The notes under the pieces are model-generated. The model was not told where the DNA came from and did not search any database. It saw nothing but the letters and a program-made list of their open reading frames with translations. From positions 1 through 46,408 of IMG/VR virus record IMGVR_UViG_3300022221_000002: a stretch of 46,408 nucleotides of DNA; one strand, 5' to 3'. Positions within the stretch are counted from its first letter, which is position 1, and the number at the start of each line of letters is the position of its first letter. The stretch comes from a virus. Below, in pieces: positions 1 through 46,408 of the stretch. Made by a program: the position numbers and the translations under genes.

Positions 1-127
1 TTACTGAAGTTGTCCAAATATCAGAAGAACTTTCTGCATGAGTACATACAAGAAGAATTCTATCAGGCGATTCTTCTCCAAACGTACAACCATTCCATGT
101 ATAGGAGGATAGATTAGGCAAAGTCTG
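1..127. repeat. Left copy of 127-bp terminal direct repeat
   Basis: Bases 1-127 are identical to the last 127 bases of the window. 127 is a common maximum assembly k-mer, and a tail gene reads through the join without a frame change. I therefore take this as the overlap left when a circular or terminally redundant genome is linearised, not as a biological repeat. Confidence 0.95.
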
Positions 128-205
128 ATTTACTGAATATTGCCATTCAATTCTAGGAGGTTCTCCTCCCCCACCAAAACCAATGAGGTTAGTTAATTTA
201 AGCAT
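1..205 (-). CDS. Tail protein, 5' portion (gene continues at 45812-46408)
   Basis: This is the first part of a 224-residue protein cut by the contig ends. The ATG at 205-203 sits inside the stop region of the upstream tail-fibre gene (stop at 198-200), which is the same tight coupling seen elsewhere in this operon. The frame stays open through base 1 and continues into the fragment at the right end. The N-terminus contains a short glycine-rich stretch (residues 9-14), common in phage tail tip or fibre proteins. Function is inferred from position only. Confidence 0.8.
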   Translation of the reverse strand, partial: MLKLTNLIGFGGGGEPPRIEWQYSVNQTLPNLSSYTWNGCTFGEESPDRILLVCTHAESSSDIWTTSV

Positions 206-1430
206 CGTTTAAACTCGTTGTTCCATATTCAATAATAACACCATGCAATCTCGCCGGACTTGTATTAGTATCCGATACATTAACTGGATCACGATATATT
301 TGAAACACTACCCAATCACCTTCAGCCGGTGTACCAGCGATAGTAATAGCTGCTGTTTGTTCGGTTTCCTGTACATCACCAACTACAGAAGTATCAGCTG
401 CTGGCTCTTGTGCAGTTCCAAAAGCTGTTCCATCTATTACATCGTCATTAGATAACGCTACTGCTTGTATCCCCCAAATAACATCACCAGCTCCTACTGA
501 ACTCCATACAAAACGAGCTTGTACTGTACTTTCATCCCAGCCTTTAGGCATACGAATAGCTACTTGAGCATACCGTTGAACGTCAGCCTCAAAGTCCATA
601 GTCTTCAGCATTATCTTTTGTGTTGTGGTTTCAACAGCCGCTAAAGTAGCTCCACTTGTAGTTCTAGGTACAATGGCAAATGCTGGTACATAGATAGTTT
701 GTATTGTCACCCCCATAGCTGGATTTAAGAGAACCATATTGGTTCCGTCATACCTTAACTTTCCTTCGTGTCCTGCTGTTATATCTCCTACAGCAAGCGG
801 GTTCGATCCTTCCTTAACAATCGTCTTTGCGCCCAACGTGTTAATATTTATTGTTGGGGTTGTCGAAGTATTAGCGTTAGTAAATGTTAGGTTATATTCC
901 GCGCCTGTGTTATACGCAGTTAGGGCTGGCGATAGCGTGGCGGCATAGGTGTCTGTTCCAGAGGCAGTAATGTAATTAATACCTTTTTCAAATGTCCTTG
1001 CTCCACTTATTACTCTGTTATCTGACTCAAAGCCTTTATTAAGCACATTCCATTCATATCCGGCTACCCCACTACCGGTCTGTAGTAAAACATATTCATC
1101 TTGATTAAGTACTAATGTAGCAGCATTGTCAATTTTCTCAGTACCGTCAGGGGTAATTGTAACTGCACCAGCCCCAATGTTCTTAACTCTGAACATAAAC
1201 TCATCAGTATCAAGTCCAGAGATAGCTGCCGCTGGTAATGTTAAACCAAAGGCACTTGCACTATTAATCTCCAAGGTCTTATTCTGGTCTGTCAGTAATA
1301 ATGTATAAGGTGAATCACCAGCAACTTTATTATCAACAACGCCACTTAAACTATTAAAGTTTTGATCCATCTCAGCATGTGTTAATGCTGATCCCTTTGT
1401 ACCACGTAATGTTATATCTCTGCTTGCCAT
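198..1430 (-). CDS. Tail fibre protein
   Basis: This 410-residue protein begins with an N-terminal motif seen in many phage tail fibres: LTHAEMDQNFNSL at about residues 16-28, the 'LTxxExDxNFxxL' pattern that precedes fibre shafts. The rest is Thr/Gly/Ala/Asn-rich beta-strand sequence without enzyme motifs. It follows the 304-residue tail protein by 14 bases and overlaps the start of the next tail gene. It probably forms part of the host-recognition fibre. The receptor cannot be deduced. Confidence 0.75.
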   Translation of the reverse strand: MASRDITLRGTKGSALTHAEMDQNFNSLSGVVDNKVAGDSPYTLLLTDQNKTLEINSASAFGLTLPAAAISGLDTDEFMFRVKNIGAGAVTITPDGTEKIDNAATLVLNQDEYVLLQTGSGVAGYEWNVLNKGFESDNRVISGARTFEKGINYITASGTDTYAATLSPALTAYNTGAEYNLTFTNANTSTTPTININTLGAKTIVKEGSNPLAVGDITAGHEGKLRYDGTNMVLLNPAMGVTIQTIYVPAFAIVPRTTSGATLAAVETTTQKIMLKTMDFEADVQRYAQVAIRMPKGWDESTVQARFVWSSVGAGDVIWGIQAVALSNDDVIDGTAFGTAQEPAADTSVVGDVQETEQTAAITIAGTPAEGDWVVFQIYRDPVNVSDTNTSPARLHGVIIEYGTTSLNDA

Positions 1431-1444
1431 ATTTTATTTACCAG

Positions 1445-2359
1445 TTATAATGTAGTTGTGTCAACTAAAGTACGGTCTATTAAAAGTATTTCAAAATCCA
1501 CTGAAGCACTTGCTGTACCTGCGGCTGTCTTTTGAGCCAAGTAACCTAGATCAGTATATTGATCAAACGCACCCTTCCATGTTTTTGACTGATAGCTTTG
1601 ACCGCCTTCAATGCCGATAATCTCAGTAAAGGCTCTCATCGTCCCATCAAAAGTCGTTGTTATATCATTGGCATTAGGTCGCCTAAATCCAAACACATTA
1701 ACAGCTTTGTTAGATTCAGTAGAAACATTAGTTTCACCTAAGTACGCCACCTTACCTCTAGGGACGGTATAAGCCCCTATTTGGGTTTGCCCATGGGGTA
1801 TTCCTGTGTTAATGATTTTAGCCCATGTTACCCCTGCACCTGAATTACGAACAGTTATATTCCCTACATGAGAAGGAGTAGTTAAAGTTGCATAAGAACC
1901 AGACTTAGAAACATAAGCCCTAAAGACTCGTAACCATGTACCTGTAATAGGAACAGCGGTTAAACCATCAGTTGCATGAGCCGCTACAGAAACAGTTTGT
2001 AAATCCCAATTCGCATCTAGACCTTCTATTGTGAGTTCATGCATCCCTACATCATCTAAGGCATCTTGGGTGTCATCACTGACAAACTCCAAAGACTGTG
2101 CTGTTGTAGGGACTTGGTAGACCTCGCCATGAGCAATAACAGTAAAGGCGGTATTAGTGACGGCAATACTCGATCCAAACTTATCAACAACACTATGCCC
2201 GTCTATAAGACCCTTTTTAACTTCTAGTAGAAAGTCTTTATTCATATTCTCTTTAGCCCATTCATAGAAGTTATTAAACCAGAGTTTCCATATAGAATCA
2301 CTCTTACCATCCTCTTTAACTAAATCTACCACCGATGGTGGCGGCTCTAATTCTGCCAT
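1445..2359 (-). CDS. Tail protein, probable fibre adaptor or tail-tip component
   Basis: The product is 304 residues. Near the N-terminus, residues 20-38 (SDSIWKLWFNNFYEWAKEN) form an amphipathic aromatic helix of a kind found at the attachment end of phage fibres and adaptors. The remainder looks like beta-structured tail sequence with LDANWDLQTV and AHATDGLTAVPI segments. Its ATG overlaps the stop of the gp10-like gene by one base, so it is translated as part of the connector and tail block. It is called structural from position and composition; the exact role is unknown. Confidence 0.6.
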   Translation of the reverse strand: MAELEPPPSVVDLVKEDGKSDSIWKLWFNNFYEWAKENMNKDFLLEVKKGLIDGHSVVDKFGSSIAVTNTAFTVIAHGEVYQVPTTAQSLEFVSDDTQDALDDVGMHELTIEGLDANWDLQTVSVAAHATDGLTAVPITGTWLRVFRAYVSKSGSYATLTTPSHVGNITVRNSGAGVTWAKIINTGIPHGQTQIGAYTVPRGKVAYLGETNVSTESNKAVNVFGFRRPNANDITTTFDGTMRAFTEIIGIEGGQSYQSKTWKGAFDQYTDLGYLAQKTAAGTASASVDFEILLIDRTLVDTTTL

Positions 2360-4137
2360 TATAAGTTCCCAACACTAATATCTGCTTCTAATTCTTCAAC
2401 ATGAATCTGTTCTGATCCACTATATTCTATCTCTACGTTGCGTCTATTAAACCTACCACACCGTCTAGCGTAATCATATTCCTTACTACAATCAACTGTT
2501 CTACCTGTAGTAAATGAATCTTCATTACCATTAGCCCAACGAATAGTCATATTCTGTGTAGAAGAAGTCTTATCCATTACTGGTCTAATCTTATGCATAG
2601 TCTTATTACCATTAGTTCCACCATCGAACTGTCCTAATCTTGCCAACATCGTAATAGCAGCACCAGAAGAAACTGAATCAGTTATATAGCCATCAGCTAC
2701 ATAGGGTGTATTTTGAACTGTTACTGTATCACCAAAAGTTTCATCTACAATAGTTGCCTCTACTGTAGTAATACTTGAACCACCACCGTTGACTGTACTA
2801 ATTGTATATGTACCATCGTTACTGGTAGAACCAGATACGGTAATAGTTTCACCAGCACTAAACACACTAAACTTAGTACCTGTATTAGATATAGTCTGAG
2901 TGGCTGTAAAACTAATATCTACATCGGTAACAATGTCTGCACCTTCTACATAAACTTGTTCACCTACTGAATCTAATGGCGTTAAATCATCTTTAACAGT
3001 AAATAAATCACCATTAGTGTAAATACCTTCACCTACACGAGTAGTACTGCCTGAACGTATTTGCCAGTCAACTACTGGGAATTGAGTTAATCCACCAGCA
3101 ACTGTTTCCCACTCATACCATTTCTTAGCCGCTATATCGTAAACATATGTACTCTCTGTACTTATACCACCAGTATCTGTATAGAAAGTAATTATATAAA
3201 ACTTTTGACCTTGGGCACTAAAACCAGAACCTAATGCCTTATAACCATCCTTAGAGATAGCTTGAGTAAATAGAGAGTCCATAGAAGAGCTAGAAATCTT
3301 AGTAGGTACAAAATTAATCATCATATACCCACCGATATTACCATCAGGGTCAGAACCAAGGAAACATGTAATATCTCCATTCTCCCATACTGATAAGCCA
3401 TCAGCACATCCAATGTTATGGAATATATCAGAGCGTCTACTTAAAGGGGAACCTGAAGTATTAGCAGCATCATAGAAGAACTCTATTGTCCTACTTCCAA
3501 ATGCTACAATATGGTCATGGTGTTTACCTAGATAAACCCCCTCATCCTCTTCACGCTCTGCATTTATAAAGTTAAGGGCATTCCAAGAAGTGGGATTTTC
3601 TAAATCACAGTTATATATACTGCCGTCCCTGAACATGACGAATAGATAACCATCTAATACAGAACCACCATGTACTAAATCCCTATTCTTACTTGTAAGT
3701 CCAGTATCTTTAGGTGGGAAATCTACGTCTGTAATCTCTACTACAGAACCCCCGGGAGATATAACCCATCCTTGATTATTCTCTACATCAAGTAGTACTA
3801 GCTTACCACCTACCTCTGCAAACTTACATTTATCTGTGCCTGTTGTTATTGTTTGTGCGCTAGTTGCATAACCACCACGATATATAGTATCATCATTAAC
3901 AATATATCTATTTGTGTCAGTATCCCAATAATATATAGCTCTTCCTTTAGCTCCAGCAGACAGGGCACTAGCATCTTCAAATATGTCAATAGAAGGTCTT
4001 TGGGTTAATACTATTCTACTACCTGAGTTAGTTATAATACCATTAGTAATACCAGACTCTTTCTTAGACACAGAAGCACCTGAAATACCTCTCATATCAA
4101 GTGTAACATCTATTGGTAGTTTTACTAATTCACCCAT
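2359..4137 (-). CDS. P22 gp10-like packaged-DNA stabilisation (tail hub) protein
   Basis: This 592-residue protein lies directly after the gp4-like adaptor, the position of gp10 in P22-like phages. There it plugs the portal channel, keeps packaged DNA inside and anchors the tail needle. The start (RIVLTQRPS, residues 42-50) and the beta-rich repeats with aromatic residues (AIYYWDTDTNRY, GYLFVMFRDG) agree with a beta-propeller-like stabilisation protein. It is longer than P22 gp10 (about 470 residues). The extra C-terminal beta domain (residues 390-480, with SNDGTYTISTV) looks immunoglobulin-like. The family call rests on context and general similarity. Confidence 0.65.
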   Translation of the reverse strand: MGELVKLPIDVTLDMRGISGASVSKKESGITNGIITNSGSRIVLTQRPSIDIFEDASALSAGAKGRAIYYWDTDTNRYIVNDDTIYRGGYATSAQTITTGTDKCKFAEVGGKLVLLDVENNQGWVISPGGSVVEITDVDFPPKDTGLTSKNRDLVHGGSVLDGYLFVMFRDGSIYNCDLENPTSWNALNFINAEREEDEGVYLGKHHDHIVAFGSRTIEFFYDAANTSGSPLSRRSDIFHNIGCADGLSVWENGDITCFLGSDPDGNIGGYMMINFVPTKISSSSMDSLFTQAISKDGYKALGSGFSAQGQKFYIITFYTDTGGISTESTYVYDIAAKKWYEWETVAGGLTQFPVVDWQIRSGSTTRVGEGIYTNGDLFTVKDDLTPLDSVGEQVYVEGADIVTDVDISFTATQTISNTGTKFSVFSAGETITVSGSTSNDGTYTISTVNGGGSSITTVEATIVDETFGDTVTVQNTPYVADGYITDSVSSGAAITMLARLGQFDGGTNGNKTMHKIRPVMDKTSSTQNMTIRWANGNEDSFTTGRTVDCSKEYDYARRCGRFNRRNVEIEYSGSEQIHVEELEADISVGNL

Positions 4138-4139
4138 TA

Positions 4140-4847
4140 TTATCTCATTCTCTCTGGTTGAAAGAAGATAGAAGCATCTTCAGTATCCCAATCAAGTACT
4201 TTTTCTTTAATCTCATCTGCTTCAAACTTAAGGAATCTACGTGTCTGGAGGCCAAGACCATATTCAGGAGCTAGTCGTACTGCTAGGCCATACTTAACAG
4301 CTTCATACCATTCTTGAGGTATTTCAAAATCATTTGTAGAAGCGTCCATATCATCTATAGGTTTATGATATAGTAAATGTATAGTAGAGTTACTAGCAAA
4401 GTCAGAATCTGGGGCTGGCCATACATTTAATACAGAGTTAGTTAATTGAGGGTCAAAGTAATAGTTAGATGGAGTACCCTGAGTATTCTTATCGGAAAGT
4501 TTATAATACTCCTCCCTACTTAATCGGGTTAAGGGGACATCAATTACTGTAGAAGTCTCCCTACGATAGGCTTCTATAATTCGTAAAGGTCTTTCCCCCA
4601 CATTAGCCGCCCCTAGGTTGTACTGATATATACCAGCTACAGGCGTAAGGTCATAACTTCTGATTTGCCATAATTGTAACCCATCTGCTTGCCACGCTTT
4701 AAGCATCATGTTAAGAGCTTCAGATGCATTACTTATTTCTGTAGGAGTTGGGTCTTCATCAATAATACCAACACCAATCAGCCGTAGGGAGGCTTTGATT
4801 AATGTATCACGATCTACAGAAAAGGTTGTATCACCACTCGTTGCCAT
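4140..4847 (-). CDS. P22 gp4-like head-to-tail adaptor
   Basis: The product is 235 residues. The segment RLIGVGIIDEDPTPTE followed by EALNMMLKAWQADGLQLW (about residues 22-59) matches the helical core of the P22_Tail-4 family, the first ring that docks below the portal after packaging and closes the head. The gene ends two bases before the gp10-like gene, which is the conserved gene order. Some P22-type gp4 proteins carry lytic activity, but no catalytic glutamate context is recognisable here. Confidence 0.75.
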   Translation of the reverse strand: MATSGDTTFSVDRDTLIKASLRLIGVGIIDEDPTPTEISNASEALNMMLKAWQADGLQLWQIRSYDLTPVAGIYQYNLGAANVGERPLRIIEAYRRETSTVIDVPLTRLSREEYYKLSDKNTQGTPSNYYFDPQLTNSVLNVWPAPDSDFASNSTIHLLYHKPIDDMDASTNDFEIPQEWYEAVKYGLAVRLAPEYGLGLQTRRFLKFEADEIKEKVLDWDTEDASIFFQPERMR

Positions 4848-4849
4848 AT

Positions 4850-5215
4850 TTATATAGTCCCATCATCGGTACTAAACGTACCGTTATCAACATAACCATT
4901 ATCATTAGTATCTACATGTTCGCCCTCAGAGGTGGCTGTAGTATTTTCAGCATTGGGGAAAGTGTTACCGCCTATATCTGTATTAGCACCATTAGCCTGT
5001 TGACCTGCATCTTCAGGTCTTACGAAAGGTACTGATGGATCTTCCTTAGTCCCTCTGAAGAAGTCAGCAGGGTGTCTAGCTTCCCAATCTTCTTCACAAA
5101 CATATAAACCATCCCAACGCTTTTTAATATCTGAGGATTTATACTTAAAGCCACATACCTGACATAGGACATTCCATTGTCCGTGTTTGTACGTGTTTTG
5201 TTTACCCTGTCTCAT
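4850..5215 (-). CDS. Small zinc-ribbon-like protein of the connector region
   Basis: This 121-residue protein has C18-x2-C21 and C40 in its N-terminal half (CQVCGFKYKS ... YVCEEDWEARHP), consistent with a metal-bound turn, and an acidic Asn/Gly/Thr-rich disordered tail. Small proteins with the WDGLYVCxxDWExRHP pattern occur near connector genes in many podoviruses; this statement is from memory of the family. A clear ribosome binding site (GGAAGG) precedes the ATG. The function is unknown, possibly virion assembly. Confidence 0.7.
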   Translation of the reverse strand: MRQGKQNTYKHGQWNVLCQVCGFKYKSSDIKKRWDGLYVCEEDWEARHPADFFRGTKEDPSVPFVRPEDAGQQANGANTDIGGNTFPNAENTTATSEGEHVDTNDNGYVDNGTFSTDDGTI

Positions 5216-5306
5216 GACCTACCTTCCATACTCACTGTTCACTTTGTGATACTCGGACATAAGACCATTTCAGGTTTAATGCTGTATAAAATTACGCTTG
5301 AATCAA

Positions 5307-5558
5307 TCATAAATTCACCGTCAGACGCTCTCTAATGAGCCTGTGAGCCTCTTTAGCGTGTTCAGGTGTCATATGGTTGGTTTTACCATCAAACGCCTCT
5401 CCTGCGTAATGAAGGGATGTTAAAGAGTGTCCACCGTCATTACAGGAGGTTAGCTCAAAGTCGTAGCCTAATTCCTGATAAACGTCTTTTGCTACCAATA
5501 GGGCGATAACAAGCTGTGGGCTGAAATCATTAACTCTCACTGTATTTTTAAGCCTCAT
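5307..5558 (-). CDS. Truncated M15-type peptidase-like protein (endolysin paralogue)
   Basis: This 83-residue protein aligns along its length with the first three quarters of the late M15 peptidase at 39296-39601. Shared features are VRVN near the N-terminus, then TS, H-S-x2-SLHY-x-G-x-A-x-D. The first zinc-ligand His and the Asp region are kept, but the C-terminal HIHIEF block with the last ligand is missing because a stop codon intervenes. It is therefore either a degenerated peptidase or a tail-associated domain without hydrolysis. Its ATG overlaps the stop of the 36-residue gene before it (ATGA), which argues that it is translated. Confidence 0.65.
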   Translation of the reverse strand: MRLKNTVRVNDFSPQLVIALLVAKDVYQELGYDFELTSCNDGGHSLTSLHYAGEAFDGKTNHMTPEHAKEAHRLIRERLTVNL

Positions 5559-5665
5559 TTATAGCCTGCCTCTGCAAAGAGTATCCAAGGATTCTCGATT
5601 GTGTTTAAAACGCAAATCCCGTCTTTTAAGACAACCCCTTGACCGTTATTTAATCTGATTATCAT
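5555..5665 (-). CDS. 36-residue protein between tailspike and M15-like gene
   Basis: This short ORF is coupled on both sides. Its ATG shares an ATGA with the stop of the 599-residue tailspike gene, and its own TGA shares an ATGA with the start of the M15-like gene. The product starts MIIRLNNGQG and ends FAEAGYK, with no membrane segment or metal motif. The double overlap is strong evidence of translation. The function is unknown, and a small tail accessory is possible from position. Confidence 0.65.
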   Translation of the reverse strand: MIIRLNNGQGVVLKDGICVLNTIENPWILFAEAGYK

Positions 5666-7461
5666 AGATTCACCGGATGGAAAGGGGAGTGAGTAGATTG
5701 ATTGCCACCTGCATCTGTGTCGAAATCAGCGATAGGCTCTCCGTTCTTTCCCGTAGGATTGCCACCTGCCCAATTTTTACTGCCTTGACCAAGCAAAACA
5801 GAGGTTGATGAAGGGGTGAAGTTAGTCAAATCCTCGAAGCCGAATCCTGCTATGTTGGTAACATCTGTAACGTAAGGCGAATAACCAGCGTCAGCCGTAC
5901 CATTATGGTAATTATTTGTGCCGCTGTCTGTTAAATCAGCGTCAGCCGTACCAGCCCCGTACTCCATCGCGGGATAGCTTTCGTCCGAACACACAACCAC
6001 CACACCATTTAAAGTCAATTTATTGCCTGCGTTACTATTTTGGTCTTTCACCCCTGCAACATTATTATTTTCATGGTATATAGTACCGTTAGTTGCTACT
6101 AAATCCCCATTTTTAGTATTCTCTGTATGTAGGCTTAATCCAGACCCATTTTGAGAGCCAGAACAAGTGAACCCATGAATGGTTAAATTGCCGCCCGTAG
6201 TCTGAAAATGGTCATCGTAAATATCTTCTGATAACGCGCCATAACAAGTCATCGAGCCTGTACTTGCGGCTGTATCTTGCACAAAAAACCCTTTAGGATG
6301 ATCTGTCCCGCCTGCCGCTTGATTTCCGTAAGTCCTACGAGCAATAGGCTGACGGTTAACTTGGCTACCTGTGCCGATCACAGTGAAGTTGAGAAAGTAA
6401 TTATCTTCACAAGTTACATTACTTGTTGTTGTTGTGCCTGTTGAGGTCACTATCCCGCGATAAAACCCTGTAAAAGTACAATTCCTAAGTGATGTCACGC
6501 TTGTATCGGTTACTCCATTGACTAATCGTTGCGCGTAAACAGGGTTATTGAATACTGTTATATCTTCACCGGCGGCTAATTGATAGTAAAGGTGATTCTC
6601 TGTAGCTGATGTTCCGACTGTATGCCAGAATTTACCCGCAGAAATAACACCCAAAGAAGCCGCCTTGTATCGTATTGATCTATCAGATCCAATCCAAACA
6701 GCCCTTGAAGGATTACCAGCCGCGTTTCTCGGTAAAGGGGTGTAGTAAATATCACCAGAATACTGTCTCCATGTAGATTCAAACTCCACATCACCAAACT
6801 GAATCCATGCCTTTTTACCTGCTGGAAATACAGCATCAAAACGAACTGTATCACTTACGGTAGTACCTGAATCCTCAACAACCACTAAGTCAGTGACGAT
6901 TTCTTCCCATGTCCCGCCTGTGTCGGATATGACATAATTATCAGCCGCAGAAGGTAATGTCCCTTGCCATGCTTGTGTGGTGAAATTAAAATAATTACCC
7001 GTTATTGTATTCTTTACTTCGATCCTTGCGTTGACCGTACCTGCCTCGGTTTTAACAATCAACCTCTGACGATAACGACTATCCCTAGGTAATACTCGAT
7101 CTGTCCTCATTCGACCAAGAGCCACACCATCATTATAAGCGCAAGCAGAACCCACTAATTGCCCTGTGGTGTAAACAAAAGTATTCTCAGTCCAGTTAGT
7201 TGAAGCAGATTGAAACCAGTGATCTTCTTCTTGATAACGTATTATCCCGCCTTCTACGCAGTTGCCAGCACCATCATAAACCCCTCCGTTATAAATAAGA
7301 CTTAAACTACCATCTGGTTGCCCAAGGCAAGTGTCGACATTGATAATGGTATCACCGGCACTAGCTTGTAATTCTGCCATGCGTAGATATTTATATGGAG
7401 AGCCAGAGCTACCATCACCTAAGATAGTCCCTGTGGACTCGCTAAAGTAGATAATAGCCAT
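5662..7461 (-). CDS. Beta-helix tailspike-like protein
   Basis: The product is 599 residues. From about residue 290 onward it shows repeated short beta turns (NCTFTGFYRGI, NVTCEDNYFLNF, NLTIHGFTCSGS, NGTIYHENNNV, KLTLNGVVVV) typical of right-handed parallel beta-helices of the pectate-lyase/tailspike type. The N-terminal half is another beta-rich region. Such proteins bind and often cleave capsule or O-antigen. No specific catalytic residues can be assigned. The gene sits between head-decoration and connector genes rather than with the fibres, and together with the two small genes downstream it forms a coupled cassette. Confidence 0.7.
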   Translation of the reverse strand: MAIIYFSESTGTILGDGSSGSPYKYLRMAELQASAGDTIINVDTCLGQPDGSLSLIYNGGVYDGAGNCVEGGIIRYQEEDHWFQSASTNWTENTFVYTTGQLVGSACAYNDGVALGRMRTDRVLPRDSRYRQRLIVKTEAGTVNARIEVKNTITGNYFNFTTQAWQGTLPSAADNYVISDTGGTWEEIVTDLVVVEDSGTTVSDTVRFDAVFPAGKKAWIQFGDVEFESTWRQYSGDIYYTPLPRNAAGNPSRAVWIGSDRSIRYKAASLGVISAGKFWHTVGTSATENHLYYQLAAGEDITVFNNPVYAQRLVNGVTDTSVTSLRNCTFTGFYRGIVTSTGTTTTSNVTCEDNYFLNFTVIGTGSQVNRQPIARRTYGNQAAGGTDHPKGFFVQDTAASTGSMTCYGALSEDIYDDHFQTTGGNLTIHGFTCSGSQNGSGLSLHTENTKNGDLVATNGTIYHENNNVAGVKDQNSNAGNKLTLNGVVVVCSDESYPAMEYGAGTADADLTDSGTNNYHNGTADAGYSPYVTDVTNIAGFGFEDLTNFTPSSTSVLLGQGSKNWAGGNPTGKNGEPIADFDTDAGGNQSTHSPFHPVNL

Positions 7462-7931
7462 TAGATTCCTTGAGTGATAGCAACTATTTGTGTGTCTAAG
7501 GCAACCGCATTAGCTACTGCATAATGAGTAGCGAGAGCAGGGACACCTAAAATCTGGGCTGATTGCGAACCTACATCAGCAGAAGCACCTATATAATGAC
7601 CCGTAGTGGCTGCTCCTGCTGCTATGGTTAAATTAGCCTCCGCATCGGCAGCACTTGTGCCAAAAGCTACTCTTATAGCTTCTGTGGTTGCACCTTGGTT
7701 TGCAAAGTAGACCCTACCAGCGCCTAATTTAACACCAGTGGCAAGAGCGACTGATTGTGCTGTACCATCCATTGTTAGGTCTGCGTCATATTGAGAGGGC
7801 TTAAAGCCATCCATTGTATGACTCGCCCCACCTGTGCTTTTAATATTCTCTAATGCGGGTTTAGTTGTACCATCTGATTGTGTAATTGTAGCTGTTGTAG
7901 ATTCAGCGACCATCTTACTGTTCATAGCCAT
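7461..7931 (-). CDS. Small virion protein (decoration or spike-associated)
   Basis: I place the start at the ATG at 7931, because GAGGAA lies 7-8 bases upstream of it. An upstream in-frame ATG at 7982 has no ribosome site. The 156-residue product is Ala/Thr/Gly-rich and acidic, with a sequence (TIAAGAATTGHYIGA, ILGVPALATHYAVAN) typical of beta-rich head or spike proteins. It overlaps the tailspike start by one base, so the two may be produced at linked levels. A role in head decoration or spike attachment is inferred only. Confidence 0.55.
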   Translation of the reverse strand: MAMNSKMVAESTTATITQSDGTTKPALENIKSTGGASHTMDGFKPSQYDADLTMDGTAQSVALATGVKLGAGRVYFANQGATTEAIRVAFGTSAADAEANLTIAAGAATTGHYIGASADVGSQSAQILGVPALATHYAVANAVALDTQIVAITQGI

Positions 7932-7981
7932 TTGTATTTCCTCATAGTTAGATAGCCCTTGATTGAAGCTATCGACCCGCA

Positions 7982-7999
7982 ACAGGCAGCAATGCCTGT
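7982..7999 (-). terminator. Hairpin between two virion genes (weak terminator or attenuator)
   Basis: There is a perfect 6-bp stem ACAGGC/GCCTGT with a 6-base loop, lying between the 145-residue virion gene and the next gene. There is no long U-run after it. It may tune the drop in expression after the capsid genes or protect the 3' end of the capsid mRNA. Confidence 0.4.
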
Positions 8000-8027
8000 G
8001 TAGGTGACAACATTATTTAATTACTTA

Positions 8028-8465
8028 TTATGCTGGTGTAATAGATGCAGCAGTCAAGAAGTTACCAGTAACAAAAATACTAGTACCATCAGACCATAGA
8101 TCAAGATAATCACCAACATTCTCAACACCGTCTTCTAAAGTAAGAGTAGTTGCACCAGCTACATCTTGAACAGCACCAGCCTCAATAATACAACCTTCCA
8201 TAATAGCCGCAGGAGCAGTAATTACGAAATCAGTTGTGAAGGCAGCACCAACAGTAAATTTACAAGACCAGCCTTTAGTAGCTGCTGGTAAGGTGATTGC
8301 AAAGCCAGTACCTCCATCAAGGATATAGCTTTGACCATTTGATTCATCAGCAGTTAATGTTCTAGCGGCTGAAAGACCGCCAACATCAGTTGATAAAAGT
8401 GCAGAACTTGCACCAAGTTTAATAGGGCCAGAAAAGTGTGTTCCGACCGGATAATTAGTAGGCAT
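8028..8465 (-). CDS. Head decoration-like or minor virion protein
   Basis: This 145-residue protein is rich in Ala, Thr and Gly. It starts MPTNYPVGTHFSGPIKLG, and the rest reads as a beta-sandwich (SYILDGGTGFAITLPAATKGW). Similar 'ITLPAA' segments occur in fibre and decoration domains, including the N-terminal part of the tail fibre at 198-1430. It has a GGAGA ribosome site and lies downstream of the major capsid gene, separated only by a homing endonuclease. The likely role is capsid surface decoration, but a fibre role is not excluded. Confidence 0.55.
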   Translation of the reverse strand: MPTNYPVGTHFSGPIKLGASSALLSTDVGGLSAARTLTADESNGQSYILDGGTGFAITLPAATKGWSCKFTVGAAFTTDFVITAPAAIMEGCIIEAGAVQDVAGATTLTLEDGVENVGDYLDLWSDGTSIFVTGNFLTAASITPA

Positions 8466-8488
8466 ATTATTTTCTCCTTCCCATGTCT

Positions 8489-8502
8489 GGGAGTCAACTC
8501 CC
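8489..8502 (-). terminator. Small hairpin upstream of the 145-residue virion gene
   Basis: GGGAGT and ACTCCC form a perfect 6-bp stem with a 2-base loop, which is tight for RNA. It sits in the 60-base gap after the homing-endonuclease gene. It could be an attenuator or processing site on the capsid transcript. There is no U-run, so strong termination is unlikely. Confidence 0.3.
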
Positions 8503-8527
8503 GTCTTTCAGGGATCTATAATTAAAA

Positions 8528-9163
8528 TTAAGTTAAATATTTTATTGCTTTTTGTAAATTTGTAACACTATCCTTAAACATCCCTAATGCACGATTACAA
8601 TCTTTACATAATAAACCACGTACCTTACCAGTAGTATGACAATGATCTACAGCTAACGCCTGTTTTTCATCATCAGAATGTTTATTACAAATTTTACAAC
8701 ATCCTTTCTGTTGTCCATACATTCTATTATAATCTTCTAAAGTAATTCCAAACATTTTTCTTAGTTCAGTATTTTTTACTTTATCTGGATTATCTTTTCT
8801 CCATTGTCGAGCATATTTGGCTCTATCTCTATTAGGTTTAGTCTCCAACCAATCACAGTTTTCTGGTGAATAATTACCATATTTATCTAATCGTCTTAAT
8901 TGATGATTAGGTGATGGTCTTTCCCCCATATCTTCTACAAATTTCCAAAAATCTTTCCATTCTTTACAAATAGAAAACTTAGCTTCCATTCGTTTCATCC
9001 AACTCCATGTTGAATATAATGGATGTTTTTCCTTTTGTCCCCAATCTTTTGAACGGGTTTGTTTAAGATGTCCATGTCTGCTTAAACGTTTTCTATGTTT
9101 ATCGCATAAACCATGAGCAACTGCATTACTGCTACAATCTTTCACTTCACAAATATTTCTCAT
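8528..9163 (-). CDS. Homing endonuclease with endonuclease VII (HNH) domain
   Basis: The product is 211 residues with two recognisable parts. The N-terminal half has CEVKDCSSNAVAHGLCDKHRKR and RPSPNHQLRRLDKYGNYSPENCDW, a pattern of phage free-standing homing endonucleases that bind target DNA. The C-terminal part (about residues 145-211) carries GCCKICNKHSDD, LAVDHCHTTGKVRG and LLCKDCNRALG, the endonuclease VII/HNH signature with four zinc Cys and the catalytic DHCH. It interrupts the capsid block just after the major capsid gene, a position used by mobile endonucleases that home into conserved virion genes. It lacks its own obvious promoter. Confidence 0.9.
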   Translation of the reverse strand: MRNICEVKDCSSNAVAHGLCDKHRKRLSRHGHLKQTRSKDWGQKEKHPLYSTWSWMKRMEAKFSICKEWKDFWKFVEDMGERPSPNHQLRRLDKYGNYSPENCDWLETKPNRDRAKYARQWRKDNPDKVKNTELRKMFGITLEDYNRMYGQQKGCCKICNKHSDDEKQALAVDHCHTTGKVRGLLCKDCNRALGMFKDSVTNLQKAIKYLT

Positions 9164-9225
9164 AATGTCCTCCTTATGGGTCAGGTATTGAGAATTATTC
9201 TTACTTGGACTACATCATGTGTAAT

Positions 9226-10128
9226 CTACGCTCCCATGCTGCCAAACAAGGATCTCGGATCTGTCCACCCGAATGAATAACGACCTGTCGCTTTGTATTT
9301 AGCATTATCAGTGTCGAAATCATTATCCATTGAGAAGTCATCAGCACGTCTTTCAAAGTGCTTCATACCATCAGGACAATTAGTACGAATAAACCAAGCA
9401 TCACTATCAGTAAGGTAATTATTCATTACGATACCTTTAGGGAATTTACCCGGAAGTACTGCTTTATCATTGTCGGCTGTACCCGGACGGTTCGTAGAAT
9501 TTACAATACGATCAGCATCAAACTGAAGATCAATTGGAATAATCAAAGATTGTGGCTGTACTGCAATCTTCAGACCACGATCATTTTCAAGATTACCAAT
9601 ATCAATCAGAGCTTGCTCAAGAGCTGCTTCTGATAAATCAGCAGGAGTAGCTAACTCGTTTCTGTAAGTACCACCAGCTACATTAGGATGAAGTGAACTT
9701 AAGAGTTCAACACCATCACCACCAGTATAGGCACTATTTTCAGCACGGTTATATACATTGGCCGCTACGACTTCCTTAGTCTGACGCATTGAAAATGCAA
9801 GACCTTGGGCACGTTTCTTACCAATTACATCATATTGATCATCATCTACCATTTCACGAGTAATGATAAAACCAAGACCATAGGTAACATGTGAGTAGCG
9901 AGTCAGGAATCCCTGTTGGGCAGTATCATAAGAGACACTATTTCCTTCAGGTTTAACTGCCGCCATACCAAACATACTTGTCCCCATATCTTCTTCAAAC
10001 GCTTTACGTGAAGTATGAGTATCAAATAGTTTTGTATACTGTTCACTATGCTCGTTATAAGCTTCACCGTACCAAGAATTTACACCCGGCCAGAGAGCTT
10101 TTGCGAAACTACCACTATTAATAGGCAT
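9226..10128 (-). CDS. Major capsid protein
   Basis: The product is 300 residues. The N-terminal sequence (YNEHSEQYTKLFDTHTSRKAFEED, about 23-46) and the middle FLTRYSHVTYGLGFIITREMVDDD fit the Mu gpT-like class of HK97-fold capsid proteins, including the E-loop region and the long spine helix (RAQGLAFSMRQTKEVVAANVYNRA). It lies after scaffold and decoration genes in the usual order and has a strong ribosome site (GGAGG). No maturation protease is visible nearby, so assembly probably relies on the separate scaffold at 11215-12030. Confidence 0.88.
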   Translation of the reverse strand: MPINSGSFAKALWPGVNSWYGEAYNEHSEQYTKLFDTHTSRKAFEEDMGTSMFGMAAVKPEGNSVSYDTAQQGFLTRYSHVTYGLGFIITREMVDDDQYDVIGKKRAQGLAFSMRQTKEVVAANVYNRAENSAYTGGDGVELLSSLHPNVAGGTYRNELATPADLSEAALEQALIDIGNLENDRGLKIAVQPQSLIIPIDLQFDADRIVNSTNRPGTADNDKAVLPGKFPKGIVMNNYLTDSDAWFIRTNCPDGMKHFERRADDFSMDNDFDTDNAKYKATGRYSFGWTDPRSLFGSMGA

Positions 10129-10144
10129 ATTCTATTTCCTCCCC

Positions 10145-10705
10145 TTAGAAGTGAGCCTGTTCAGCACGAGTAACCATTACCCAGTAACGAGTATTAGCCA
10201 GTGTTGAATCATTATCGGGATAATCTGGAATTTCGATTACCGTGAAATCAGCATTTGTAGAAGCACCTACTTCCTGTCGAGAACGACCAGTAGTTACTTC
10301 ACCTGTAGCGTCTACAAGGTCACAAACACCACCCTGAGTAATATCAAGATCAGCATTTGATTGTACTTCATATATACAATCATCAGCTGGTGCAACTAAC
10401 ACAAAATAATCTGTGTGTGTAGATGCACTGTCATCATAATAGATTTGATCTGGATTTAGTTTAGCCGGATCAAAACCACTCACGATTTGACCATTTACTT
10501 TCTTACCAATAGCTACTACAGCACCTAAAACTGCTGCATCATTAGTTGCCATTGGATCGGCAAGACCTGATTCAAGGTTTACCATGTCCCCTACAAAAAT
10601 ATCTTCGCCATCGGCAACGCCATAAGCACGAAGAACTGAAGAGACCGGTGCGCCTGATATAGTCTTTACGGGTGTAAACCCATTCGGACGATCTGGATTA
10701 GCCAT
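10145..10705 (-). CDS. Capsid decoration or stabilisation protein
   Basis: This 186-residue protein starts MANPDRPNGFTPVKTISGAP. That N-terminal pattern is shared by a family of small head proteins encoded next to gpT-like capsids. The remainder is a beta-rich, acidic domain with GDMVNLESGLADPM and VYEV-like strands. It ends 16 bases before the capsid gene and has a GGAGA ribosome site. It probably binds the outer capsid surface; an internal head protein is the alternative. Confidence 0.65.
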   Translation of the reverse strand: MANPDRPNGFTPVKTISGAPVSSVLRAYGVADGEDIFVGDMVNLESGLADPMATNDAAVLGAVVAIGKKVNGQIVSGFDPAKLNPDQIYYDDSASTHTDYFVLVAPADDCIYEVQSNADLDITQGGVCDLVDATGEVTTGRSRQEVGASTNADFTVIEIPDYPDNDSTLANTRYWVMVTRAEQAHF

Positions 10706-10760
10706 ATTTATATCTCCTAAATATTAAGTTAAATTATCCTCAATAATGGAGATAGATTTC

Positions 10761-11168
10761 TTATTTAATTTCAACTGCGCCATAAGTACCATCTTTTCCA
10801 TCATTTAAGGTTCGTTTCATATCAGCTTCTCGTTTATCAATTTGTTCAGCTTTGAATGCTTTATCTTCTTCAAAGTATTCTTTCTTAATACGCATTAGAT
10901 AACCATCTACACCGCCGCCTACTGCTTTGGATACAACAGAGGATACCCCTTTTGAAGAATCTACATCTTTATCACCTACTTCTACATCATCATCAACGAA
11001 CTCATAACCACGCTGTTGTAATGTTTCAATACGAGAATCTTTATCATTGACCCAACGATATTCATAATTTTCGTCTTTATCACGTACTGTTAATATACCC
11101 CTCTGCTCACTCAATGGGACTCGTTTACTTGTACGATTAGGTCTGTTTTTAGCTTTGCTCTTTGCCAT
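10761..11168 (-). CDS. Conserved small head-region protein
   Basis: The 135-residue product has a basic N-terminus (MAKSKAKNRPNRTSKR), a short beta-rich segment (YEYRWVNDKDSRIETLQQRGYEFV) and a charged helical C-terminus. Proteins with the 'RWVND...RI..f...GYE.V' pattern are frequent just upstream of phage capsid genes. No enzymatic motif is present. A role in head assembly or DNA organisation is inferred from position alone. Confidence 0.65.
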   Translation of the reverse strand: MAKSKAKNRPNRTSKRVPLSEQRGILTVRDKDENYEYRWVNDKDSRIETLQQRGYEFVDDDVEVGDKDVDSSKGVSSVVSKAVGGGVDGYLMRIKKEYFEEDKAFKAEQIDKREADMKRTLNDGKDGTYGAVEIK

Positions 11169-11214
11169 TGTCTTTTTCCTCTTAATTAATGTCTGTCTTT
11201 ACAGGACGGTACTA

Positions 11215-12030
11215 TTATGAAAAATACTCTTTTAAGTATTCTTCCTCAGTCATCTTTGTAGTCCTAAGTATTGTCCTCATAATTGACAACTCCTCTTCAG
11301 GAAGATCACTAGCACTATATTTTGACTTTGTTTTCCTTGTTGTAGTTCGCTTACCTGTTTCAACTGAATTAGGGGCTTGTCTACGTGTATTTTCAAACTT
11401 ATCTGGACGTACTTTCTTTATTTCTTTACTAACATAAGAATAGGCATCTTTTAAATCCTTATCAGGATTATTATTCATATATGCAATACCTAATCCATCT
11501 GCTAATATACGTAATTCACTATCGTCTTCATACCACTTATTATTCTCTACCCAAGTATCAAAGATTGGATTATCATCCTGTTTTTTTACATCTTCTTTCT
11601 TACTACCTTGTTTAGCATCTAATATTTGTTCATCAATCTCAACTACTGTATCATAATCCTCATTTTCGAGGGCTATCTTTTTAGCATCTTTTAACTCTTT
11701 TATAACTTTCTTACGTTCATCTTCTCGTATCCTGTCTTGATACTTAGTAAGGTTCTCAACATCCCCCTGTGCCCGTTTTACTTGTCGTTTTAGAGAATGT
11801 ATATCATCATAAAGTTTTTGACGATCTATGAACTCTTCGGCAGATAAATTACGTTTTCCTTCTACTCCCTCTGGATTCCAACCAGATTCAATTGCTGCTA
11901 ACTCTATTTCAGAATATTCTTTCTCTTGTTCTTCTGAGCTACCATCTTCCTGTTCTTCTTCCAGATTTAGTAACTCTTCTTTACTTGGAATTACTACTTC
12001 CTCTTCTTCTGTTTGACTCTCTTTAGTCAT
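11215..12030 (-). CDS. Scaffolding protein
   Basis: This 271-residue, very acidic and largely helical protein has a Glu-rich N-terminus and a coiled-coil-like middle (about residues 70-150, SLKRQVKRAQGDVENLTKYQDRI). The C-terminus is basic and helical (TTRKTKSKYSASDLPEEELSIMRTILRTTK), as expected for the capsid-binding helix-turn-helix of scaffolds. It lies between the portal and the capsid genes, the canonical location. The first 8 bases overlap the end of the GroES-like gene. There is little direct sequence conservation, so the call is mainly from composition and context. Confidence 0.75.
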   Translation of the reverse strand: MTKESQTEEEEVVIPSKEELLNLEEEQEDGSSEEQEKEYSEIELAAIESGWNPEGVEGKRNLSAEEFIDRQKLYDDIHSLKRQVKRAQGDVENLTKYQDRIREDERKKVIKELKDAKKIALENEDYDTVVEIDEQILDAKQGSKKEDVKKQDDNPIFDTWVENNKWYEDDSELRILADGLGIAYMNNNPDKDLKDAYSYVSKEIKKVRPDKFENTRRQAPNSVETGKRTTTRKTKSKYSASDLPEEELSIMRTILRTTKMTEEEYLKEYFS

Positions 12031-12355
12031 CTTTACTCTCCTCTAATATGATTGCCTGACAATCTTCATCATTTATGATAACATACTCAGTATCATTACT
12101 ATCTTTTACTATCTTACCACTATACTTAGCGTAGTAAATCTTATCCCCTATTTTAGCCCAAGGTCTTCCATCTGAAAAGTCCTTCCACGCTGTTTCACCT
12201 ATTGCTACAATCGTACCAATAACTGTGGCTGCTTTCTCTCTTTTAAATCCATCTCCGACATCTAATTGAAACCCCTTAAGGGCACCTTCTTCAACTGTCT
12301 CATTAAAACTATCTGGTCTAATAAGGACTCTATGCCCACATACTTTAAGATTCAT
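12023..12355 (-). CDS. GroES-like co-chaperonin
   Basis: I choose the ATG at 12355, because GAGGAG sits 7 bases upstream; an in-frame ATG at 12376 lacks a site. The 110-residue product matches the Cpn10 fold: GHRVLIRPD near the N-terminus, a loop corresponding to the mobile loop (FQLDVGDGFKREKAAT), then VIGTIVAIGETAWKDF, KIGDKIYYAKYSGKIV and the closing strand YVIINDEDCQAII. It would cap host GroEL and assist folding of phage proteins, as gp31 does in T4. It lies between portal and scaffold genes, which suggests the capsid protein as client. Confidence 0.85.
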   Translation of the reverse strand: MNLKVCGHRVLIRPDSFNETVEEGALKGFQLDVGDGFKREKAATVIGTIVAIGETAWKDFSDGRPWAKIGDKIYYAKYSGKIVKDSNDTEYVIINDEDCQAIILEESKDD

Positions 12356-12569
12356 TAGAAAACTCCTCATAATCAATCTTAAGTAGCTGCTCCAGACCTC
12401 GGATCACCCCCTCATATACTGCGGCTTGATTATAATTACCAGAAAAGATAGCCCTACGCATATCCATCTGACCTGTTTCCACTTCTTCTTGTAGTACCTT
12501 AAATATTTCTTGTGTAATTGGATGATCTCTCCAATCAATAAACTCAGCTTTGCTGACTGGTTTCTCCAC
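12345..12569 (-). CDS. Small conserved protein downstream of portal
   Basis: This 74-residue protein starts at a GTG with GAGGAG at the right distance. The pattern WRDHPITQEIFKVLQEE followed by AAVYEGVIRGLEQLL is typical of short helical proteins found just after the portal in many podoviruses. It overlaps the portal gene by 26 bases and the GroES-like gene by 11 bases, so translation is coupled. The function is unknown. Confidence 0.7.
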   Translation of the reverse strand: MEKPVSKAEFIDWRDHPITQEIFKVLQEEVETGQMDMRRAIFSGNYNQAAVYEGVIRGLEQLLKIDYEEFSNES

Positions 12570-14499
12570 TAGTTGTCTCCTCTGTTGGACGTTTTACTTG
12601 TTTGGCTTCTGCTAATTTTGCTATGGCCTCTGCTCGTGCCATATATACATCTAACTGCGTACCTTCTTCTGCCGCTTCGGCTTTAGCAAGGTCTAATATA
12701 GACCCTGTTTCTAACTTAGTTATTCTAGCCTTTGATTCATTAGCTTCTAATTGTATTCTAGCCCAATCACGTTCTGATTCATCCTGCATCTTTAAAACTT
12801 CAGGATTAGGTTGTGGTTCAGGCATAGTCATCAACTCTTTTACACCGGGCTGATTCTGAGCCTCTAGGACTCTCTGTGTGGCCACTGTGGGATTTACTGT
12901 GCCTAATGGTATTAGTTCTAACGTAGCCTGTGCCTTAATCAATCTTTGGGACTCTGAAGCTACATTTGGATCTGCCTGTGGTATGATATTAACAGACTTA
13001 ACATCATAATCTGCTTTCTGTATCTCAGCAGCTTGTTCTTCACCTATATCCAGTATCTGGAAATAAGCTCTCTCTGGAAGATATATACTGTTCAGTCTAT
13101 ATAACTTCTTAAATTCTTTCTTCATACTACGATGCATACGCTTATATATTGAACTGAATACCTTAAGTCCCTGTTCAATTACAGCCATTGTAGTAGTAGC
13201 TGGCTGATTCTGACCTGGATTCTCACCAGTCAATATATCAGTTACAGAACCTAACCTTTGTGCGCCTTCGATCATCATACCTAATAATGTAAATAGAACA
13301 TTACTTGGTTCTTTAGTTGGTAATGGTACAATCCCTTTACGGAGATCATCTCCTGTAGAGTTAGCCACCTTCCATTCACCGGGAGAGAATGACTTACTAC
13401 CTCCCTTGATTCTAATACCCTTGGATATAAAGCCAGCTTGCATAGTATTCAAGTGCCCTGAATCCAATAATTGGTTTATTAATGTATTTACAGTTTCATT
13501 AATAGGTGAAAGTAATAGACCAAAACCAATATCGTAAAAACCTCCATCAGGATTAGGGATGAATGAGTATTTAGTGAAGTATTCAACAGGTTCAATACGC
13601 ATGATCTTACCGTCTTCACGTTGCTTAACACCCCCCTCATCAAATCTTGCTACAATACGTAAGACTTGTTCACTCTCTTCATCTACAATAACAATATAGG
13701 GTTCTGCATACCCATCACCGTCCAGATCTAAATATCTATGTTGCTCAAGTATAATATGTGGTGTTGCATCTCCTAATTCTGGAGCTTCTCTACCTTCTCT
13801 ATTATCTTTAGATGAATCAGTTTCTACATCTACTTTACGTAATTCTACATCTCTATAGATACCTTCACATACACGTTCATATATGTCATTATCCGATAAT
13901 TCTAATACATGTGTCTTACGGTTTGCTTCCTCCAATGAAGAAGCCCAATAATCTACTACAAGGTCTTTAGGGAACACTAAGCGGCTTATATTGATACCTT
14001 TACTGGAATCAAAATAAGTCTTCTTGAACATACACCCTACAATAGGTAGAGTAGTGCAGAGCTTATCCATATCCTCTTCCCAGTCTTCCATCTCTTCCAG
14101 AAGCTGATAAGACATATGTTTACCTACACGTACTGCCTGTCTAGCCTTTTCCCCTGTTTCATCAAATCCTACGATACGTCCCTTAACTACCTGTGTACCC
14201 GATATAAGAGCTGGATATGATCTTGAACCAAACTGTAAAGCTGCTGTGGTTAAGATTGGATATTTAACATTAGCTGCATTAGGCCAAGGATATGATTTCT
14301 CCTCAGTAACCTGCATAGCCAAGTCCATCCACTCATCATAGGCTTTTTCCCACTGTTCACGGGATGCTAAATCTTCATCATACTCTTCTACAACTACCCT
14401 ACCAATATGATTTAGTGTTTCTTCGTCTAACTCATCTGCAATATTAACAGATTTTAGTAAAGTCTCTATGTCAAGAGTTTCTGTATCTTCAGGTAACAT
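12544..14499 (-). CDS. Portal protein
   Basis: The 651-residue product starts with an acidic helical region, then the stem and wing core recognisable from WPNAANVKYPILTTAALQF (about 71-89), LVFPKDLVVDYWA and PNPDGGFYDIGFGLLLSPINETVNTLINQLLDSGHLNT, hallmarks of the P22/podovirus-type portal family. The C-terminal 100 residues are helical and Ala/Glu/Gln-rich, resembling the barrel region. It forms the dodecameric DNA entry ring at one vertex. It lies after the large terminase and before the scaffold, in standard order. Confidence 0.9.
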   Translation of the reverse strand: MLPEDTETLDIETLLKSVNIADELDEETLNHIGRVVVEEYDEDLASREQWEKAYDEWMDLAMQVTEEKSYPWPNAANVKYPILTTAALQFGSRSYPALISGTQVVKGRIVGFDETGEKARQAVRVGKHMSYQLLEEMEDWEEDMDKLCTTLPIVGCMFKKTYFDSSKGINISRLVFPKDLVVDYWASSLEEANRKTHVLELSDNDIYERVCEGIYRDVELRKVDVETDSSKDNREGREAPELGDATPHIILEQHRYLDLDGDGYAEPYIVIVDEESEQVLRIVARFDEGGVKQREDGKIMRIEPVEYFTKYSFIPNPDGGFYDIGFGLLLSPINETVNTLINQLLDSGHLNTMQAGFISKGIRIKGGSKSFSPGEWKVANSTGDDLRKGIVPLPTKEPSNVLFTLLGMMIEGAQRLGSVTDILTGENPGQNQPATTTMAVIEQGLKVFSSIYKRMHRSMKKEFKKLYRLNSIYLPERAYFQILDIGEEQAAEIQKADYDVKSVNIIPQADPNVASESQRLIKAQATLELIPLGTVNPTVATQRVLEAQNQPGVKELMTMPEPQPNPEVLKMQDESERDWARIQLEANESKARITKLETGSILDLAKAEAAEEGTQLDVYMARAEAIAKLAEAKQVKRPTEETTSGETSQQS

Positions 14500-14727
14500 T
14501 TAGTATGCCTTTTTACGTGCTTTCTTCTTAACTTTCTTTTTAGCTAAAGAGGATGTAATTCTTGATAAGGCTTTATCAATATCTGGAGTTGGTTTAGCTG
14601 ATTGATATTGTTTTACTACTCGGTCTATATCGCGTTTCTGTGATTTAGATAATCCCTCTTCTCTATTAACCAAAGAACTTACCTTCATATCTTTAATACT
14701 AGAACCCTTTTTCATCTTTATTGGCAT
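14500..14727 (-). CDS. Small basic protein between terminase and portal
   Basis: This 75-residue, Lys-rich protein (pattern MPIKMKKGSSIKDMK, ending KKKVKKKARKKAY) has no hydrophobic core segment long enough for a membrane helix. It is packed within one or two bases of both neighbours. A nucleic-acid-binding role during packaging, or an internal head protein, is possible. I do not recognise the family. Confidence 0.65.
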   Translation of the reverse strand: MPIKMKKGSSIKDMKVSSLVNREEGLSKSQKRDIDRVVKQYQSAKPTPDIDKALSRITSSLAKKKVKKKARKKAY

Positions 14728-14728
14728 G

Positions 14729-16168
14729 TTAATATCCTGTTGTCAGTGATTGTCCGTAGGGTTGCCAAGAGTCTTCAAACTCTTCTTCCCACCGTTCATC
14801 TTCATATTCGGTAGGGGTCAAACCCTCTACTTGTTTATCTAGTGTAAGTCCTATCCACGCAAGAGCGTCTACTTGATCGTCATGTACATCTCTTGGAAAT
14901 CTTAACATTTCCTGTTCAAGGTCAGGATACCAAGAGGCATCTCTATCAAAATATACACCACCTTGTCTTAGTCTAGCTTGTATACTTCTTGCTCTTGTCT
15001 GCTTATCCTTCACTGGAGTCATTGGATTGAGATTAATAAAAGTACCTCTTTTAAACATCTCATCCTTCAAGAAAGCTCCAAGAGACTTTTCAATCATTCC
15101 AGATTCAGCAGTAAATACCTCTGGCTTATATCTTGTATGGACAGAGAACATTTCATCAATGATTTGTTTACCATCCCAACGACCTCTTCTTACATCTACT
15201 ACGTATATACTATTCTCTGAATCTACACCAACAGTTGCTATTACAGTGAAGTCAGCTCGTTCCTTTTCTGAAATAGCAAAATCAATCGCTGAATAATAAT
15301 ATAAATGCTTATGTTGTAAATCATCTCGTTCATAATGGTTGAAGTCCTCTCTACGGAAGTAAGCATTATCTTCATCAATAGGGTAGTTTAAGTATTCTTG
15401 AGAGTAGCCCTCTGGCATACCTTGTTCTACATACCCTCTTCGTATTTCCTCTAACCGTTCCCTGCTAAACTTCTCAGGCCATAGTATCTCAGAGAAGTCC
15501 TCATTATGGGCACGATAACGTGCTGTTGTCCATGAGTTGTCGTTTAGTAATCTTTCCAGTAGTGAATCCAAGTGAAGGATTGTACCTACTATACGTATTT
15601 TACAAGTATCACTACCACAAGGTAATAGTGCCTTAAAGAACCAATTTCTAAACTTCTCTCGTCTATCCTGATTCATGACGATCTCATCATTCTCAAGATC
15701 ATCCCCTACAATCAGGTTAGGGCGTTTATTTCGCCACTTAAGACCACGTACCTTTTGTTCTGAACCTTTAGCTATAATACGAAACTGATAACCATCTCCC
15801 ATTTGTACAATCAGGTTAGTTTCAGCATCCTTTATGAACTTACTTACTCCAAATAGATTTATCAGGTCTTCATTTTCTGATAACTCTACTTTAATATCAC
15901 CAAGGAACTGTGCTGCCTGTCCCTCTGTATCTGATACAATTAGTATGAAGTCACTTGTTCTGAATAATGCTTCAGCTAGCACATATCCTAATGTAACAGA
16001 TGTGGACTTTGCATGACCACGAGGAGCTGCTATAGCTACCTTTCTGTCATCCCAACAACACATCTCCCACAATTCTTTATGGAAAGCAGGTATAGGTGCT
16101 GGATTGTCAAATCTACTAGCTAGTACGCTTCCTGTGAAGCCCTCAATTACCTCTGCTGTAAGCTCCAT
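14729..16168 (-). CDS. terL: Terminase large subunit
   Basis: The 479-residue product shows both terminase domains. The ATPase has the Walker A APRGHAKST (48-56) and Walker B LIVGDDLEND (152-161, with acidic D156/D157 and E159). The nuclease has AIDFAISE (D296) and the late acidic motif DDQVDALAW (430-438). The segment WFFKALLPCGSDTCKIRIVGTILH holds the coupling motif. The enzyme powers DNA translocation into proheads and makes the packaging cuts. It lies downstream of the small subunit with a basic protein between them. Confidence 0.95.
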   Translation of the reverse strand: MELTAEVIEGFTGSVLASRFDNPAPIPAFHKELWEMCCWDDRKVAIAAPRGHAKSTSVTLGYVLAEALFRTSDFILIVSDTEGQAAQFLGDIKVELSENEDLINLFGVSKFIKDAETNLIVQMGDGYQFRIIAKGSEQKVRGLKWRNKRPNLIVGDDLENDEIVMNQDRREKFRNWFFKALLPCGSDTCKIRIVGTILHLDSLLERLLNDNSWTTARYRAHNEDFSEILWPEKFSRERLEEIRRGYVEQGMPEGYSQEYLNYPIDEDNAYFRREDFNHYERDDLQHKHLYYYSAIDFAISEKERADFTVIATVGVDSENSIYVVDVRRGRWDGKQIIDEMFSVHTRYKPEVFTAESGMIEKSLGAFLKDEMFKRGTFINLNPMTPVKDKQTRARSIQARLRQGGVYFDRDASWYPDLEQEMLRFPRDVHDDQVDALAWIGLTLDKQVEGLTPTEYEDERWEEEFEDSWQPYGQSLTTGY

Positions 16169-16171
16169 GTA

Positions 16172-16927
16172 TTATTTTACTTTTGTATTATACTTACGCC
16201 CTTCCCAAGTAAACTCTTTCTTCCCTGCTTTACGTGCTGAAGCAAAAGCAGAACGGAATGATTTAGCTTTCTCACTCGATTTCTTATAGACAGGGTATGT
16301 ACCCCCCTTAGTCTTAACCGATTTCCTAGGTTCTTCCTTTTTAGGGGTAGATTGTGTAGCTCGTTTCCTCTCAGAAATAGCCTTCTTAGGCTCTTCCTTC
16401 TTCTTAGTTGAAGTAGATATAGCTGTTGCGCCACCTCCTACAACAGTAGCTGCTGGTATACCTCTACGCATTATCTTGTTCTTCGCTAAATCCTTAACCA
16501 TTTCTTTAGTTGCTGTAATAGTAGAGGGTTTCTTTACTTTCTTTGTCTTGATTGCTGAATCTGCTTTCTTAATAGTCTCAGCTTGTTTCTTAGCTCTACG
16601 TTTAGAACGTGCATTAAAGTTACGGGTATCTTTCTTAGCAGATGCTGTTATTTGCTCAGGAGTAAGCTGTTTCTTATGTGTAGGTTGACGTTCTACAGTC
16701 TTCTTCTTAGTCGTCTTGGCCTTCCGTCTTGTGGTAGTTTTTACTGCTTTCTTCTCTACTGTAGACCTACTTACCTTCTTCTTACCTTTACGGGCATCTG
16801 TAGACTTCTTAGTAACCTTCTTAGCAACCTTCTCAGTAGCCTTTTTCTTAGCTTTCTTCTTAGCAGCCCGTTTAAGGGCATACTTACCTACTTCCAATAT
16901 CCCTTTACCTATTACACTAGCAACCAT
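16172..16927 (-). CDS. Lysine-rich, histone H1-like basic protein
   Basis: This 251-residue protein has very high Lys/Arg/Ala/Thr content (KRAAKKKAKKKATEK, TTRRKAKTTKKK), resembling histone H1 tails or DNA-condensing proteins. The C-terminus has a distinct motif, FRSAFASARKAGKKEFTW then GRKYNTK (about residues 226-249), which I recall as a short module recurring in phage internal proteins. A Gly/Ala segment near residue 160 (PAATVVGGGATA) could be a short hydrophobic turn. It lies between the two terminase genes. A role in DNA binding, packaging or internal head condensation is inferred. Confidence 0.7.
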   Translation of the reverse strand: MVASVIGKGILEVGKYALKRAAKKKAKKKATEKVAKKVTKKSTDARKGKKKVSRSTVEKKAVKTTTRRKAKTTKKKTVERQPTHKKQLTPEQITASAKKDTRNFNARSKRRAKKQAETIKKADSAIKTKKVKKPSTITATKEMVKDLAKNKIMRRGIPAATVVGGGATAISTSTKKKEEPKKAISERKRATQSTPKKEEPRKSVKTKGGTYPVYKKSSEKAKSFRSAFASARKAGKKEFTWEGRKYNTKVK

Positions 16928-17445
16928 TATTCTTTTCCTCCCGCAACTACCCTAAATTTACCCTGAGCAATGCTCTCAAATCTTTCAGATAAGGACTCTA
17001 ATCGTTCCTTCTCTGACACCTCTGCCCCAATATTAGTGGGTTCACCACGTATTAAGGCACGTTTATCATACAAAATAGCTGCAATAAGGGCTGAATCTCT
17101 GGCTGTAACAGGTTTATAGCCTACAGTCCCTTGGTGAGTATAAGGATCTCCCTTCTCAAGACGCTCTGAGACACTCTCTAAGGCTCTATCCAGTAATTTA
17201 GTCATATGACGGTCAGACTTCTGTGAAGTAACCTTCCTAGCGGCTGACTCTACTTCTGCCCACCAGTCTCGACTACGCCAAGAACGTGCAGTATTCTCAT
17301 TTAGGTCACACTGTCTAGCAGCCTCCCTAATACCATTACCATTGACATAGCAAATAAAGAAGTTAGCTATCTTTTCAGAGGGTGTAGGTGAACCCTTGAC
17401 TACATTATCAATTACATTAACCAGATTACCGAAGTGATATGCCAT
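16927..17445 (-). CDS. terS: Terminase small subunit
   Basis: The product is 172 residues. The N-terminal region carries a helix-turn-helix (FFICYVNGNGIREAARQ with LNENTARSWRSRDWW, about residues 29-63) for recognising packaging DNA. The C-terminal part has TARDSALIAAILYDKRALIRGEP, a segment typical of podovirus small terminases. It is the first packaging gene after the basic HNH-like gene. It would bind the pac region and load the large subunit. Confidence 0.8.
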   Translation of the reverse strand: MAYHFGNLVNVIDNVVKGSPTPSEKIANFFICYVNGNGIREAARQCDLNENTARSWRSRDWWAEVESAARKVTSQKSDRHMTKLLDRALESVSERLEKGDPYTHQGTVGYKPVTARDSALIAAILYDKRALIRGEPTNIGAEVSEKERLESLSERFESIAQGKFRVVAGGKE

Positions 17446-17448
17446 AAT

Positions 17449-17751
17449 TTATTTACCCTTTCTAGTAGCTCTTGGCCTAGACTTTCTACCACCAGCCGCT
17501 TTACCTGCCTTACTCCCAATCTTACCACCATGTGACCGATTGGACTTACGTGCCTGTACCTTTGTCTTCTTGGTCATCCCGTTCTTCAGTGGAGTGACAT
17601 GCCCTATATCTTTATCATCTCCCTTCTTGACAGTTCCATTCTTGATGGCCTTTCTACGGGCTTTATTACGAGCAGCCCTGTTCTTCTTTTGCTTGGCAGA
17701 GGCATGGTACTTGTACTCTTGCTTGTAATCACGGTCTTTAGTGGAAGCCAT
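17449..17751 (-). CDS. Basic HNH-like protein of the packaging region
   Basis: The ATG at 17751 is preceded by TAAGG; an upstream ATG at 17814 has no ribosome site and would add an unlikely hydrophobic leader. The 100-residue protein starts MASTKDRDYKQEYKYHAS and contains RAARNKARRKAIKNG and KDIGHVTPLKNG...SNRSHGG. This is the layout of a known short podovirus family with a DxDH-type HNH core, usually found next to terminase genes. Here the usual 'DVDH' reads DIGH, so the catalytic site may be weakened. It may aid cos/pac cleavage. Confidence 0.65.
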   Translation of the reverse strand: MASTKDRDYKQEYKYHASAKQKKNRAARNKARRKAIKNGTVKKGDDKDIGHVTPLKNGMTKKTKVQARKSNRSHGGKIGSKAGKAAGGRKSRPRATRKGK

Positions 17752-17778
17752 CTTAAACCTTATGTGAGAAATGTAGAA

Positions 17779-17824
17779 ATGCACTATTTTGGTGCATATA
17801 AAGATAAAGGCCATAGATATGGCC
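17779..17824 (-). promoter_or_regulatory. Two hairpins in the leader of the packaging mRNA
   Basis: ATGCAC/GTGCAT (17779-17784 with 17792-17797, 7-base loop) and GGCCATA/TATGGCC (17809-17815 with 17818-17824, 2-base loop) are perfect inverted repeats. They lie between the late promoter at 17967-17995 and the first packaging gene. They could stabilise the mRNA or act as protein-binding sites. Confidence 0.45.
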
Positions 17825-17882
17825 GCTGGTAGTATGATATTACGCTGAAAAGAAATATGTGATAATTAGTCTGTCTGTAACC

Positions 17883-17892
17883 GTCCAAGGAC
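17883..17892. promoter_or_regulatory. GTCC-N2-GGAC palindrome (late leader)
   Basis: GTCCAAGGAC is one of four perfect GTCC-N2-GGAC palindromes in non-coding DNA of the divergence region. It lies downstream of the late promoter at 17967-17995 on the minus strand, a position where a bound protein could block elongation. Confidence 0.4.
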
Positions 17893-17966
17893 TGGTTGTT
17901 TATAGCAAGTTAATGTATGTTTGTTTGTTACATTATCTTGTAATAATTAATACATATTATACTAAT

Positions 17967-17995
17967 ATTATACCATGAATCAATTATAATTGCAA
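17967..17995 (-). promoter_or_regulatory. Sigma-70-type promoter for packaging and structural operon
   Basis: On the minus strand, TTGCAA (-35) is followed by 17 bases and a perfect TATAAT (-10). It sits 216 bases upstream of the first packaging gene, and CATGG precedes the -10 as in three other promoters of this phage. It probably drives the long late operon together with the promoter at 18536-18564. Confidence 0.7.
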
Positions 17996-17999
17996 GCTT

Positions 18000-18500
18000 T
18001 TATTTGTCAAATTTATAATCTCTAATAAAATCAGCTATCTTCCGATGCTCTATTTCCGTCCCATCATTCTTAATTCTGTTGGCTCTCCATGAGATAATGG
18101 CTATATTGTTTAAATTATAGTCACCTGATGGGTCTATTTTATCTATTGAAGGTGAATCCTCTCTTCTACTGAACCCTACAGAACCTGTCCCTAGATAATT
18201 AAGAGTTATCCCCAGTATAGGACACTCTTCTGGTATCTCCCTATTTTCTAAGAAGTATATTATATCCTTTGATGAAAGTCCCTTATTCTTTAACATCTTA
18301 TTTGTCCAGTAATACTTAGGTTCTTTATCCACTAGTTTATTCTTACGCTTACGTAGAGGAGTACTTATACCAAACTTAGTAAGTACCTGATATATACGTT
18401 GTTTTGATACTTTGTAGTGCTTACCTATCTCCTGAAGGGTAACACCTTCTGAAAGCATTGTGTTTATATTATCTACTTCTTCAGCCCATATTATTTTCAT
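18000..18500 (-). CDS. HNH-type homing endonuclease with N-terminal HTH
   Basis: The product is 166 residues. A helix-turn-helix (LQEIGKHYKVSKQRIYQVL, about 22-40) is followed by a C-terminal nuclease-like region with CPILGITLNYLG, SPSIDKIDPSGDYNLNNIAII and SWRANRIKNDGT. This is the pattern of small phage HNH endonucleases that recognise RIDxxxGY-N-NV-ISWRAN. It stands alone with its own strong promoter just upstream and marks the leftward edge of the regulatory region. It is probably selfish DNA. Confidence 0.85.
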   Translation of the reverse strand: MKIIWAEEVDNINTMLSEGVTLQEIGKHYKVSKQRIYQVLTKFGISTPLRKRKNKLVDKEPKYYWTNKMLKNKGLSSKDIIYFLENREIPEECPILGITLNYLGTGSVGFSRREDSPSIDKIDPSGDYNLNNIAIISWRANRIKNDGTEIEHRKIADFIRDYKFDK

Positions 18501-18535
18501 ACAATCTCCGATTAAATTTAATACCTTACCCTTAT

Positions 18536-18564
18536 ATTATACCATGCTGGAGAGTAAATGTCAA
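18536..18564 (-). promoter_or_regulatory. Strong sigma-70-type promoter (leftward)
   Basis: A perfect TTGACA, 17-base spacer and perfect TATAAT lie on the minus strand, with CATGG ahead of the -10 and ATAAGG after it. It is 36 bases upstream of the HNH gene at 18000-18500. Transcripts could continue into the packaging operon. Confidence 0.85.
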
Positions 18565-18589
18565 GATATATTTACATTAATTCTGAAAA

Positions 18590-18606
18590 GCATAGATATA
18601 CTATGC
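18590..18606 (-). terminator. Hairpin terminator, leftward
   Basis: GCATAG/CTATGC form a perfect 6-bp stem with a 5-base loop, followed on the minus strand by TTTTC. It lies just upstream of the promoter at 18536-18564. It would stop leftward transcripts starting in the regulatory region and insulate the late promoter. Confidence 0.45.
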
Positions 18607-18627
18607 ATTAGACACTCAGTTCGATCC

Positions 18628-18679
18628 GCCCTAGGGACGGTCAAGGTCAGTTCGATGAAGTCCCTACCGTCTGTAGGGC
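18628..18679. other. Long imperfect hairpin (12 bp paired)
   Basis: GCCCTA then GACGGT (18628-18641, two unpaired bases between) pair with ACCGTC and TAGGGC (18666-18679). This gives two 6-bp helices separated by a symmetrical 2x2 internal loop, with a 24-base apical loop. It may be a structured RNA element or a protein-binding cruciform. Confidence 0.5.
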
Positions 18680-18687
18680 TATAGGAA

Positions 18688-18715
18688 TCCTTTGCTCTCC
18701 AAAGGAGTGCTTTGG
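18688..18715 (+). other. Two mutually exclusive hairpins
   Basis: TCCTTT (18688-18693) can pair with AAAGGA (18701-18706), or CCAAAG (18699-18704) can pair with CTTTGG (18710-18715). The arms share bases, so only one can form, as in attenuators. No leader peptide was found, so regulation is speculative. Confidence 0.35.
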
Positions 18716-18797
18716 AAATTATTGTAGCGTCACAAGGACAGTATAATCGATATTTCGCCCCGCCCGCCCTTTGGTCTCCCACCCCCTTGCCCTGCCA

Positions 18798-18807
18798 GTC
18801 CTTGGAC
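18798..18807. promoter_or_regulatory. GTCC-N2-GGAC palindrome
   Basis: GTCCTTGGAC lies within the longer inverted repeat AGTCC-TT-GGACT, 22 bases before the first sigma-54-like element at 18830. It is a candidate operator or activator site. Confidence 0.4.
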
Positions 18808-18829
18808 TTCCTTTCTAATGGTCAATAGC

Positions 18830-18845
18830 TGGCACGATTATTGCT
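18830..18845 (+). promoter_or_regulatory. Sigma-54-like promoter element 1 (rightward)
   Basis: TGGCACGATTATTGCT matches the sigma-54 consensus TGGCACG-N4-TTGCW at every fixed position, with GG-N10-GC spacing. It would start transcription near 18856 toward the early genes. It overlaps head-to-head with the leftward element at 18848-18863. Confidence 0.55.
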
Positions 18846-18847
18846 AA

Positions 18848-18863
18848 TGCAAATACTATGCCA
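18848..18863 (-). promoter_or_regulatory. Sigma-54-like element 2 (leftward, facing element 1)
   Basis: On the minus strand it reads TGGCATAGTATTTGCA, keeping TGGCA, TTGC and GG-N10-GC. With element 1 it forms a 34-bp imperfect palindrome. The pair may be convergent promoters or two half-sites of one dimer-binding site. Confidence 0.45.
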
Positions 18864-18873
18864 TTGTAAGACT

Positions 18874-18894
18874 GTCCGAGGACTGTCCAAGGAC
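18874..18894. promoter_or_regulatory. Two adjacent GTCC-N2-GGAC palindromes, 11 bp apart
   Basis: GTCCGAGGAC (18874-18883) and GTCCAAGGAC (18885-18894) have an 11-bp period, about one helical turn, and abut the sigma-54-like element at 18895. The helical phasing suggests cooperative protein binding on one DNA face. Confidence 0.5.
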
Positions 18895-18910
18895 TGGCAC
18901 GATCCTTGCT
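18895..18910 (+). promoter_or_regulatory. Sigma-54-like promoter element 3 (rightward)
   Basis: TGGCACGATCCTTGCT is another full match to TGGCACG-N4-TTGCW with GG-N10-GC spacing. It follows directly after two phased palindromes and faces element 4. The predicted start is near 18921. Confidence 0.55.
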
Positions 18911-18912
18911 AT

Positions 18913-18928
18913 TGCAATAAGTATGCCA
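18913..18928 (-). promoter_or_regulatory. Sigma-54-like element 4 (leftward, facing element 3)
   Basis: On the minus strand it reads TGGCATACTTATTGCA. The spacing to element 3 (2 bases between) is the same as for elements 1 and 2, so the region contains a duplicated 34-bp palindromic unit with a period of 65 bp. Confidence 0.45.
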
Positions 18929-18951
18929 AGGACTGGCCAAGGGCTGGTAAA

Positions 18952-18966
18952 TGAGAATGATTCTCA
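18952..18966. promoter_or_regulatory. Fur-box-like palindrome
   Basis: TGAGAATGATTCTCA is a perfect 7-1-7 inverted repeat. It matches the Fur-box 7-1-7 consensus TGATAATnATTATCA except for one symmetrical base pair, and it is the variant often seen in gammaproteobacterial Fur boxes. It lies 24 bases right of sigma-54-like element 4. Binding by host Fur would link early transcription to iron. This is inferred from sequence only. Confidence 0.5.
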
Positions 18967-19050
18967 CTCTCTTTTAGTATTCAATGGATTACTTGAATAG
19001 CGGCTAATATCCCACCGTCAAAACAATGACATAATGATACACCCAGAACC

Positions 19051-19083
19051 GTCAATTGGTTGACACCATGACGGTCAATTGAC
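19051..19083. promoter_or_regulatory. Two GTCAA/TTGAC palindromes
   Basis: GTCAA-N4-TTGAC (19051-19064) and the perfect GTCAATTGAC (19074-19083) lie side by side; a third with a 1-base spacer is at 19325-19335. They flank the leftward sigma-54-like element at 19085. Candidate operators. Confidence 0.45.
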
Positions 19084-19084
19084 A

Positions 19085-19100
19085 AGCAATTATCATGCCA
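19085..19100 (-). promoter_or_regulatory. Sigma-54-like element 5 (leftward)
   Basis: On the minus strand it reads TGGCATGATAATTGCT, with GG-N10-GC spacing and intact TTGCT. No facing partner is present. It would direct transcription toward the late arm and run into the hairpin at 18590-18606. Confidence 0.45.
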
Positions 19101-19121
19101 TAACTTTCATATCCCTTGTAA

Positions 19122-19144
19122 GGCTCTTAGATCGTCTCTAAGCC
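19122..19144. other. Hairpin in the control region
   Basis: GGC and TTAGA (19122-19131, a 2-base bulge between) pair with TCTAA and GCC (19137-19144). There is no U-run, so termination is unlikely. Role unknown. Confidence 0.3.
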
Positions 19145-19206
19145 ACTAACAGCCTAAACCCATACAAAGGCCTAGGCTGACCATAGATCGTGGAAAAGCC
19201 TATAGT

Positions 19207-19222
19207 TGGCACGATACTTGCT
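19207..19222 (+). promoter_or_regulatory. Sigma-54-like promoter element 6, closest to early genes
   Basis: TGGCACGATACTTGCT matches TGGCACG-N4-TTGCW completely. The predicted start near 19233 lies inside a hairpin (GGGGAA 19224-19229 with TTCCCC 19243-19248) and gives a leader of about 145 bases to the first early gene at 19380. Confidence 0.55.
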
Positions 19223-19324
19223 AGGGGAAAGTACTATCACCATTCCCCCATATAAGGAATACATAGACATAAACTAAACTTATGCCTCATAAATATTACT
19301 CGGGTAAGTTTACTTGATATTCTT

Positions 19325-19335
19325 GTCAAATTGAC
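19325..19335. promoter_or_regulatory. GTCAA-A-TTGAC palindrome before the first early gene
   Basis: This is the third copy of the GTCAA/TTGAC inverted repeat. It lies 45 bases upstream of the first early start codon. A repressor bound here could block elongation into the early operon. Confidence 0.4.
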
Positions 19336-19379
19336 GACAATATAATCATACAATGACACAAACAAGAGGACATACAGAC

Positions 19380-19595
19380 ATGATTGATACATATTACAAA
19401 TTGTTAGTTAAAAGCCCCAAAGAAGGGGAAAAATATTCTATAACATTTATAGACTTTGAATTATATATGGATACTCTCTCTAAATGTGAAACAATGGGGT
19501 TAGAGGTACTAGAAGCTTCAGCAGGATATAAAATAACCGTCAGTAAATATGAATTACATGGGTCTGGTATTAATCTTGATGGTCTAGGGATATAA
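19380..19595 (+). CDS. Hypothetical early protein, 71 residues
   Basis: The ATG at 19380 is chosen because AAGAGGA lies 10 bases before it; the ATG at 19353 has no site. The product (MIDTYYKLLVKSPKEGEKY...) is a small mixed alpha/beta protein without metal or membrane motifs. It is the first gene of the rightward arm, a position typical of host-takeover proteins. I do not recognise it. Confidence 0.6.
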   Translation: MIDTYYKLLVKSPKEGEKYSITFIDFELYMDTLSKCETMGLEVLEASAGYKITVSKYELHGSGINLDGLGI

Positions 19596-19643
19596 GCTAC
19601 TATCATCATCGTGGCCACTAACTAAATGAAAGAGGGTAAAATC

Positions 19644-19955
19644 ATGTTAGATAAAACACAATCAACAGATCGTATAGCTGAAAAGGTTAAATTTATAAAC
19701 CAATACAAAAAATTCGTTAGTAATGGCTTTCAAAAGAAGCATTTTCCTAAATGGTTTTATGTCAGATTGTCAATGACGTTTGGACATATCGCCCACTATA
19801 ATCAACAGGGATTTTATGACTATTGGTTTGACAGTGAGGAAAATAAACAGCAGTTTATTGAACAGCATAAAAAATGGCCTTGTTATGGTGAGCCTGAATA
19901 TACTTATAGTGATGCTGAAAATGAAATTAGAGAATGGCTTTATCAGAGGGGGTAA
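19644..19955 (+). CDS. Hypothetical early protein, 103 residues
   Basis: The ATG at 19644 has GAGGG 9 bases upstream; an ATG at 19626 lacks one. The product is rich in Lys, Phe, Tyr and Trp (KKFVSNGFQKKHFPKWFYVRL, QQGFYDYWFDSEENKQQF) and looks like a compact helical protein. No catalytic motif is visible. It is likely one of several small early proteins acting on the host; function unknown. Confidence 0.6.
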   Translation: MLDKTQSTDRIAEKVKFINQYKKFVSNGFQKKHFPKWFYVRLSMTFGHIAHYNQQGFYDYWFDSEENKQQFIEQHKKWPCYGEPEYTYSDAENEIREWLYQRG

Positions 19956-19959
19956 AATT

Positions 19960-20091
19960 ATGAAACATGATTATATACAAGAATGCAGACAACGTGACTA
20001 TGTGAAGGAACGTAAGACAATGACAGGATTACTTGCATTAGCTGTATTATTGAGTATACTGTCTATAGTTGTATGTGAAAATTATCTATAA
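19960..20091 (+). CDS. Small single-span membrane protein, 43 residues
   Basis: This short gene begins at an ATG preceded by GAGGGGG. The product has a charged cytoplasmic-like N-terminus (MKHDYIQECRQRDYVKERK) and one hydrophobic helix of about 20 residues (MTGLLALAVLLSILSIVVC) near the C-terminus. It starts 4 bases after the previous stop. It may act at the inner membrane during takeover or lysis control. No family is recognised. Confidence 0.65.
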   Translation: MKHDYIQECRQRDYVKERKTMTGLLALAVLLSILSIVVCENYL

Positions 20092-20104
20092 GAGAGAGGT
20101 TATT

Positions 20105-20308
20105 ATGAACAGAAAACCAGAGAAAGGTGATACAATATACAATACCCTTACAGGTGAAACTTGGAAGTGCCACCATACTAGGGATAATGTATGTTATTCA
20201 CAGGCAGATGAAAGTAAAGATAACAGATGTTTTATATATTGGTTTGAGTCTGATAAGGACTTTAATCAGATACATGTTATTATTGAAAATGGAGAATTAA
20301 AGCTATGA
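20105..20308 (+). CDS. Hypothetical protein, 67 residues
   Basis: It starts at the ATG at 20105, after GAGAGG. The sequence RKPEKGDTIYNTLTGETWKC with later aromatic strands suggests a small beta-barrel (SH3-like) protein, but this is an impression. The stop overlaps the start of the GP88-like gene (ATGA), so the two are coupled. Confidence 0.6.
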   Translation: MNRKPEKGDTIYNTLTGETWKCHHTRDNVCYSQADESKDNRCFIYWFESDKDFNQIHVIIENGELKL

Positions 20309-20931
20309 TACATACAAAGAAACAAGCTGAACAAATAGCAGGTACACTGTCTAAACCGTCCAAGATGCCTTGCAAGGGTACGTCCATACCTGCCATACAT
20401 TGTAATGTAGGTAGCAAGCTACGTGATATTGAAGGGTCAGTCTGTGCTGATTGCTATGCTATGAAGGGTAATTATCAATTCAAGGGAGTACAACTAGGCC
20501 TAGAGCGTAGACTGGCAGGTATTAATAGTCCCCATTGGGTAGAGGCCATGACTGTATTGATAGGTAAGGACAAGTATTTTAGATGGCATGACAGTGGTGA
20601 TATACAGAACTACTATCACCTTTTACAGATAGTCTCAGTCTGTGAGAATACGCCCAATACTAAACACTGGCTACCTACTAAAGAGAAGGCCATAGTAAAC
20701 AGATACTTACGTGAGAATGGTAAGTTCCCACCTAATCTGGTAGTACGATTGTCAGCTTACATGGTGAATGGTAAGCCACCTAAATGGGCAGGACTATTGA
20801 CAAGTACGGTACATAATGGTAATGTACATAATGGTCGTGAGTGTATAGCGTACAAGCAGAACGGTGAATGTAAGGAGTGTCGGGCTTGTTGGGATAAGAG
20901 GGTAAAGAATGTGTCTTATCCGAAACATTAG
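20305..20931 (+). CDS. GP88-like phage protein (Cys-rich)
   Basis: The product is 208 residues. Features of the phage GP88 family are visible: an early Cys cluster (MPCKGTSIPAIHC), VCADCYAMKG (about 46-55), FRWHDSGDIQ (about 92-101), WLPTKEKAIV and a C-terminal cluster (ECIAYKQNGECKECRACW). The Cys arrangement suggests bound zinc or an iron-sulfur cluster. The biochemical function of the family is not established to my knowledge. It is usually found among early genes, as here. Confidence 0.75.
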   Translation: MIHTKKQAEQIAGTLSKPSKMPCKGTSIPAIHCNVGSKLRDIEGSVCADCYAMKGNYQFKGVQLGLERRLAGINSPHWVEAMTVLIGKDKYFRWHDSGDIQNYYHLLQIVSVCENTPNTKHWLPTKEKAIVNRYLRENGKFPPNLVVRLSAYMVNGKPPKWAGLLTSTVHNGNVHNGRECIAYKQNGECKECRACWDKRVKNVSYPKH

Positions 20932-21016
20932 ATAAAAGGTTGTAATAAGTAAATAGTGTCTGGTTACATGGGTTTATATCAATTAAGAAGACAGTTTTGT
21001 CAAGAGGAGAGTTATA

Positions 21017-21199
21017 ATGGCTATATACCGGTGCGATGAATGTGAACAGTCATTCGATAATGACTGGCATGTATGTAGGATAGTGAAGTATGGTGATTTG
21101 AATGTACCCTATACAATCTGTCCTACGTGTGATGAAAAACTGTTTCCAGAGTATGATGAGGAGGATGATTATTATGGCACAGTCAATAACATCAGCTAA
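21017..21199 (+). CDS. Small zinc-ribbon protein, 60 residues
   Basis: C6-x2-C9 and C35-x2-C38 (CDECEQSF ... CPTCDEKL) form a two-knuckle zinc ribbon, followed by an acidic tail. A GAGGAG ribosome site precedes the ATG. Its 3' end overlaps the methyltransferase start by 26 bases. It is likely a protein or nucleic acid adaptor; partner unknown. Confidence 0.7.
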   Translation: MAIYRCDECEQSFDNDWHVCRIVKYGDLNVPYTICPTCDEKLFPEYDEEDDYYGTVNNIS

Positions 21200-21674
21200 A
21201 ACTAGCCTTAATCAAATACCTGCCCTACATAAATGGTTTGTTAAACAATATAATAAACCTCAAACTATATTAGATTTTGGGTGCGGTAAGTATGATAAGG
21301 GTATGGAATACCTTGAAGAACATGGTCATATTGTATGGGGGTACGATCCGTATCATCAGCCAGAGTATTACAATCAAATACTATTACAGCAAGATACAGA
21401 CTATGATGCTATACTATGTGCTAATGTATTGAATGTAATACAGGATGAACTTGACATACGTAATGCATTGAATTTAATAAGTAATTTAAGTAATATGGCT
21501 TTCTTTTCTATATATGAGGGAGATAAAACAGGCATAGGAAAGGAAACTACCAAGGGGTATCAGCGTAATGAGAAGATACATGAATATGTAAAATTAATAA
21601 AAGAGTTTTATCCAACAGTATTTAGACAAGGTAATATTATTATTGCAATGAAGGAGAATGAAGATGAAAATTAA
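21174..21674 (+). CDS. Class I SAM-dependent methyltransferase-like protein
   Basis: I use the ATG at 21174 because GAGGAGG precedes it. The 166-residue product has motif I ILDFGCGKYDKG (about 32-43), then HIVWGYDPYHQPEY for the ribose-binding acidic strand and ILCANVLNVI as motif IV-like. The protein is short, with no target-recognition domain, so the substrate (DNA, RNA or small molecule) cannot be predicted. No NPPY or SPPY motif is seen, which argues against a standard DNA amino-methyltransferase. Confidence 0.75.
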   Translation: MAQSITSAKTSLNQIPALHKWFVKQYNKPQTILDFGCGKYDKGMEYLEEHGHIVWGYDPYHQPEYYNQILLQQDTDYDAILCANVLNVIQDELDIRNALNLISNLSNMAFFSIYEGDKTGIGKETTKGYQRNEKIHEYVKLIKEFYPTVFRQGNIIIAMKENEDEN

Positions 21675-21930
21675 TAAGCTATTGAAAGAAGTACTAGGTA
21701 ATAAATTTTTTACAGTGAAGTATGTAAAGAAAGATGGTACAAGGCGTGTGGCATGTGCTAGACTAGGTGTGACTAAGGGAGTGAAGGGCACAGGTAGTAA
21801 ACGTCCTGATAACATAGTCACGTACTATGATGTGAATAAGAAGGGGTTTCGGTCATTCGACTGGAATAGGGTTGAACGTATTACACAAGGTAACTTCACT
21901 ATTTTTGGTGAAGGTTTAAAGATTATCTAA
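21664..21930 (+). CDS. DUF2693-like (Sm/SH3-fold) small protein
   Basis: The ATG at 21664 has AAGGAG 7 bases upstream. The 88-residue product contains FFTVKYVKKDGTRRVACARLGVTKGVKG, then a disordered turn and GFRSFDWNRVERI. This is the pattern of the phage DUF2693/WYL_2 Sm-like family. Nucleic-acid binding is plausible. It overlaps the methyltransferase by 11 bases. Confidence 0.65.
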   Translation: MKINKLLKEVLGNKFFTVKYVKKDGTRRVACARLGVTKGVKGTGSKRPDNIVTYYDVNKKGFRSFDWNRVERITQGNFTIFGEGLKII

Positions 21931-21950
21931 TTATATAGAGGAGAACTAAT

Positions 21951-22712
21951 ATGAAAGGTCTAATGTTACATTGTGGTGCAGAAGTAATTAGTAGGGATGA
22001 ACTAGGTATGTTACCTATCCCACCATCTAAGGGAAGTCGTCATGTTATACGTCCATTTATTGAGGACATTGAATTGATAACAAACTTACTTGGCCGTAAT
22101 GGACTATCCCTGAAGTCAGAGGGGTATGGTGTTAAACATAAGGAGGGCGTACCAGCTCAGTTCTTTGGCCTTATGGAGGTTGAACTGGAGGGTGACTATC
22201 TTGGCAGGGATTATGGCCTTACAATCGGTCTGAGAGGCTCCTATGACCAGACCTTAACACGAGGTATGGTAGTGGGTAGTAACATATTCGTATGTGATAA
22301 CCTGTGCTTCAGCGGGGAGATCGACATACGTACTAAGCAGACTACCTTTATAGGTCAGCGTATTAAAACTATTATGATTGATGCGGTTAGTCGTATACCT
22401 GCCCTTGCCATACGTCAGGATGAGAAGTTTACACGCTATAAGGAGGTTGATGTAGGTCGTGATGGTGTCAATGATACTATTATTGAGATGGTCAGGGATG
22501 GTACACTTAACCCTAGTCATGTAGGTAAAGTACTTAAGGAGTGGGATACACCTAAGCACCCTGAACATGCCCAGTATGGTCATAGTGTGTGGAGATTCCA
22601 CAATGCAGTAACGGAAGCTATCAAGCCTACTGACCAAGGGAGAGCTAATGTCCTGAATGTAATGGATAGGACTATTCCATTGACACTGGCATGTGACAGG
22701 TTGGCGGCTTAA
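21951..22712 (+). CDS. DUF932-like phage protein
   Basis: The 253-residue product has the central GMVVGSNIFVCDNLCFSGE (about 104-122), typical of DUF932 proteins found on phages and plasmids. It also has a helical C-terminal half with SVWRFHNAVTEAIK. The family has no firm function. An AGAGGAG ribosome site lies in front. Expression is expected early with its neighbours. Confidence 0.7.
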   Translation: MKGLMLHCGAEVISRDELGMLPIPPSKGSRHVIRPFIEDIELITNLLGRNGLSLKSEGYGVKHKEGVPAQFFGLMEVELEGDYLGRDYGLTIGLRGSYDQTLTRGMVVGSNIFVCDNLCFSGEIDIRTKQTTFIGQRIKTIMIDAVSRIPALAIRQDEKFTRYKEVDVGRDGVNDTIIEMVRDGTLNPSHVGKVLKEWDTPKHPEHAQYGHSVWRFHNAVTEAIKPTDQGRANVLNVMDRTIPLTLACDRLAA

Positions 22713-22743
22713 GAAGTACTATCACTAAACGAGGAGACAGACA

Positions 22744-22935
22744 ATGAAAGCATGGCGTAATAAACCCAATGCAAAAGAAGAGAGGAAGAAGGCTGAATGG
22801 GAGGCTTTTATGATAAGAATGCAACTAAAGACTCCTACTAAGGGAGCAACACCTAACAAGTACAAGCCACATCAGGGAGAACAGGAGAAGGCCAGACGTA
22901 GGAATCGCTATAACTGGCTAGGGGAGATATACTGA
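22744..22935 (+). CDS. Small basic protein, 63 residues
   Basis: It is rich in Lys, Arg and Trp (KAWRNKPNAKEERKKAEWEAF, EKARRRNRYNWLGEIY), probably helical and nucleic-acid binding. A GAGGAG site precedes the ATG, and the stop overlaps the next start by one base. Family unknown. Confidence 0.55.
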   Translation: MKAWRNKPNAKEERKKAEWEAFMIRMQLKTPTKGATPNKYKPHQGEQEKARRRNRYNWLGEIY

Positions 22936-23132
22936 TGAGGGCGGCCATAGAGGAAAATGATTCTATACTGTCAGCAGTCCTAACTGGAGTCTGGAAGGAC
23001 GATACCTACTCTGTAAAAGATAAGATAATGTTTGTATATGGAGTTCAAATGGGTTCTACAGATACTGATACAATAGAAGAATGTAATCTACTTAGAGAAC
23101 TATTATGGGAGAGATATTATGAGCAAGAATAA
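22935..23132 (+). CDS. Hypothetical acidic protein, 65 residues
   Basis: This acidic, largely helical product (MRAAIEENDSILSAVLTGVW ... LLRELLWERYYEQE) starts at an ATG overlapping the previous stop (TGATG). Its 3' end overlaps the DUF7666-like gene by 14 bases. No recognisable domain. Confidence 0.55.
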   Translation: MRAAIEENDSILSAVLTGVWKDDTYSVKDKIMFVYGVQMGSTDTDTIEECNLLRELLWERYYEQE

Positions 23133-23808
23133 AGGAACACTATCATGGCACTTTGCAAGCGCAGATAGAAAACTAAGATATGGAGACGGACGGTTAATTG
23201 AACAAGGCGTAGTCCATAAGATAGAGGGTAAGCCTATATTATGTAGTCATGGCCTACATGGGTCTATAAGGGCTATAGATGCTCTTAGTTATGCACAAGG
23301 ATCTGTAGTATCAAGAGTAATAATCAGAGGCGATATTACTAAAGGCGAGAATAAACTAGTAGGACAAGAGAGAGAGTACTTATGGGTAGTAGATGCTGAA
23401 GAAACTTTAAGGGAATTTTCAAGGTGGTGTGCATTACAGGTTATTCATTTATGGGATGCTCCTGCTGTAGTAGTTAGATACCTTAAAACAGGTGATGAGA
23501 GTATTAGGGCTGCCGCTAAGGATGCCGCTTGGGCTGCCGCTAAGGCTGCCGTTAGGGATGCCGCTTGGGATGCCGCTAAGGTTGCCGTTAGGGCTGCCGC
23601 TAAGGATGCCGCTTGGGCTGCCGCTAAGGCTGCCGTTAGGGATGCCGCTTGGGATGCCGCTAAGGTTGCCGTTAGGGATGCCGCTTGGGATGCCGCTAAG
23701 GTTGCCGCTTGGGATGCCGCTAGGGATGCCTTTAATAAGAAAGCAAACCGTAAACTAACCACCATGTTAAACAAATTATATAAGGAGAGTTCTGATGAGT
23801 CGGTGTAA
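23119..23808 (+). CDS. DUF7666-like protein with Ala-rich tetrapeptide repeats
   Basis: The product is 229 residues. The N-terminal domain (about 1-120) has WHFASADRKLRYGDGR, ILCSHGLHGSIRAIDAL and RVIIRGDITKGENKLVGQ, which resemble the DUF7666 module of phage and bacterial hypothetical proteins. Residues 131-202 consist of 18 consecutive four-residue units [A/D/V]-A-[A/V]-[K/W/R], giving an Ala-rich helix with Trp or Lys/Arg every fourth position. The repeats are encoded by near-identical 12-nt units, including one exact 84-bp tandem duplication, so length variation between relatives is expected. Function unknown; the helix could be a rod or a binding surface. Confidence 0.75.
   Translation: MSKNKGTLSWHFASADRKLRYGDGRLIEQGVVHKIEGKPILCSHGLHGSIRAIDALSYAQGSVVSRVIIRGDITKGENKLVGQEREYLWVVDAEETLREFSRWCALQVIHLWDAPAVVVRYLKTGDESIRAAAKDAAWAAAKAAVRDAAWDAAKVAVRAAAKDAAWAAAKAAVRDAAWDAAKVAVRDAAWDAAKVAAWDAARDAFNKKANRKLTTMLNKLYKESSDESV
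23509..23724 (+). repeat. 18 tandem 12-nt coding repeats with an exact 84-bp duplication
   Basis: Units follow the pattern GNTGCCGYTWRG (N and Y mostly A/C/T variants). Units 1-7 (23509-23592) are identical to units 8-14 (23593-23676). The frame is preserved throughout. The mirrored open frame on the minus strand is an artefact of this composition. Confidence 0.95.
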
Positions 23809-23974
23809 AGCGTGTGACGCAGTATTAGAACCTCACGAAATAATCTGGTATCCAGATAGGGGAGAACATGAGACATGTTGTTACAAGTGCCGTAATGCCC
23901 TGTATGAGGATATGGATGAGGATGAATTGGGGATATTGATTGATATTGAACTGGGTAATAAGGAGGATTTATGA
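23795..23974 (+). CDS. Small zinc-finger protein, 59 residues
   Basis: The ATG at 23795 follows AAGGAGAG, and the TGA at 23972 shares an ATGA with the YopX-like start. C4-x2-C7 and a CCYKC cluster (about 31-35) give four to five zinc ligands (RCKACDAVLEP ... ETCCYKCRN), followed by an acidic tail. Similar short T7-like proteins with CKAC and a second Cys pair exist, by memory. It may bind RNA polymerase or nucleic acid. Confidence 0.7.
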   Translation: MSRCKACDAVLEPHEIIWYPDRGEHETCCYKCRNALYEDMDEDELGILIDIELGNKEDL

Positions 23975-24405
23975 GAGAGATTAAATTTAGGGCTTGGGAC
24001 AAGAGGGAGAATAGGTTTGTACACGCAGACTATGAAACAGATCCGTTTGAGATATATCTCGATGGTACTTTTCTTGGTTTAATTGGGCATGAGTGGGAAG
24101 GGGGTGAAAGATTTGAGGTAATGCAATTCACCGGCCTACAAGACAAGAACGGTAAGGACATTTATGAGGGGGATATTGTCCGATTGATACGCGGGGAGGG
24201 TGTTCATACATACGATATGAGCGATCCTAATCCAAACATACGAATAGTTACCTTTCATGGGGAAGATGCCGCTTTCAATCTATACATGATGGATAATAAG
24301 AAGCAGGGTTCTGGATTAACCTTTTGCAAGGGTAACGCTGAAAAAGGTTGTTTTGAAATAATCGGGAATATTTATGAGAACCCTAAGTTATTGGAGGACT
24401 TATGA
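23971..24405 (+). CDS. YopX-family protein
   Basis: The 144-residue protein has the full YopX pattern: MREIKFRAWDKRENRF at the start, VMQFTGLQDKNGKDIYEGDIV in the middle (about 50-70) and CFEIIGNIYENPKLLEDL at the end. The fold is a beta-barrel. The family is widespread in phages and has no established function. The start overlaps the previous stop by 4 bases and the stop overlaps the next gene by 4 bases. Confidence 0.9.
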   Translation: MREIKFRAWDKRENRFVHADYETDPFEIYLDGTFLGLIGHEWEGGERFEVMQFTGLQDKNGKDIYEGDIVRLIRGEGVHTYDMSDPNPNIRIVTFHGEDAAFNLYMMDNKKQGSGLTFCKGNAEKGCFEIIGNIYENPKLLEDL

Positions 24406-24599
24406 CTGACGAAGAACGTATTATCCAGCGATACAAAGACCGGATAAAGAATCCCCTAACAGGTATACGTGCCATGTGTGTTGAATGTATGGGAGGACAG
24501 CCCCAGATGGTCAATAAATGCCCATCCACTTCCTGTGCCTTATATCCATTCAGGATGGGGTCTAACCCATATCATGGAAAATCTAAGAAAACGCCTTAG
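24402..24599 (+). CDS. Small Cys-motif phage protein, 65 residues
   Basis: It carries IRAMCVECMGGQPQMVNKCPSTSCALYPFRMG (split over residues 23-53) with C26-x2-C29 and a second C-x5-C pair, a pattern I know from short phage proteins with a GG-V-x-C core. Probably zinc-binding. It starts in an ATGA overlap with the YopX-like gene. Role unknown. Confidence 0.7.
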   Translation: MTDEERIIQRYKDRIKNPLTGIRAMCVECMGGQPQMVNKCPSTSCALYPFRMGSNPYHGKSKKTP

Positions 24600-24623
24600 A
24601 AATTTATAAAAGTGAGGTATATC

Positions 24624-24731
24624 ATGGATAAGCTACAACTATACAGTCTCATTGACCTACTTGTCATATTCCTATGGGTAGGTTGTTTCTATGGGGTATT
24701 GATATTATTAATTACGTGGAGGAAGGACTAA
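24624..24731 (+). CDS. Small single-span membrane protein, 35 residues
   Basis: The ATG follows GTGAGG. The product MDKLQLYSLIDLLVIFLWVG... has one hydrophobic helix of about 22 residues and a basic end (TWRKD), giving a probable N-out/C-in orientation. Its TAA overlaps the start of the next gene (TAATG). No family is recognised. Confidence 0.65.
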   Translation: MDKLQLYSLIDLLVIFLWVGCFYGVLILLITWRKD

Positions 24732-24943
24732 TGCAACTACAAGACTTATTGAAAGGTCTACTACCTGAATTAACAGATGAAATTAATGTACGGATAGTAA
24801 TAAGGGATGAGTATGGGTGTGTAACACATTATAAGAGAGTCCCTATTTCCTACATTAAAAGTAATGCCCTTGATTCACACGCTCCCCTTGAAATCGCAAT
24901 AGAGGAAGAACATATTATTAATGATGAATGGAAAATCTATTGA
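24731..24943 (+). CDS. Hypothetical protein, 70 residues
   Basis: The ATG at 24731 is preceded by GGAGGAAGG and overlaps the previous stop; a longer reading from 24674 lacks a site. The acidic product (MQLQDLLKGLLPELTDEINV) looks like a small alpha/beta protein. The -35 of the promoter for the replication genes overlaps its last codons. Confidence 0.6.
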   Translation: MQLQDLLKGLLPELTDEINVRIVIRDEYGCVTHYKRVPISYIKSNALDSHAPLEIAIEEEHIINDEWKIY

Positions 24944-24968
24944 CAGCCCCCGACATCCATGATATACT
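24940..24968 (+). promoter_or_regulatory. Sigma-70-type promoter before primase-helicase
   Basis: TTGACA, a 17-base spacer and TATACT give a strong promoter. Around the -10 there is a perfect inverted repeat CATCCAT/ATGGATG (24955-24961 with 24976-24982), a likely operator. The sequence TTGACAGCCC is shared with the promoter at 29819. Confidence 0.8.
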
Positions 24969-25001
24969 ATAAGTATGGATGCCAAGGGGAGGCCAGTAAC
25001 C

Positions 25002-25012
25002 GTCCAAAGGAC
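25002..25012. promoter_or_regulatory. GTCC-N3-GGAC inverted repeat in primase leader
   Basis: This is a variant of the GTCC-N2-GGAC palindromes with a 3-base spacer, downstream of the promoter at 24940-24968. A half site (GTCCAAGG) follows at 25023-25030. It may be the same regulator's site in a middle promoter. Confidence 0.3.
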
Positions 25013-25105
25013 AGTCATAGACCGTCCAAGGTAAGGTAACATACATATATACATTATCTTGTACATATATAATACATGTACATTATTAATGAACAGTGAG
25101 GTATT

Positions 25106-26791
25106 ATGAACAAATCTAAAATAGTAAGGGACATGCCCTGCCCCAAGTGTAGAGAGCAGGGTAGGGATAAGACAGGTAACCATATGATGGTCTTCAGCGA
25201 TAATGGAGGGTACTGTAATCGTTGCGGCTACACAGTGGAGGATGTGGACGGACAATCGGAGGATAATGTAGTGAGTATTAATCAGAGTAATAAACTGTCC
25301 TTGACTGACATTCAGGGTTTCAGGGTAACTGCCCTCCCCTCACGTAAGATAAGTAAGGCCACCTGTGAGGTATATGGGGTTAAGACCTCCTGTAATCAGT
25401 CTACAGGGGAGATTGACAAGCACTACTACCCTATCACTAGGGGTGGTACGATAGTGGCTTACAAGGAACGTGAGATAGCCACAAAGCAGTTTGATGTCAT
25501 ACCAAAGGGTGCTAGTAGAGGGAAGGTGGACTTATTCGGTCAGTCCGTTATGCCACAATCCGGTAAGAAGGTGCTTATTACAGCAGGGGAGGAGGATACA
25601 TTAGCCGCCTATGAGATGCTGAAGGACAAGTACCCTAACAGTCGTCCTGCCGTAGTGTCCCTACCGAAGGGGGAGAATGCCACCAGTGCTGTAGCTGACC
25701 AGTTGGAGTACTTGGAGGGATTTAATGAGATCATCCTGTACATGGATATGGATGAGGCAGGTAGGAAGGCCACTGAAGTACTATCACAGCTTATCGGGGA
25801 GAAGGTCAGGGTAATGAAGACACTGGAGAAGGATGCCAGTGACATGCATACGAAAGGCAAACAAGCTGAGTTTATCAATGCTTACTTCTCTGCACAGGCC
25901 TACAAGCCAGAGGGGTTCGTACAGTTTGAGGATGTCTTTGAGGATGCCACTAAGATGCCAGAGTGGGGTAGACCTTGGCCTTGGGATGAGCTTAATAAGC
26001 TAACCTATGGCCGTAGGGATGGTGAGGGTATATATGTAGGTGCAGGGGTGAAGATAGGTAAGTCTGAGTTTGTCAATCAGATGGCACAGCACATCATTGT
26101 CAATGAGGGCGGTAAAGTGGCTATGTTCAAGTTTGAAGAACAGCCGAGTATGACATACAGGCGTATTGCTGGCAAGATAATGAATAAGCAATTCCATGTA
26201 CCTGATGGGGACTTCACAAGGGATGAACTGATTGAAGGTGTAAACAAGGTAGGGGATTCATTAGTTTGCTTTGATTCCTATATGTCAACTAATACAGGAG
26301 AGCTATGGACACAGCTTAAACCTGCCATACGTCATGCTGTATTGGTGGGGGGGTGTAAGGATGTATTCATCGACCCTATTACTAACCTGACTGATGGACT
26401 AACACCGTCCGAGACAGAGACAGAACTAAGGCGTATTAGTAACGAACTAGCGGCCATGTCCAAGGAGTTAGGCTTCTTCTATTACTGCTTCTGCCACTTG
26501 AAGGCTCCACATACAGGTAAGCCTCACGAGGAAGGGGGTAAGGTACACTCTAATCAGTTCAGGGGAAGTAGAGCTATGATGGAGAAGACATATTACATGT
26601 TGGGTATAGAGCGTAATAAAGACCCTGACAATTCAGAAGTAGTACGTAATATGAGTACCTTTGTATTATTAGAGGACAGGTCATTTGGTAATGCAGGTAA
26701 ATTCAAGGTATACTATGATAATGCAACAGGTTCATACCTTGAGCCAGATGGGGATACATTAGAGAAGTATTATGAGATGGTAGGAGATTGA
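25106..26791 (+). CDS. DNA primase-helicase (T7 gp4-like)
   Basis: The 561-residue product combines both replisome activities. The N-terminal zinc finger uses C12-x2-C15 and C37-x2-C40. The TOPRIM core shows LITAGEEDT (157-165) and MDMDEAGRK (213-221). The RecA-like helicase has Walker A GAGVKIGKS (312-320), DVFIDPITNLTDG as Walker B and the sensor-like YYCFCHLKAP. It unwinds DNA and lays primers for the family A polymerase encoded 600 bases downstream. It has its own promoter and opens the replication block. Confidence 0.93.
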   Translation: MNKSKIVRDMPCPKCREQGRDKTGNHMMVFSDNGGYCNRCGYTVEDVDGQSEDNVVSINQSNKLSLTDIQGFRVTALPSRKISKATCEVYGVKTSCNQSTGEIDKHYYPITRGGTIVAYKEREIATKQFDVIPKGASRGKVDLFGQSVMPQSGKKVLITAGEEDTLAAYEMLKDKYPNSRPAVVSLPKGENATSAVADQLEYLEGFNEIILYMDMDEAGRKATEVLSQLIGEKVRVMKTLEKDASDMHTKGKQAEFINAYFSAQAYKPEGFVQFEDVFEDATKMPEWGRPWPWDELNKLTYGRRDGEGIYVGAGVKIGKSEFVNQMAQHIIVNEGGKVAMFKFEEQPSMTYRRIAGKIMNKQFHVPDGDFTRDELIEGVNKVGDSLVCFDSYMSTNTGELWTQLKPAIRHAVLVGGCKDVFIDPITNLTDGLTPSETETELRRISNELAAMSKELGFFYYCFCHLKAPHTGKPHEEGGKVHSNQFRGSRAMMEKTYYMLGIERNKDPDNSEVVRNMSTFVLLEDRSFGNAGKFKVYYDNATGSYLEPDGDTLEKYYEMVGD

Positions 26792-26792
26792 T

Positions 26793-27029
26793 ATGAAAAC
26801 CAACTGCCTCTTCTGGGCTGTATCACAATGGCGTAAGGAAGGTGGCTACATAGCCTGTAGGCGTACTAAGGCTACTAAGTACGGTATAAGGGGCTGGTGG
26901 TTACACTTCTTCTGGTCAAGGGACGGTAAGGAATGGTATAGTTTTAGTCCTCCAAAGGAAGGTGATATTAGTTGGAGGAAGTATATATTATTGAGGTTCA
27001 AAGGTAAGGTGAGGAAGGGGTTAGACTAA
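26793..27029 (+). CDS. Small basic Trp-rich protein, 78 residues
   Basis: This basic protein has many Trp and Arg/Lys residues (CLFWAVSQWRKEGGYIACRR, GWWLHFFWSRDGKEWYSF), suggesting a compact beta fold that binds nucleic acid or membrane surface. It lies one base after the helicase stop, so it is probably co-translated. Similar short proteins follow phage replication genes, but I cannot assign a family. Confidence 0.6.
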   Translation: MKTNCLFWAVSQWRKEGGYIACRRTKATKYGIRGWWLHFFWSRDGKEWYSFSPPKEGDISWRKYILLRFKGKVRKGLD

Positions 27030-27043
27030 TTAAAGGAGGACAT

Positions 27044-27190
27044 ATGTTCGTAGACAAACTCAAACTAGTAGATGAATTAACAAGCGTAGCCGCATCTTGG
27101 GCTGACTATGGCTCAAGGGCAGTTATTGAGGAGGAGATTAGGGGGGTTGTGGATAAGTACTTACCGTCAGAAGGAGAAGATAATGACTGA
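27044..27190 (+). CDS. Hypothetical protein, 48 residues
   Basis: An excellent ribosome site (AAAGGAGG) precedes the ATG at 27044. The product starts MFVDKLKLVDELTSVAASW and is acidic and helical. It overlaps the following gene by 8 bases. Function unknown. Confidence 0.6.
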   Translation: MFVDKLKLVDELTSVAASWADYGSRAVIEEEIRGVVDKYLPSEGEDND

Positions 27191-27452
27191 AGAAGAAGCA
27201 AAGACTAAGTGGTGTCCGATGTCAGCTAACAGTAAATCATACGCCTCTTTAGCGGCTTTTACTGGATTGTTGGCCTGTAATAAAAGTTATCCTGAAAAAA
27301 TTATAGCGGAAGTATCTGATGCAATCCCAGATAATGCTGAAAAATGTATAGGGTCAGAATGTATGATGTGGAAGGAAGACCGTAGTTTTGGTAAAGACTT
27401 GGGTGGCGGTAAATATAAATATGATGAAGGTTATTGTGGACTAACCAAATGA
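27183..27452 (+). CDS. Small Cys-containing phage protein, 89 residues
   Basis: The ATG at 27183 has GAAGGAG upstream. The pattern KWCPMSANS ... CIGSECMMWKED ... GYCGL matches a family of short phage proteins with a WCP start and a C-x-GS-x-C-x2-W centre, probably zinc-binding. It lies between primase-helicase and polymerase and overlaps the polymerase start. Function unknown. Confidence 0.65.
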   Translation: MTEEEAKTKWCPMSANSKSYASLAAFTGLLACNKSYPEKIIAEVSDAIPDNAEKCIGSECMMWKEDRSFGKDLGGGKYKYDEGYCGLTK

Positions 27453-29371
27453 CCACTCTCATATCTGACATCGAATGCAATGGCTTCTACAATGAAGCCA
27501 CCATTGTCTGGTGTATAGTGTCCAAGGACATTGACACTGGCCATATATATACCAGTGTGCATAATGGAACTGGAAATATGCAGATGGATGAGCATTTGGA
27601 GTTACTGGCCTCTGCTGAGAAGGTAGTCTTCCACAATGGCTTCGGCTACGACAGACCTGTACTCAAGAAACTACATGGCCTTGACCTACGTGTGAATCAG
27701 GTAGAGGATACATTTGTACTGTCCAGTCTCTTCTATCCTGACAGGCAGATTCCCAAGGGCTGTAGTAAAGGGGCACATAGTCTTCAGGCATGGGGTATCA
27801 GGTTTAATTTATACAAGGGAGACCATACTGAATTTGACAAGTATAGTCCTGCCATGTTAGACTATTGTGTAAGGGATGTGGAAATAACAGAGAAGGTATA
27901 CGAGAGACTGTTGAAAGACCGGAGGGAACATGATTGGGAAAAGGCGATTAAACTTGAATATCTTATGGCATCTATTCAATCCGAGCAAGAGATACATGGA
28001 GTCGTATTTGACCATGAGAAGGCGTATGGGTTGGTTGAAGAACTCACAGAAGAAATAGTGAAGATTGAGGAGGAAGTGTTACCTCAGATACCGTCCAAGC
28101 CTAAGCAGGTAGGGGTTACTGTAGCCAAGCCCTTCAAGTTGGATGGTAGTTATTCTAAGATGGTTACGGACTGGTATCCTGAATTAGGGGGAATAAATAT
28201 GTTAGGAGTCTCTGGACAGTTCTGTAGAGTAGAATGGCCTACGATTAACCTGAACTCTGACACTCAGGTTAAGGCCTATCTACTGTCCCAAGGATGGATA
28301 CCTACAGAATGGAACTACAAGAAGGATAAGGCAGGGAAGATTGTCAAGGTCAATGGGGAGCCTGTAAAGACTTCCCCCAAGCTGACTGAAGATTCTTATG
28401 CCTCTGTCAAGGGTGATATACCTCGACTGGTAGCCCGTAGGAATATCCTTGTACATAGGAGGAGACAGGTCTTCAATATAACGAAGCAAGGGGAGTTAAA
28501 GGGATGGCTTAACCTAGTCCGTCCCGATGGCCGTATAGAGGCACAGGGAGTCCCACAGGCCACTAACACTGGTAGGTACAGGCATAAGATTGTAGTGAAC
28601 GTACCGAAGGCTATGGATAAGGTAGTCTATGGCCGACAGATGAGGGAGTTGTTTACTGTCCCTGAAGGTCGTGTACTAGTAGGTACAGATGCTGATGCCC
28701 TAGAAGCCCGTATGGAGGCACACTACTGTTATGACTTTGAGGGAGGACATGAGTATGCTCATGAGTTGATTGATGGTGATGTCCATTCAAAGAATGCACA
28801 GGTCTTTGGTACTGACCGTGATGGAGCCAAGAGTCCTAAGTATGCTTTAACCTATGGCTGTCAAGCCCCTACCTTAGCCGATACATTGGGCTGTAGTAAG
28901 GAGAGGGCACAACTGCTACTGGATAACTTCTGGGCATCTAACACGGCCTTAGCGGGCTTCAGAGAGGCTGTGGAGGCCGAATACAGGAGTAATGGTAAGA
29001 CCGTCCTGAAGGACATGGGACACTATGTACGGAAGGAGACTGTAGGTGGATGGATTGAGGGACTGGATGGACGTAAGATATTCATTAGAAGCCCCCATGC
29101 CTGTGTCAATGCCAAGTTTCAGAGTGGGGGTAGTATTGTAGTGAAGATGGCAACTATATTTATGAACAAATGGATAAAGGAACAAGGACTGGATGCCCAT
29201 CAGGTCATACACATGCATGATGAAATACAGTTTGACTGTGCCGTTAAGGATGTAGAGAGATTGAAGACAATCTGTAAGAGGGCATGGGTAGAGGCAGGTA
29301 AGTACTTTAACCTGAATGTACCTATTACTGGGGATGCACAGGTTGGTAAGTGTTGGGCAGAAACACACTGA
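27449..29371 (+). CDS. Family A DNA polymerase (T7-like, with 3'-5' exonuclease)
   Basis: I choose the ATG at 27449 (ATGA overlap); a GTG at 27434 is an alternative. The 640-residue product has Exo I DIE (7-9), Exo II HNGFGYD (62-68) and Exo III YCVRDVE, then Pol motif A GTDADALEAR (D414/D416), motif B DGAKSPKYALTYG and motif C HMHDEIQFD (around 588-596). Proofreading residues appear intact. It works with the primase-helicase to replicate phage DNA. No thioredoxin-binding insertion is obvious. Confidence 0.95.
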   Translation: MTTLISDIECNGFYNEATIVWCIVSKDIDTGHIYTSVHNGTGNMQMDEHLELLASAEKVVFHNGFGYDRPVLKKLHGLDLRVNQVEDTFVLSSLFYPDRQIPKGCSKGAHSLQAWGIRFNLYKGDHTEFDKYSPAMLDYCVRDVEITEKVYERLLKDRREHDWEKAIKLEYLMASIQSEQEIHGVVFDHEKAYGLVEELTEEIVKIEEEVLPQIPSKPKQVGVTVAKPFKLDGSYSKMVTDWYPELGGINMLGVSGQFCRVEWPTINLNSDTQVKAYLLSQGWIPTEWNYKKDKAGKIVKVNGEPVKTSPKLTEDSYASVKGDIPRLVARRNILVHRRRQVFNITKQGELKGWLNLVRPDGRIEAQGVPQATNTGRYRHKIVVNVPKAMDKVVYGRQMRELFTVPEGRVLVGTDADALEARMEAHYCYDFEGGHEYAHELIDGDVHSKNAQVFGTDRDGAKSPKYALTYGCQAPTLADTLGCSKERAQLLLDNFWASNTALAGFREAVEAEYRSNGKTVLKDMGHYVRKETVGGWIEGLDGRKIFIRSPHACVNAKFQSGGSIVVKMATIFMNKWIKEQGLDAHQVIHMHDEIQFDCAVKDVERLKTICKRAWVEAGKYFNLNVPITGDAQVGKCWAETH

Positions 29372-29401
29372 TTAACACCCCAACGGGGTAAGGAGGTGGT
29401 T

Positions 29402-29578
29402 GTGGCTAGAGCAAGGTTGCATTTGATTTGTGGTAATTGCGGTTGTAATGATGAATGGGAATGGGAGCATATCATTCTCAGTGAAGCAGGGGGAAAGCCA
29501 GAGGATGTATTCTTATACTGCCGCAACTGCGGAACACTTCACTCGATAAATGATAATGCTAAACCCACTAACACATAG
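29402..29578 (+). CDS. Small zinc-ribbon protein
   Basis: The GTG at 29402 has AAGGAGG five bases before it. Cys pairs CGNCGC and YCRNCGT frame a 30-residue acidic turn, giving a zinc ribbon. It follows the polymerase gene by 30 bases and a small CCCC/GGGG hairpin. Function unknown. Confidence 0.6.
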   Translation: MARARLHLICGNCGCNDEWEWEHIILSEAGGKPEDVFLYCRNCGTLHSINDNAKPTNT

Positions 29579-29587
29579 GGAGGGGTT

Positions 29588-29794
29588 ATGACTAAACACC
29601 AAATAAAATACTTAAGACTATTGGGGTATGAAGACACGCATGAGGATGGTGCGATATTACAGCATAAACGCTTTCATGATATGGGGCGGTTTGTTTGGAG
29701 GGACGAGACGTTTCAAGACGTACTATCCATGTATCAAGAGAGACTTGATTACGCAATTCGTAGAGATGCCGCCTCAGAAATACTTAAAGATTAA
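29588..29794 (+). CDS. Hypothetical protein, 68 residues
   Basis: It has a good ribosome site (GGGAGGGG). The helical product MTKHQIKYLRLLGYEDTHED ends with a helix of basic and acidic residues (LDYAIRRDAASEILKD). No motif is recognised. It is the last gene before the second middle promoter. Confidence 0.55.
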   Translation: MTKHQIKYLRLLGYEDTHEDGAILQHKRFHDMGRFVWRDETFQDVLSMYQERLDYAIRRDAASEILKD

Positions 29795-29818
29795 GCCACA
29801 CAGGAGACAAGAAAGTTC

Positions 29819-29847
29819 TTGACAGCCCATGAAAAACATGGGATAAT
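29819..29847 (+). promoter_or_regulatory. Sigma-70-type promoter with operator-like palindrome
   Basis: TTGACA, 17 bases, then GATAAT. The spacer and the first base of the -10 carry a perfect inverted repeat CCCATG-N5-CATGGG (29826-29842), a probable operator. The -10 region is followed by ATAAGTG as in the promoter at 24940. Confidence 0.75.
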
Positions 29848-29912
29848 ATAAGTGTAGTATAGTTAAAGATCGTACCTAACGGTACTAATAATTCCCTAAG
29901 GAGGGTAAATAG

Positions 29913-30500
29913 ATGGCAACAAAATTTGATGATCTACCAAAAGGTGGTGACGGTGGTACTGACCTTGGCCGAGTAGAGGATGGTACATACCATGCCCGTG
30001 TCAGTCAGGTGATTGGCCTTGGACGACAAGTACAGACTGATTGGAAGACTAATCAGCCAAAGAAGGACAAGTATGGTAATACGATTATTAAGCCAGCCGT
30101 ATGGCTTACCTTTGAACTACCTACAGAACGTGTAGAGTTAGAAGATGGTGAAACTATGCCACGATGGGTATCCAAGGAATATACCTTGTCTATGCATGAG
30201 AAGGCTAACTTCAGGAAGTTACTGAATGCTATTGCTCCTGATGCTAATGGGCTGAATGAACTACTTAATCAACCTGCATGTATTACTGTTGGGTCTACAA
30301 GTAGTGGTAAGGCTAAGATTACAGGAGTGAGTGCCCCGATGAAGGGTGTGCAAGTAGGTGAAGTTGAGTCTAACACAATCTTGTATGACTTCGATGAACC
30401 AGACCAAGAGGTGTTTGACAATCTTCCTGAGTTCTTACAAGAGAAGATTAATAAGGCCGTACCGGAGGGAGTTGAAGATCCTTTGGCAGAGGCCAGTTAA
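29913..30500 (+). CDS. Putative single-stranded DNA-binding protein
   Basis: The 195-residue product begins with a flexible acidic/Gly stretch, then GRVEDGTYHARVSQVIGLGRQ and PAVWLTFELPTERVEL, a beta-rich core like phage ssDNA-binding and DUF669-type proteins. The C-terminal 45 residues are acidic (DFDEPDQEVFDNLPE), as in SSBs that recruit replisome partners. It has its own promoter and precedes the exonuclease. No strict signature is present, so the call is from fold impression and context. Confidence 0.6.
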   Translation: MATKFDDLPKGGDGGTDLGRVEDGTYHARVSQVIGLGRQVQTDWKTNQPKKDKYGNTIIKPAVWLTFELPTERVELEDGETMPRWVSKEYTLSMHEKANFRKLLNAIAPDANGLNELLNQPACITVGSTSSGKAKITGVSAPMKGVQVGEVESNTILYDFDEPDQEVFDNLPEFLQEKINKAVPEGVEDPLAEAS

Positions 30501-30509
30501 GTAAGTTAT

Positions 30510-30648
30510 GGTAGTGCGGCGTGGAAGGACACGCACCCTAAGCGTCCTACCCGATTACCTATTGGTACGGTAGTCCGGCAAGGGAGGGATACTGAGATTG
30601 TTACCAGCAATCAAGGAATGTAAGCAGGTATCAAGCCCTGCCACTACC
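30510..30648 (+). ncRNA. Candidate structured RNA with multi-branched fold
   Basis: A closing helix GGTAGTG/CACTACC (30510-30516 with 30642-30648) encloses four local hairpins. They are GCGTG/CACGC (30519-30534), CTACC/GGTAG enclosing TACC/GGTA (30547-30573), GATTG/CAATC (30596-30612) and GCAGG/CCTGC (near 30624-30641). The U-rich run CCCCUUUU follows. There is no credible ORF. It does not fit a tRNA. It could be a regulatory leader, a small RNA or a terminator-linked element. This was folded by eye only. Confidence 0.5.
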
Positions 30649-30664
30649 CCTTTTATTCACACAG

Positions 30665-30697
30665 TATGAGCCGATTAGGACGGTTATTCGGCTCATA
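30665..30697 (+). promoter_or_regulatory. 10-bp perfect hairpin upstream of exonuclease
   Basis: TATGAGCCGA (30665-30674) pairs perfectly with TCGGCTCATA (30688-30697) around a 13-base loop, 16 bases before the exonuclease ATG. It contains an in-frame ATG that would be hidden in the stem. It may control translation of the exonuclease or mark an RNase III-like processing site. Confidence 0.6.
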
Positions 30698-30713
30698 CAA
30701 CAATAGGATATTT

Positions 30714-31154
30714 ATGAAGGCACTTTTGGATTATGACATAATCGTTTACGCTGTTGGCCTAGCCGCTGATAATGCCTACTATGAGACACCAGATGGTAAG
30801 CAGTTCCAATACATCAAGGAGGCTAAGGCACATGACCCTAATGTAGTACGGAAGGTAAACCCTGACCCTATTGAGTTCTGTTGTCATTCAGTGAAGGTAA
30901 TGATTAACAGTATTGTGAAGGCCGTAGGAGCTGATTCGTATGTCGGTTATTTGACAGGGGAGGGTAATTACCGTCAAGAAATTGACAGTATACTGCCCTA
31001 CAAAGGTAACAGGGAGAATGCCCCTAAGCCCTTCTGGTATGAGGAGATACGGGATTACCTAGTACGGGTACATCATGGGGTAGTTGTGGACGGTATGGAG
31101 GCTGATGATATGCTCTCAATAGAGCAAATGGAGGTAATAAATGACAGGGAGTAA
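30714..31154 (+). CDS. 5'-3' exonuclease, N-terminal part (split gene)
   Basis: The ATG at 30714 yields MKALLDYDIIVYAVG, the usual start of T7 gp6-like/FLAP exonucleases (D6, D8 metal ligands). The 146-residue fragment also has YLTGEGNYRQEIDSILPYKGNR and GMEADDMLSIEQ with the acidic E/D/D cluster. It then stops where an HNH endonuclease ORF begins. The missing second half lies at 31553-31960. The two polypeptides may associate into an active enzyme for primer removal and recombination, or the gene may be inactive. Confidence 0.8.
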   Translation: MKALLDYDIIVYAVGLAADNAYYETPDGKQFQYIKEAKAHDPNVVRKVNPDPIEFCCHSVKVMINSIVKAVGADSYVGYLTGEGNYRQEIDSILPYKGNRENAPKPFWYEEIRDYLVRVHHGVVVDGMEADDMLSIEQMEVINDRE

Positions 31155-31602
31155 GATTTGCCTTGGATGTAAACAAGGATTACCTTTAACGTCCTTCTAT
31201 AAAAGATGGGATAAGAGGACAGATCCCCCTAAACAGAAATATATAGCAAGGTGTAAAAGTTGTCACCAAAAACAAAATAAAACTTACTGGACTGAAGAAA
31301 AGAAAAGAGAATATAATGAAGCTAAGAAGCAAGATCGTAGGGAAAGGAAGGAAAGAGCTGTAATATATAAAGGCGGTAAATGTGAACACTGTCTAGGAAG
31401 TTTCCATATTGCTGCTTATGATTTTCATCATATTAATCCAGATGAAAAAGATGTTGATCCCGGACTTCTTATGCAAATATCCGATGAGATATTATTTAAG
31501 GAGTTAGATAAATGTATTTTACTATGTGCAAACTGCCACAGGATTCATCACTATGAAGAAGGAACTCTTGGAAAAATTAGAGAAAGAAAGAAACGACCCT
31601 AG
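31141..31602 (+). CDS. HNH homing endonuclease inside the exonuclease gene
   Basis: The product is 153 residues. The N-terminal zinc ribbon is CLGCKQGLPLTSFYKR ... RCKSCHQKQNK. The C-terminal HNH has CEHCLGS, YDFHHINPDEKD and LLCANCHRIHH, with all metal and catalytic residues visible. A GGAGG site lies in the 5' exonuclease fragment. The ORF overlaps both exonuclease halves (14 and 50 bases). There is too little flanking sequence for a group I intron, so this is a free-standing mobile gene that split its host. Confidence 0.9.
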   Translation: MTGSKICLGCKQGLPLTSFYKRWDKRTDPPKQKYIARCKSCHQKQNKTYWTEEKKREYNEAKKQDRRERKERAVIYKGGKCEHCLGSFHIAAYDFHHINPDEKDVDPGLLMQISDEILFKELDKCILLCANCHRIHHYEEGTLGKIRERKKRP

Positions 31603-31960
31603 TGTCATTATTTGTAGTATAGATAAGGACTTAAAAGGAACTCCGGGCTGGCATTATGAGTGGCCTCATCATGGTAATAATGGAAAACTATATTGGGTAA
31701 GTCAAGAAGAAGCGGACAAGTGGTTTTACATTCAACTTTTAATGGGAGATAAAGCTACCGATAATATAGAAGGTATAAAGGGAATAGGCGAGAAAAAAGC
31801 TAGGAAGATATTAAAAGGACTTACAACAGTTGAAGATATGTACAGAGCGTGTTTAAAGGCTTATGAAGATCATGGTATGAATTATTTTGACCTACTGGAG
31901 ACAGCTAATCTTATATATATTCAAAGAGAACATAATGTACTGTGGACTCCTCCAGTATGA
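31553..31960 (+). CDS. 5'-3' exonuclease, C-terminal part (split gene)
   Basis: The 135-residue fragment starts inside the HNH gene (ATG at 31553, weak AGGA upstream). It contains SIDKDLKGTPGWHYEW (metal-binding Asp pair) and LLMGDKATDNIEGIKGIGEKKARKIL, the helix-three-turn-helix that grips DNA in the FLAP/T7 exonuclease family. Together with 30714-31154 it covers a complete exonuclease. It is in a different frame from the N-terminal half, so it cannot be reached by simple readthrough. It ends in an ATGA overlap with endonuclease I. Confidence 0.8.
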   Translation: MKKELLEKLEKERNDPSVIICSIDKDLKGTPGWHYEWPHHGNNGKLYWVSQEEADKWFYIQLLMGDKATDNIEGIKGIGEKKARKILKGLTTVEDMYRACLKAYEDHGMNYFDLLETANLIYIQREHNVLWTPPV

Positions 31961-32304
31961 AGTACAAGAGTAAGTTTGAGCAGTACGTCCACATCAAGAA
32001 GCCTGAATGGGAGTATGAGCCTAAGAAGAGTAAGTGTCCCTATACGGTCTCACATGTCTACAATCCAGACTTTGTAGACCCTGATGAGCCTAATGTCCTA
32101 TATGAGGCCAAGGGACGTTTCAGGACTAGTGCAGAAGCGGCCAAGTACATACACATACAGGAACAGAATCCTGACATAGAGATTATATTCATCTTTATGA
32201 ACCCGAAGAACAGGATGCCAAATGCCCGAAGACGTAGGAATGGGACGTTCTATACGATGGAGGAGTGGGCTGATAGACATGGATTCCGATTTATTAAAGT
32301 GTGA
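31957..32304 (+). CDS. Endonuclease I / Holliday junction resolvase (T7 gp3-like)
   Basis: The ATG at 31957 overlaps the exonuclease stop. The 115-residue protein has YNPDFVDPDEPNVLYEAKGRF (D, E-x-K catalytic core, about residues 40-60) and the family end YTMEEWADRHGFRFIKV. This matches T7 endonuclease I, which resolves branched DNA before packaging and degrades host DNA. Its position next to the exonuclease repeats the T7 arrangement. An upstream acidic residue in FEQ may serve as the first ligand. Confidence 0.9.
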   Translation: MKYKSKFEQYVHIKKPEWEYEPKKSKCPYTVSHVYNPDFVDPDEPNVLYEAKGRFRTSAEAAKYIHIQEQNPDIEIIFIFMNPKNRMPNARRRRNGTFYTMEEWADRHGFRFIKV

Positions 32305-32315
32305 GGAGGCAAATC

Positions 32316-32693
32316 GTGAGCGAAACACCAATAACAGATAATGAGGCTATATGGGCTGAAAGCGGAACGGGTGATGACTTCCAATGTGTGCCTATTGATG
32401 TTTCAAGACAGCTCGAAAAAGAAAACGCTGAACTGCGGGAGAAGGTAAGGCTTGCTAGTGGTTCATTAGAGAAAATACTAATCACAGCCTCGGAAGGACA
32501 TCATCAAGCATTTACTACTAGGCACGTTAAATTTGCTGATATTTTTTCCTTAATTGTGTTACAGGCTAATGGCACATTAGGTAGCGAGACCACCTTGCGA
32601 GACGCTATGAATAAAGTAAAAGAAACAGTTGAGGAATTAAAAAAGAAAAGAGAAGTACATCCTCACGATATGAAACAGAGGTTTGATATATGA
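32316..32693 (+). CDS. Hypothetical coiled-coil protein, 125 residues
   Basis: The GTG at 32316 follows GAGGAGG. The N-terminus is acidic; from about residue 30 a helix with heptad-like spacing begins (DVSRQLEKENAELREKVRLA), and a second helical stretch ends the protein (KVKETVEELKKKREV). No catalytic motif is present. It may dimerise. Function unknown. Confidence 0.6.
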   Translation: MSETPITDNEAIWAESGTGDDFQCVPIDVSRQLEKENAELREKVRLASGSLEKILITASEGHHQAFTTRHVKFADIFSLIVLQANGTLGSETTLRDAMNKVKETVEELKKKREVHPHDMKQRFDI

Positions 32694-32736
32694 ATAAACA
32701 ATCAGCCAACAAGTATATAGCCGGAGGGTATAAGGA

Positions 32737-33052
32737 ATGAAAGACCATGAGATTGCTCAATTCGTAAATGACCTTACCGATATTGCCAAGACTTTTGGAC
32801 AGACACAACAACTTCGTGAGCATATAAGGAGTACTGTACTTGCACATCTTAACACCCGCCCCGATGGATGGATTCCAGTAAGTGAACTACCAGAAGGAAA
32901 ATATTGATTATCTAGTGTATTCAGGTGGTGAAATAGGTGTTGCGAAATATTGGTCTGAAATAGGTAAATGGCTGGCTTGTGATGTTAGATTCGCACAAGG
33001 CCAAGAAGTAACCCACTGGCAGCCCCTACCGCCCCCACCAAAGGAGGATTGA
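32737..33052 (+). pseudogene. DUF551-like gene with a frameshift
   Basis: The first frame from the ATG at 32737 (site GAGGG/AAGGA) runs 56 codons to GWIPVSELPEGK-Y-stop, where DUF551 proteins normally continue. Shifting by +1 near 32899-32905 restores the family: DYLVYSGGEIGVAKYW, then EVTHWQPLPPPPKED to the TGA at 33050. The shift lies at GGAAAATATTGA, an A-run. It is therefore a recent mutation, a sequencing error or a programmed shift. I favour mutation or error. Confidence 0.75.
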
Positions 33053-33054
33053 TG

Positions 33055-33168
33055 ATGAGAGGTAAAGTAGCTAAACTATATCGTAGATTTACTAGACAGG
33101 TGTTTCCCACTGATCCTATCAAGAGGAGACATATGTATAAGCGACTAAAGAAGGAACATTATAAATGA
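33055..33168 (+). CDS. Small basic protein, 37 residues
   Basis: AAAGGAGG precedes the ATG at 33055 (another ATG directly before it at 33052 is possible). The product MRGKVAKLYRRFTRQVFP... is highly basic and ends KKEHYK. It overlaps the start of the DEDD exonuclease (ATGA). Probably nucleic-acid binding; family unknown. Confidence 0.6.
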   Translation: MRGKVAKLYRRFTRQVFPTDPIKRRHMYKRLKKEHYK

Positions 33169-33917
33169 ATAAACAACCGAATGTACAAGTATGGGACATT
33201 GAGACAGGTTACAATGTAGCTAACATATTTAGCCTGTTTAATAAGAATGCCCCAATACCGCATGACGCTATAGAGAGTGAAAGGTACATTATCTGTGCCG
33301 TCTTCCAAGACTACCACACAGGTAAGGTGAAGACAATACACCTCCTACAGGACAAGGAGAGATTCAAGGAAGACCCAACAGATGATGAATATGTGGTGAG
33401 GGAGATACATAAAGTACTATCACTATGTGACGGTGTTGTAGCCCACTACGGGGATAACTTTGATATGAAGTTCTTCAATACAAGAGCTATATATCATGGC
33501 TTACAGCCTATACCACCGATTGTACAGATTGATACCTACAAGATAGCCAAGAGGAAGTTCCTGTTTAATTCCAACAGGCTTGACTACATAGGGAAGTACC
33601 TTGGCTTTGGCGGTAAGATAAAGACTACCCAACAACTATGGCTGGACTGCCTACACGGTAAACAGAAAGCAGTTAGGGATATGGTCACTTACTGTAAGCA
33701 GGATGTGGAGTTATTGAAACAGGTATACACTAAACTGGCTCCCTATGTACCTTCAACAGTTAATCGTATGCTATTCGCGAATAAAGAATGCTGTCCATCC
33801 TGTGGTGGGACACATGTACAGAAGAGGGGATTCCAACGTACTACAACCTCCAAATATCAGCGGTATCAATGTACTGACTGTGGTAATTGGTGGAGAGGAA
33901 GAAAGGCAATAAAATGA
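33165..33917 (+). CDS. DEDD 3'-5' exonuclease-like protein with C-terminal zinc ribbon
   Basis: The product is 250 residues. Residues 1-195 form an RNase H-like exonuclease with WDIETGY (first D/E pair), VAHYGDNFDMKFF (second Asp) and YCKQDVELL (third, DEDDy-type Tyr and Asp). The C-terminal 45 residues are a zinc ribbon, CCPSCGGTHVQKRGFQ ... QCTDCGNWWRG, resembling the IS1 transposase N-terminal ribbon. The polymerase already has a proofreading domain, so this is an additional nuclease, perhaps for RNA or recombination intermediates. It overlaps both neighbouring genes by 4 bases. Confidence 0.85.
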   Translation: MNKQPNVQVWDIETGYNVANIFSLFNKNAPIPHDAIESERYIICAVFQDYHTGKVKTIHLLQDKERFKEDPTDDEYVVREIHKVLSLCDGVVAHYGDNFDMKFFNTRAIYHGLQPIPPIVQIDTYKIAKRKFLFNSNRLDYIGKYLGFGGKIKTTQQLWLDCLHGKQKAVRDMVTYCKQDVELLKQVYTKLAPYVPSTVNRMLFANKECCPSCGGTHVQKRGFQRTTTSKYQRYQCTDCGNWWRGRKAIK

Positions 33918-34102
33918 GCTTAACACTAGAAGAATTAAAAGAGGCTGTACTTGACCGTCTGGATGCTGACGATCTGATTGATATACTGGACATATCAGCA
34001 GAGGAGTTACTAGAGGCATTCACGGATAGGCTTGAGGAAAAGCGAGAGAAGTTTGACTATATTGAAGAAGAAGTATTTTACCCTAATGAGGATGAAGAAT
34101 AA
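33914..34102 (+). CDS. Small acidic protein, 62 residues
   Basis: The ATG at 33914 is in an ATGA overlap. The product is strongly acidic and helical (LEELKEAVLDRLDADDLIDIL, DRLEEKREKFDYIEEEVF), a composition seen in DNA-mimic and inhibitor proteins, but this is only a composition argument. The next gene overlaps by one base. Confidence 0.6.
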   Translation: MSLTLEELKEAVLDRLDADDLIDILDISAEELLEAFTDRLEEKREKFDYIEEEVFYPNEDEE

Positions 34103-34365
34103 TGATTAAAAAAGGTAGACTAAGAGCAGATAAGATAGAGTATCCAGATGGTGTTGGCTGTACTGTCTGGTATCCATTTGATGATGAATATGGGGCTGAA
34201 CTGGAGCAGATTATAGATTCTGATTTGTTTGTGGCAGAGGAAAGTGGAATATGTTTTAACTTCAGTTATGATGATATAGATGACTTCATAGAATTACTAC
34301 AGGCCTTGAAGAAGGCAGAGGCTGAAGTGTTTGTAGAAGACCATTCAGATGAGACTAAACACTAG
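34102..34365 (+). CDS. Hypothetical acidic protein, 87 residues
   Basis: This acidic product has a beta-rich N-terminus (GCTVWYPFDDEYGAELEQII) and a C-terminal helix (DDFIELLQALKKAEAEVFVE). No domain is recognised. It lies just before the split ribonucleotide reductase. Confidence 0.55.
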   Translation: MIKKGRLRADKIEYPDGVGCTVWYPFDDEYGAELEQIIDSDLFVAEESGICFNFSYDDIDDFIELLQALKKAEAEVFVEDHSDETKH

Positions 34366-34377
34366 GAAGGAGTAACT

Positions 34378-34560
34378 GTGAACGATTATTCAACATATAT
34401 CCATCAGAGTAGGTACGCCAGATATATACCAGAGAAAGGCCGTAGGGAGACTTGGGAGGAGACAGTAGACAGGTACTGTCAATTTTTCATAGATAGGATT
34501 AAAAAGGATGAACATTTATCTGATGAGGATAAGCAAGAATTATTGAGGGTAATAGGGTGA
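34378..34560 (+). CDS. Class II ribonucleotide reductase, N-terminal part (split gene)
   Basis: It starts at a GTG after AGGAAGGAG. The 60 residues contain SRYARYIPEKGRRETWEET and VDRYCQFFIDRI, the start of NrdJ-type reductases (SRYAR...RRETWEE-VDR). The frame then ends inside the next ORF, an endonuclease, and the remaining reductase begins at 34966. Both halves lie in the same frame class. The fragment covers the first N-terminal helices and lacks the catalytic barrel. Confidence 0.75.
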   Translation: MNDYSTYIHQSRYARYIPEKGRRETWEETVDRYCQFFIDRIKKDEHLSDEDKQELLRVIG

Positions 34561-34976
34561 GGTGTAAGATATGTGAAGCTGAGTTTGTTCCAGTTAAAAG
34601 TTGGCAAAAGTATTGTTCTAAGGGGTGTAGAGAGAAAAATAGCAGGAATAATAGAAAGGAGTATATAAAAGAGTATTCCTTTAACTATAAATTTACACCA
34701 TTAAAGAGATACCATTGCCAAAAAGGAACAGCCAAAAGACGAGGTGTGCCTTTTAATATTACATTTGAGGAATGGTGGGCTATGTGGGAACCTTATTGGG
34801 ATAAACGAGGTGTTGGAAAAGATAAATATGCCATGTGTCGATTTAATGATACAGGTGCATATGAAATAGGTAATGTATATATAGACACCTATGGTAACAA
34901 TAGCCGATTGGCAGCCGTACTACAGAAACAAAAACAAGATCCTAAAACTGGGAGGTTTATAAATAATGACGATTAG
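34557..34976 (+). CDS. Homing-endonuclease-like protein inside the reductase gene
   Basis: This 139-residue ORF starts at a GTG overlapping the stop of the reductase N-terminal piece and ends 11 bases inside the C-terminal piece. It has a zinc motif (CKICEAEFV ... YCSKGCREKN, about 3-27), basic helices, and a C-terminal segment YAMCRFNDTGAYEIGNVYIDT typical of small phage homing endonucleases that read RxxD-G-Y-x2-NV. A classical HNH triad is not obvious. Probably a mobile gene. Confidence 0.75.
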   Translation: MRCKICEAEFVPVKSWQKYCSKGCREKNSRNNRKEYIKEYSFNYKFTPLKRYHCQKGTAKRRGVPFNITFEEWWAMWEPYWDKRGVGKDKYAMCRFNDTGAYEIGNVYIDTYGNNSRLAAVLQKQKQDPKTGRFINNDD

Positions 34977-36735
34977 GGAATCTATGCTTAATTTAGAAGT
35001 AATGGGATCTATGAGAATAACTATGACCGCTGGAGAGGCCTTAGACCGTGATAATGTAGCAGGTTATAACTGCTCATATGTGGCCGTAGATAGTCCAAGA
35101 GCCTTTGACGAGACTATGTATATACTTATGTGTGGTACAGGGGTAGGCTTTAGTGTAGAACGTCAATACGTCACCAGACTGCCTGAGATAGCCGAGGAGA
35201 TGCATTCGACTGATACCGTCATCCATGTAGCCGATTCCAAGATAGGCTGGTCTAAGGCCTACAGAGAGCTTGTGAGCCTACTTTACTCTGGACAGATACC
35301 TAAATGGGATGTATCCAAGGTACGTCCTGCTGGTAGTCGCCTCAAGACCTTCGGAGGGAGGGCTTCAGGATCTGAACCACTAGTGGACTTATTTAGATTC
35401 ACTGTGGAGACATTCAGTAAGGCCGCAGGTAGGAAGCTATCCAGTATTGAATGTCACGATATTATGTGTAAGGTAGCTGATGCTATTGTAGTGGGGGGAG
35501 TCCGTAGGTCTGCCCTAATCAGTCTCTCTAACCTGACAGATGAACGTATGAGGAAGGCCAAGCATGGTAACTTCGGGGAGGAAAACCCACAACGGTATCT
35601 AGCTAATAACTCTGTCTGTTATACAGAGAAGCCGGATATTGGCATCTTTATGAAGGAATGGAGGTCACTATATGAAAGTAAGTCTGGAGAACGTGGCATC
35701 TTTAATAGAGAAGCTGCAAGAAAGACAGTTGAACGAAATGGAAGGAGAGATGAGGGACATGACTTTGGAACTAATCCCTGCTCTGAAATCATACTTCGAC
35801 CAAGACAATTCTGCAACCTATCAGAAGTTGTTGTCAGGTCAGAAGATACAATTGATGATCTCAAACGAAAAGTACGATATGCAACTATCCTTGGAACTCT
35901 CCAATCCACCCTTACTGACTTCAGATACCTCAGTAAGAAGTGGAGAGATAACACAGAAGAAGAAAGGCTTTTGGGGGTTTCTCTCACGGGAATAATGGAT
36001 CATCCTGTGTTGAGTGGTAGAGAAATGTTATCCACAGGTGTTGTAGCCATAGATCAACCTATTATCTATGACTTAGAACAAGTACTACAGATATTAAAGG
36101 AGGTAGCAATTGAAACAAATAAAGAATGGTCTGATAAACTGGACATACCTAGGTCAACTGCTATTACTTGTGTTAAGCCGAGTGGGACAGTTAGCCAGTT
36201 GGTTGATTCAGCTAGTGGTATCCACCCTCGTTACGCCTCTTTTTATACACGGACTGTGCGAACAGATAAGAAAGACCCACTCTACTCCTTCCTCAAAGAA
36301 CAAGGAGTCCCAGTAGAGGATGCCATAGGTAAGGAGGGTAGTACGGCTATCTTTAGCTTCCCTATGAAGGCTCCAGAAGGTAGTGTAATGAGGGACGATA
36401 GGACGGCCATTGAGCAGTTAGAATTATGGAAGGTATATCAGGAGCATTGGTGTGAACACAAGCCAAGTATTACAGTGTATGTCAAGGAGCATGAATGGCT
36501 GGAAGTAGGGGCTTGGGTATATAAACACTTCAATCAGGTTAGTGGAGTATCCTTTCTACCCCACTCTGACCATACTTATCAACAAGCTCCTTATCAGGAG
36601 ATTGACGAGGATACATACGATAAGTTGGTGAAGGAGATGCCTGATATTGACTGGGAGGCCTTTAGTGAGGATATGGATAATACTACAGGTACGCATGAGC
36701 TTGCTTGTTCAGCATCTGGGGGATGTGAGATATGA
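34966..36735 (+). CDS. nrdJ: Class II (B12-dependent) ribonucleotide reductase, C-terminal part
   Basis: The 589-residue product carries nearly the whole catalytic barrel: GYNCSYVAVD (C36), MCGTGVGFSVE, NPCSEIILRPRQFCNLSE with N270, thiyl C272, E274 and C283 (the same 11-residue spacing as C408/C419 in the Lactobacillus enzyme), CVKPSGTVSQL, and the C-terminal redox pair ELACSASGGCEI. It reduces nucleoside triphosphates using adenosylcobalamin, supplying dNTPs. GGGAGG lies upstream of the ATG. The first 60 residues of the ancestral protein are encoded separately at 34378-34560. Confidence 0.92.
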   Translation: MTIRESMLNLEVMGSMRITMTAGEALDRDNVAGYNCSYVAVDSPRAFDETMYILMCGTGVGFSVERQYVTRLPEIAEEMHSTDTVIHVADSKIGWSKAYRELVSLLYSGQIPKWDVSKVRPAGSRLKTFGGRASGSEPLVDLFRFTVETFSKAAGRKLSSIECHDIMCKVADAIVVGGVRRSALISLSNLTDERMRKAKHGNFGEENPQRYLANNSVCYTEKPDIGIFMKEWRSLYESKSGERGIFNREAARKTVERNGRRDEGHDFGTNPCSEIILRPRQFCNLSEVVVRSEDTIDDLKRKVRYATILGTLQSTLTDFRYLSKKWRDNTEEERLLGVSLTGIMDHPVLSGREMLSTGVVAIDQPIIYDLEQVLQILKEVAIETNKEWSDKLDIPRSTAITCVKPSGTVSQLVDSASGIHPRYASFYTRTVRTDKKDPLYSFLKEQGVPVEDAIGKEGSTAIFSFPMKAPEGSVMRDDRTAIEQLELWKVYQEHWCEHKPSITVYVKEHEWLEVGAWVYKHFNQVSGVSFLPHSDHTYQQAPYQEIDEDTYDKLVKEMPDIDWEAFSEDMDNTTGTHELACSASGGCEI

Positions 36736-37013
36736 AACGAGTTAAATGGGCATTCAAGATTGATTCCACTGAAGTCCATATGATACAATGGGAAGACCAT
36801 TCTGAGACAGAGGATGATGATGTAGCCCCTAAGAAGGGAGCTTTCATGCAAGTTACTGTTGGATTCCTAGTGGAGGAGGGAGATAATTATGTTATACTGG
36901 CCATGCATGTAGATGAGGATGATACCAATATGAGGTATACAACTATATTAACCAAGAACATTACTAAGAGGAAGGTATTATTTAAGCCTAAGAAGAGGGG
37001 GGAGAAAGGTTAA
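36732..37013 (+). CDS. Hypothetical protein, 93 residues
   Basis: It begins in an ATGA overlap with the reductase. It is a mixed acidic/basic beta-strand protein (KWAFKIDSTEVHMIQWEDH, FMQVTVGFLVEEGDNYVILAM) with a Lys-rich end. No family is recognised. The stop overlaps the next start by one base. Confidence 0.6.
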   Translation: MKRVKWAFKIDSTEVHMIQWEDHSETEDDDVAPKKGAFMQVTVGFLVEEGDNYVILAMHVDEDDTNMRYTTILTKNITKRKVLFKPKKRGEKG

Positions 37014-37192
37014 TGGGAACGTGTCCTAATAAGCAATGCTTCTGTACAGGTAAATGTAAAGAAGGTAATAAAAGACCATTGAATAAGTTTACTGAGGATG
37101 AATATAGTAAGCTGAAGGCCACTGGAATGCTATCTGAGTTCTATCCAGAGGCTACTGGAATCTATAAGAATGATGTGAGCAAGGAGAAGTAG
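37013..37192 (+). CDS. Small Cys-rich protein, 59 residues
   Basis: The ATG at 37013 follows GGGGGGAGAAAGG. The N-terminus GTCPNKQCFCTGKCKEGN has four closely spaced Cys, likely one zinc site; the rest is a Lys/Glu-rich helix. It is 60 codons with the stop. Function unknown. Confidence 0.6.
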   Translation: MGTCPNKQCFCTGKCKEGNKRPLNKFTEDEYSKLKATGMLSEFYPEATGIYKNDVSKEK

Positions 37193-37193
37193 T

Positions 37194-37379
37194 ATGCCAA
37201 TACACGAATACATCTGTAATGTCTGTGAGGAGAGGACAGAGAAGTTAGAGAAGATGGATGAGTTTGCACTGGATAATACACCATGTACTGAATGTCAGGT
37301 AGGTACGTTGAAGAAGACAATAAGTGCAGGAGTATTTAACCTGAAGGGCAAGGGGTTTTATAAGAACGGGATGAATTAA
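37194..37379 (+). CDS. FmdB-like zinc-ribbon protein, 61 residues
   Basis: MPIHEYICNVCEERTEKLEK followed by C31-x2-C34 and a TLKKTISAGVFNLKGKGFYKNG ending matches the FmdB-type zinc ribbon (start MPxYEYxCxxC, end with F-x-GxGFY). Such proteins act as small regulators or ribosome/nucleic-acid adaptors. It begins one base after the previous stop. Confidence 0.8.
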   Translation: MPIHEYICNVCEERTEKLEKMDEFALDNTPCTECQVGTLKKTISAGVFNLKGKGFYKNGMN

Positions 37380-37394
37380 GGGAGGGGGTATGAG

Positions 37395-37511
37395 ATGATA
37401 CAAGCATTAGTGTTAGCAATATTATTGTTATTACTAGTAGTCATATTTAAAGGTGGTATGTTGTGGTTAGATAGTTTAAACAAAACAGAGGAGAATCATA
37501 AAGATGATTAG
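37395..37511 (+). CDS. Small membrane protein, 38 residues
   Basis: The ATG follows GGAGGGGG. The product MIQALVLAILLLLLVVIF-KGGM is one strong transmembrane helix with a polar tail (WLDSLNKTEENHKDD). It overlaps the SPFH gene start by 8 bases and may be its membrane partner. Confidence 0.7.
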   Translation: MIQALVLAILLLLLVVIFKGGMLWLDSLNKTEENHKDD

Positions 37512-38400
37512 ATCAATAATGTTAGGTGTAGTTGGATTATTTGTGTTAGTTACAGGACTGAGTAGTTTTTATACAGTAGATGATGGTACAGTAGGTGTTG
37601 TATCTACATTCGGGGAATATAATGATAATGAATCATTACCCGGACTGCATTGGAAAGTTCCATTTGTGCAGACAGTAATGCATAAGGACGTTAAGATGCA
37701 GACTGTTAATTATAAAACTGGGGCAATAGATGATGATGCAAGTGACGGTGTGATTAGTCGTGGCAGAGTACAGATATTAGATAGTAAGAACTTGTCAATT
37801 GGTTTAGAACTATCTGTACAATTTCGACCTAAAGCAGAGGAGATGTCTGAAATCCTGCGTAACTATGGACATAATTACTTTGCTAAAAAGATCAATCCCA
37901 TTATCCGTGATGAAGTACGGGACGTAGCTAGTGGGTATGATGCAGAAACCGTTGCAATTAAACGTCAGGAAATAGGAAATGCCCTAGAAACCAGACTAAA
38001 AGAACGATTTGAGAAACTGCCATTTACACTAACTAAAGTAGCGTTACGTAATATCATCTTACCGCCTGTAGTTACACAGAAGATCACTCAGGTACAGGAG
38101 GCTAAACAAGAGGAACAGAGACTAGCTATGGTTGAAAAGCAAGCTGAAGTTAATAAGAAGATTGCTGTTATTGATGCCCAGAAGAAGGCTGAGGTTATGA
38201 TTGAGGAAGCACGAGGTAAGGCTGAATCAATTAAAGCGGTGGCTGATGCTCAATCTAAAGCTAACAAGAAGGTAGCTGCTTCCCTGACTCCGTTGTTAGT
38301 TCAACAAAATCAGATTGAGCGTTGGGATGGTGTTGTACCCAAGTATATGTTAGGAGGTGATTCTGGTACTGGTATTCTACTTAATATGAATAACAAGTAA
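37504..38400 (+). CDS. SPFH/Band 7 (HflC/prohibitin-like) membrane protein
   Basis: The product is 298 residues. One N-terminal membrane helix (about 5-23, IMLGVVGLFVLVTGLSSFY) is followed by an SPFH domain (TVDDGTVGVVSTFGEY, LPGLHWKVPFVQTV, LSIGLELSVQFRP), then a long coiled coil (VTQKITQVQEAKQEEQRLAMVEKQAEVNKK), Ala-rich, as in HflK/HflC and prohibitins. Such proteins form membrane scaffolds that control FtsH proteolysis. Phage copies are known in some marine phages. It is the last gene of the rightward arm. Confidence 0.9.
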   Translation: MIRSIMLGVVGLFVLVTGLSSFYTVDDGTVGVVSTFGEYNDNESLPGLHWKVPFVQTVMHKDVKMQTVNYKTGAIDDDASDGVISRGRVQILDSKNLSIGLELSVQFRPKAEEMSEILRNYGHNYFAKKINPIIRDEVRDVASGYDAETVAIKRQEIGNALETRLKERFEKLPFTLTKVALRNIILPPVVTQKITQVQEAKQEEQRLAMVEKQAEVNKKIAVIDAQKKAEVMIEEARGKAESIKAVADAQSKANKKVAASLTPLLVQQNQIERWDGVVPKYMLGGDSGTGILLNMNNK

Positions 38401-38405
38401 GTAAA

Positions 38406-38612
38406 CTAGGAATAAGTACATTCATAGGGAAGGTGAATGTACTTTATTTCTACATTCTTACTTGGGACTGAACTAAGGAAGGTTTTAAATAAGTCTTTAA
38501 CTTTAGGTTTCTTAAAATTCTTATAAGAGGCATAAAGAATCTCATTACCATTAGTTGCTAATATATAGTTAGGTGTATTACATAACATAAAAACTAATAG
38601 TAATATATTCAT
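38406..38612 (-). CDS. Small exported or membrane protein, 68 residues
   Basis: MNILLLVFMLCNTPNYILA gives a short signal-peptide-like or membrane segment (about 1-19) with no clear lipobox, followed by a basic soluble part. GGGAG lies six bases before the ATG. It is the last gene of the leftward arm, next to the lysis genes, where spanins are often found; there is no evidence for that beyond position. The terminator overlaps its 3' end. Confidence 0.6.
   Translation of the reverse strand: MNILLLVFMLCNTPNYILATNGNEILYASYKNFKKPKVKDLFKTFLSSVPSKNVEIKYIHLPYECTYS
38414..38444. terminator. Bidirectional hairpin terminator between convergent arms
   Basis: AAGTACATTCA (38414-38424) pairs perfectly with TGAATGTACTT (38434-38444) around a 9-base loop. 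A-rich sequence precedes it and T-rich sequence follows (TTTATTTC), so both transcripts end here. It lies 14 bases after the SPFH stop and inside the last codons of the convergent gene at 38406-38612. Confidence 0.8.
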
Positions 38613-38614
38613 AT

Positions 38615-39025
38615 CTACTCCCTGTGCCTTACTTCTAAATATTTCATAGCCTCTTTCTTGGATTCTTTAGTATGCTTATTCCAAGTAAACCCACCGAACA
38701 TGCTAACGGCTCTGTACATTACATTACGAGTCCACCAACTTACACCATTCTCTTCCATAGCCTCCAGAAATACCTTATCTGAATATTCCCTTGGGAAGTA
38801 CTCTGTATCATAAAGTATGTCATGTATTACAGCAGGTCTAAACCACTTACCATCAGTCCTACCGAACCTCCACCTATAGAAACGAGGTATGGAAGCACCG
38901 TCTGTAGTGTAACCAGCCTTGACGGTTATAAGTTTATGGTCTCTAGTAAGGTATTCAATAGGCTCAACTAATTGAAACCTACCATCCCCTATATAATCTA
39001 CCCTTAATGGTGTATCACTGAACAT
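38615..39025 (-). CDS. DUF1353 protein of the lysis region
   Basis: The 136-residue protein has the DUF1353 signature: ITVKAGYTTDGASIPRFYRW (about 33-52), FRPAVIHDILYDTEYFPRE (HD pair) and FLEAMEENGVSWW. The family is common beside phage endolysins and holins; its biochemical role is not settled to my knowledge. It overlaps the holin-like gene stop by one base. Confidence 0.85.
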   Translation of the reverse strand: MFSDTPLRVDYIGDGRFQLVEPIEYLTRDHKLITVKAGYTTDGASIPRFYRWRFGRTDGKWFRPAVIHDILYDTEYFPREYSDKVFLEAMEENGVSWWTRNVMYRAVSMFGGFTWNKHTKESKKEAMKYLEVRHRE

Positions 39026-39291
39026 TATTTAATCTTCGGGGGTAGCCATTCAATATCTTGTGTTAATGTCCTCTCTATGGATTCAAGAGACTTCTGCATG
39101 TATTGTAAATGTACTTTAACTTCTGTTAATTCCTTAATCGCTGTTTTAGTAGCCTCCCTATCGTCCTCAAGTTGTTCTACCCGATTAGATATATTAGCTG
39201 CCCACCAAAAAGCCCCACCTGTCTGTATAATAATAGCGAATATCATCGCTATAGGTACACGTTTATCTAAATGCCAATGTTCTGTAGTCAT
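39025..39291 (-). CDS. Holin-like small membrane protein
   Basis: I use the ATG at 39291 (a GTG at 39306 inside the endolysin gene is an alternative). The 88-residue product has one transmembrane helix (VPIAMIFAIIIQTGGAFWWAA, split over about 12-32) and a C-terminal coiled coil (VEQLEDDREATKTAIKELTE). This resembles class-III-type phage holins and related proteins coded beside M15 endolysins. It may make the inner-membrane lesion that releases the peptidase. Confidence 0.7.
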   Translation of the reverse strand: MTTEHWHLDKRVPIAMIFAIIIQTGGAFWWAANISNRVEQLEDDREATKTAIKELTEVKVHLQYMQKSLESIERTLTQDIEWLPPKIK

Positions 39292-39295
39292 GTTG

Positions 39296-39601
39296 CTATG
39301 TTCCACTATAAGTTGGTTGAAATTCTATATGAATGTGAGTATCTTCTAGGATAACTGCATATTCATTTGTTAATGCTTCTTTTAAGTCCCTAACGGCCTT
39401 CTCTGTATCTAAATCCCATATCCGTAAGTCACATGCATAACCTGTATAGTGTAAGGAAAATTGTGAATGCTTACTGTCAGTAACAGAAGTAACGACTAGG
39501 TCAAGTCCTTGCTTTGCCCAGACTCCCTCTGCTATCTGAATAGCTAGTACTGTCTCTGGTTTAATCCCATTAACTCTGACACCTTTCTTGAAGGTAATCA
39601 T
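39296..39601 (-). CDS. M15A peptidase-like endolysin
   Basis: The product is 101 residues. VTSVTDSKHSQFSLHYTGYACDLRIW carries the M15 first His and Asp zinc ligands (H45, D59 region), and TEKAVRDLKEAL is a helix. DTHIHIEFQP supplies the final His and the catalytic acid. The size and motifs fit D-Ala-D-Ala carboxypeptidase/endopeptidase endolysins of podoviruses. It cleaves peptidoglycan peptides at lysis and starts four bases inside the stop of the large ejection protein. A truncated paralogue lies at 5307-5558. Confidence 0.85.
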   Translation of the reverse strand: MITFKKGVRVNGIKPETVLAIQIAEGVWAKQGLDLVVTSVTDSKHSQFSLHYTGYACDLRIWDLDTEKAVRDLKEALTNEYAVILEDTHIHIEFQPTYSGT

Positions 39602-42378
39602 TCTTCTAACTCACTCTCTTTCTGTATTTCTTTATCTATTCTTTTCTCAAAGTCTTTCTGTATGCCATTATCCATCCAGTAATAATATAACCTACCAACA
39701 ATAGGTATCTTTTTCTCTAACTGGTCTAATAATACTTCCTGTCTGTCTTCATTCTCTTCCTTGATAGCCCTGTATACTTCATCAAATTGATCTACAGGAG
39801 GCATAAGTAAGTCTATTGTACCCGCTACTGCACCTTCCTTTGCAAACTTCTTAGCGGCATATTCACTATATCCAAAGGTCTTAATAGTATTAAGAGGTAT
39901 ATCAGTCCCCTCCATGTCCCAAGCGGTTTCATCACCGGCCAGTGTCTTCTTTAACTGCATTGCACCAGTATTGGCAGATCCAACAACTACAGTGTAATGA
40001 AACAAGTCCTTCAGTCCACCAGCTACATTGCCATCTTTAATCTTCTTAAATGCAGTATTACGTAGTAGGTCTACCTGCTTAAGCATGAATGACTTAAACA
40101 TATATAACATCCTATAATTGGGGTTATCTAATGCCCATTTAGGCATCTGTGACTTCGATATAGGTTGTACGCCTGATAACTCACTCCAGAGAGCAAGTCT
40201 AACATCCTCTGTAATCTTACCTGTCTGTAATGCATCTACAAAATCATCATATGAACCTTCAAGCATATCCCCGTATTTCTGGAATAACCTTTTACGTCCT
40301 TTAGCTGATGTAGCTGCTTTCTTCATCTTGGACAGGGAACCGTCAATAAGTACGGACTTACCAAATCTATCCATAGATTCAAATCCACCATACCTGAATG
40401 ATTTCTTCATAACCTTGGCCGTCCAGCCACCACCATTAGCAAACTCTTCAACTAGATTATCCACTAGTCCAAAGTCTTTTACTTTAACCTTAGTTTGACC
40501 TGTTAGTGTTTTAACTACTCCCTTGGCTGTATTATACCAACCATTCTTATAGACAGCTACACCAACATCACCTAGCTGTGTTAGGGCAGAGAAAGGATTA
40601 CCTAGTAAGGATGCATACAGTAGATTCTTGATACCCTGATTAATCTTACTAGGAGAAGTCTCACCGATACCAAAACGTGAGTTAAGTAATTGCTGTAATT
40701 CCTGTAGACCAACTTCATCTACACGACCTGCCTTCTTCTCTTCTTCTAATAGATAACCAACAGACTTTTTAATATTCATCTGTCCATCTTCCATAACGCC
40801 CTTGTTCTTAATTACCTTACCGAAAAACTTAGCTCTCTCAAGGTCATTAATAGAGTTACGGATATAGGAATGTATAGTCTCATCTAAAGGTGCATAATAC
40901 TGTTTGAATTTATCTGGTATCTCTGTAAAGGCTCTTTCTTTCTGATAAGCAGACTTACCTCTCATTTTAGCACCCTGTTGAGAGAGATAGCCGTTAATAA
41001 TATGCCCCCTTTGGATAGGGGATAGTTCATCTACCTCTACATCTAGTTTCTTTGCCAGTTCCCTAGTACGAGCTAGTATCTCTTCAGCCCCTTCCTTGTC
41101 CATAGCCTTCATAAGGCCTTTAACATCCTTAACAATACGTGGGAAGTAATTTTCAATCTTACCGCCAATTAATTTATGCTTATATAAGTCGTCACCTAAA
41201 TCATTAAAGAGTTTAGACATGCTCTTTACTGTCTTTTGTGCCTCTTTAGTTCCTATTCTAGTAGCTAATAGTTTAGTGGCTTCATCTATCTTACCGTTCA
41301 TCAACAGGGTATCAAATCTTTCTACGTCAGGACGAGATAGTTTGTTCCTAGTCTTAATAAATTCATCTGCTATTTCAAATTGTTTATGTGGTTTACGGTG
41401 TATGTTATATTCTAACTGCATTAATCTACCGCCAACCTTCTTATTAATCTTATCTACCCGTGTCTGTATAATACCTAGAGCATTATCAGTCTTCTTACCG
41501 ACTTCACCGAAGTTTAAGTTAGATAGTTTAGAAGTGGATGTATTATATTTAACTTGGTCTTGAGCCTCTATTTGAGTCATAGAGAGAGATGGCTTCTTAC
41601 CTGTTTCTTTAAATACACTATCAATCTCAGTTTTATTGGCATCCATAAGAGCATTACGGACATCTTTAGGCTTCTCACCAGCCGCTACTCGTGTAGCGTA
41701 TTCATCTTCTATATTCTGAATCAGTTTATTAGCGGCTCTACCTGCTTTAACATTCCTTACGGCTTTAATACCACCACCAATAGCAGCCCCAAAGGTAGCG
41801 CCTAGGGCGGCATTACCTAGTCTAGTCTGTCCACCCTCTTCATCCACATAACCTAATACACCAAAAGTACCTCCGACCATAGCACCATGTTTAACTAATG
41901 TAGCGAGAGACTTCCCTTTAGAGCCGGGGACTAGTAATCCAACTGGTTCAACTAATGCACCAACAACAGCACCCCCCATAGCCCATCCACCATATTTATC
42001 ATCGGCCATGAGCATATTAATAGCAGACTGGTTAGCCTTTTCTTCTTCTTCATCTATACCCGCAATCTGCTTAACACCACGATAAACATCCTGCATCATG
42101 TAACCTACACCAACTAAACCAGCACTAACTTCTTTAGGTATAGACAAACCAGTATCATAAGTATACTCACCAAAACCAACACTAAGGGTTTCAGGTAATA
42201 GGTCACTAACTGAAGATTTCTCTACAGGGGTCTCTTCCAGCTTAGAAAGTAATTCGGGATCTGTAACAGGAATAGGCTCATCAGTTTCAAGAGCTTTTAT
42301 TATATCTGGGTCTGTAACAGGGACTGGGGAACTACTTTCAAGAGCATTTAATATATTAGGGTCGGTTACTGGATTCAT
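39598..42378 (-). CDS. Large internal virion/DNA ejection protein
   Basis: The product is 926 residues. The first 54 residues hold three 17-residue repeats of the form VTDP-x-[IL][IL]-x2-[AK]-LE. Residues 120-205 contain glycine-zipper hydrophobic stretches (GGAVVGALVEPVGLLVPG, GAALGATFGAAIGGG pattern) able to insert in membranes. The remainder is helical and charged. This matches ejected core proteins (P22 gp16/T7 gp16 type) that form a channel through the envelope. It follows two smaller ejection proteins, as in related phages. Confidence 0.75.
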   Translation of the reverse strand: MNPVTDPNILNALESSSPVPVTDPDIIKALETDEPIPVTDPELLSKLEETPVEKSSVSDLLPETLSVGFGEYTYDTGLSIPKEVSAGLVGVGYMMQDVYRGVKQIAGIDEEEEKANQSAINMLMADDKYGGWAMGGAVVGALVEPVGLLVPGSKGKSLATLVKHGAMVGGTFGVLGYVDEEGGQTRLGNAALGATFGAAIGGGIKAVRNVKAGRAANKLIQNIEDEYATRVAAGEKPKDVRNALMDANKTEIDSVFKETGKKPSLSMTQIEAQDQVKYNTSTSKLSNLNFGEVGKKTDNALGIIQTRVDKINKKVGGRLMQLEYNIHRKPHKQFEIADEFIKTRNKLSRPDVERFDTLLMNGKIDEATKLLATRIGTKEAQKTVKSMSKLFNDLGDDLYKHKLIGGKIENYFPRIVKDVKGLMKAMDKEGAEEILARTRELAKKLDVEVDELSPIQRGHIINGYLSQQGAKMRGKSAYQKERAFTEIPDKFKQYYAPLDETIHSYIRNSINDLERAKFFGKVIKNKGVMEDGQMNIKKSVGYLLEEEKKAGRVDEVGLQELQQLLNSRFGIGETSPSKINQGIKNLLYASLLGNPFSALTQLGDVGVAVYKNGWYNTAKGVVKTLTGQTKVKVKDFGLVDNLVEEFANGGGWTAKVMKKSFRYGGFESMDRFGKSVLIDGSLSKMKKAATSAKGRKRLFQKYGDMLEGSYDDFVDALQTGKITEDVRLALWSELSGVQPISKSQMPKWALDNPNYRMLYMFKSFMLKQVDLLRNTAFKKIKDGNVAGGLKDLFHYTVVVGSANTGAMQLKKTLAGDETAWDMEGTDIPLNTIKTFGYSEYAAKKFAKEGAVAGTIDLLMPPVDQFDEVYRAIKEENEDRQEVLLDQLEKKIPIVGRLYYYWMDNGIQKDFEKRIDKEIQKESELEE

Positions 42379-43523
42379 TATTTAGAGTACCACTTATCCC
42401 CACGTTTAATGTAAGTCACACCGTTTATTGTTTTACTCTGTTCAGTTGCTTTCTCTGGAGGCTCAAATACATAATCGAATGCTCCTGCACCGCTATCAGG
42501 ATTCTCTTTAATATAACCAGAAAACTCTTCTATAACCTCATCAATAACTAAGGCATGGTCGTCATAGGATTTATATTTACCACCAGATTCCCTAATCCTA
42601 CGTAAGGCCTCTGATTGGATACGTGTCTCTAGTTTACTGACATCAGCAGGACTCATTTCTTGACCAAACATATCCCTATATACTGTTTCCTTGAGTTTAG
42701 GGTGATCCTTAAGGGTAATTTTTATATACCTCTTAGCTTCTTTAGGAGGCATAGTTGTACTTGTAGTACCAGTAGGCTTAGTTATATTTGCTACTTCTAG
42801 TTTGTTTTGTCTATTGAAGTAATCTTTAGCTACTTTATATTTAGACAATTCTGCATTCAACACAGCCAGCCCCTGTTGAGGGTTAGATGCAAACTCTTCA
42901 GGAGTAGGTACATCTGCATCCTTTAGTGCATCACCATACTTAGTCATTACTTTCTGATAATTACTAGCATAAGAGGCTATAGCATTTTTAATATCCCCTT
43001 TCTCTCCAAAGGAAGCAACTTCCAACATAGCCCCCCCAATTTCATCCCTAACGGCCTGATATTTTTCCCTATCCTCCCTAGACATGGATATTTCACTAGT
43101 AATCATAGTGGCAGCATGTTTCTGGTATTTCATAGCCTCATCAAGATCACCAGATCGACTATATGCATCAGCAAGTCCACTGAAGAAATCAGAGGATGCA
43201 GTTACATTACCTACTTCCTTATCTTCTTTAGTAGTTATATCTGTTTCACTTTTACCACTAACCCCCTTCTTCTTGCTATATTCTTCAGTATATTTACGTA
43301 ATATATCACGTTGTTTTTCTAATGCATCAGAGGCTTTACGTGCTTCTTCTAATTCAAAGGTTCCCTTCTCCAAATCTAATTCAGCAGTCTGTATCTGTAA
43401 GTCCCTTAACTGAGAAGCCTGACGTTCCTCTGGAGTACGTACACCCCATCCACGAGCTATCTTATCTGCTGTTTCACCACCGAAATCAGCAATCCTTCCT
43501 AATAAACCTTCACTTATAGCCAT
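42378..43523 (-). CDS. Internal virion/ejection protein, 381 residues
   Basis: The ATG at 43523 is preceded by GGGAG; a longer in-frame reading from 43574 would overlap the glycine-rich end of the previous gene. The product is largely helical with a coiled-coil stretch (QLRDLQIQTAELDLEKGTFELEEARKA) and ends TINGVTYIKRGDKWYSK. Size and position between the gp7-like and the 926-residue proteins fit a P22 gp20-like ejection protein. No enzyme motif is visible. Confidence 0.65.
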   Translation of the reverse strand: MAISEGLLGRIADFGGETADKIARGWGVRTPEERQASQLRDLQIQTAELDLEKGTFELEEARKASDALEKQRDILRKYTEEYSKKKGVSGKSETDITTKEDKEVGNVTASSDFFSGLADAYSRSGDLDEAMKYQKHAATMITSEISMSREDREKYQAVRDEIGGAMLEVASFGEKGDIKNAIASYASNYQKVMTKYGDALKDADVPTPEEFASNPQQGLAVLNAELSKYKVAKDYFNRQNKLEVANITKPTGTTSTTMPPKEAKRYIKITLKDHPKLKETVYRDMFGQEMSPADVSKLETRIQSEALRRIRESGGKYKSYDDHALVIDEVIEEFSGYIKENPDSGAGAFDYVFEPPEKATEQSKTINGVTYIKRGDKWYSK

Positions 43524-43525
43524 AC

Positions 43526-44377
43526 TTATGCTCCCATTCCACCACCGTAGCCACCGCCACCGTAGTTGCCCCATACATTACTAGCACCACCAAACTGACT
43601 TCCGGCAGAAGTTCCTAGGCTTGGCATACCACCACCAAACTGTTGATACACATTACCTAAACTAGACAATCCACTACCGATAGCTCCGTACTTACCCAGC
43701 GTACCAGCCGCCCTAGCTTCAGCAGCAGCTCCCATAGATTGTCCTATATTCTGTGCCATACCTGCACGTAGACTGGCAAGGTTTTGAGTAGCTTGTTGAC
43801 CTGCCCCGAAGAGTCCACCATAGCCAGCCATAGGCTGTTGGAAGGCAAGACTGTATAAGTCAAGGCCTCTTCTACGCATTTCCTCTTCTCTGGCCACCTG
43901 TGTTGTATAGTCTTCCATAGCCCTACCTCTGGCAGCCCCGAACTCTTGGCTTCCCATCTCCTGTCCAAGCGTCTGTAAGGCTCTTAGGCGACCCCCTGAC
44001 CGTAGCATACCCCCACGAGCAAGTCCTCTGTTAAGGCCTCTCATGCCCTCTGAGAGCCTAAACTCATAGCCGGGGTCTTTGTATTGTTCAAACTCCTCCT
44101 TACCAAACTTGAACTCTGGAGGCTCAGTATCTGGCATCCATTTCTTAACAAACTCAGGCGTTATCTGACCAAGCATTTCCTCATACTTCTCAAGACCACG
44201 AAGACCTGCCTCACGGTAAGGAGCCATCTGTTCCTGAGTTATATCAAACTGTCTGCGTTGTTCCTCTATGGAGGCGTACTGACCTGCTGCTGCTTGTTTA
44301 CCAGCCTTGGATGCACCCTTAGCTGATATTGCCGCCCCTGCTACTGCACCTGCCGCCGCTACTGCACCTGCACCCAT
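43526..44377 (-). CDS. DNA transfer/ejection protein (P22 gp7-like)
   Basis: The 283-residue protein starts with an Ala/Gly-rich hydrophobic segment (MGAGAVAAAGAVAGAAISAKG). The core shows KDPGYEFRLSEGMRGLNRGLARGG, typical of phage DNA-transfer proteins (DPGY-x-FR-x2-EG...R). Helices rich in Gln and Ala follow, with a Gly-rich tail (GGGGYGGGMGA). It is a minor virion component ejected with DNA. Confidence 0.8.
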   Translation of the reverse strand: MGAGAVAAAGAVAGAAISAKGASKAGKQAAAGQYASIEEQRRQFDITQEQMAPYREAGLRGLEKYEEMLGQITPEFVKKWMPDTEPPEFKFGKEEFEQYKDPGYEFRLSEGMRGLNRGLARGGMLRSGGRLRALQTLGQEMGSQEFGAARGRAMEDYTTQVAREEEMRRRGLDLYSLAFQQPMAGYGGLFGAGQQATQNLASLRAGMAQNIGQSMGAAAEARAAGTLGKYGAIGSGLSSLGNVYQQFGGGMPSLGTSAGSQFGGASNVWGNYGGGGYGGGMGA

Positions 44378-44399
44378 TTTACTCTCCTGTTCCCCTTAA

Positions 44400-44996
44400 T
44401 TAAAAAGAATATGAAAAACAATCTAAATCCTCACCCCACATTCTTTGGACTATTTCTTTAGACTTGTCTGAATAATATTCTCTATAATTATTATGTGTTG
44501 TACTGTTTAATTTTGGAAACTGATTTATATCCAGTTCTTCTATGTTATTGTTGTTGATAAAGGATTCTACATCTTCCTCTAGGTTCTCAAACCTACCTAT
44601 ACTAACTTCACAACCCCCGTGTGATATAAACTTCTTCTGTGACCATGCATGGAAGAAGTTAGGGTCTAAACTAAGTTTATAAAACTCTTCTGCAAACGTA
44701 TCAAATTCTTCTGTGGCTACATCATAGATACTACCTAAGTTATACTTCTTAGCGAAGAAGAACATAGACACTAGCCTGTCGTAAGGGTTCCTAACAACGG
44801 CAAAGATCGGATTCTTTAAAATATCCTCACCAATCACCTCTACAGCATCTGTTAGTGTACAGTGAGATGGATAAAAGAAGTTTAGATACTTATCATTATT
44901 AGCATCAAAATGTTCATCTTTAATTACATTCATCTCACCAAAGAACTCATAGAGAGATGTACTGGCATTCTTTGGAATACGAATATAGGTAATCAT
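44400..44996 (-). CDS. Sulfotransferase-family protein
   Basis: The product is 198 residues. The 5'-phosphosulfate loop is IRIPKNASTSL (5-15); the 3'-phosphate motif is FAVVRNPYDRLVSMFFF (65-81) with R69 and S77; the C-terminus ends with YYSDKSKEIVQRMWGEDLDCFSYSF split around Asp, as in Sulfotransfer_2 enzymes. It would transfer sulfate from PAPS to a glycan or other hydroxyl. Phage examples are rare. It sits in the late operon next to a GNAT gene, suggesting modification of virion or host surface sugars. Confidence 0.85.
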   Translation of the reverse strand: MITYIRIPKNASTSLYEFFGEMNVIKDEHFDANNDKYLNFFYPSHCTLTDAVEVIGEDILKNPIFAVVRNPYDRLVSMFFFAKKYNLGSIYDVATEEFDTFAEEFYKLSLDPNFFHAWSQKKFISHGGCEVSIGRFENLEEDVESFINNNNIEELDINQFPKLNSTTHNNYREYYSDKSKEIVQRMWGEDLDCFSYSF

Positions 44997-45463
44997 CTCT
45001 CTCTCCTTAACATGGAGTAAATAACTAGGTTATGTAATTGACCATCTATACATCTAGTGTTTCTCAATATACCTTCTTGGGTAAGTCCCATCAATTCTGT
45101 TAGCTTTCTACTTCTTGTATTACTTTCTATAACCGTCCCAACTATACGTTCTACATTCAATTCATCAAAAGCGACTGAAGTTGTTAAATCCCTTATCTGT
45201 TTCAACCTACCCCTAGTTACCCACTTCCCTTGGAACTCTGGATAGATATATAAACTTTCCTCTACAGATATATGCGGTTGGTAATTATATAGTAAGTAAT
45301 AACCAATCATGCCTACTTCATTAAGATATATTTGGTAAACTATCCCTAAATTTACCATATCCTCAAACAACCCCTCATCTAAGAAGTCGTCCCATTGACC
45401 TGTTTGTTTTATAATATTGATTATATTAGAAATATCGAAATCTTCTAATTTTATCAATTCCAT
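44993..45463 (-). CDS. GNAT-family acetyltransferase
   Basis: The product is 156 residues. The Rim-like core is visible in LYIYPEFQGKWVTRGRLKQI and the motif VERIVGTVIESNTRSRKLTELMGLTQEGILR (split over about 107-137), with the acetyl-CoA-binding loop partly degenerate. It overlaps the sulfotransferase by 4 bases, so the two are co-translated. The substrate is unknown; an amine on a sugar or a protein N-terminus is possible. Confidence 0.75.
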   Translation of the reverse strand: MELIKLEDFDISNIINIIKQTGQWDDFLDEGLFEDMVNLGIVYQIYLNEVGMIGYYLLYNYQPHISVEESLYIYPEFQGKWVTRGRLKQIRDLTTSVAFDELNVERIVGTVIESNTRSRKLTELMGLTQEGILRNTRCIDGQLHNLVIYSMLRRER

Positions 45464-45469
45464 ATTTAC

Positions 45470-45811
45470 CTATAACCCTAATTCATCCAGTAAGTCTTTT
45501 AAGTCACCCCATGTTACAGGGACGGCATCGGGCTGTCTGTTAGCTAGTCTTGCTCGTCTTTCCACCCTTGCTAAGTTTATTGCTACTTGCTCTGGTGGTA
45601 ATGCCGCAACACCCCAAGACCATTGAACCTCTGTAGGGGTAATGGTAACGGTTTTAACTAATTCCTCAATGTTTGAGTCGTAAACAGGTTGATCTGATTC
45701 AACTACTGGACGAATAACATTTATCCCGTCTACTTGTTTACACTCCGGTTGTGAGGGGTAGTCTCTGTACTCAACAACTACACCATCTTTTACATAAGCA
45801 AATCTAGCCAT
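45470..45811 (-). CDS. Small tail-region protein, 113 residues
   Basis: It begins MARFAYVKDGVVVEYRDYP. The pattern of a beta N-terminus followed by VQWSWGVAALPPEQVAINLAR and a C-terminal helix is common among tail-fibre assembly or tail-tip proteins in podoviruses. It lies right after the tail gene that spans the contig ends. No chaperone signature can be identified, so the role is open. Confidence 0.55.
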   Translation of the reverse strand: MARFAYVKDGVVVEYRDYPSQPECKQVDGINVIRPVVESDQPVYDSNIEELVKTVTITPTEVQWSWGVAALPPEQVAINLARVERRARLANRQPDAVPVTWGDLKDLLDELGL

Positions 45812-46408
45812 TTATTTTCTCCAAACAGCTATTACCCCAGAGCGATGCAGTGGAGTTGAACTTGGGGTTGCTGTTACATTCAAAGTTTTGGTTTCGGTCA
45901 TTACGTCTGCCGCACTTGACATTCTCGTATAAGTCCCGTCTGTAGGAGTTACGTGTTCATTTCGCTCAGTTAAACCTGACCAAGCAATATTGCTTCCTCC
46001 ATTTGTTGCTTCGACATGCGCTACAGCTACATCATTAGCTTTTACATTTTCAGAGAAATTCATGGGATGCCCATTTGCCCCTCCTGTCTCTACCGGAGTG
46101 AGATTAGTAATACCATACATAGCAAATACATCAATACCATTCGCACCGCTTGTACTAGAGCAGTTAACTACAACTGTACCTGAAGTTCCTGTGGGAACTT
46201 TTGCTGCCCAAATCGCTACTCGCCCTTGATCTGTTTGCGTCTTCTGCTCCACTACTTTTGTAGCTGAAATGCCTCCAATAGTTACTGAAGTTGTCCAAAT
46301 ATCAGAAGAACTTTCTGCATGAGTACATACAAGAAGAATTCTATCAGGCGATTCTTCTCCAAACGTACAACCATTCCATGTATAGGAGGATAGATTAGGC
46401 AAAGTCTG
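45812..46408 (-). CDS. Tail-associated protein, 3' portion (gene starts at 205)
   Basis: This is the C-terminal part of a 224-residue protein whose true ATG is at 205 across the circular join. A TTG at 46402 could be mistaken for its start but is internal. The protein is rich in Ser, Thr, Gly and Val, with alternating hydrophobic positions typical of beta-sandwich tail or receptor-binding proteins, and ends in VIAVWRK. It lies between a tail fibre gene and a small tail-region gene in the late operon. No catalytic motif is visible. A minor tail or fibre-tip component is likely but unproven. Confidence 0.7.
   Translation of the reverse strand, partial: QTLPNLSSYTWNGCTFGEESPDRILLVCTHAESSSDIWTTSVTIGGISATKVVEQKTQTDQGRVAIWAAKVPTGTSGTVVVNCSSTSGANGIDVFAMYGITNLTPVETGGANGHPMNFSENVKANDVAVAHVEATNGGSNIAWSGLTERNEHVTPTDGTYTRMSSAADVMTETKTLNVTATPSSTPLHRSGVIAVWRK
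46282..46408. repeat. Right copy of 127-bp terminal direct repeat
   Basis: This is the exact copy of bases 1-127. Removing one copy gives a circle of about 46,281 bp. It lies inside the coding sequence of the tail protein that spans the contig ends. Confidence 0.95.

Follow-up and report, generated by a model that had tools for sequence, protein, structure and literature searches.

The central control region of this virus raises the question of whether a phage can place its main divergent switch under the alternative sigma factor of its host, sigma-54 (RpoN), given that phage transcription is usually described as driven by sigma-70 or by a phage polymerase. The window, i.e., the whole stretch of DNA analysed, is one entire virus record of 46,408 bases and is organized in two gene arms. 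The + arm (19353–38400) encodes GP88, WYL_2, a T7-like primase/helicase and a family A DNA polymerase, as well as a T7-type endonuclease I, a ribonucleotide reductase and a band-7 protein, and the − arm encodes the terminase, the portal, the capsid and further late genes. The late operon (−, starting at 18500) and the replication operon (+, starting at 19353) flank a non-coding gap (Table 1), into which the switch point of the GC-skew profile also falls. The DNA polymerase has its best matches in Zobellviridae (31–35% identity), and the best matches of the terminase are unclassified phages. Among phage isolates, no DNA homologous to the control region was found, nor any homologous to an array from another virus. 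Elsewhere in the window, a T7-type 5′–3′ exonuclease (30666–31960) is apparently interrupted by an HNH endonuclease gene (31141–31602), and the protein encoded at 23119–23808 combines a weak DUF7666-like part with a subsequent stretch of near-identical repeats rich in alanine (AAWDAAKVAVRDAA...).

Table 1. Features of the control region and its surroundings, in window coordinates
Feature	Position	Strand	Remarks
Control region, non-coding, between divergent operons	18501–19352		852 bp; ORF list and skew profile
Sigma-54 element 1, TGGCACGATTATTGCT	18830–18845	+	Predicted start ~18856
Sigma-54 element 2, TGGCATAGTATTTGCA	18848–18863	−	Opposite element 1, gap 4; predicted start ~18837
Sigma-54 element 3, TGGCACGATCCTTGCT	18895–18910	+	Predicted start ~18921
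Sigma-54 element 4, TGGCATACTTATTGCA	18913–18928	−	Opposite element 3, gap 4; predicted start ~18902
Sigma-54 element 5, TGGCATGATAATTGCT	19085–19100	−	Unpaired; predicted start ~19074
Sigma-54 element 6, TGGCACGATACTTGCT	19207–19222	+	Unpaired, closest to replication operon; predicted start ~19233
FleQ/FlrA-type box, GTCAATTGGTTGAC	19051–19064		Exact GTCAA-N4-TTGAC; 0.0005 expected in gap
Weaker second FleQ-type match, GTCAAAACAATGAC	19017–19030		1 mismatch
Fur-type palindrome, TGAGAATGATTCTCA	18952–18966		0 in 4,000 shuffles of gap
NtrC-type site, TGCACTATTTTGGTGCA	17780–17796		0.05 expected in 46 kb
Sigma-70 promoter match into left arm	18536–18564	−	12 of 12, extended −10
Sigma-70 promoter match, late/structural arm	17983–18010	−	12 of 12
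Replication arm gene 1	19353–19595	+	Probable start 19380, after AGAGGA; family searches without match
Left arm gene 1, HTH and endonuclease VII/HNH-like protein	18000–18500	−	ORF list and family searches

The first-pass annotation had placed six sigma-54-like elements in this gap, and their coordinates, strands and letters proved correct throughout. All six keep GG-N10-GC, and four of them form the two described 34-bp pairs (18830–18863 and 18895–18928), with a period of 65 bp and 83% identity over 35 nt. The six elements are the only occurrences of TGGCAY-N5-TTGC in the window and lie within 393 bp, whereas dinucleotide-shuffled versions of the window (300 in total) contained 0.11 on average and never more than 2, so that a chance origin is rejected. 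The same motif with spacers of N2–4 or N6–8 does not occur in the window. In a position-weight scan of both strands of the 46 kb, the elements scored 14.5–15.3 (maximum 15.3) and the next best site 13.5; the annotation would have been refuted by a motif equally frequent in coding DNA, and the weighted scan found no comparable site outside 18830–19222. None of the elements overlaps a coding sequence, and all lie inside the divergent gap. The feature is, therefore, real and non-random. The second pair is flanked by repeats of CCAAGGACTGGC spaced in tandem at 11 bp (18793–18807 and 18876–18948), and a 15-nt inverted copy without mismatch lies 77 nt upstream.

The extended sigma-54 consensus carries Y before TGG, R after CAY and W after TTGC. 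All six window elements have R after CAY and W after TTGC, and 817 sites in related contigs show T/C, G/A and A/T at the three positions, respectively; a slight bias arises because the contigs were retrieved through some of these sites. The core of the elements corresponds to that given for sigma-54, TGGCACN5-7TTGCT (PMC12316311). The sigma-54 reading is thus supported at the sequence level, including positions that were not fixed, and the six elements are very probably sigma-54 recognition elements, with binding itself being an inference.

Convergent pairs had been regarded as particularly unusual, which is not borne out. A scan of viral contigs for TGGCACGATNNTTGCT returned at least 120 stretches. 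The face-to-face pair pattern, scanned separately, occurs in at least 120 viral contigs, against one match for a wrong-spacing (N6) control; bacterial and archaeal genomes gave 19 matches in 257 Gb (gaps of 3–7 only). The pair-bearing loci fall into 56 unrelated sequence groups when clustered by single linkage (70% identity across 300 bp). Over all fetched loci, TGGCAY-N5-TTGC occurs 332 times, about 120 of these by selection, compared with at most 20 occurrences at any other spacing. Of 151 distinct pairs, 147 have their TTGC and GCAA separated by 3–8 bp (mode 4) and the remainder by 10–12 bp. Pairs favour divergent gaps between genes, with 39 divergent and 7 convergent cases (random, 10 and 5). 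Some pairs in other phages are flanked by genes that are co-directional or convergent, so that one of the two elements would be read antisense. Pairs also occur in arrays that repeat every 41–47 bp, and in six loci (L216, L221, L230, L235, L242 and L245) three to four face-to-face pairs follow one another, mostly at 47-bp intervals. A LuxO-type pattern, TTGCA-N3-TGCAA, was considered, since TTGC..GCAA forms between paired −12 boxes, and was rejected as a by-product of pairing because spacings of 2–5 were all enriched to the same degree.

The reading of each pair as two separate convergent promoters is corrected here to one predicted bidirectional promoter, because the −12 boxes point inwards and the predicted starts fall inside the opposite element. 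A pair might instead constitute the operator of an unknown phage-encoded protein, with a half-site that resembles a sigma-54 promoter by coincidence. The predominance of short gaps, which means that the halves are not independent, and the operator-like appearance of the arrays are compatible with such an operator. The gap nevertheless varies by more than half a helical turn (3–12 bp), which is not expected of a dimer site; half-sites often stand alone or in tandem (116 tandem and 103 back-to-back neighbours); and the half-site fits the full sigma-54 consensus, unsearched positions included. Moreover, boxes of known sigma-54 activators adjoin the elements, and the arrangement is shared by all 56 unrelated groups. 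We consider the operator reading improbable, and the related suggestion of the first-pass annotation, that each pair is a single dimer-binding site, is disfavoured on the same grounds.

The repeats could also be iterons of a replication origin, or form a DNA or RNA hairpin, with no role in transcription. This fits a repeat-rich region at the GC-skew switch point and a minimum pair gap of 3, as a hairpin loop requires. The skew switch, however, coincides with the gene-strand switch and does not discriminate, many elements are unpaired and oriented, and the control region has no match to an RNA family (Rfam) and no tRNA. The N5 spacers of paired elements are less complementary than those of shuffled partners (0.286 vs 0.360, sd 0.017), which disfavours a hairpin. 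An origin or hairpin is thus hardly tenable as an explanation.

Sigma-54 promoters remain the preferred reading, and the unpaired sites show the orientation that promoters would have. They tend to lie outside ORFs and are directed at the following gene in a ratio of 127:41 (random positions, 56:44). In another 46-kb virus record (G024), 11 sites are confined to one strand, several of them 37–95 nt before a gene start. Many of the motif-selected contigs encode distant homologues of the primase, polymerase, terminase, portal and GP88 proteins of the window, and the trait therefore spans a broad T7-like assemblage, although not all of it. Several points count against the sigma-54 model: three loci (L333–L335) have no elements; the terminase relatives show no overall enrichment, with only two close ones (L125 and L145) holding several elements in the equivalent gap; some pairs are not divergent; and about one-quarter of the unpaired sites point away from the next gene. 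Two loci, L058 and L087, contain dense same-strand sigma-54 arrays with many interleaved copies of the palindrome CTGCCATTTTGGCAG, possibly the site of another regulator.

Profile searches of the record detected no single-subunit RNA polymerase, sigma-54 or sigma-54 activator, and PF00158 and PF04552, which would reveal a phage-encoded AAA+ activator or sigma-54, had zero matches in it. A phage-encoded activator was therefore discarded as a candidate; two sub-cut-off AAA+ matches occur in other records only. In the absence of such genes, transcription of this phage most likely runs on the host polymerase.

Motifs that resemble binding sites of host regulators were found in and near the control region. 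The Fur box is a 7-1-7 palindrome of the TGAtAATgATTaTCA type, and TGAGAATGATTCTCA agrees with this generally known consensus at 13 of 15 positions. GTCAATTGGTTGAC matches 11 of 12 letters of the FleQ consensus, which comprises the inverted repeats GTCAAT and ATTGAC, 2 nt apart (PMC10723142, PMC6120874). There are no binding data for either motif. The assignment of TGCACTATTTTGGTGCA, located 1,050 bp from the nearest element, as an NtrC site is only suggestive and rests on its letters alone.

An unbiased count of dyads around the pairs, with the sigma-54 elements masked, ranked TGAGAA-N3-TTCTCA first among dyads with 6-letter arms and the NtrC-type TGCACC-N5-GGTGCA next; we take these to be the Fur and NtrC patterns, respectively. 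GTCAA-N4-TTGAC was likewise enriched. Within the same loci, 14 Fur motifs were found near the clusters and none elsewhere, compared with 18 and 3 for NtrC (5-letter arms) and 15 and 6 for FleQ, in 152 kb near the clusters and 1,090 kb elsewhere. Wrong-spacing controls near the clusters gave 0 for Fur and NtrC and 0–6 for FleQ. Counted by sequence group, the motifs near clusters amount to 6 for Fur, 6 for FleQ and 2 for NtrC; with only two groups, the NtrC signal is deep but concentrated in few lineages, L283 alone having 7 boxes. The window was among the discovery loci and contributed one FleQ and one Fur box near its cluster, and the enrichments are independent of it. The co-occurrence of the elements with activator boxes is an observation, not an inference. 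FleQ ChIP peaks contain Fur boxes together with IHF and sigma-54 motifs (PMC6120874), so that Fur and sigma-54 motifs keep the same company there as around the phage clusters. The 80 terminase relatives, few of which have sigma-54 elements, contain no NtrC box within one mismatch. Fur-type palindromes occur in some terminase relatives that lack sigma-54 clusters (L147, L202, L204, L136, L137 and L139), so that Fur sites may be widespread in phage DNA in their own right.

Sites were also found in isolated phages. Pseudomonas phage vB_PpS_SYP (OQ183418) has 9 sites, 6 of them non-coding, and none for a reversed-pattern control. Its pair at 11959–11992 has a gap of 4 and Fur-like palindromes close by, as in the window, and differs in lying between co-directional genes of a 107-kb genome. 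Vibrio phage D260 has 8 sites inside 4.5 kb. Five Vibrio Zobellviridae (MG592619, MG592578, MW865292, MG592660 and OX241572) each carry an element on the strand of the DNA polymerase match, with a perfect TGTGA-N6-TCACA box no more than about 165 bp away. These represent approximately four independent cases, because MG592578 and MW865292 share one site, and OX241572 is less clear, its element being surrounded by an annotated run of very short + ORFs. Vibrio Zobellviridae such as Vibrio phage 1.253.O (MG592619) resemble the window in their T7-like replication genes and in an element on the replication strand of a divergent control region, and differ in having a single element and a perfect CRP box in place of the FleQ and Fur boxes. 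Perfect CRP-type boxes are present in all five genomes and, in addition, in the Vibrio phages MW824407, OX241435, MG592629 and OZ195864, at 1–3 per genome and mostly in control regions, with none in the non-Vibrio phages tested. No CRP box was found near the metagenomic clusters. Roseophage SIO1 and the Klebsiella, Alcaligenes and Roseobacter phages examined have no sigma-54 sites.

Based on these observations, we favour, with reasonable confidence, a model in which the pairs are bidirectional promoters for host sigma-54, gated by host activators; promoter activity is untested, and the presence of rpoN in the host is unproven. Host RNA polymerase carrying sigma-54 would recognise the six elements and bind each pair in either orientation, probably not both simultaneously, transcribing toward the replication operon (+) or the structural operon (−). 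One holoenzyme per pair would be the simplest geometry for the four predicted starts, and the single elements at 19207 (+) and 19085 (−) may serve as additional unidirectional promoters. Bacterial bidirectional sigma-70 promoters likewise start on opposite strands from overlapping face-to-face elements; the window pairs differ in being sigma-54 elements, for which an ATP-hydrolysing activator is required. Because the searches revealed no phage gene for an RNA polymerase, sigma-54 or an activator, a host enhancer-binding protein would be needed to open the complexes for both arms. This would most likely be a FleQ/FlrA-type protein at 19051 (and 19017), possibly NtrC acting from 17780; the identity is inferred, and we put FleQ/FlrA forward only tentatively. 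The Fur-type box at 18952 would bring iron control. Any dependence on the motility, nitrogen or iron status of the host is likewise inferred.

The two arms differ in their sigma-70 promoter matches. Perfect matches were found only on the left arm, which thus need not depend on sigma-54, and the best match for the replication arm reaches only 9 of 12, at 19314. A stronger sigma-54 dependence is consequently predicted, as an inference, for the replication genes than for the left arm. Strong matches on the late/structural arm and only a weak one on the replication arm are the opposite of the usual early/late expectation.

The sigma-54 holoenzyme forms stable closed complexes that are inert without an activator. 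The cluster could thus act as a decoy that sequesters sigma-54 holoenzyme, FleQ, NtrC and Fur, in which case replicating phage DNA with many strong sites would damp the motility and stress genes of the host. Tandem pairs every 41–47 bp are more densely packed than independent promoters require, sites for several unrelated regulators coincide at one spot, some pairs lie outside divergent gaps, and the phage has no activator of its own, all of which a decoy would accommodate. A decoy has no need, however, for unpaired sites that face the downstream gene, for pairs that favour divergent gaps, or for 11 sites strung along one strand ahead of genes, and we regard this explanation as unlikely, although it carries more weight than an operator or an origin.

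Promoters dependent on host sigma-54 would place the window beside several known systems. Bacterial sigma-54 promoters, such as those controlled by NtrC at glnA and by FleQ at flagellar operons, have the same TGGCAC-N5-TTGC core and GG-N10-GC, with activator boxes nearby. The window sites, in contrast, are clustered in the central control region of a phage without an activator gene in its genome, and the phage sites form face-to-face pairs with a 3–8 bp gap. Host-regulator sites in phage DNA are already known as a kind from cyanophage PHO boxes, through which host PhoBR controls phage genes upon phosphate starvation (PMC10976474). Both systems, in the window by inference, tie phage transcription to a nutrient regulator of the host through host-type sites; PHO boxes involve cyanobacterial PhoB and single genes such as pstS, and the window would combine an alternative sigma factor and several regulators at the main divergent switch. 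The open-access literature searched yielded no account of phage operons driven by sigma-54 promoters, which is weak evidence of absence. Among related reports, one protein of phage Q19 is weakly called as sigma-54-like (PMC7693777), Bdellovibrio phage phi1422 has a gene for a sigma-54-type regulator (PMC3391216), and two operons of the Fels-2 prophage were down-regulated in wild-type Salmonella relative to an rpoN mutant (PMC3844500). Salmonella lacking rpoN is phage-resistant by an indirect route that involves glutamine and RpoS (PMC8744999). The sigma-54 form, the paired geometry and the breadth of the trait appear to be undescribed in that literature.

The same arrangement in many unrelated viruses suggests that phages read host physiology via the host's own regulators. 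It is conceivable, although we would not yet wager on it, that in a broad set of host-polymerase phages the central switch consists of sigma-54 bidirectional promoters with NtrC, FleQ/FlrA, Fur and, in Vibrio, CRP boxes, and that infection is gated by the nitrogen, motility/c-di-GMP, iron or carbon status of the host and not by a phage regulator. The model is directly testable, since the sites are present in Vibrio and Pseudomonas phages available as isolates, and the motif may help to predict uncultivated phages of rpoN-bearing hosts. If the model is true, a sigma-54 switch that is silent until an activator hydrolyses ATP would allow a phage to be kept quiet or reprogrammed by host physiology, and would help to explain why the outcome of infection depends on nutrients.
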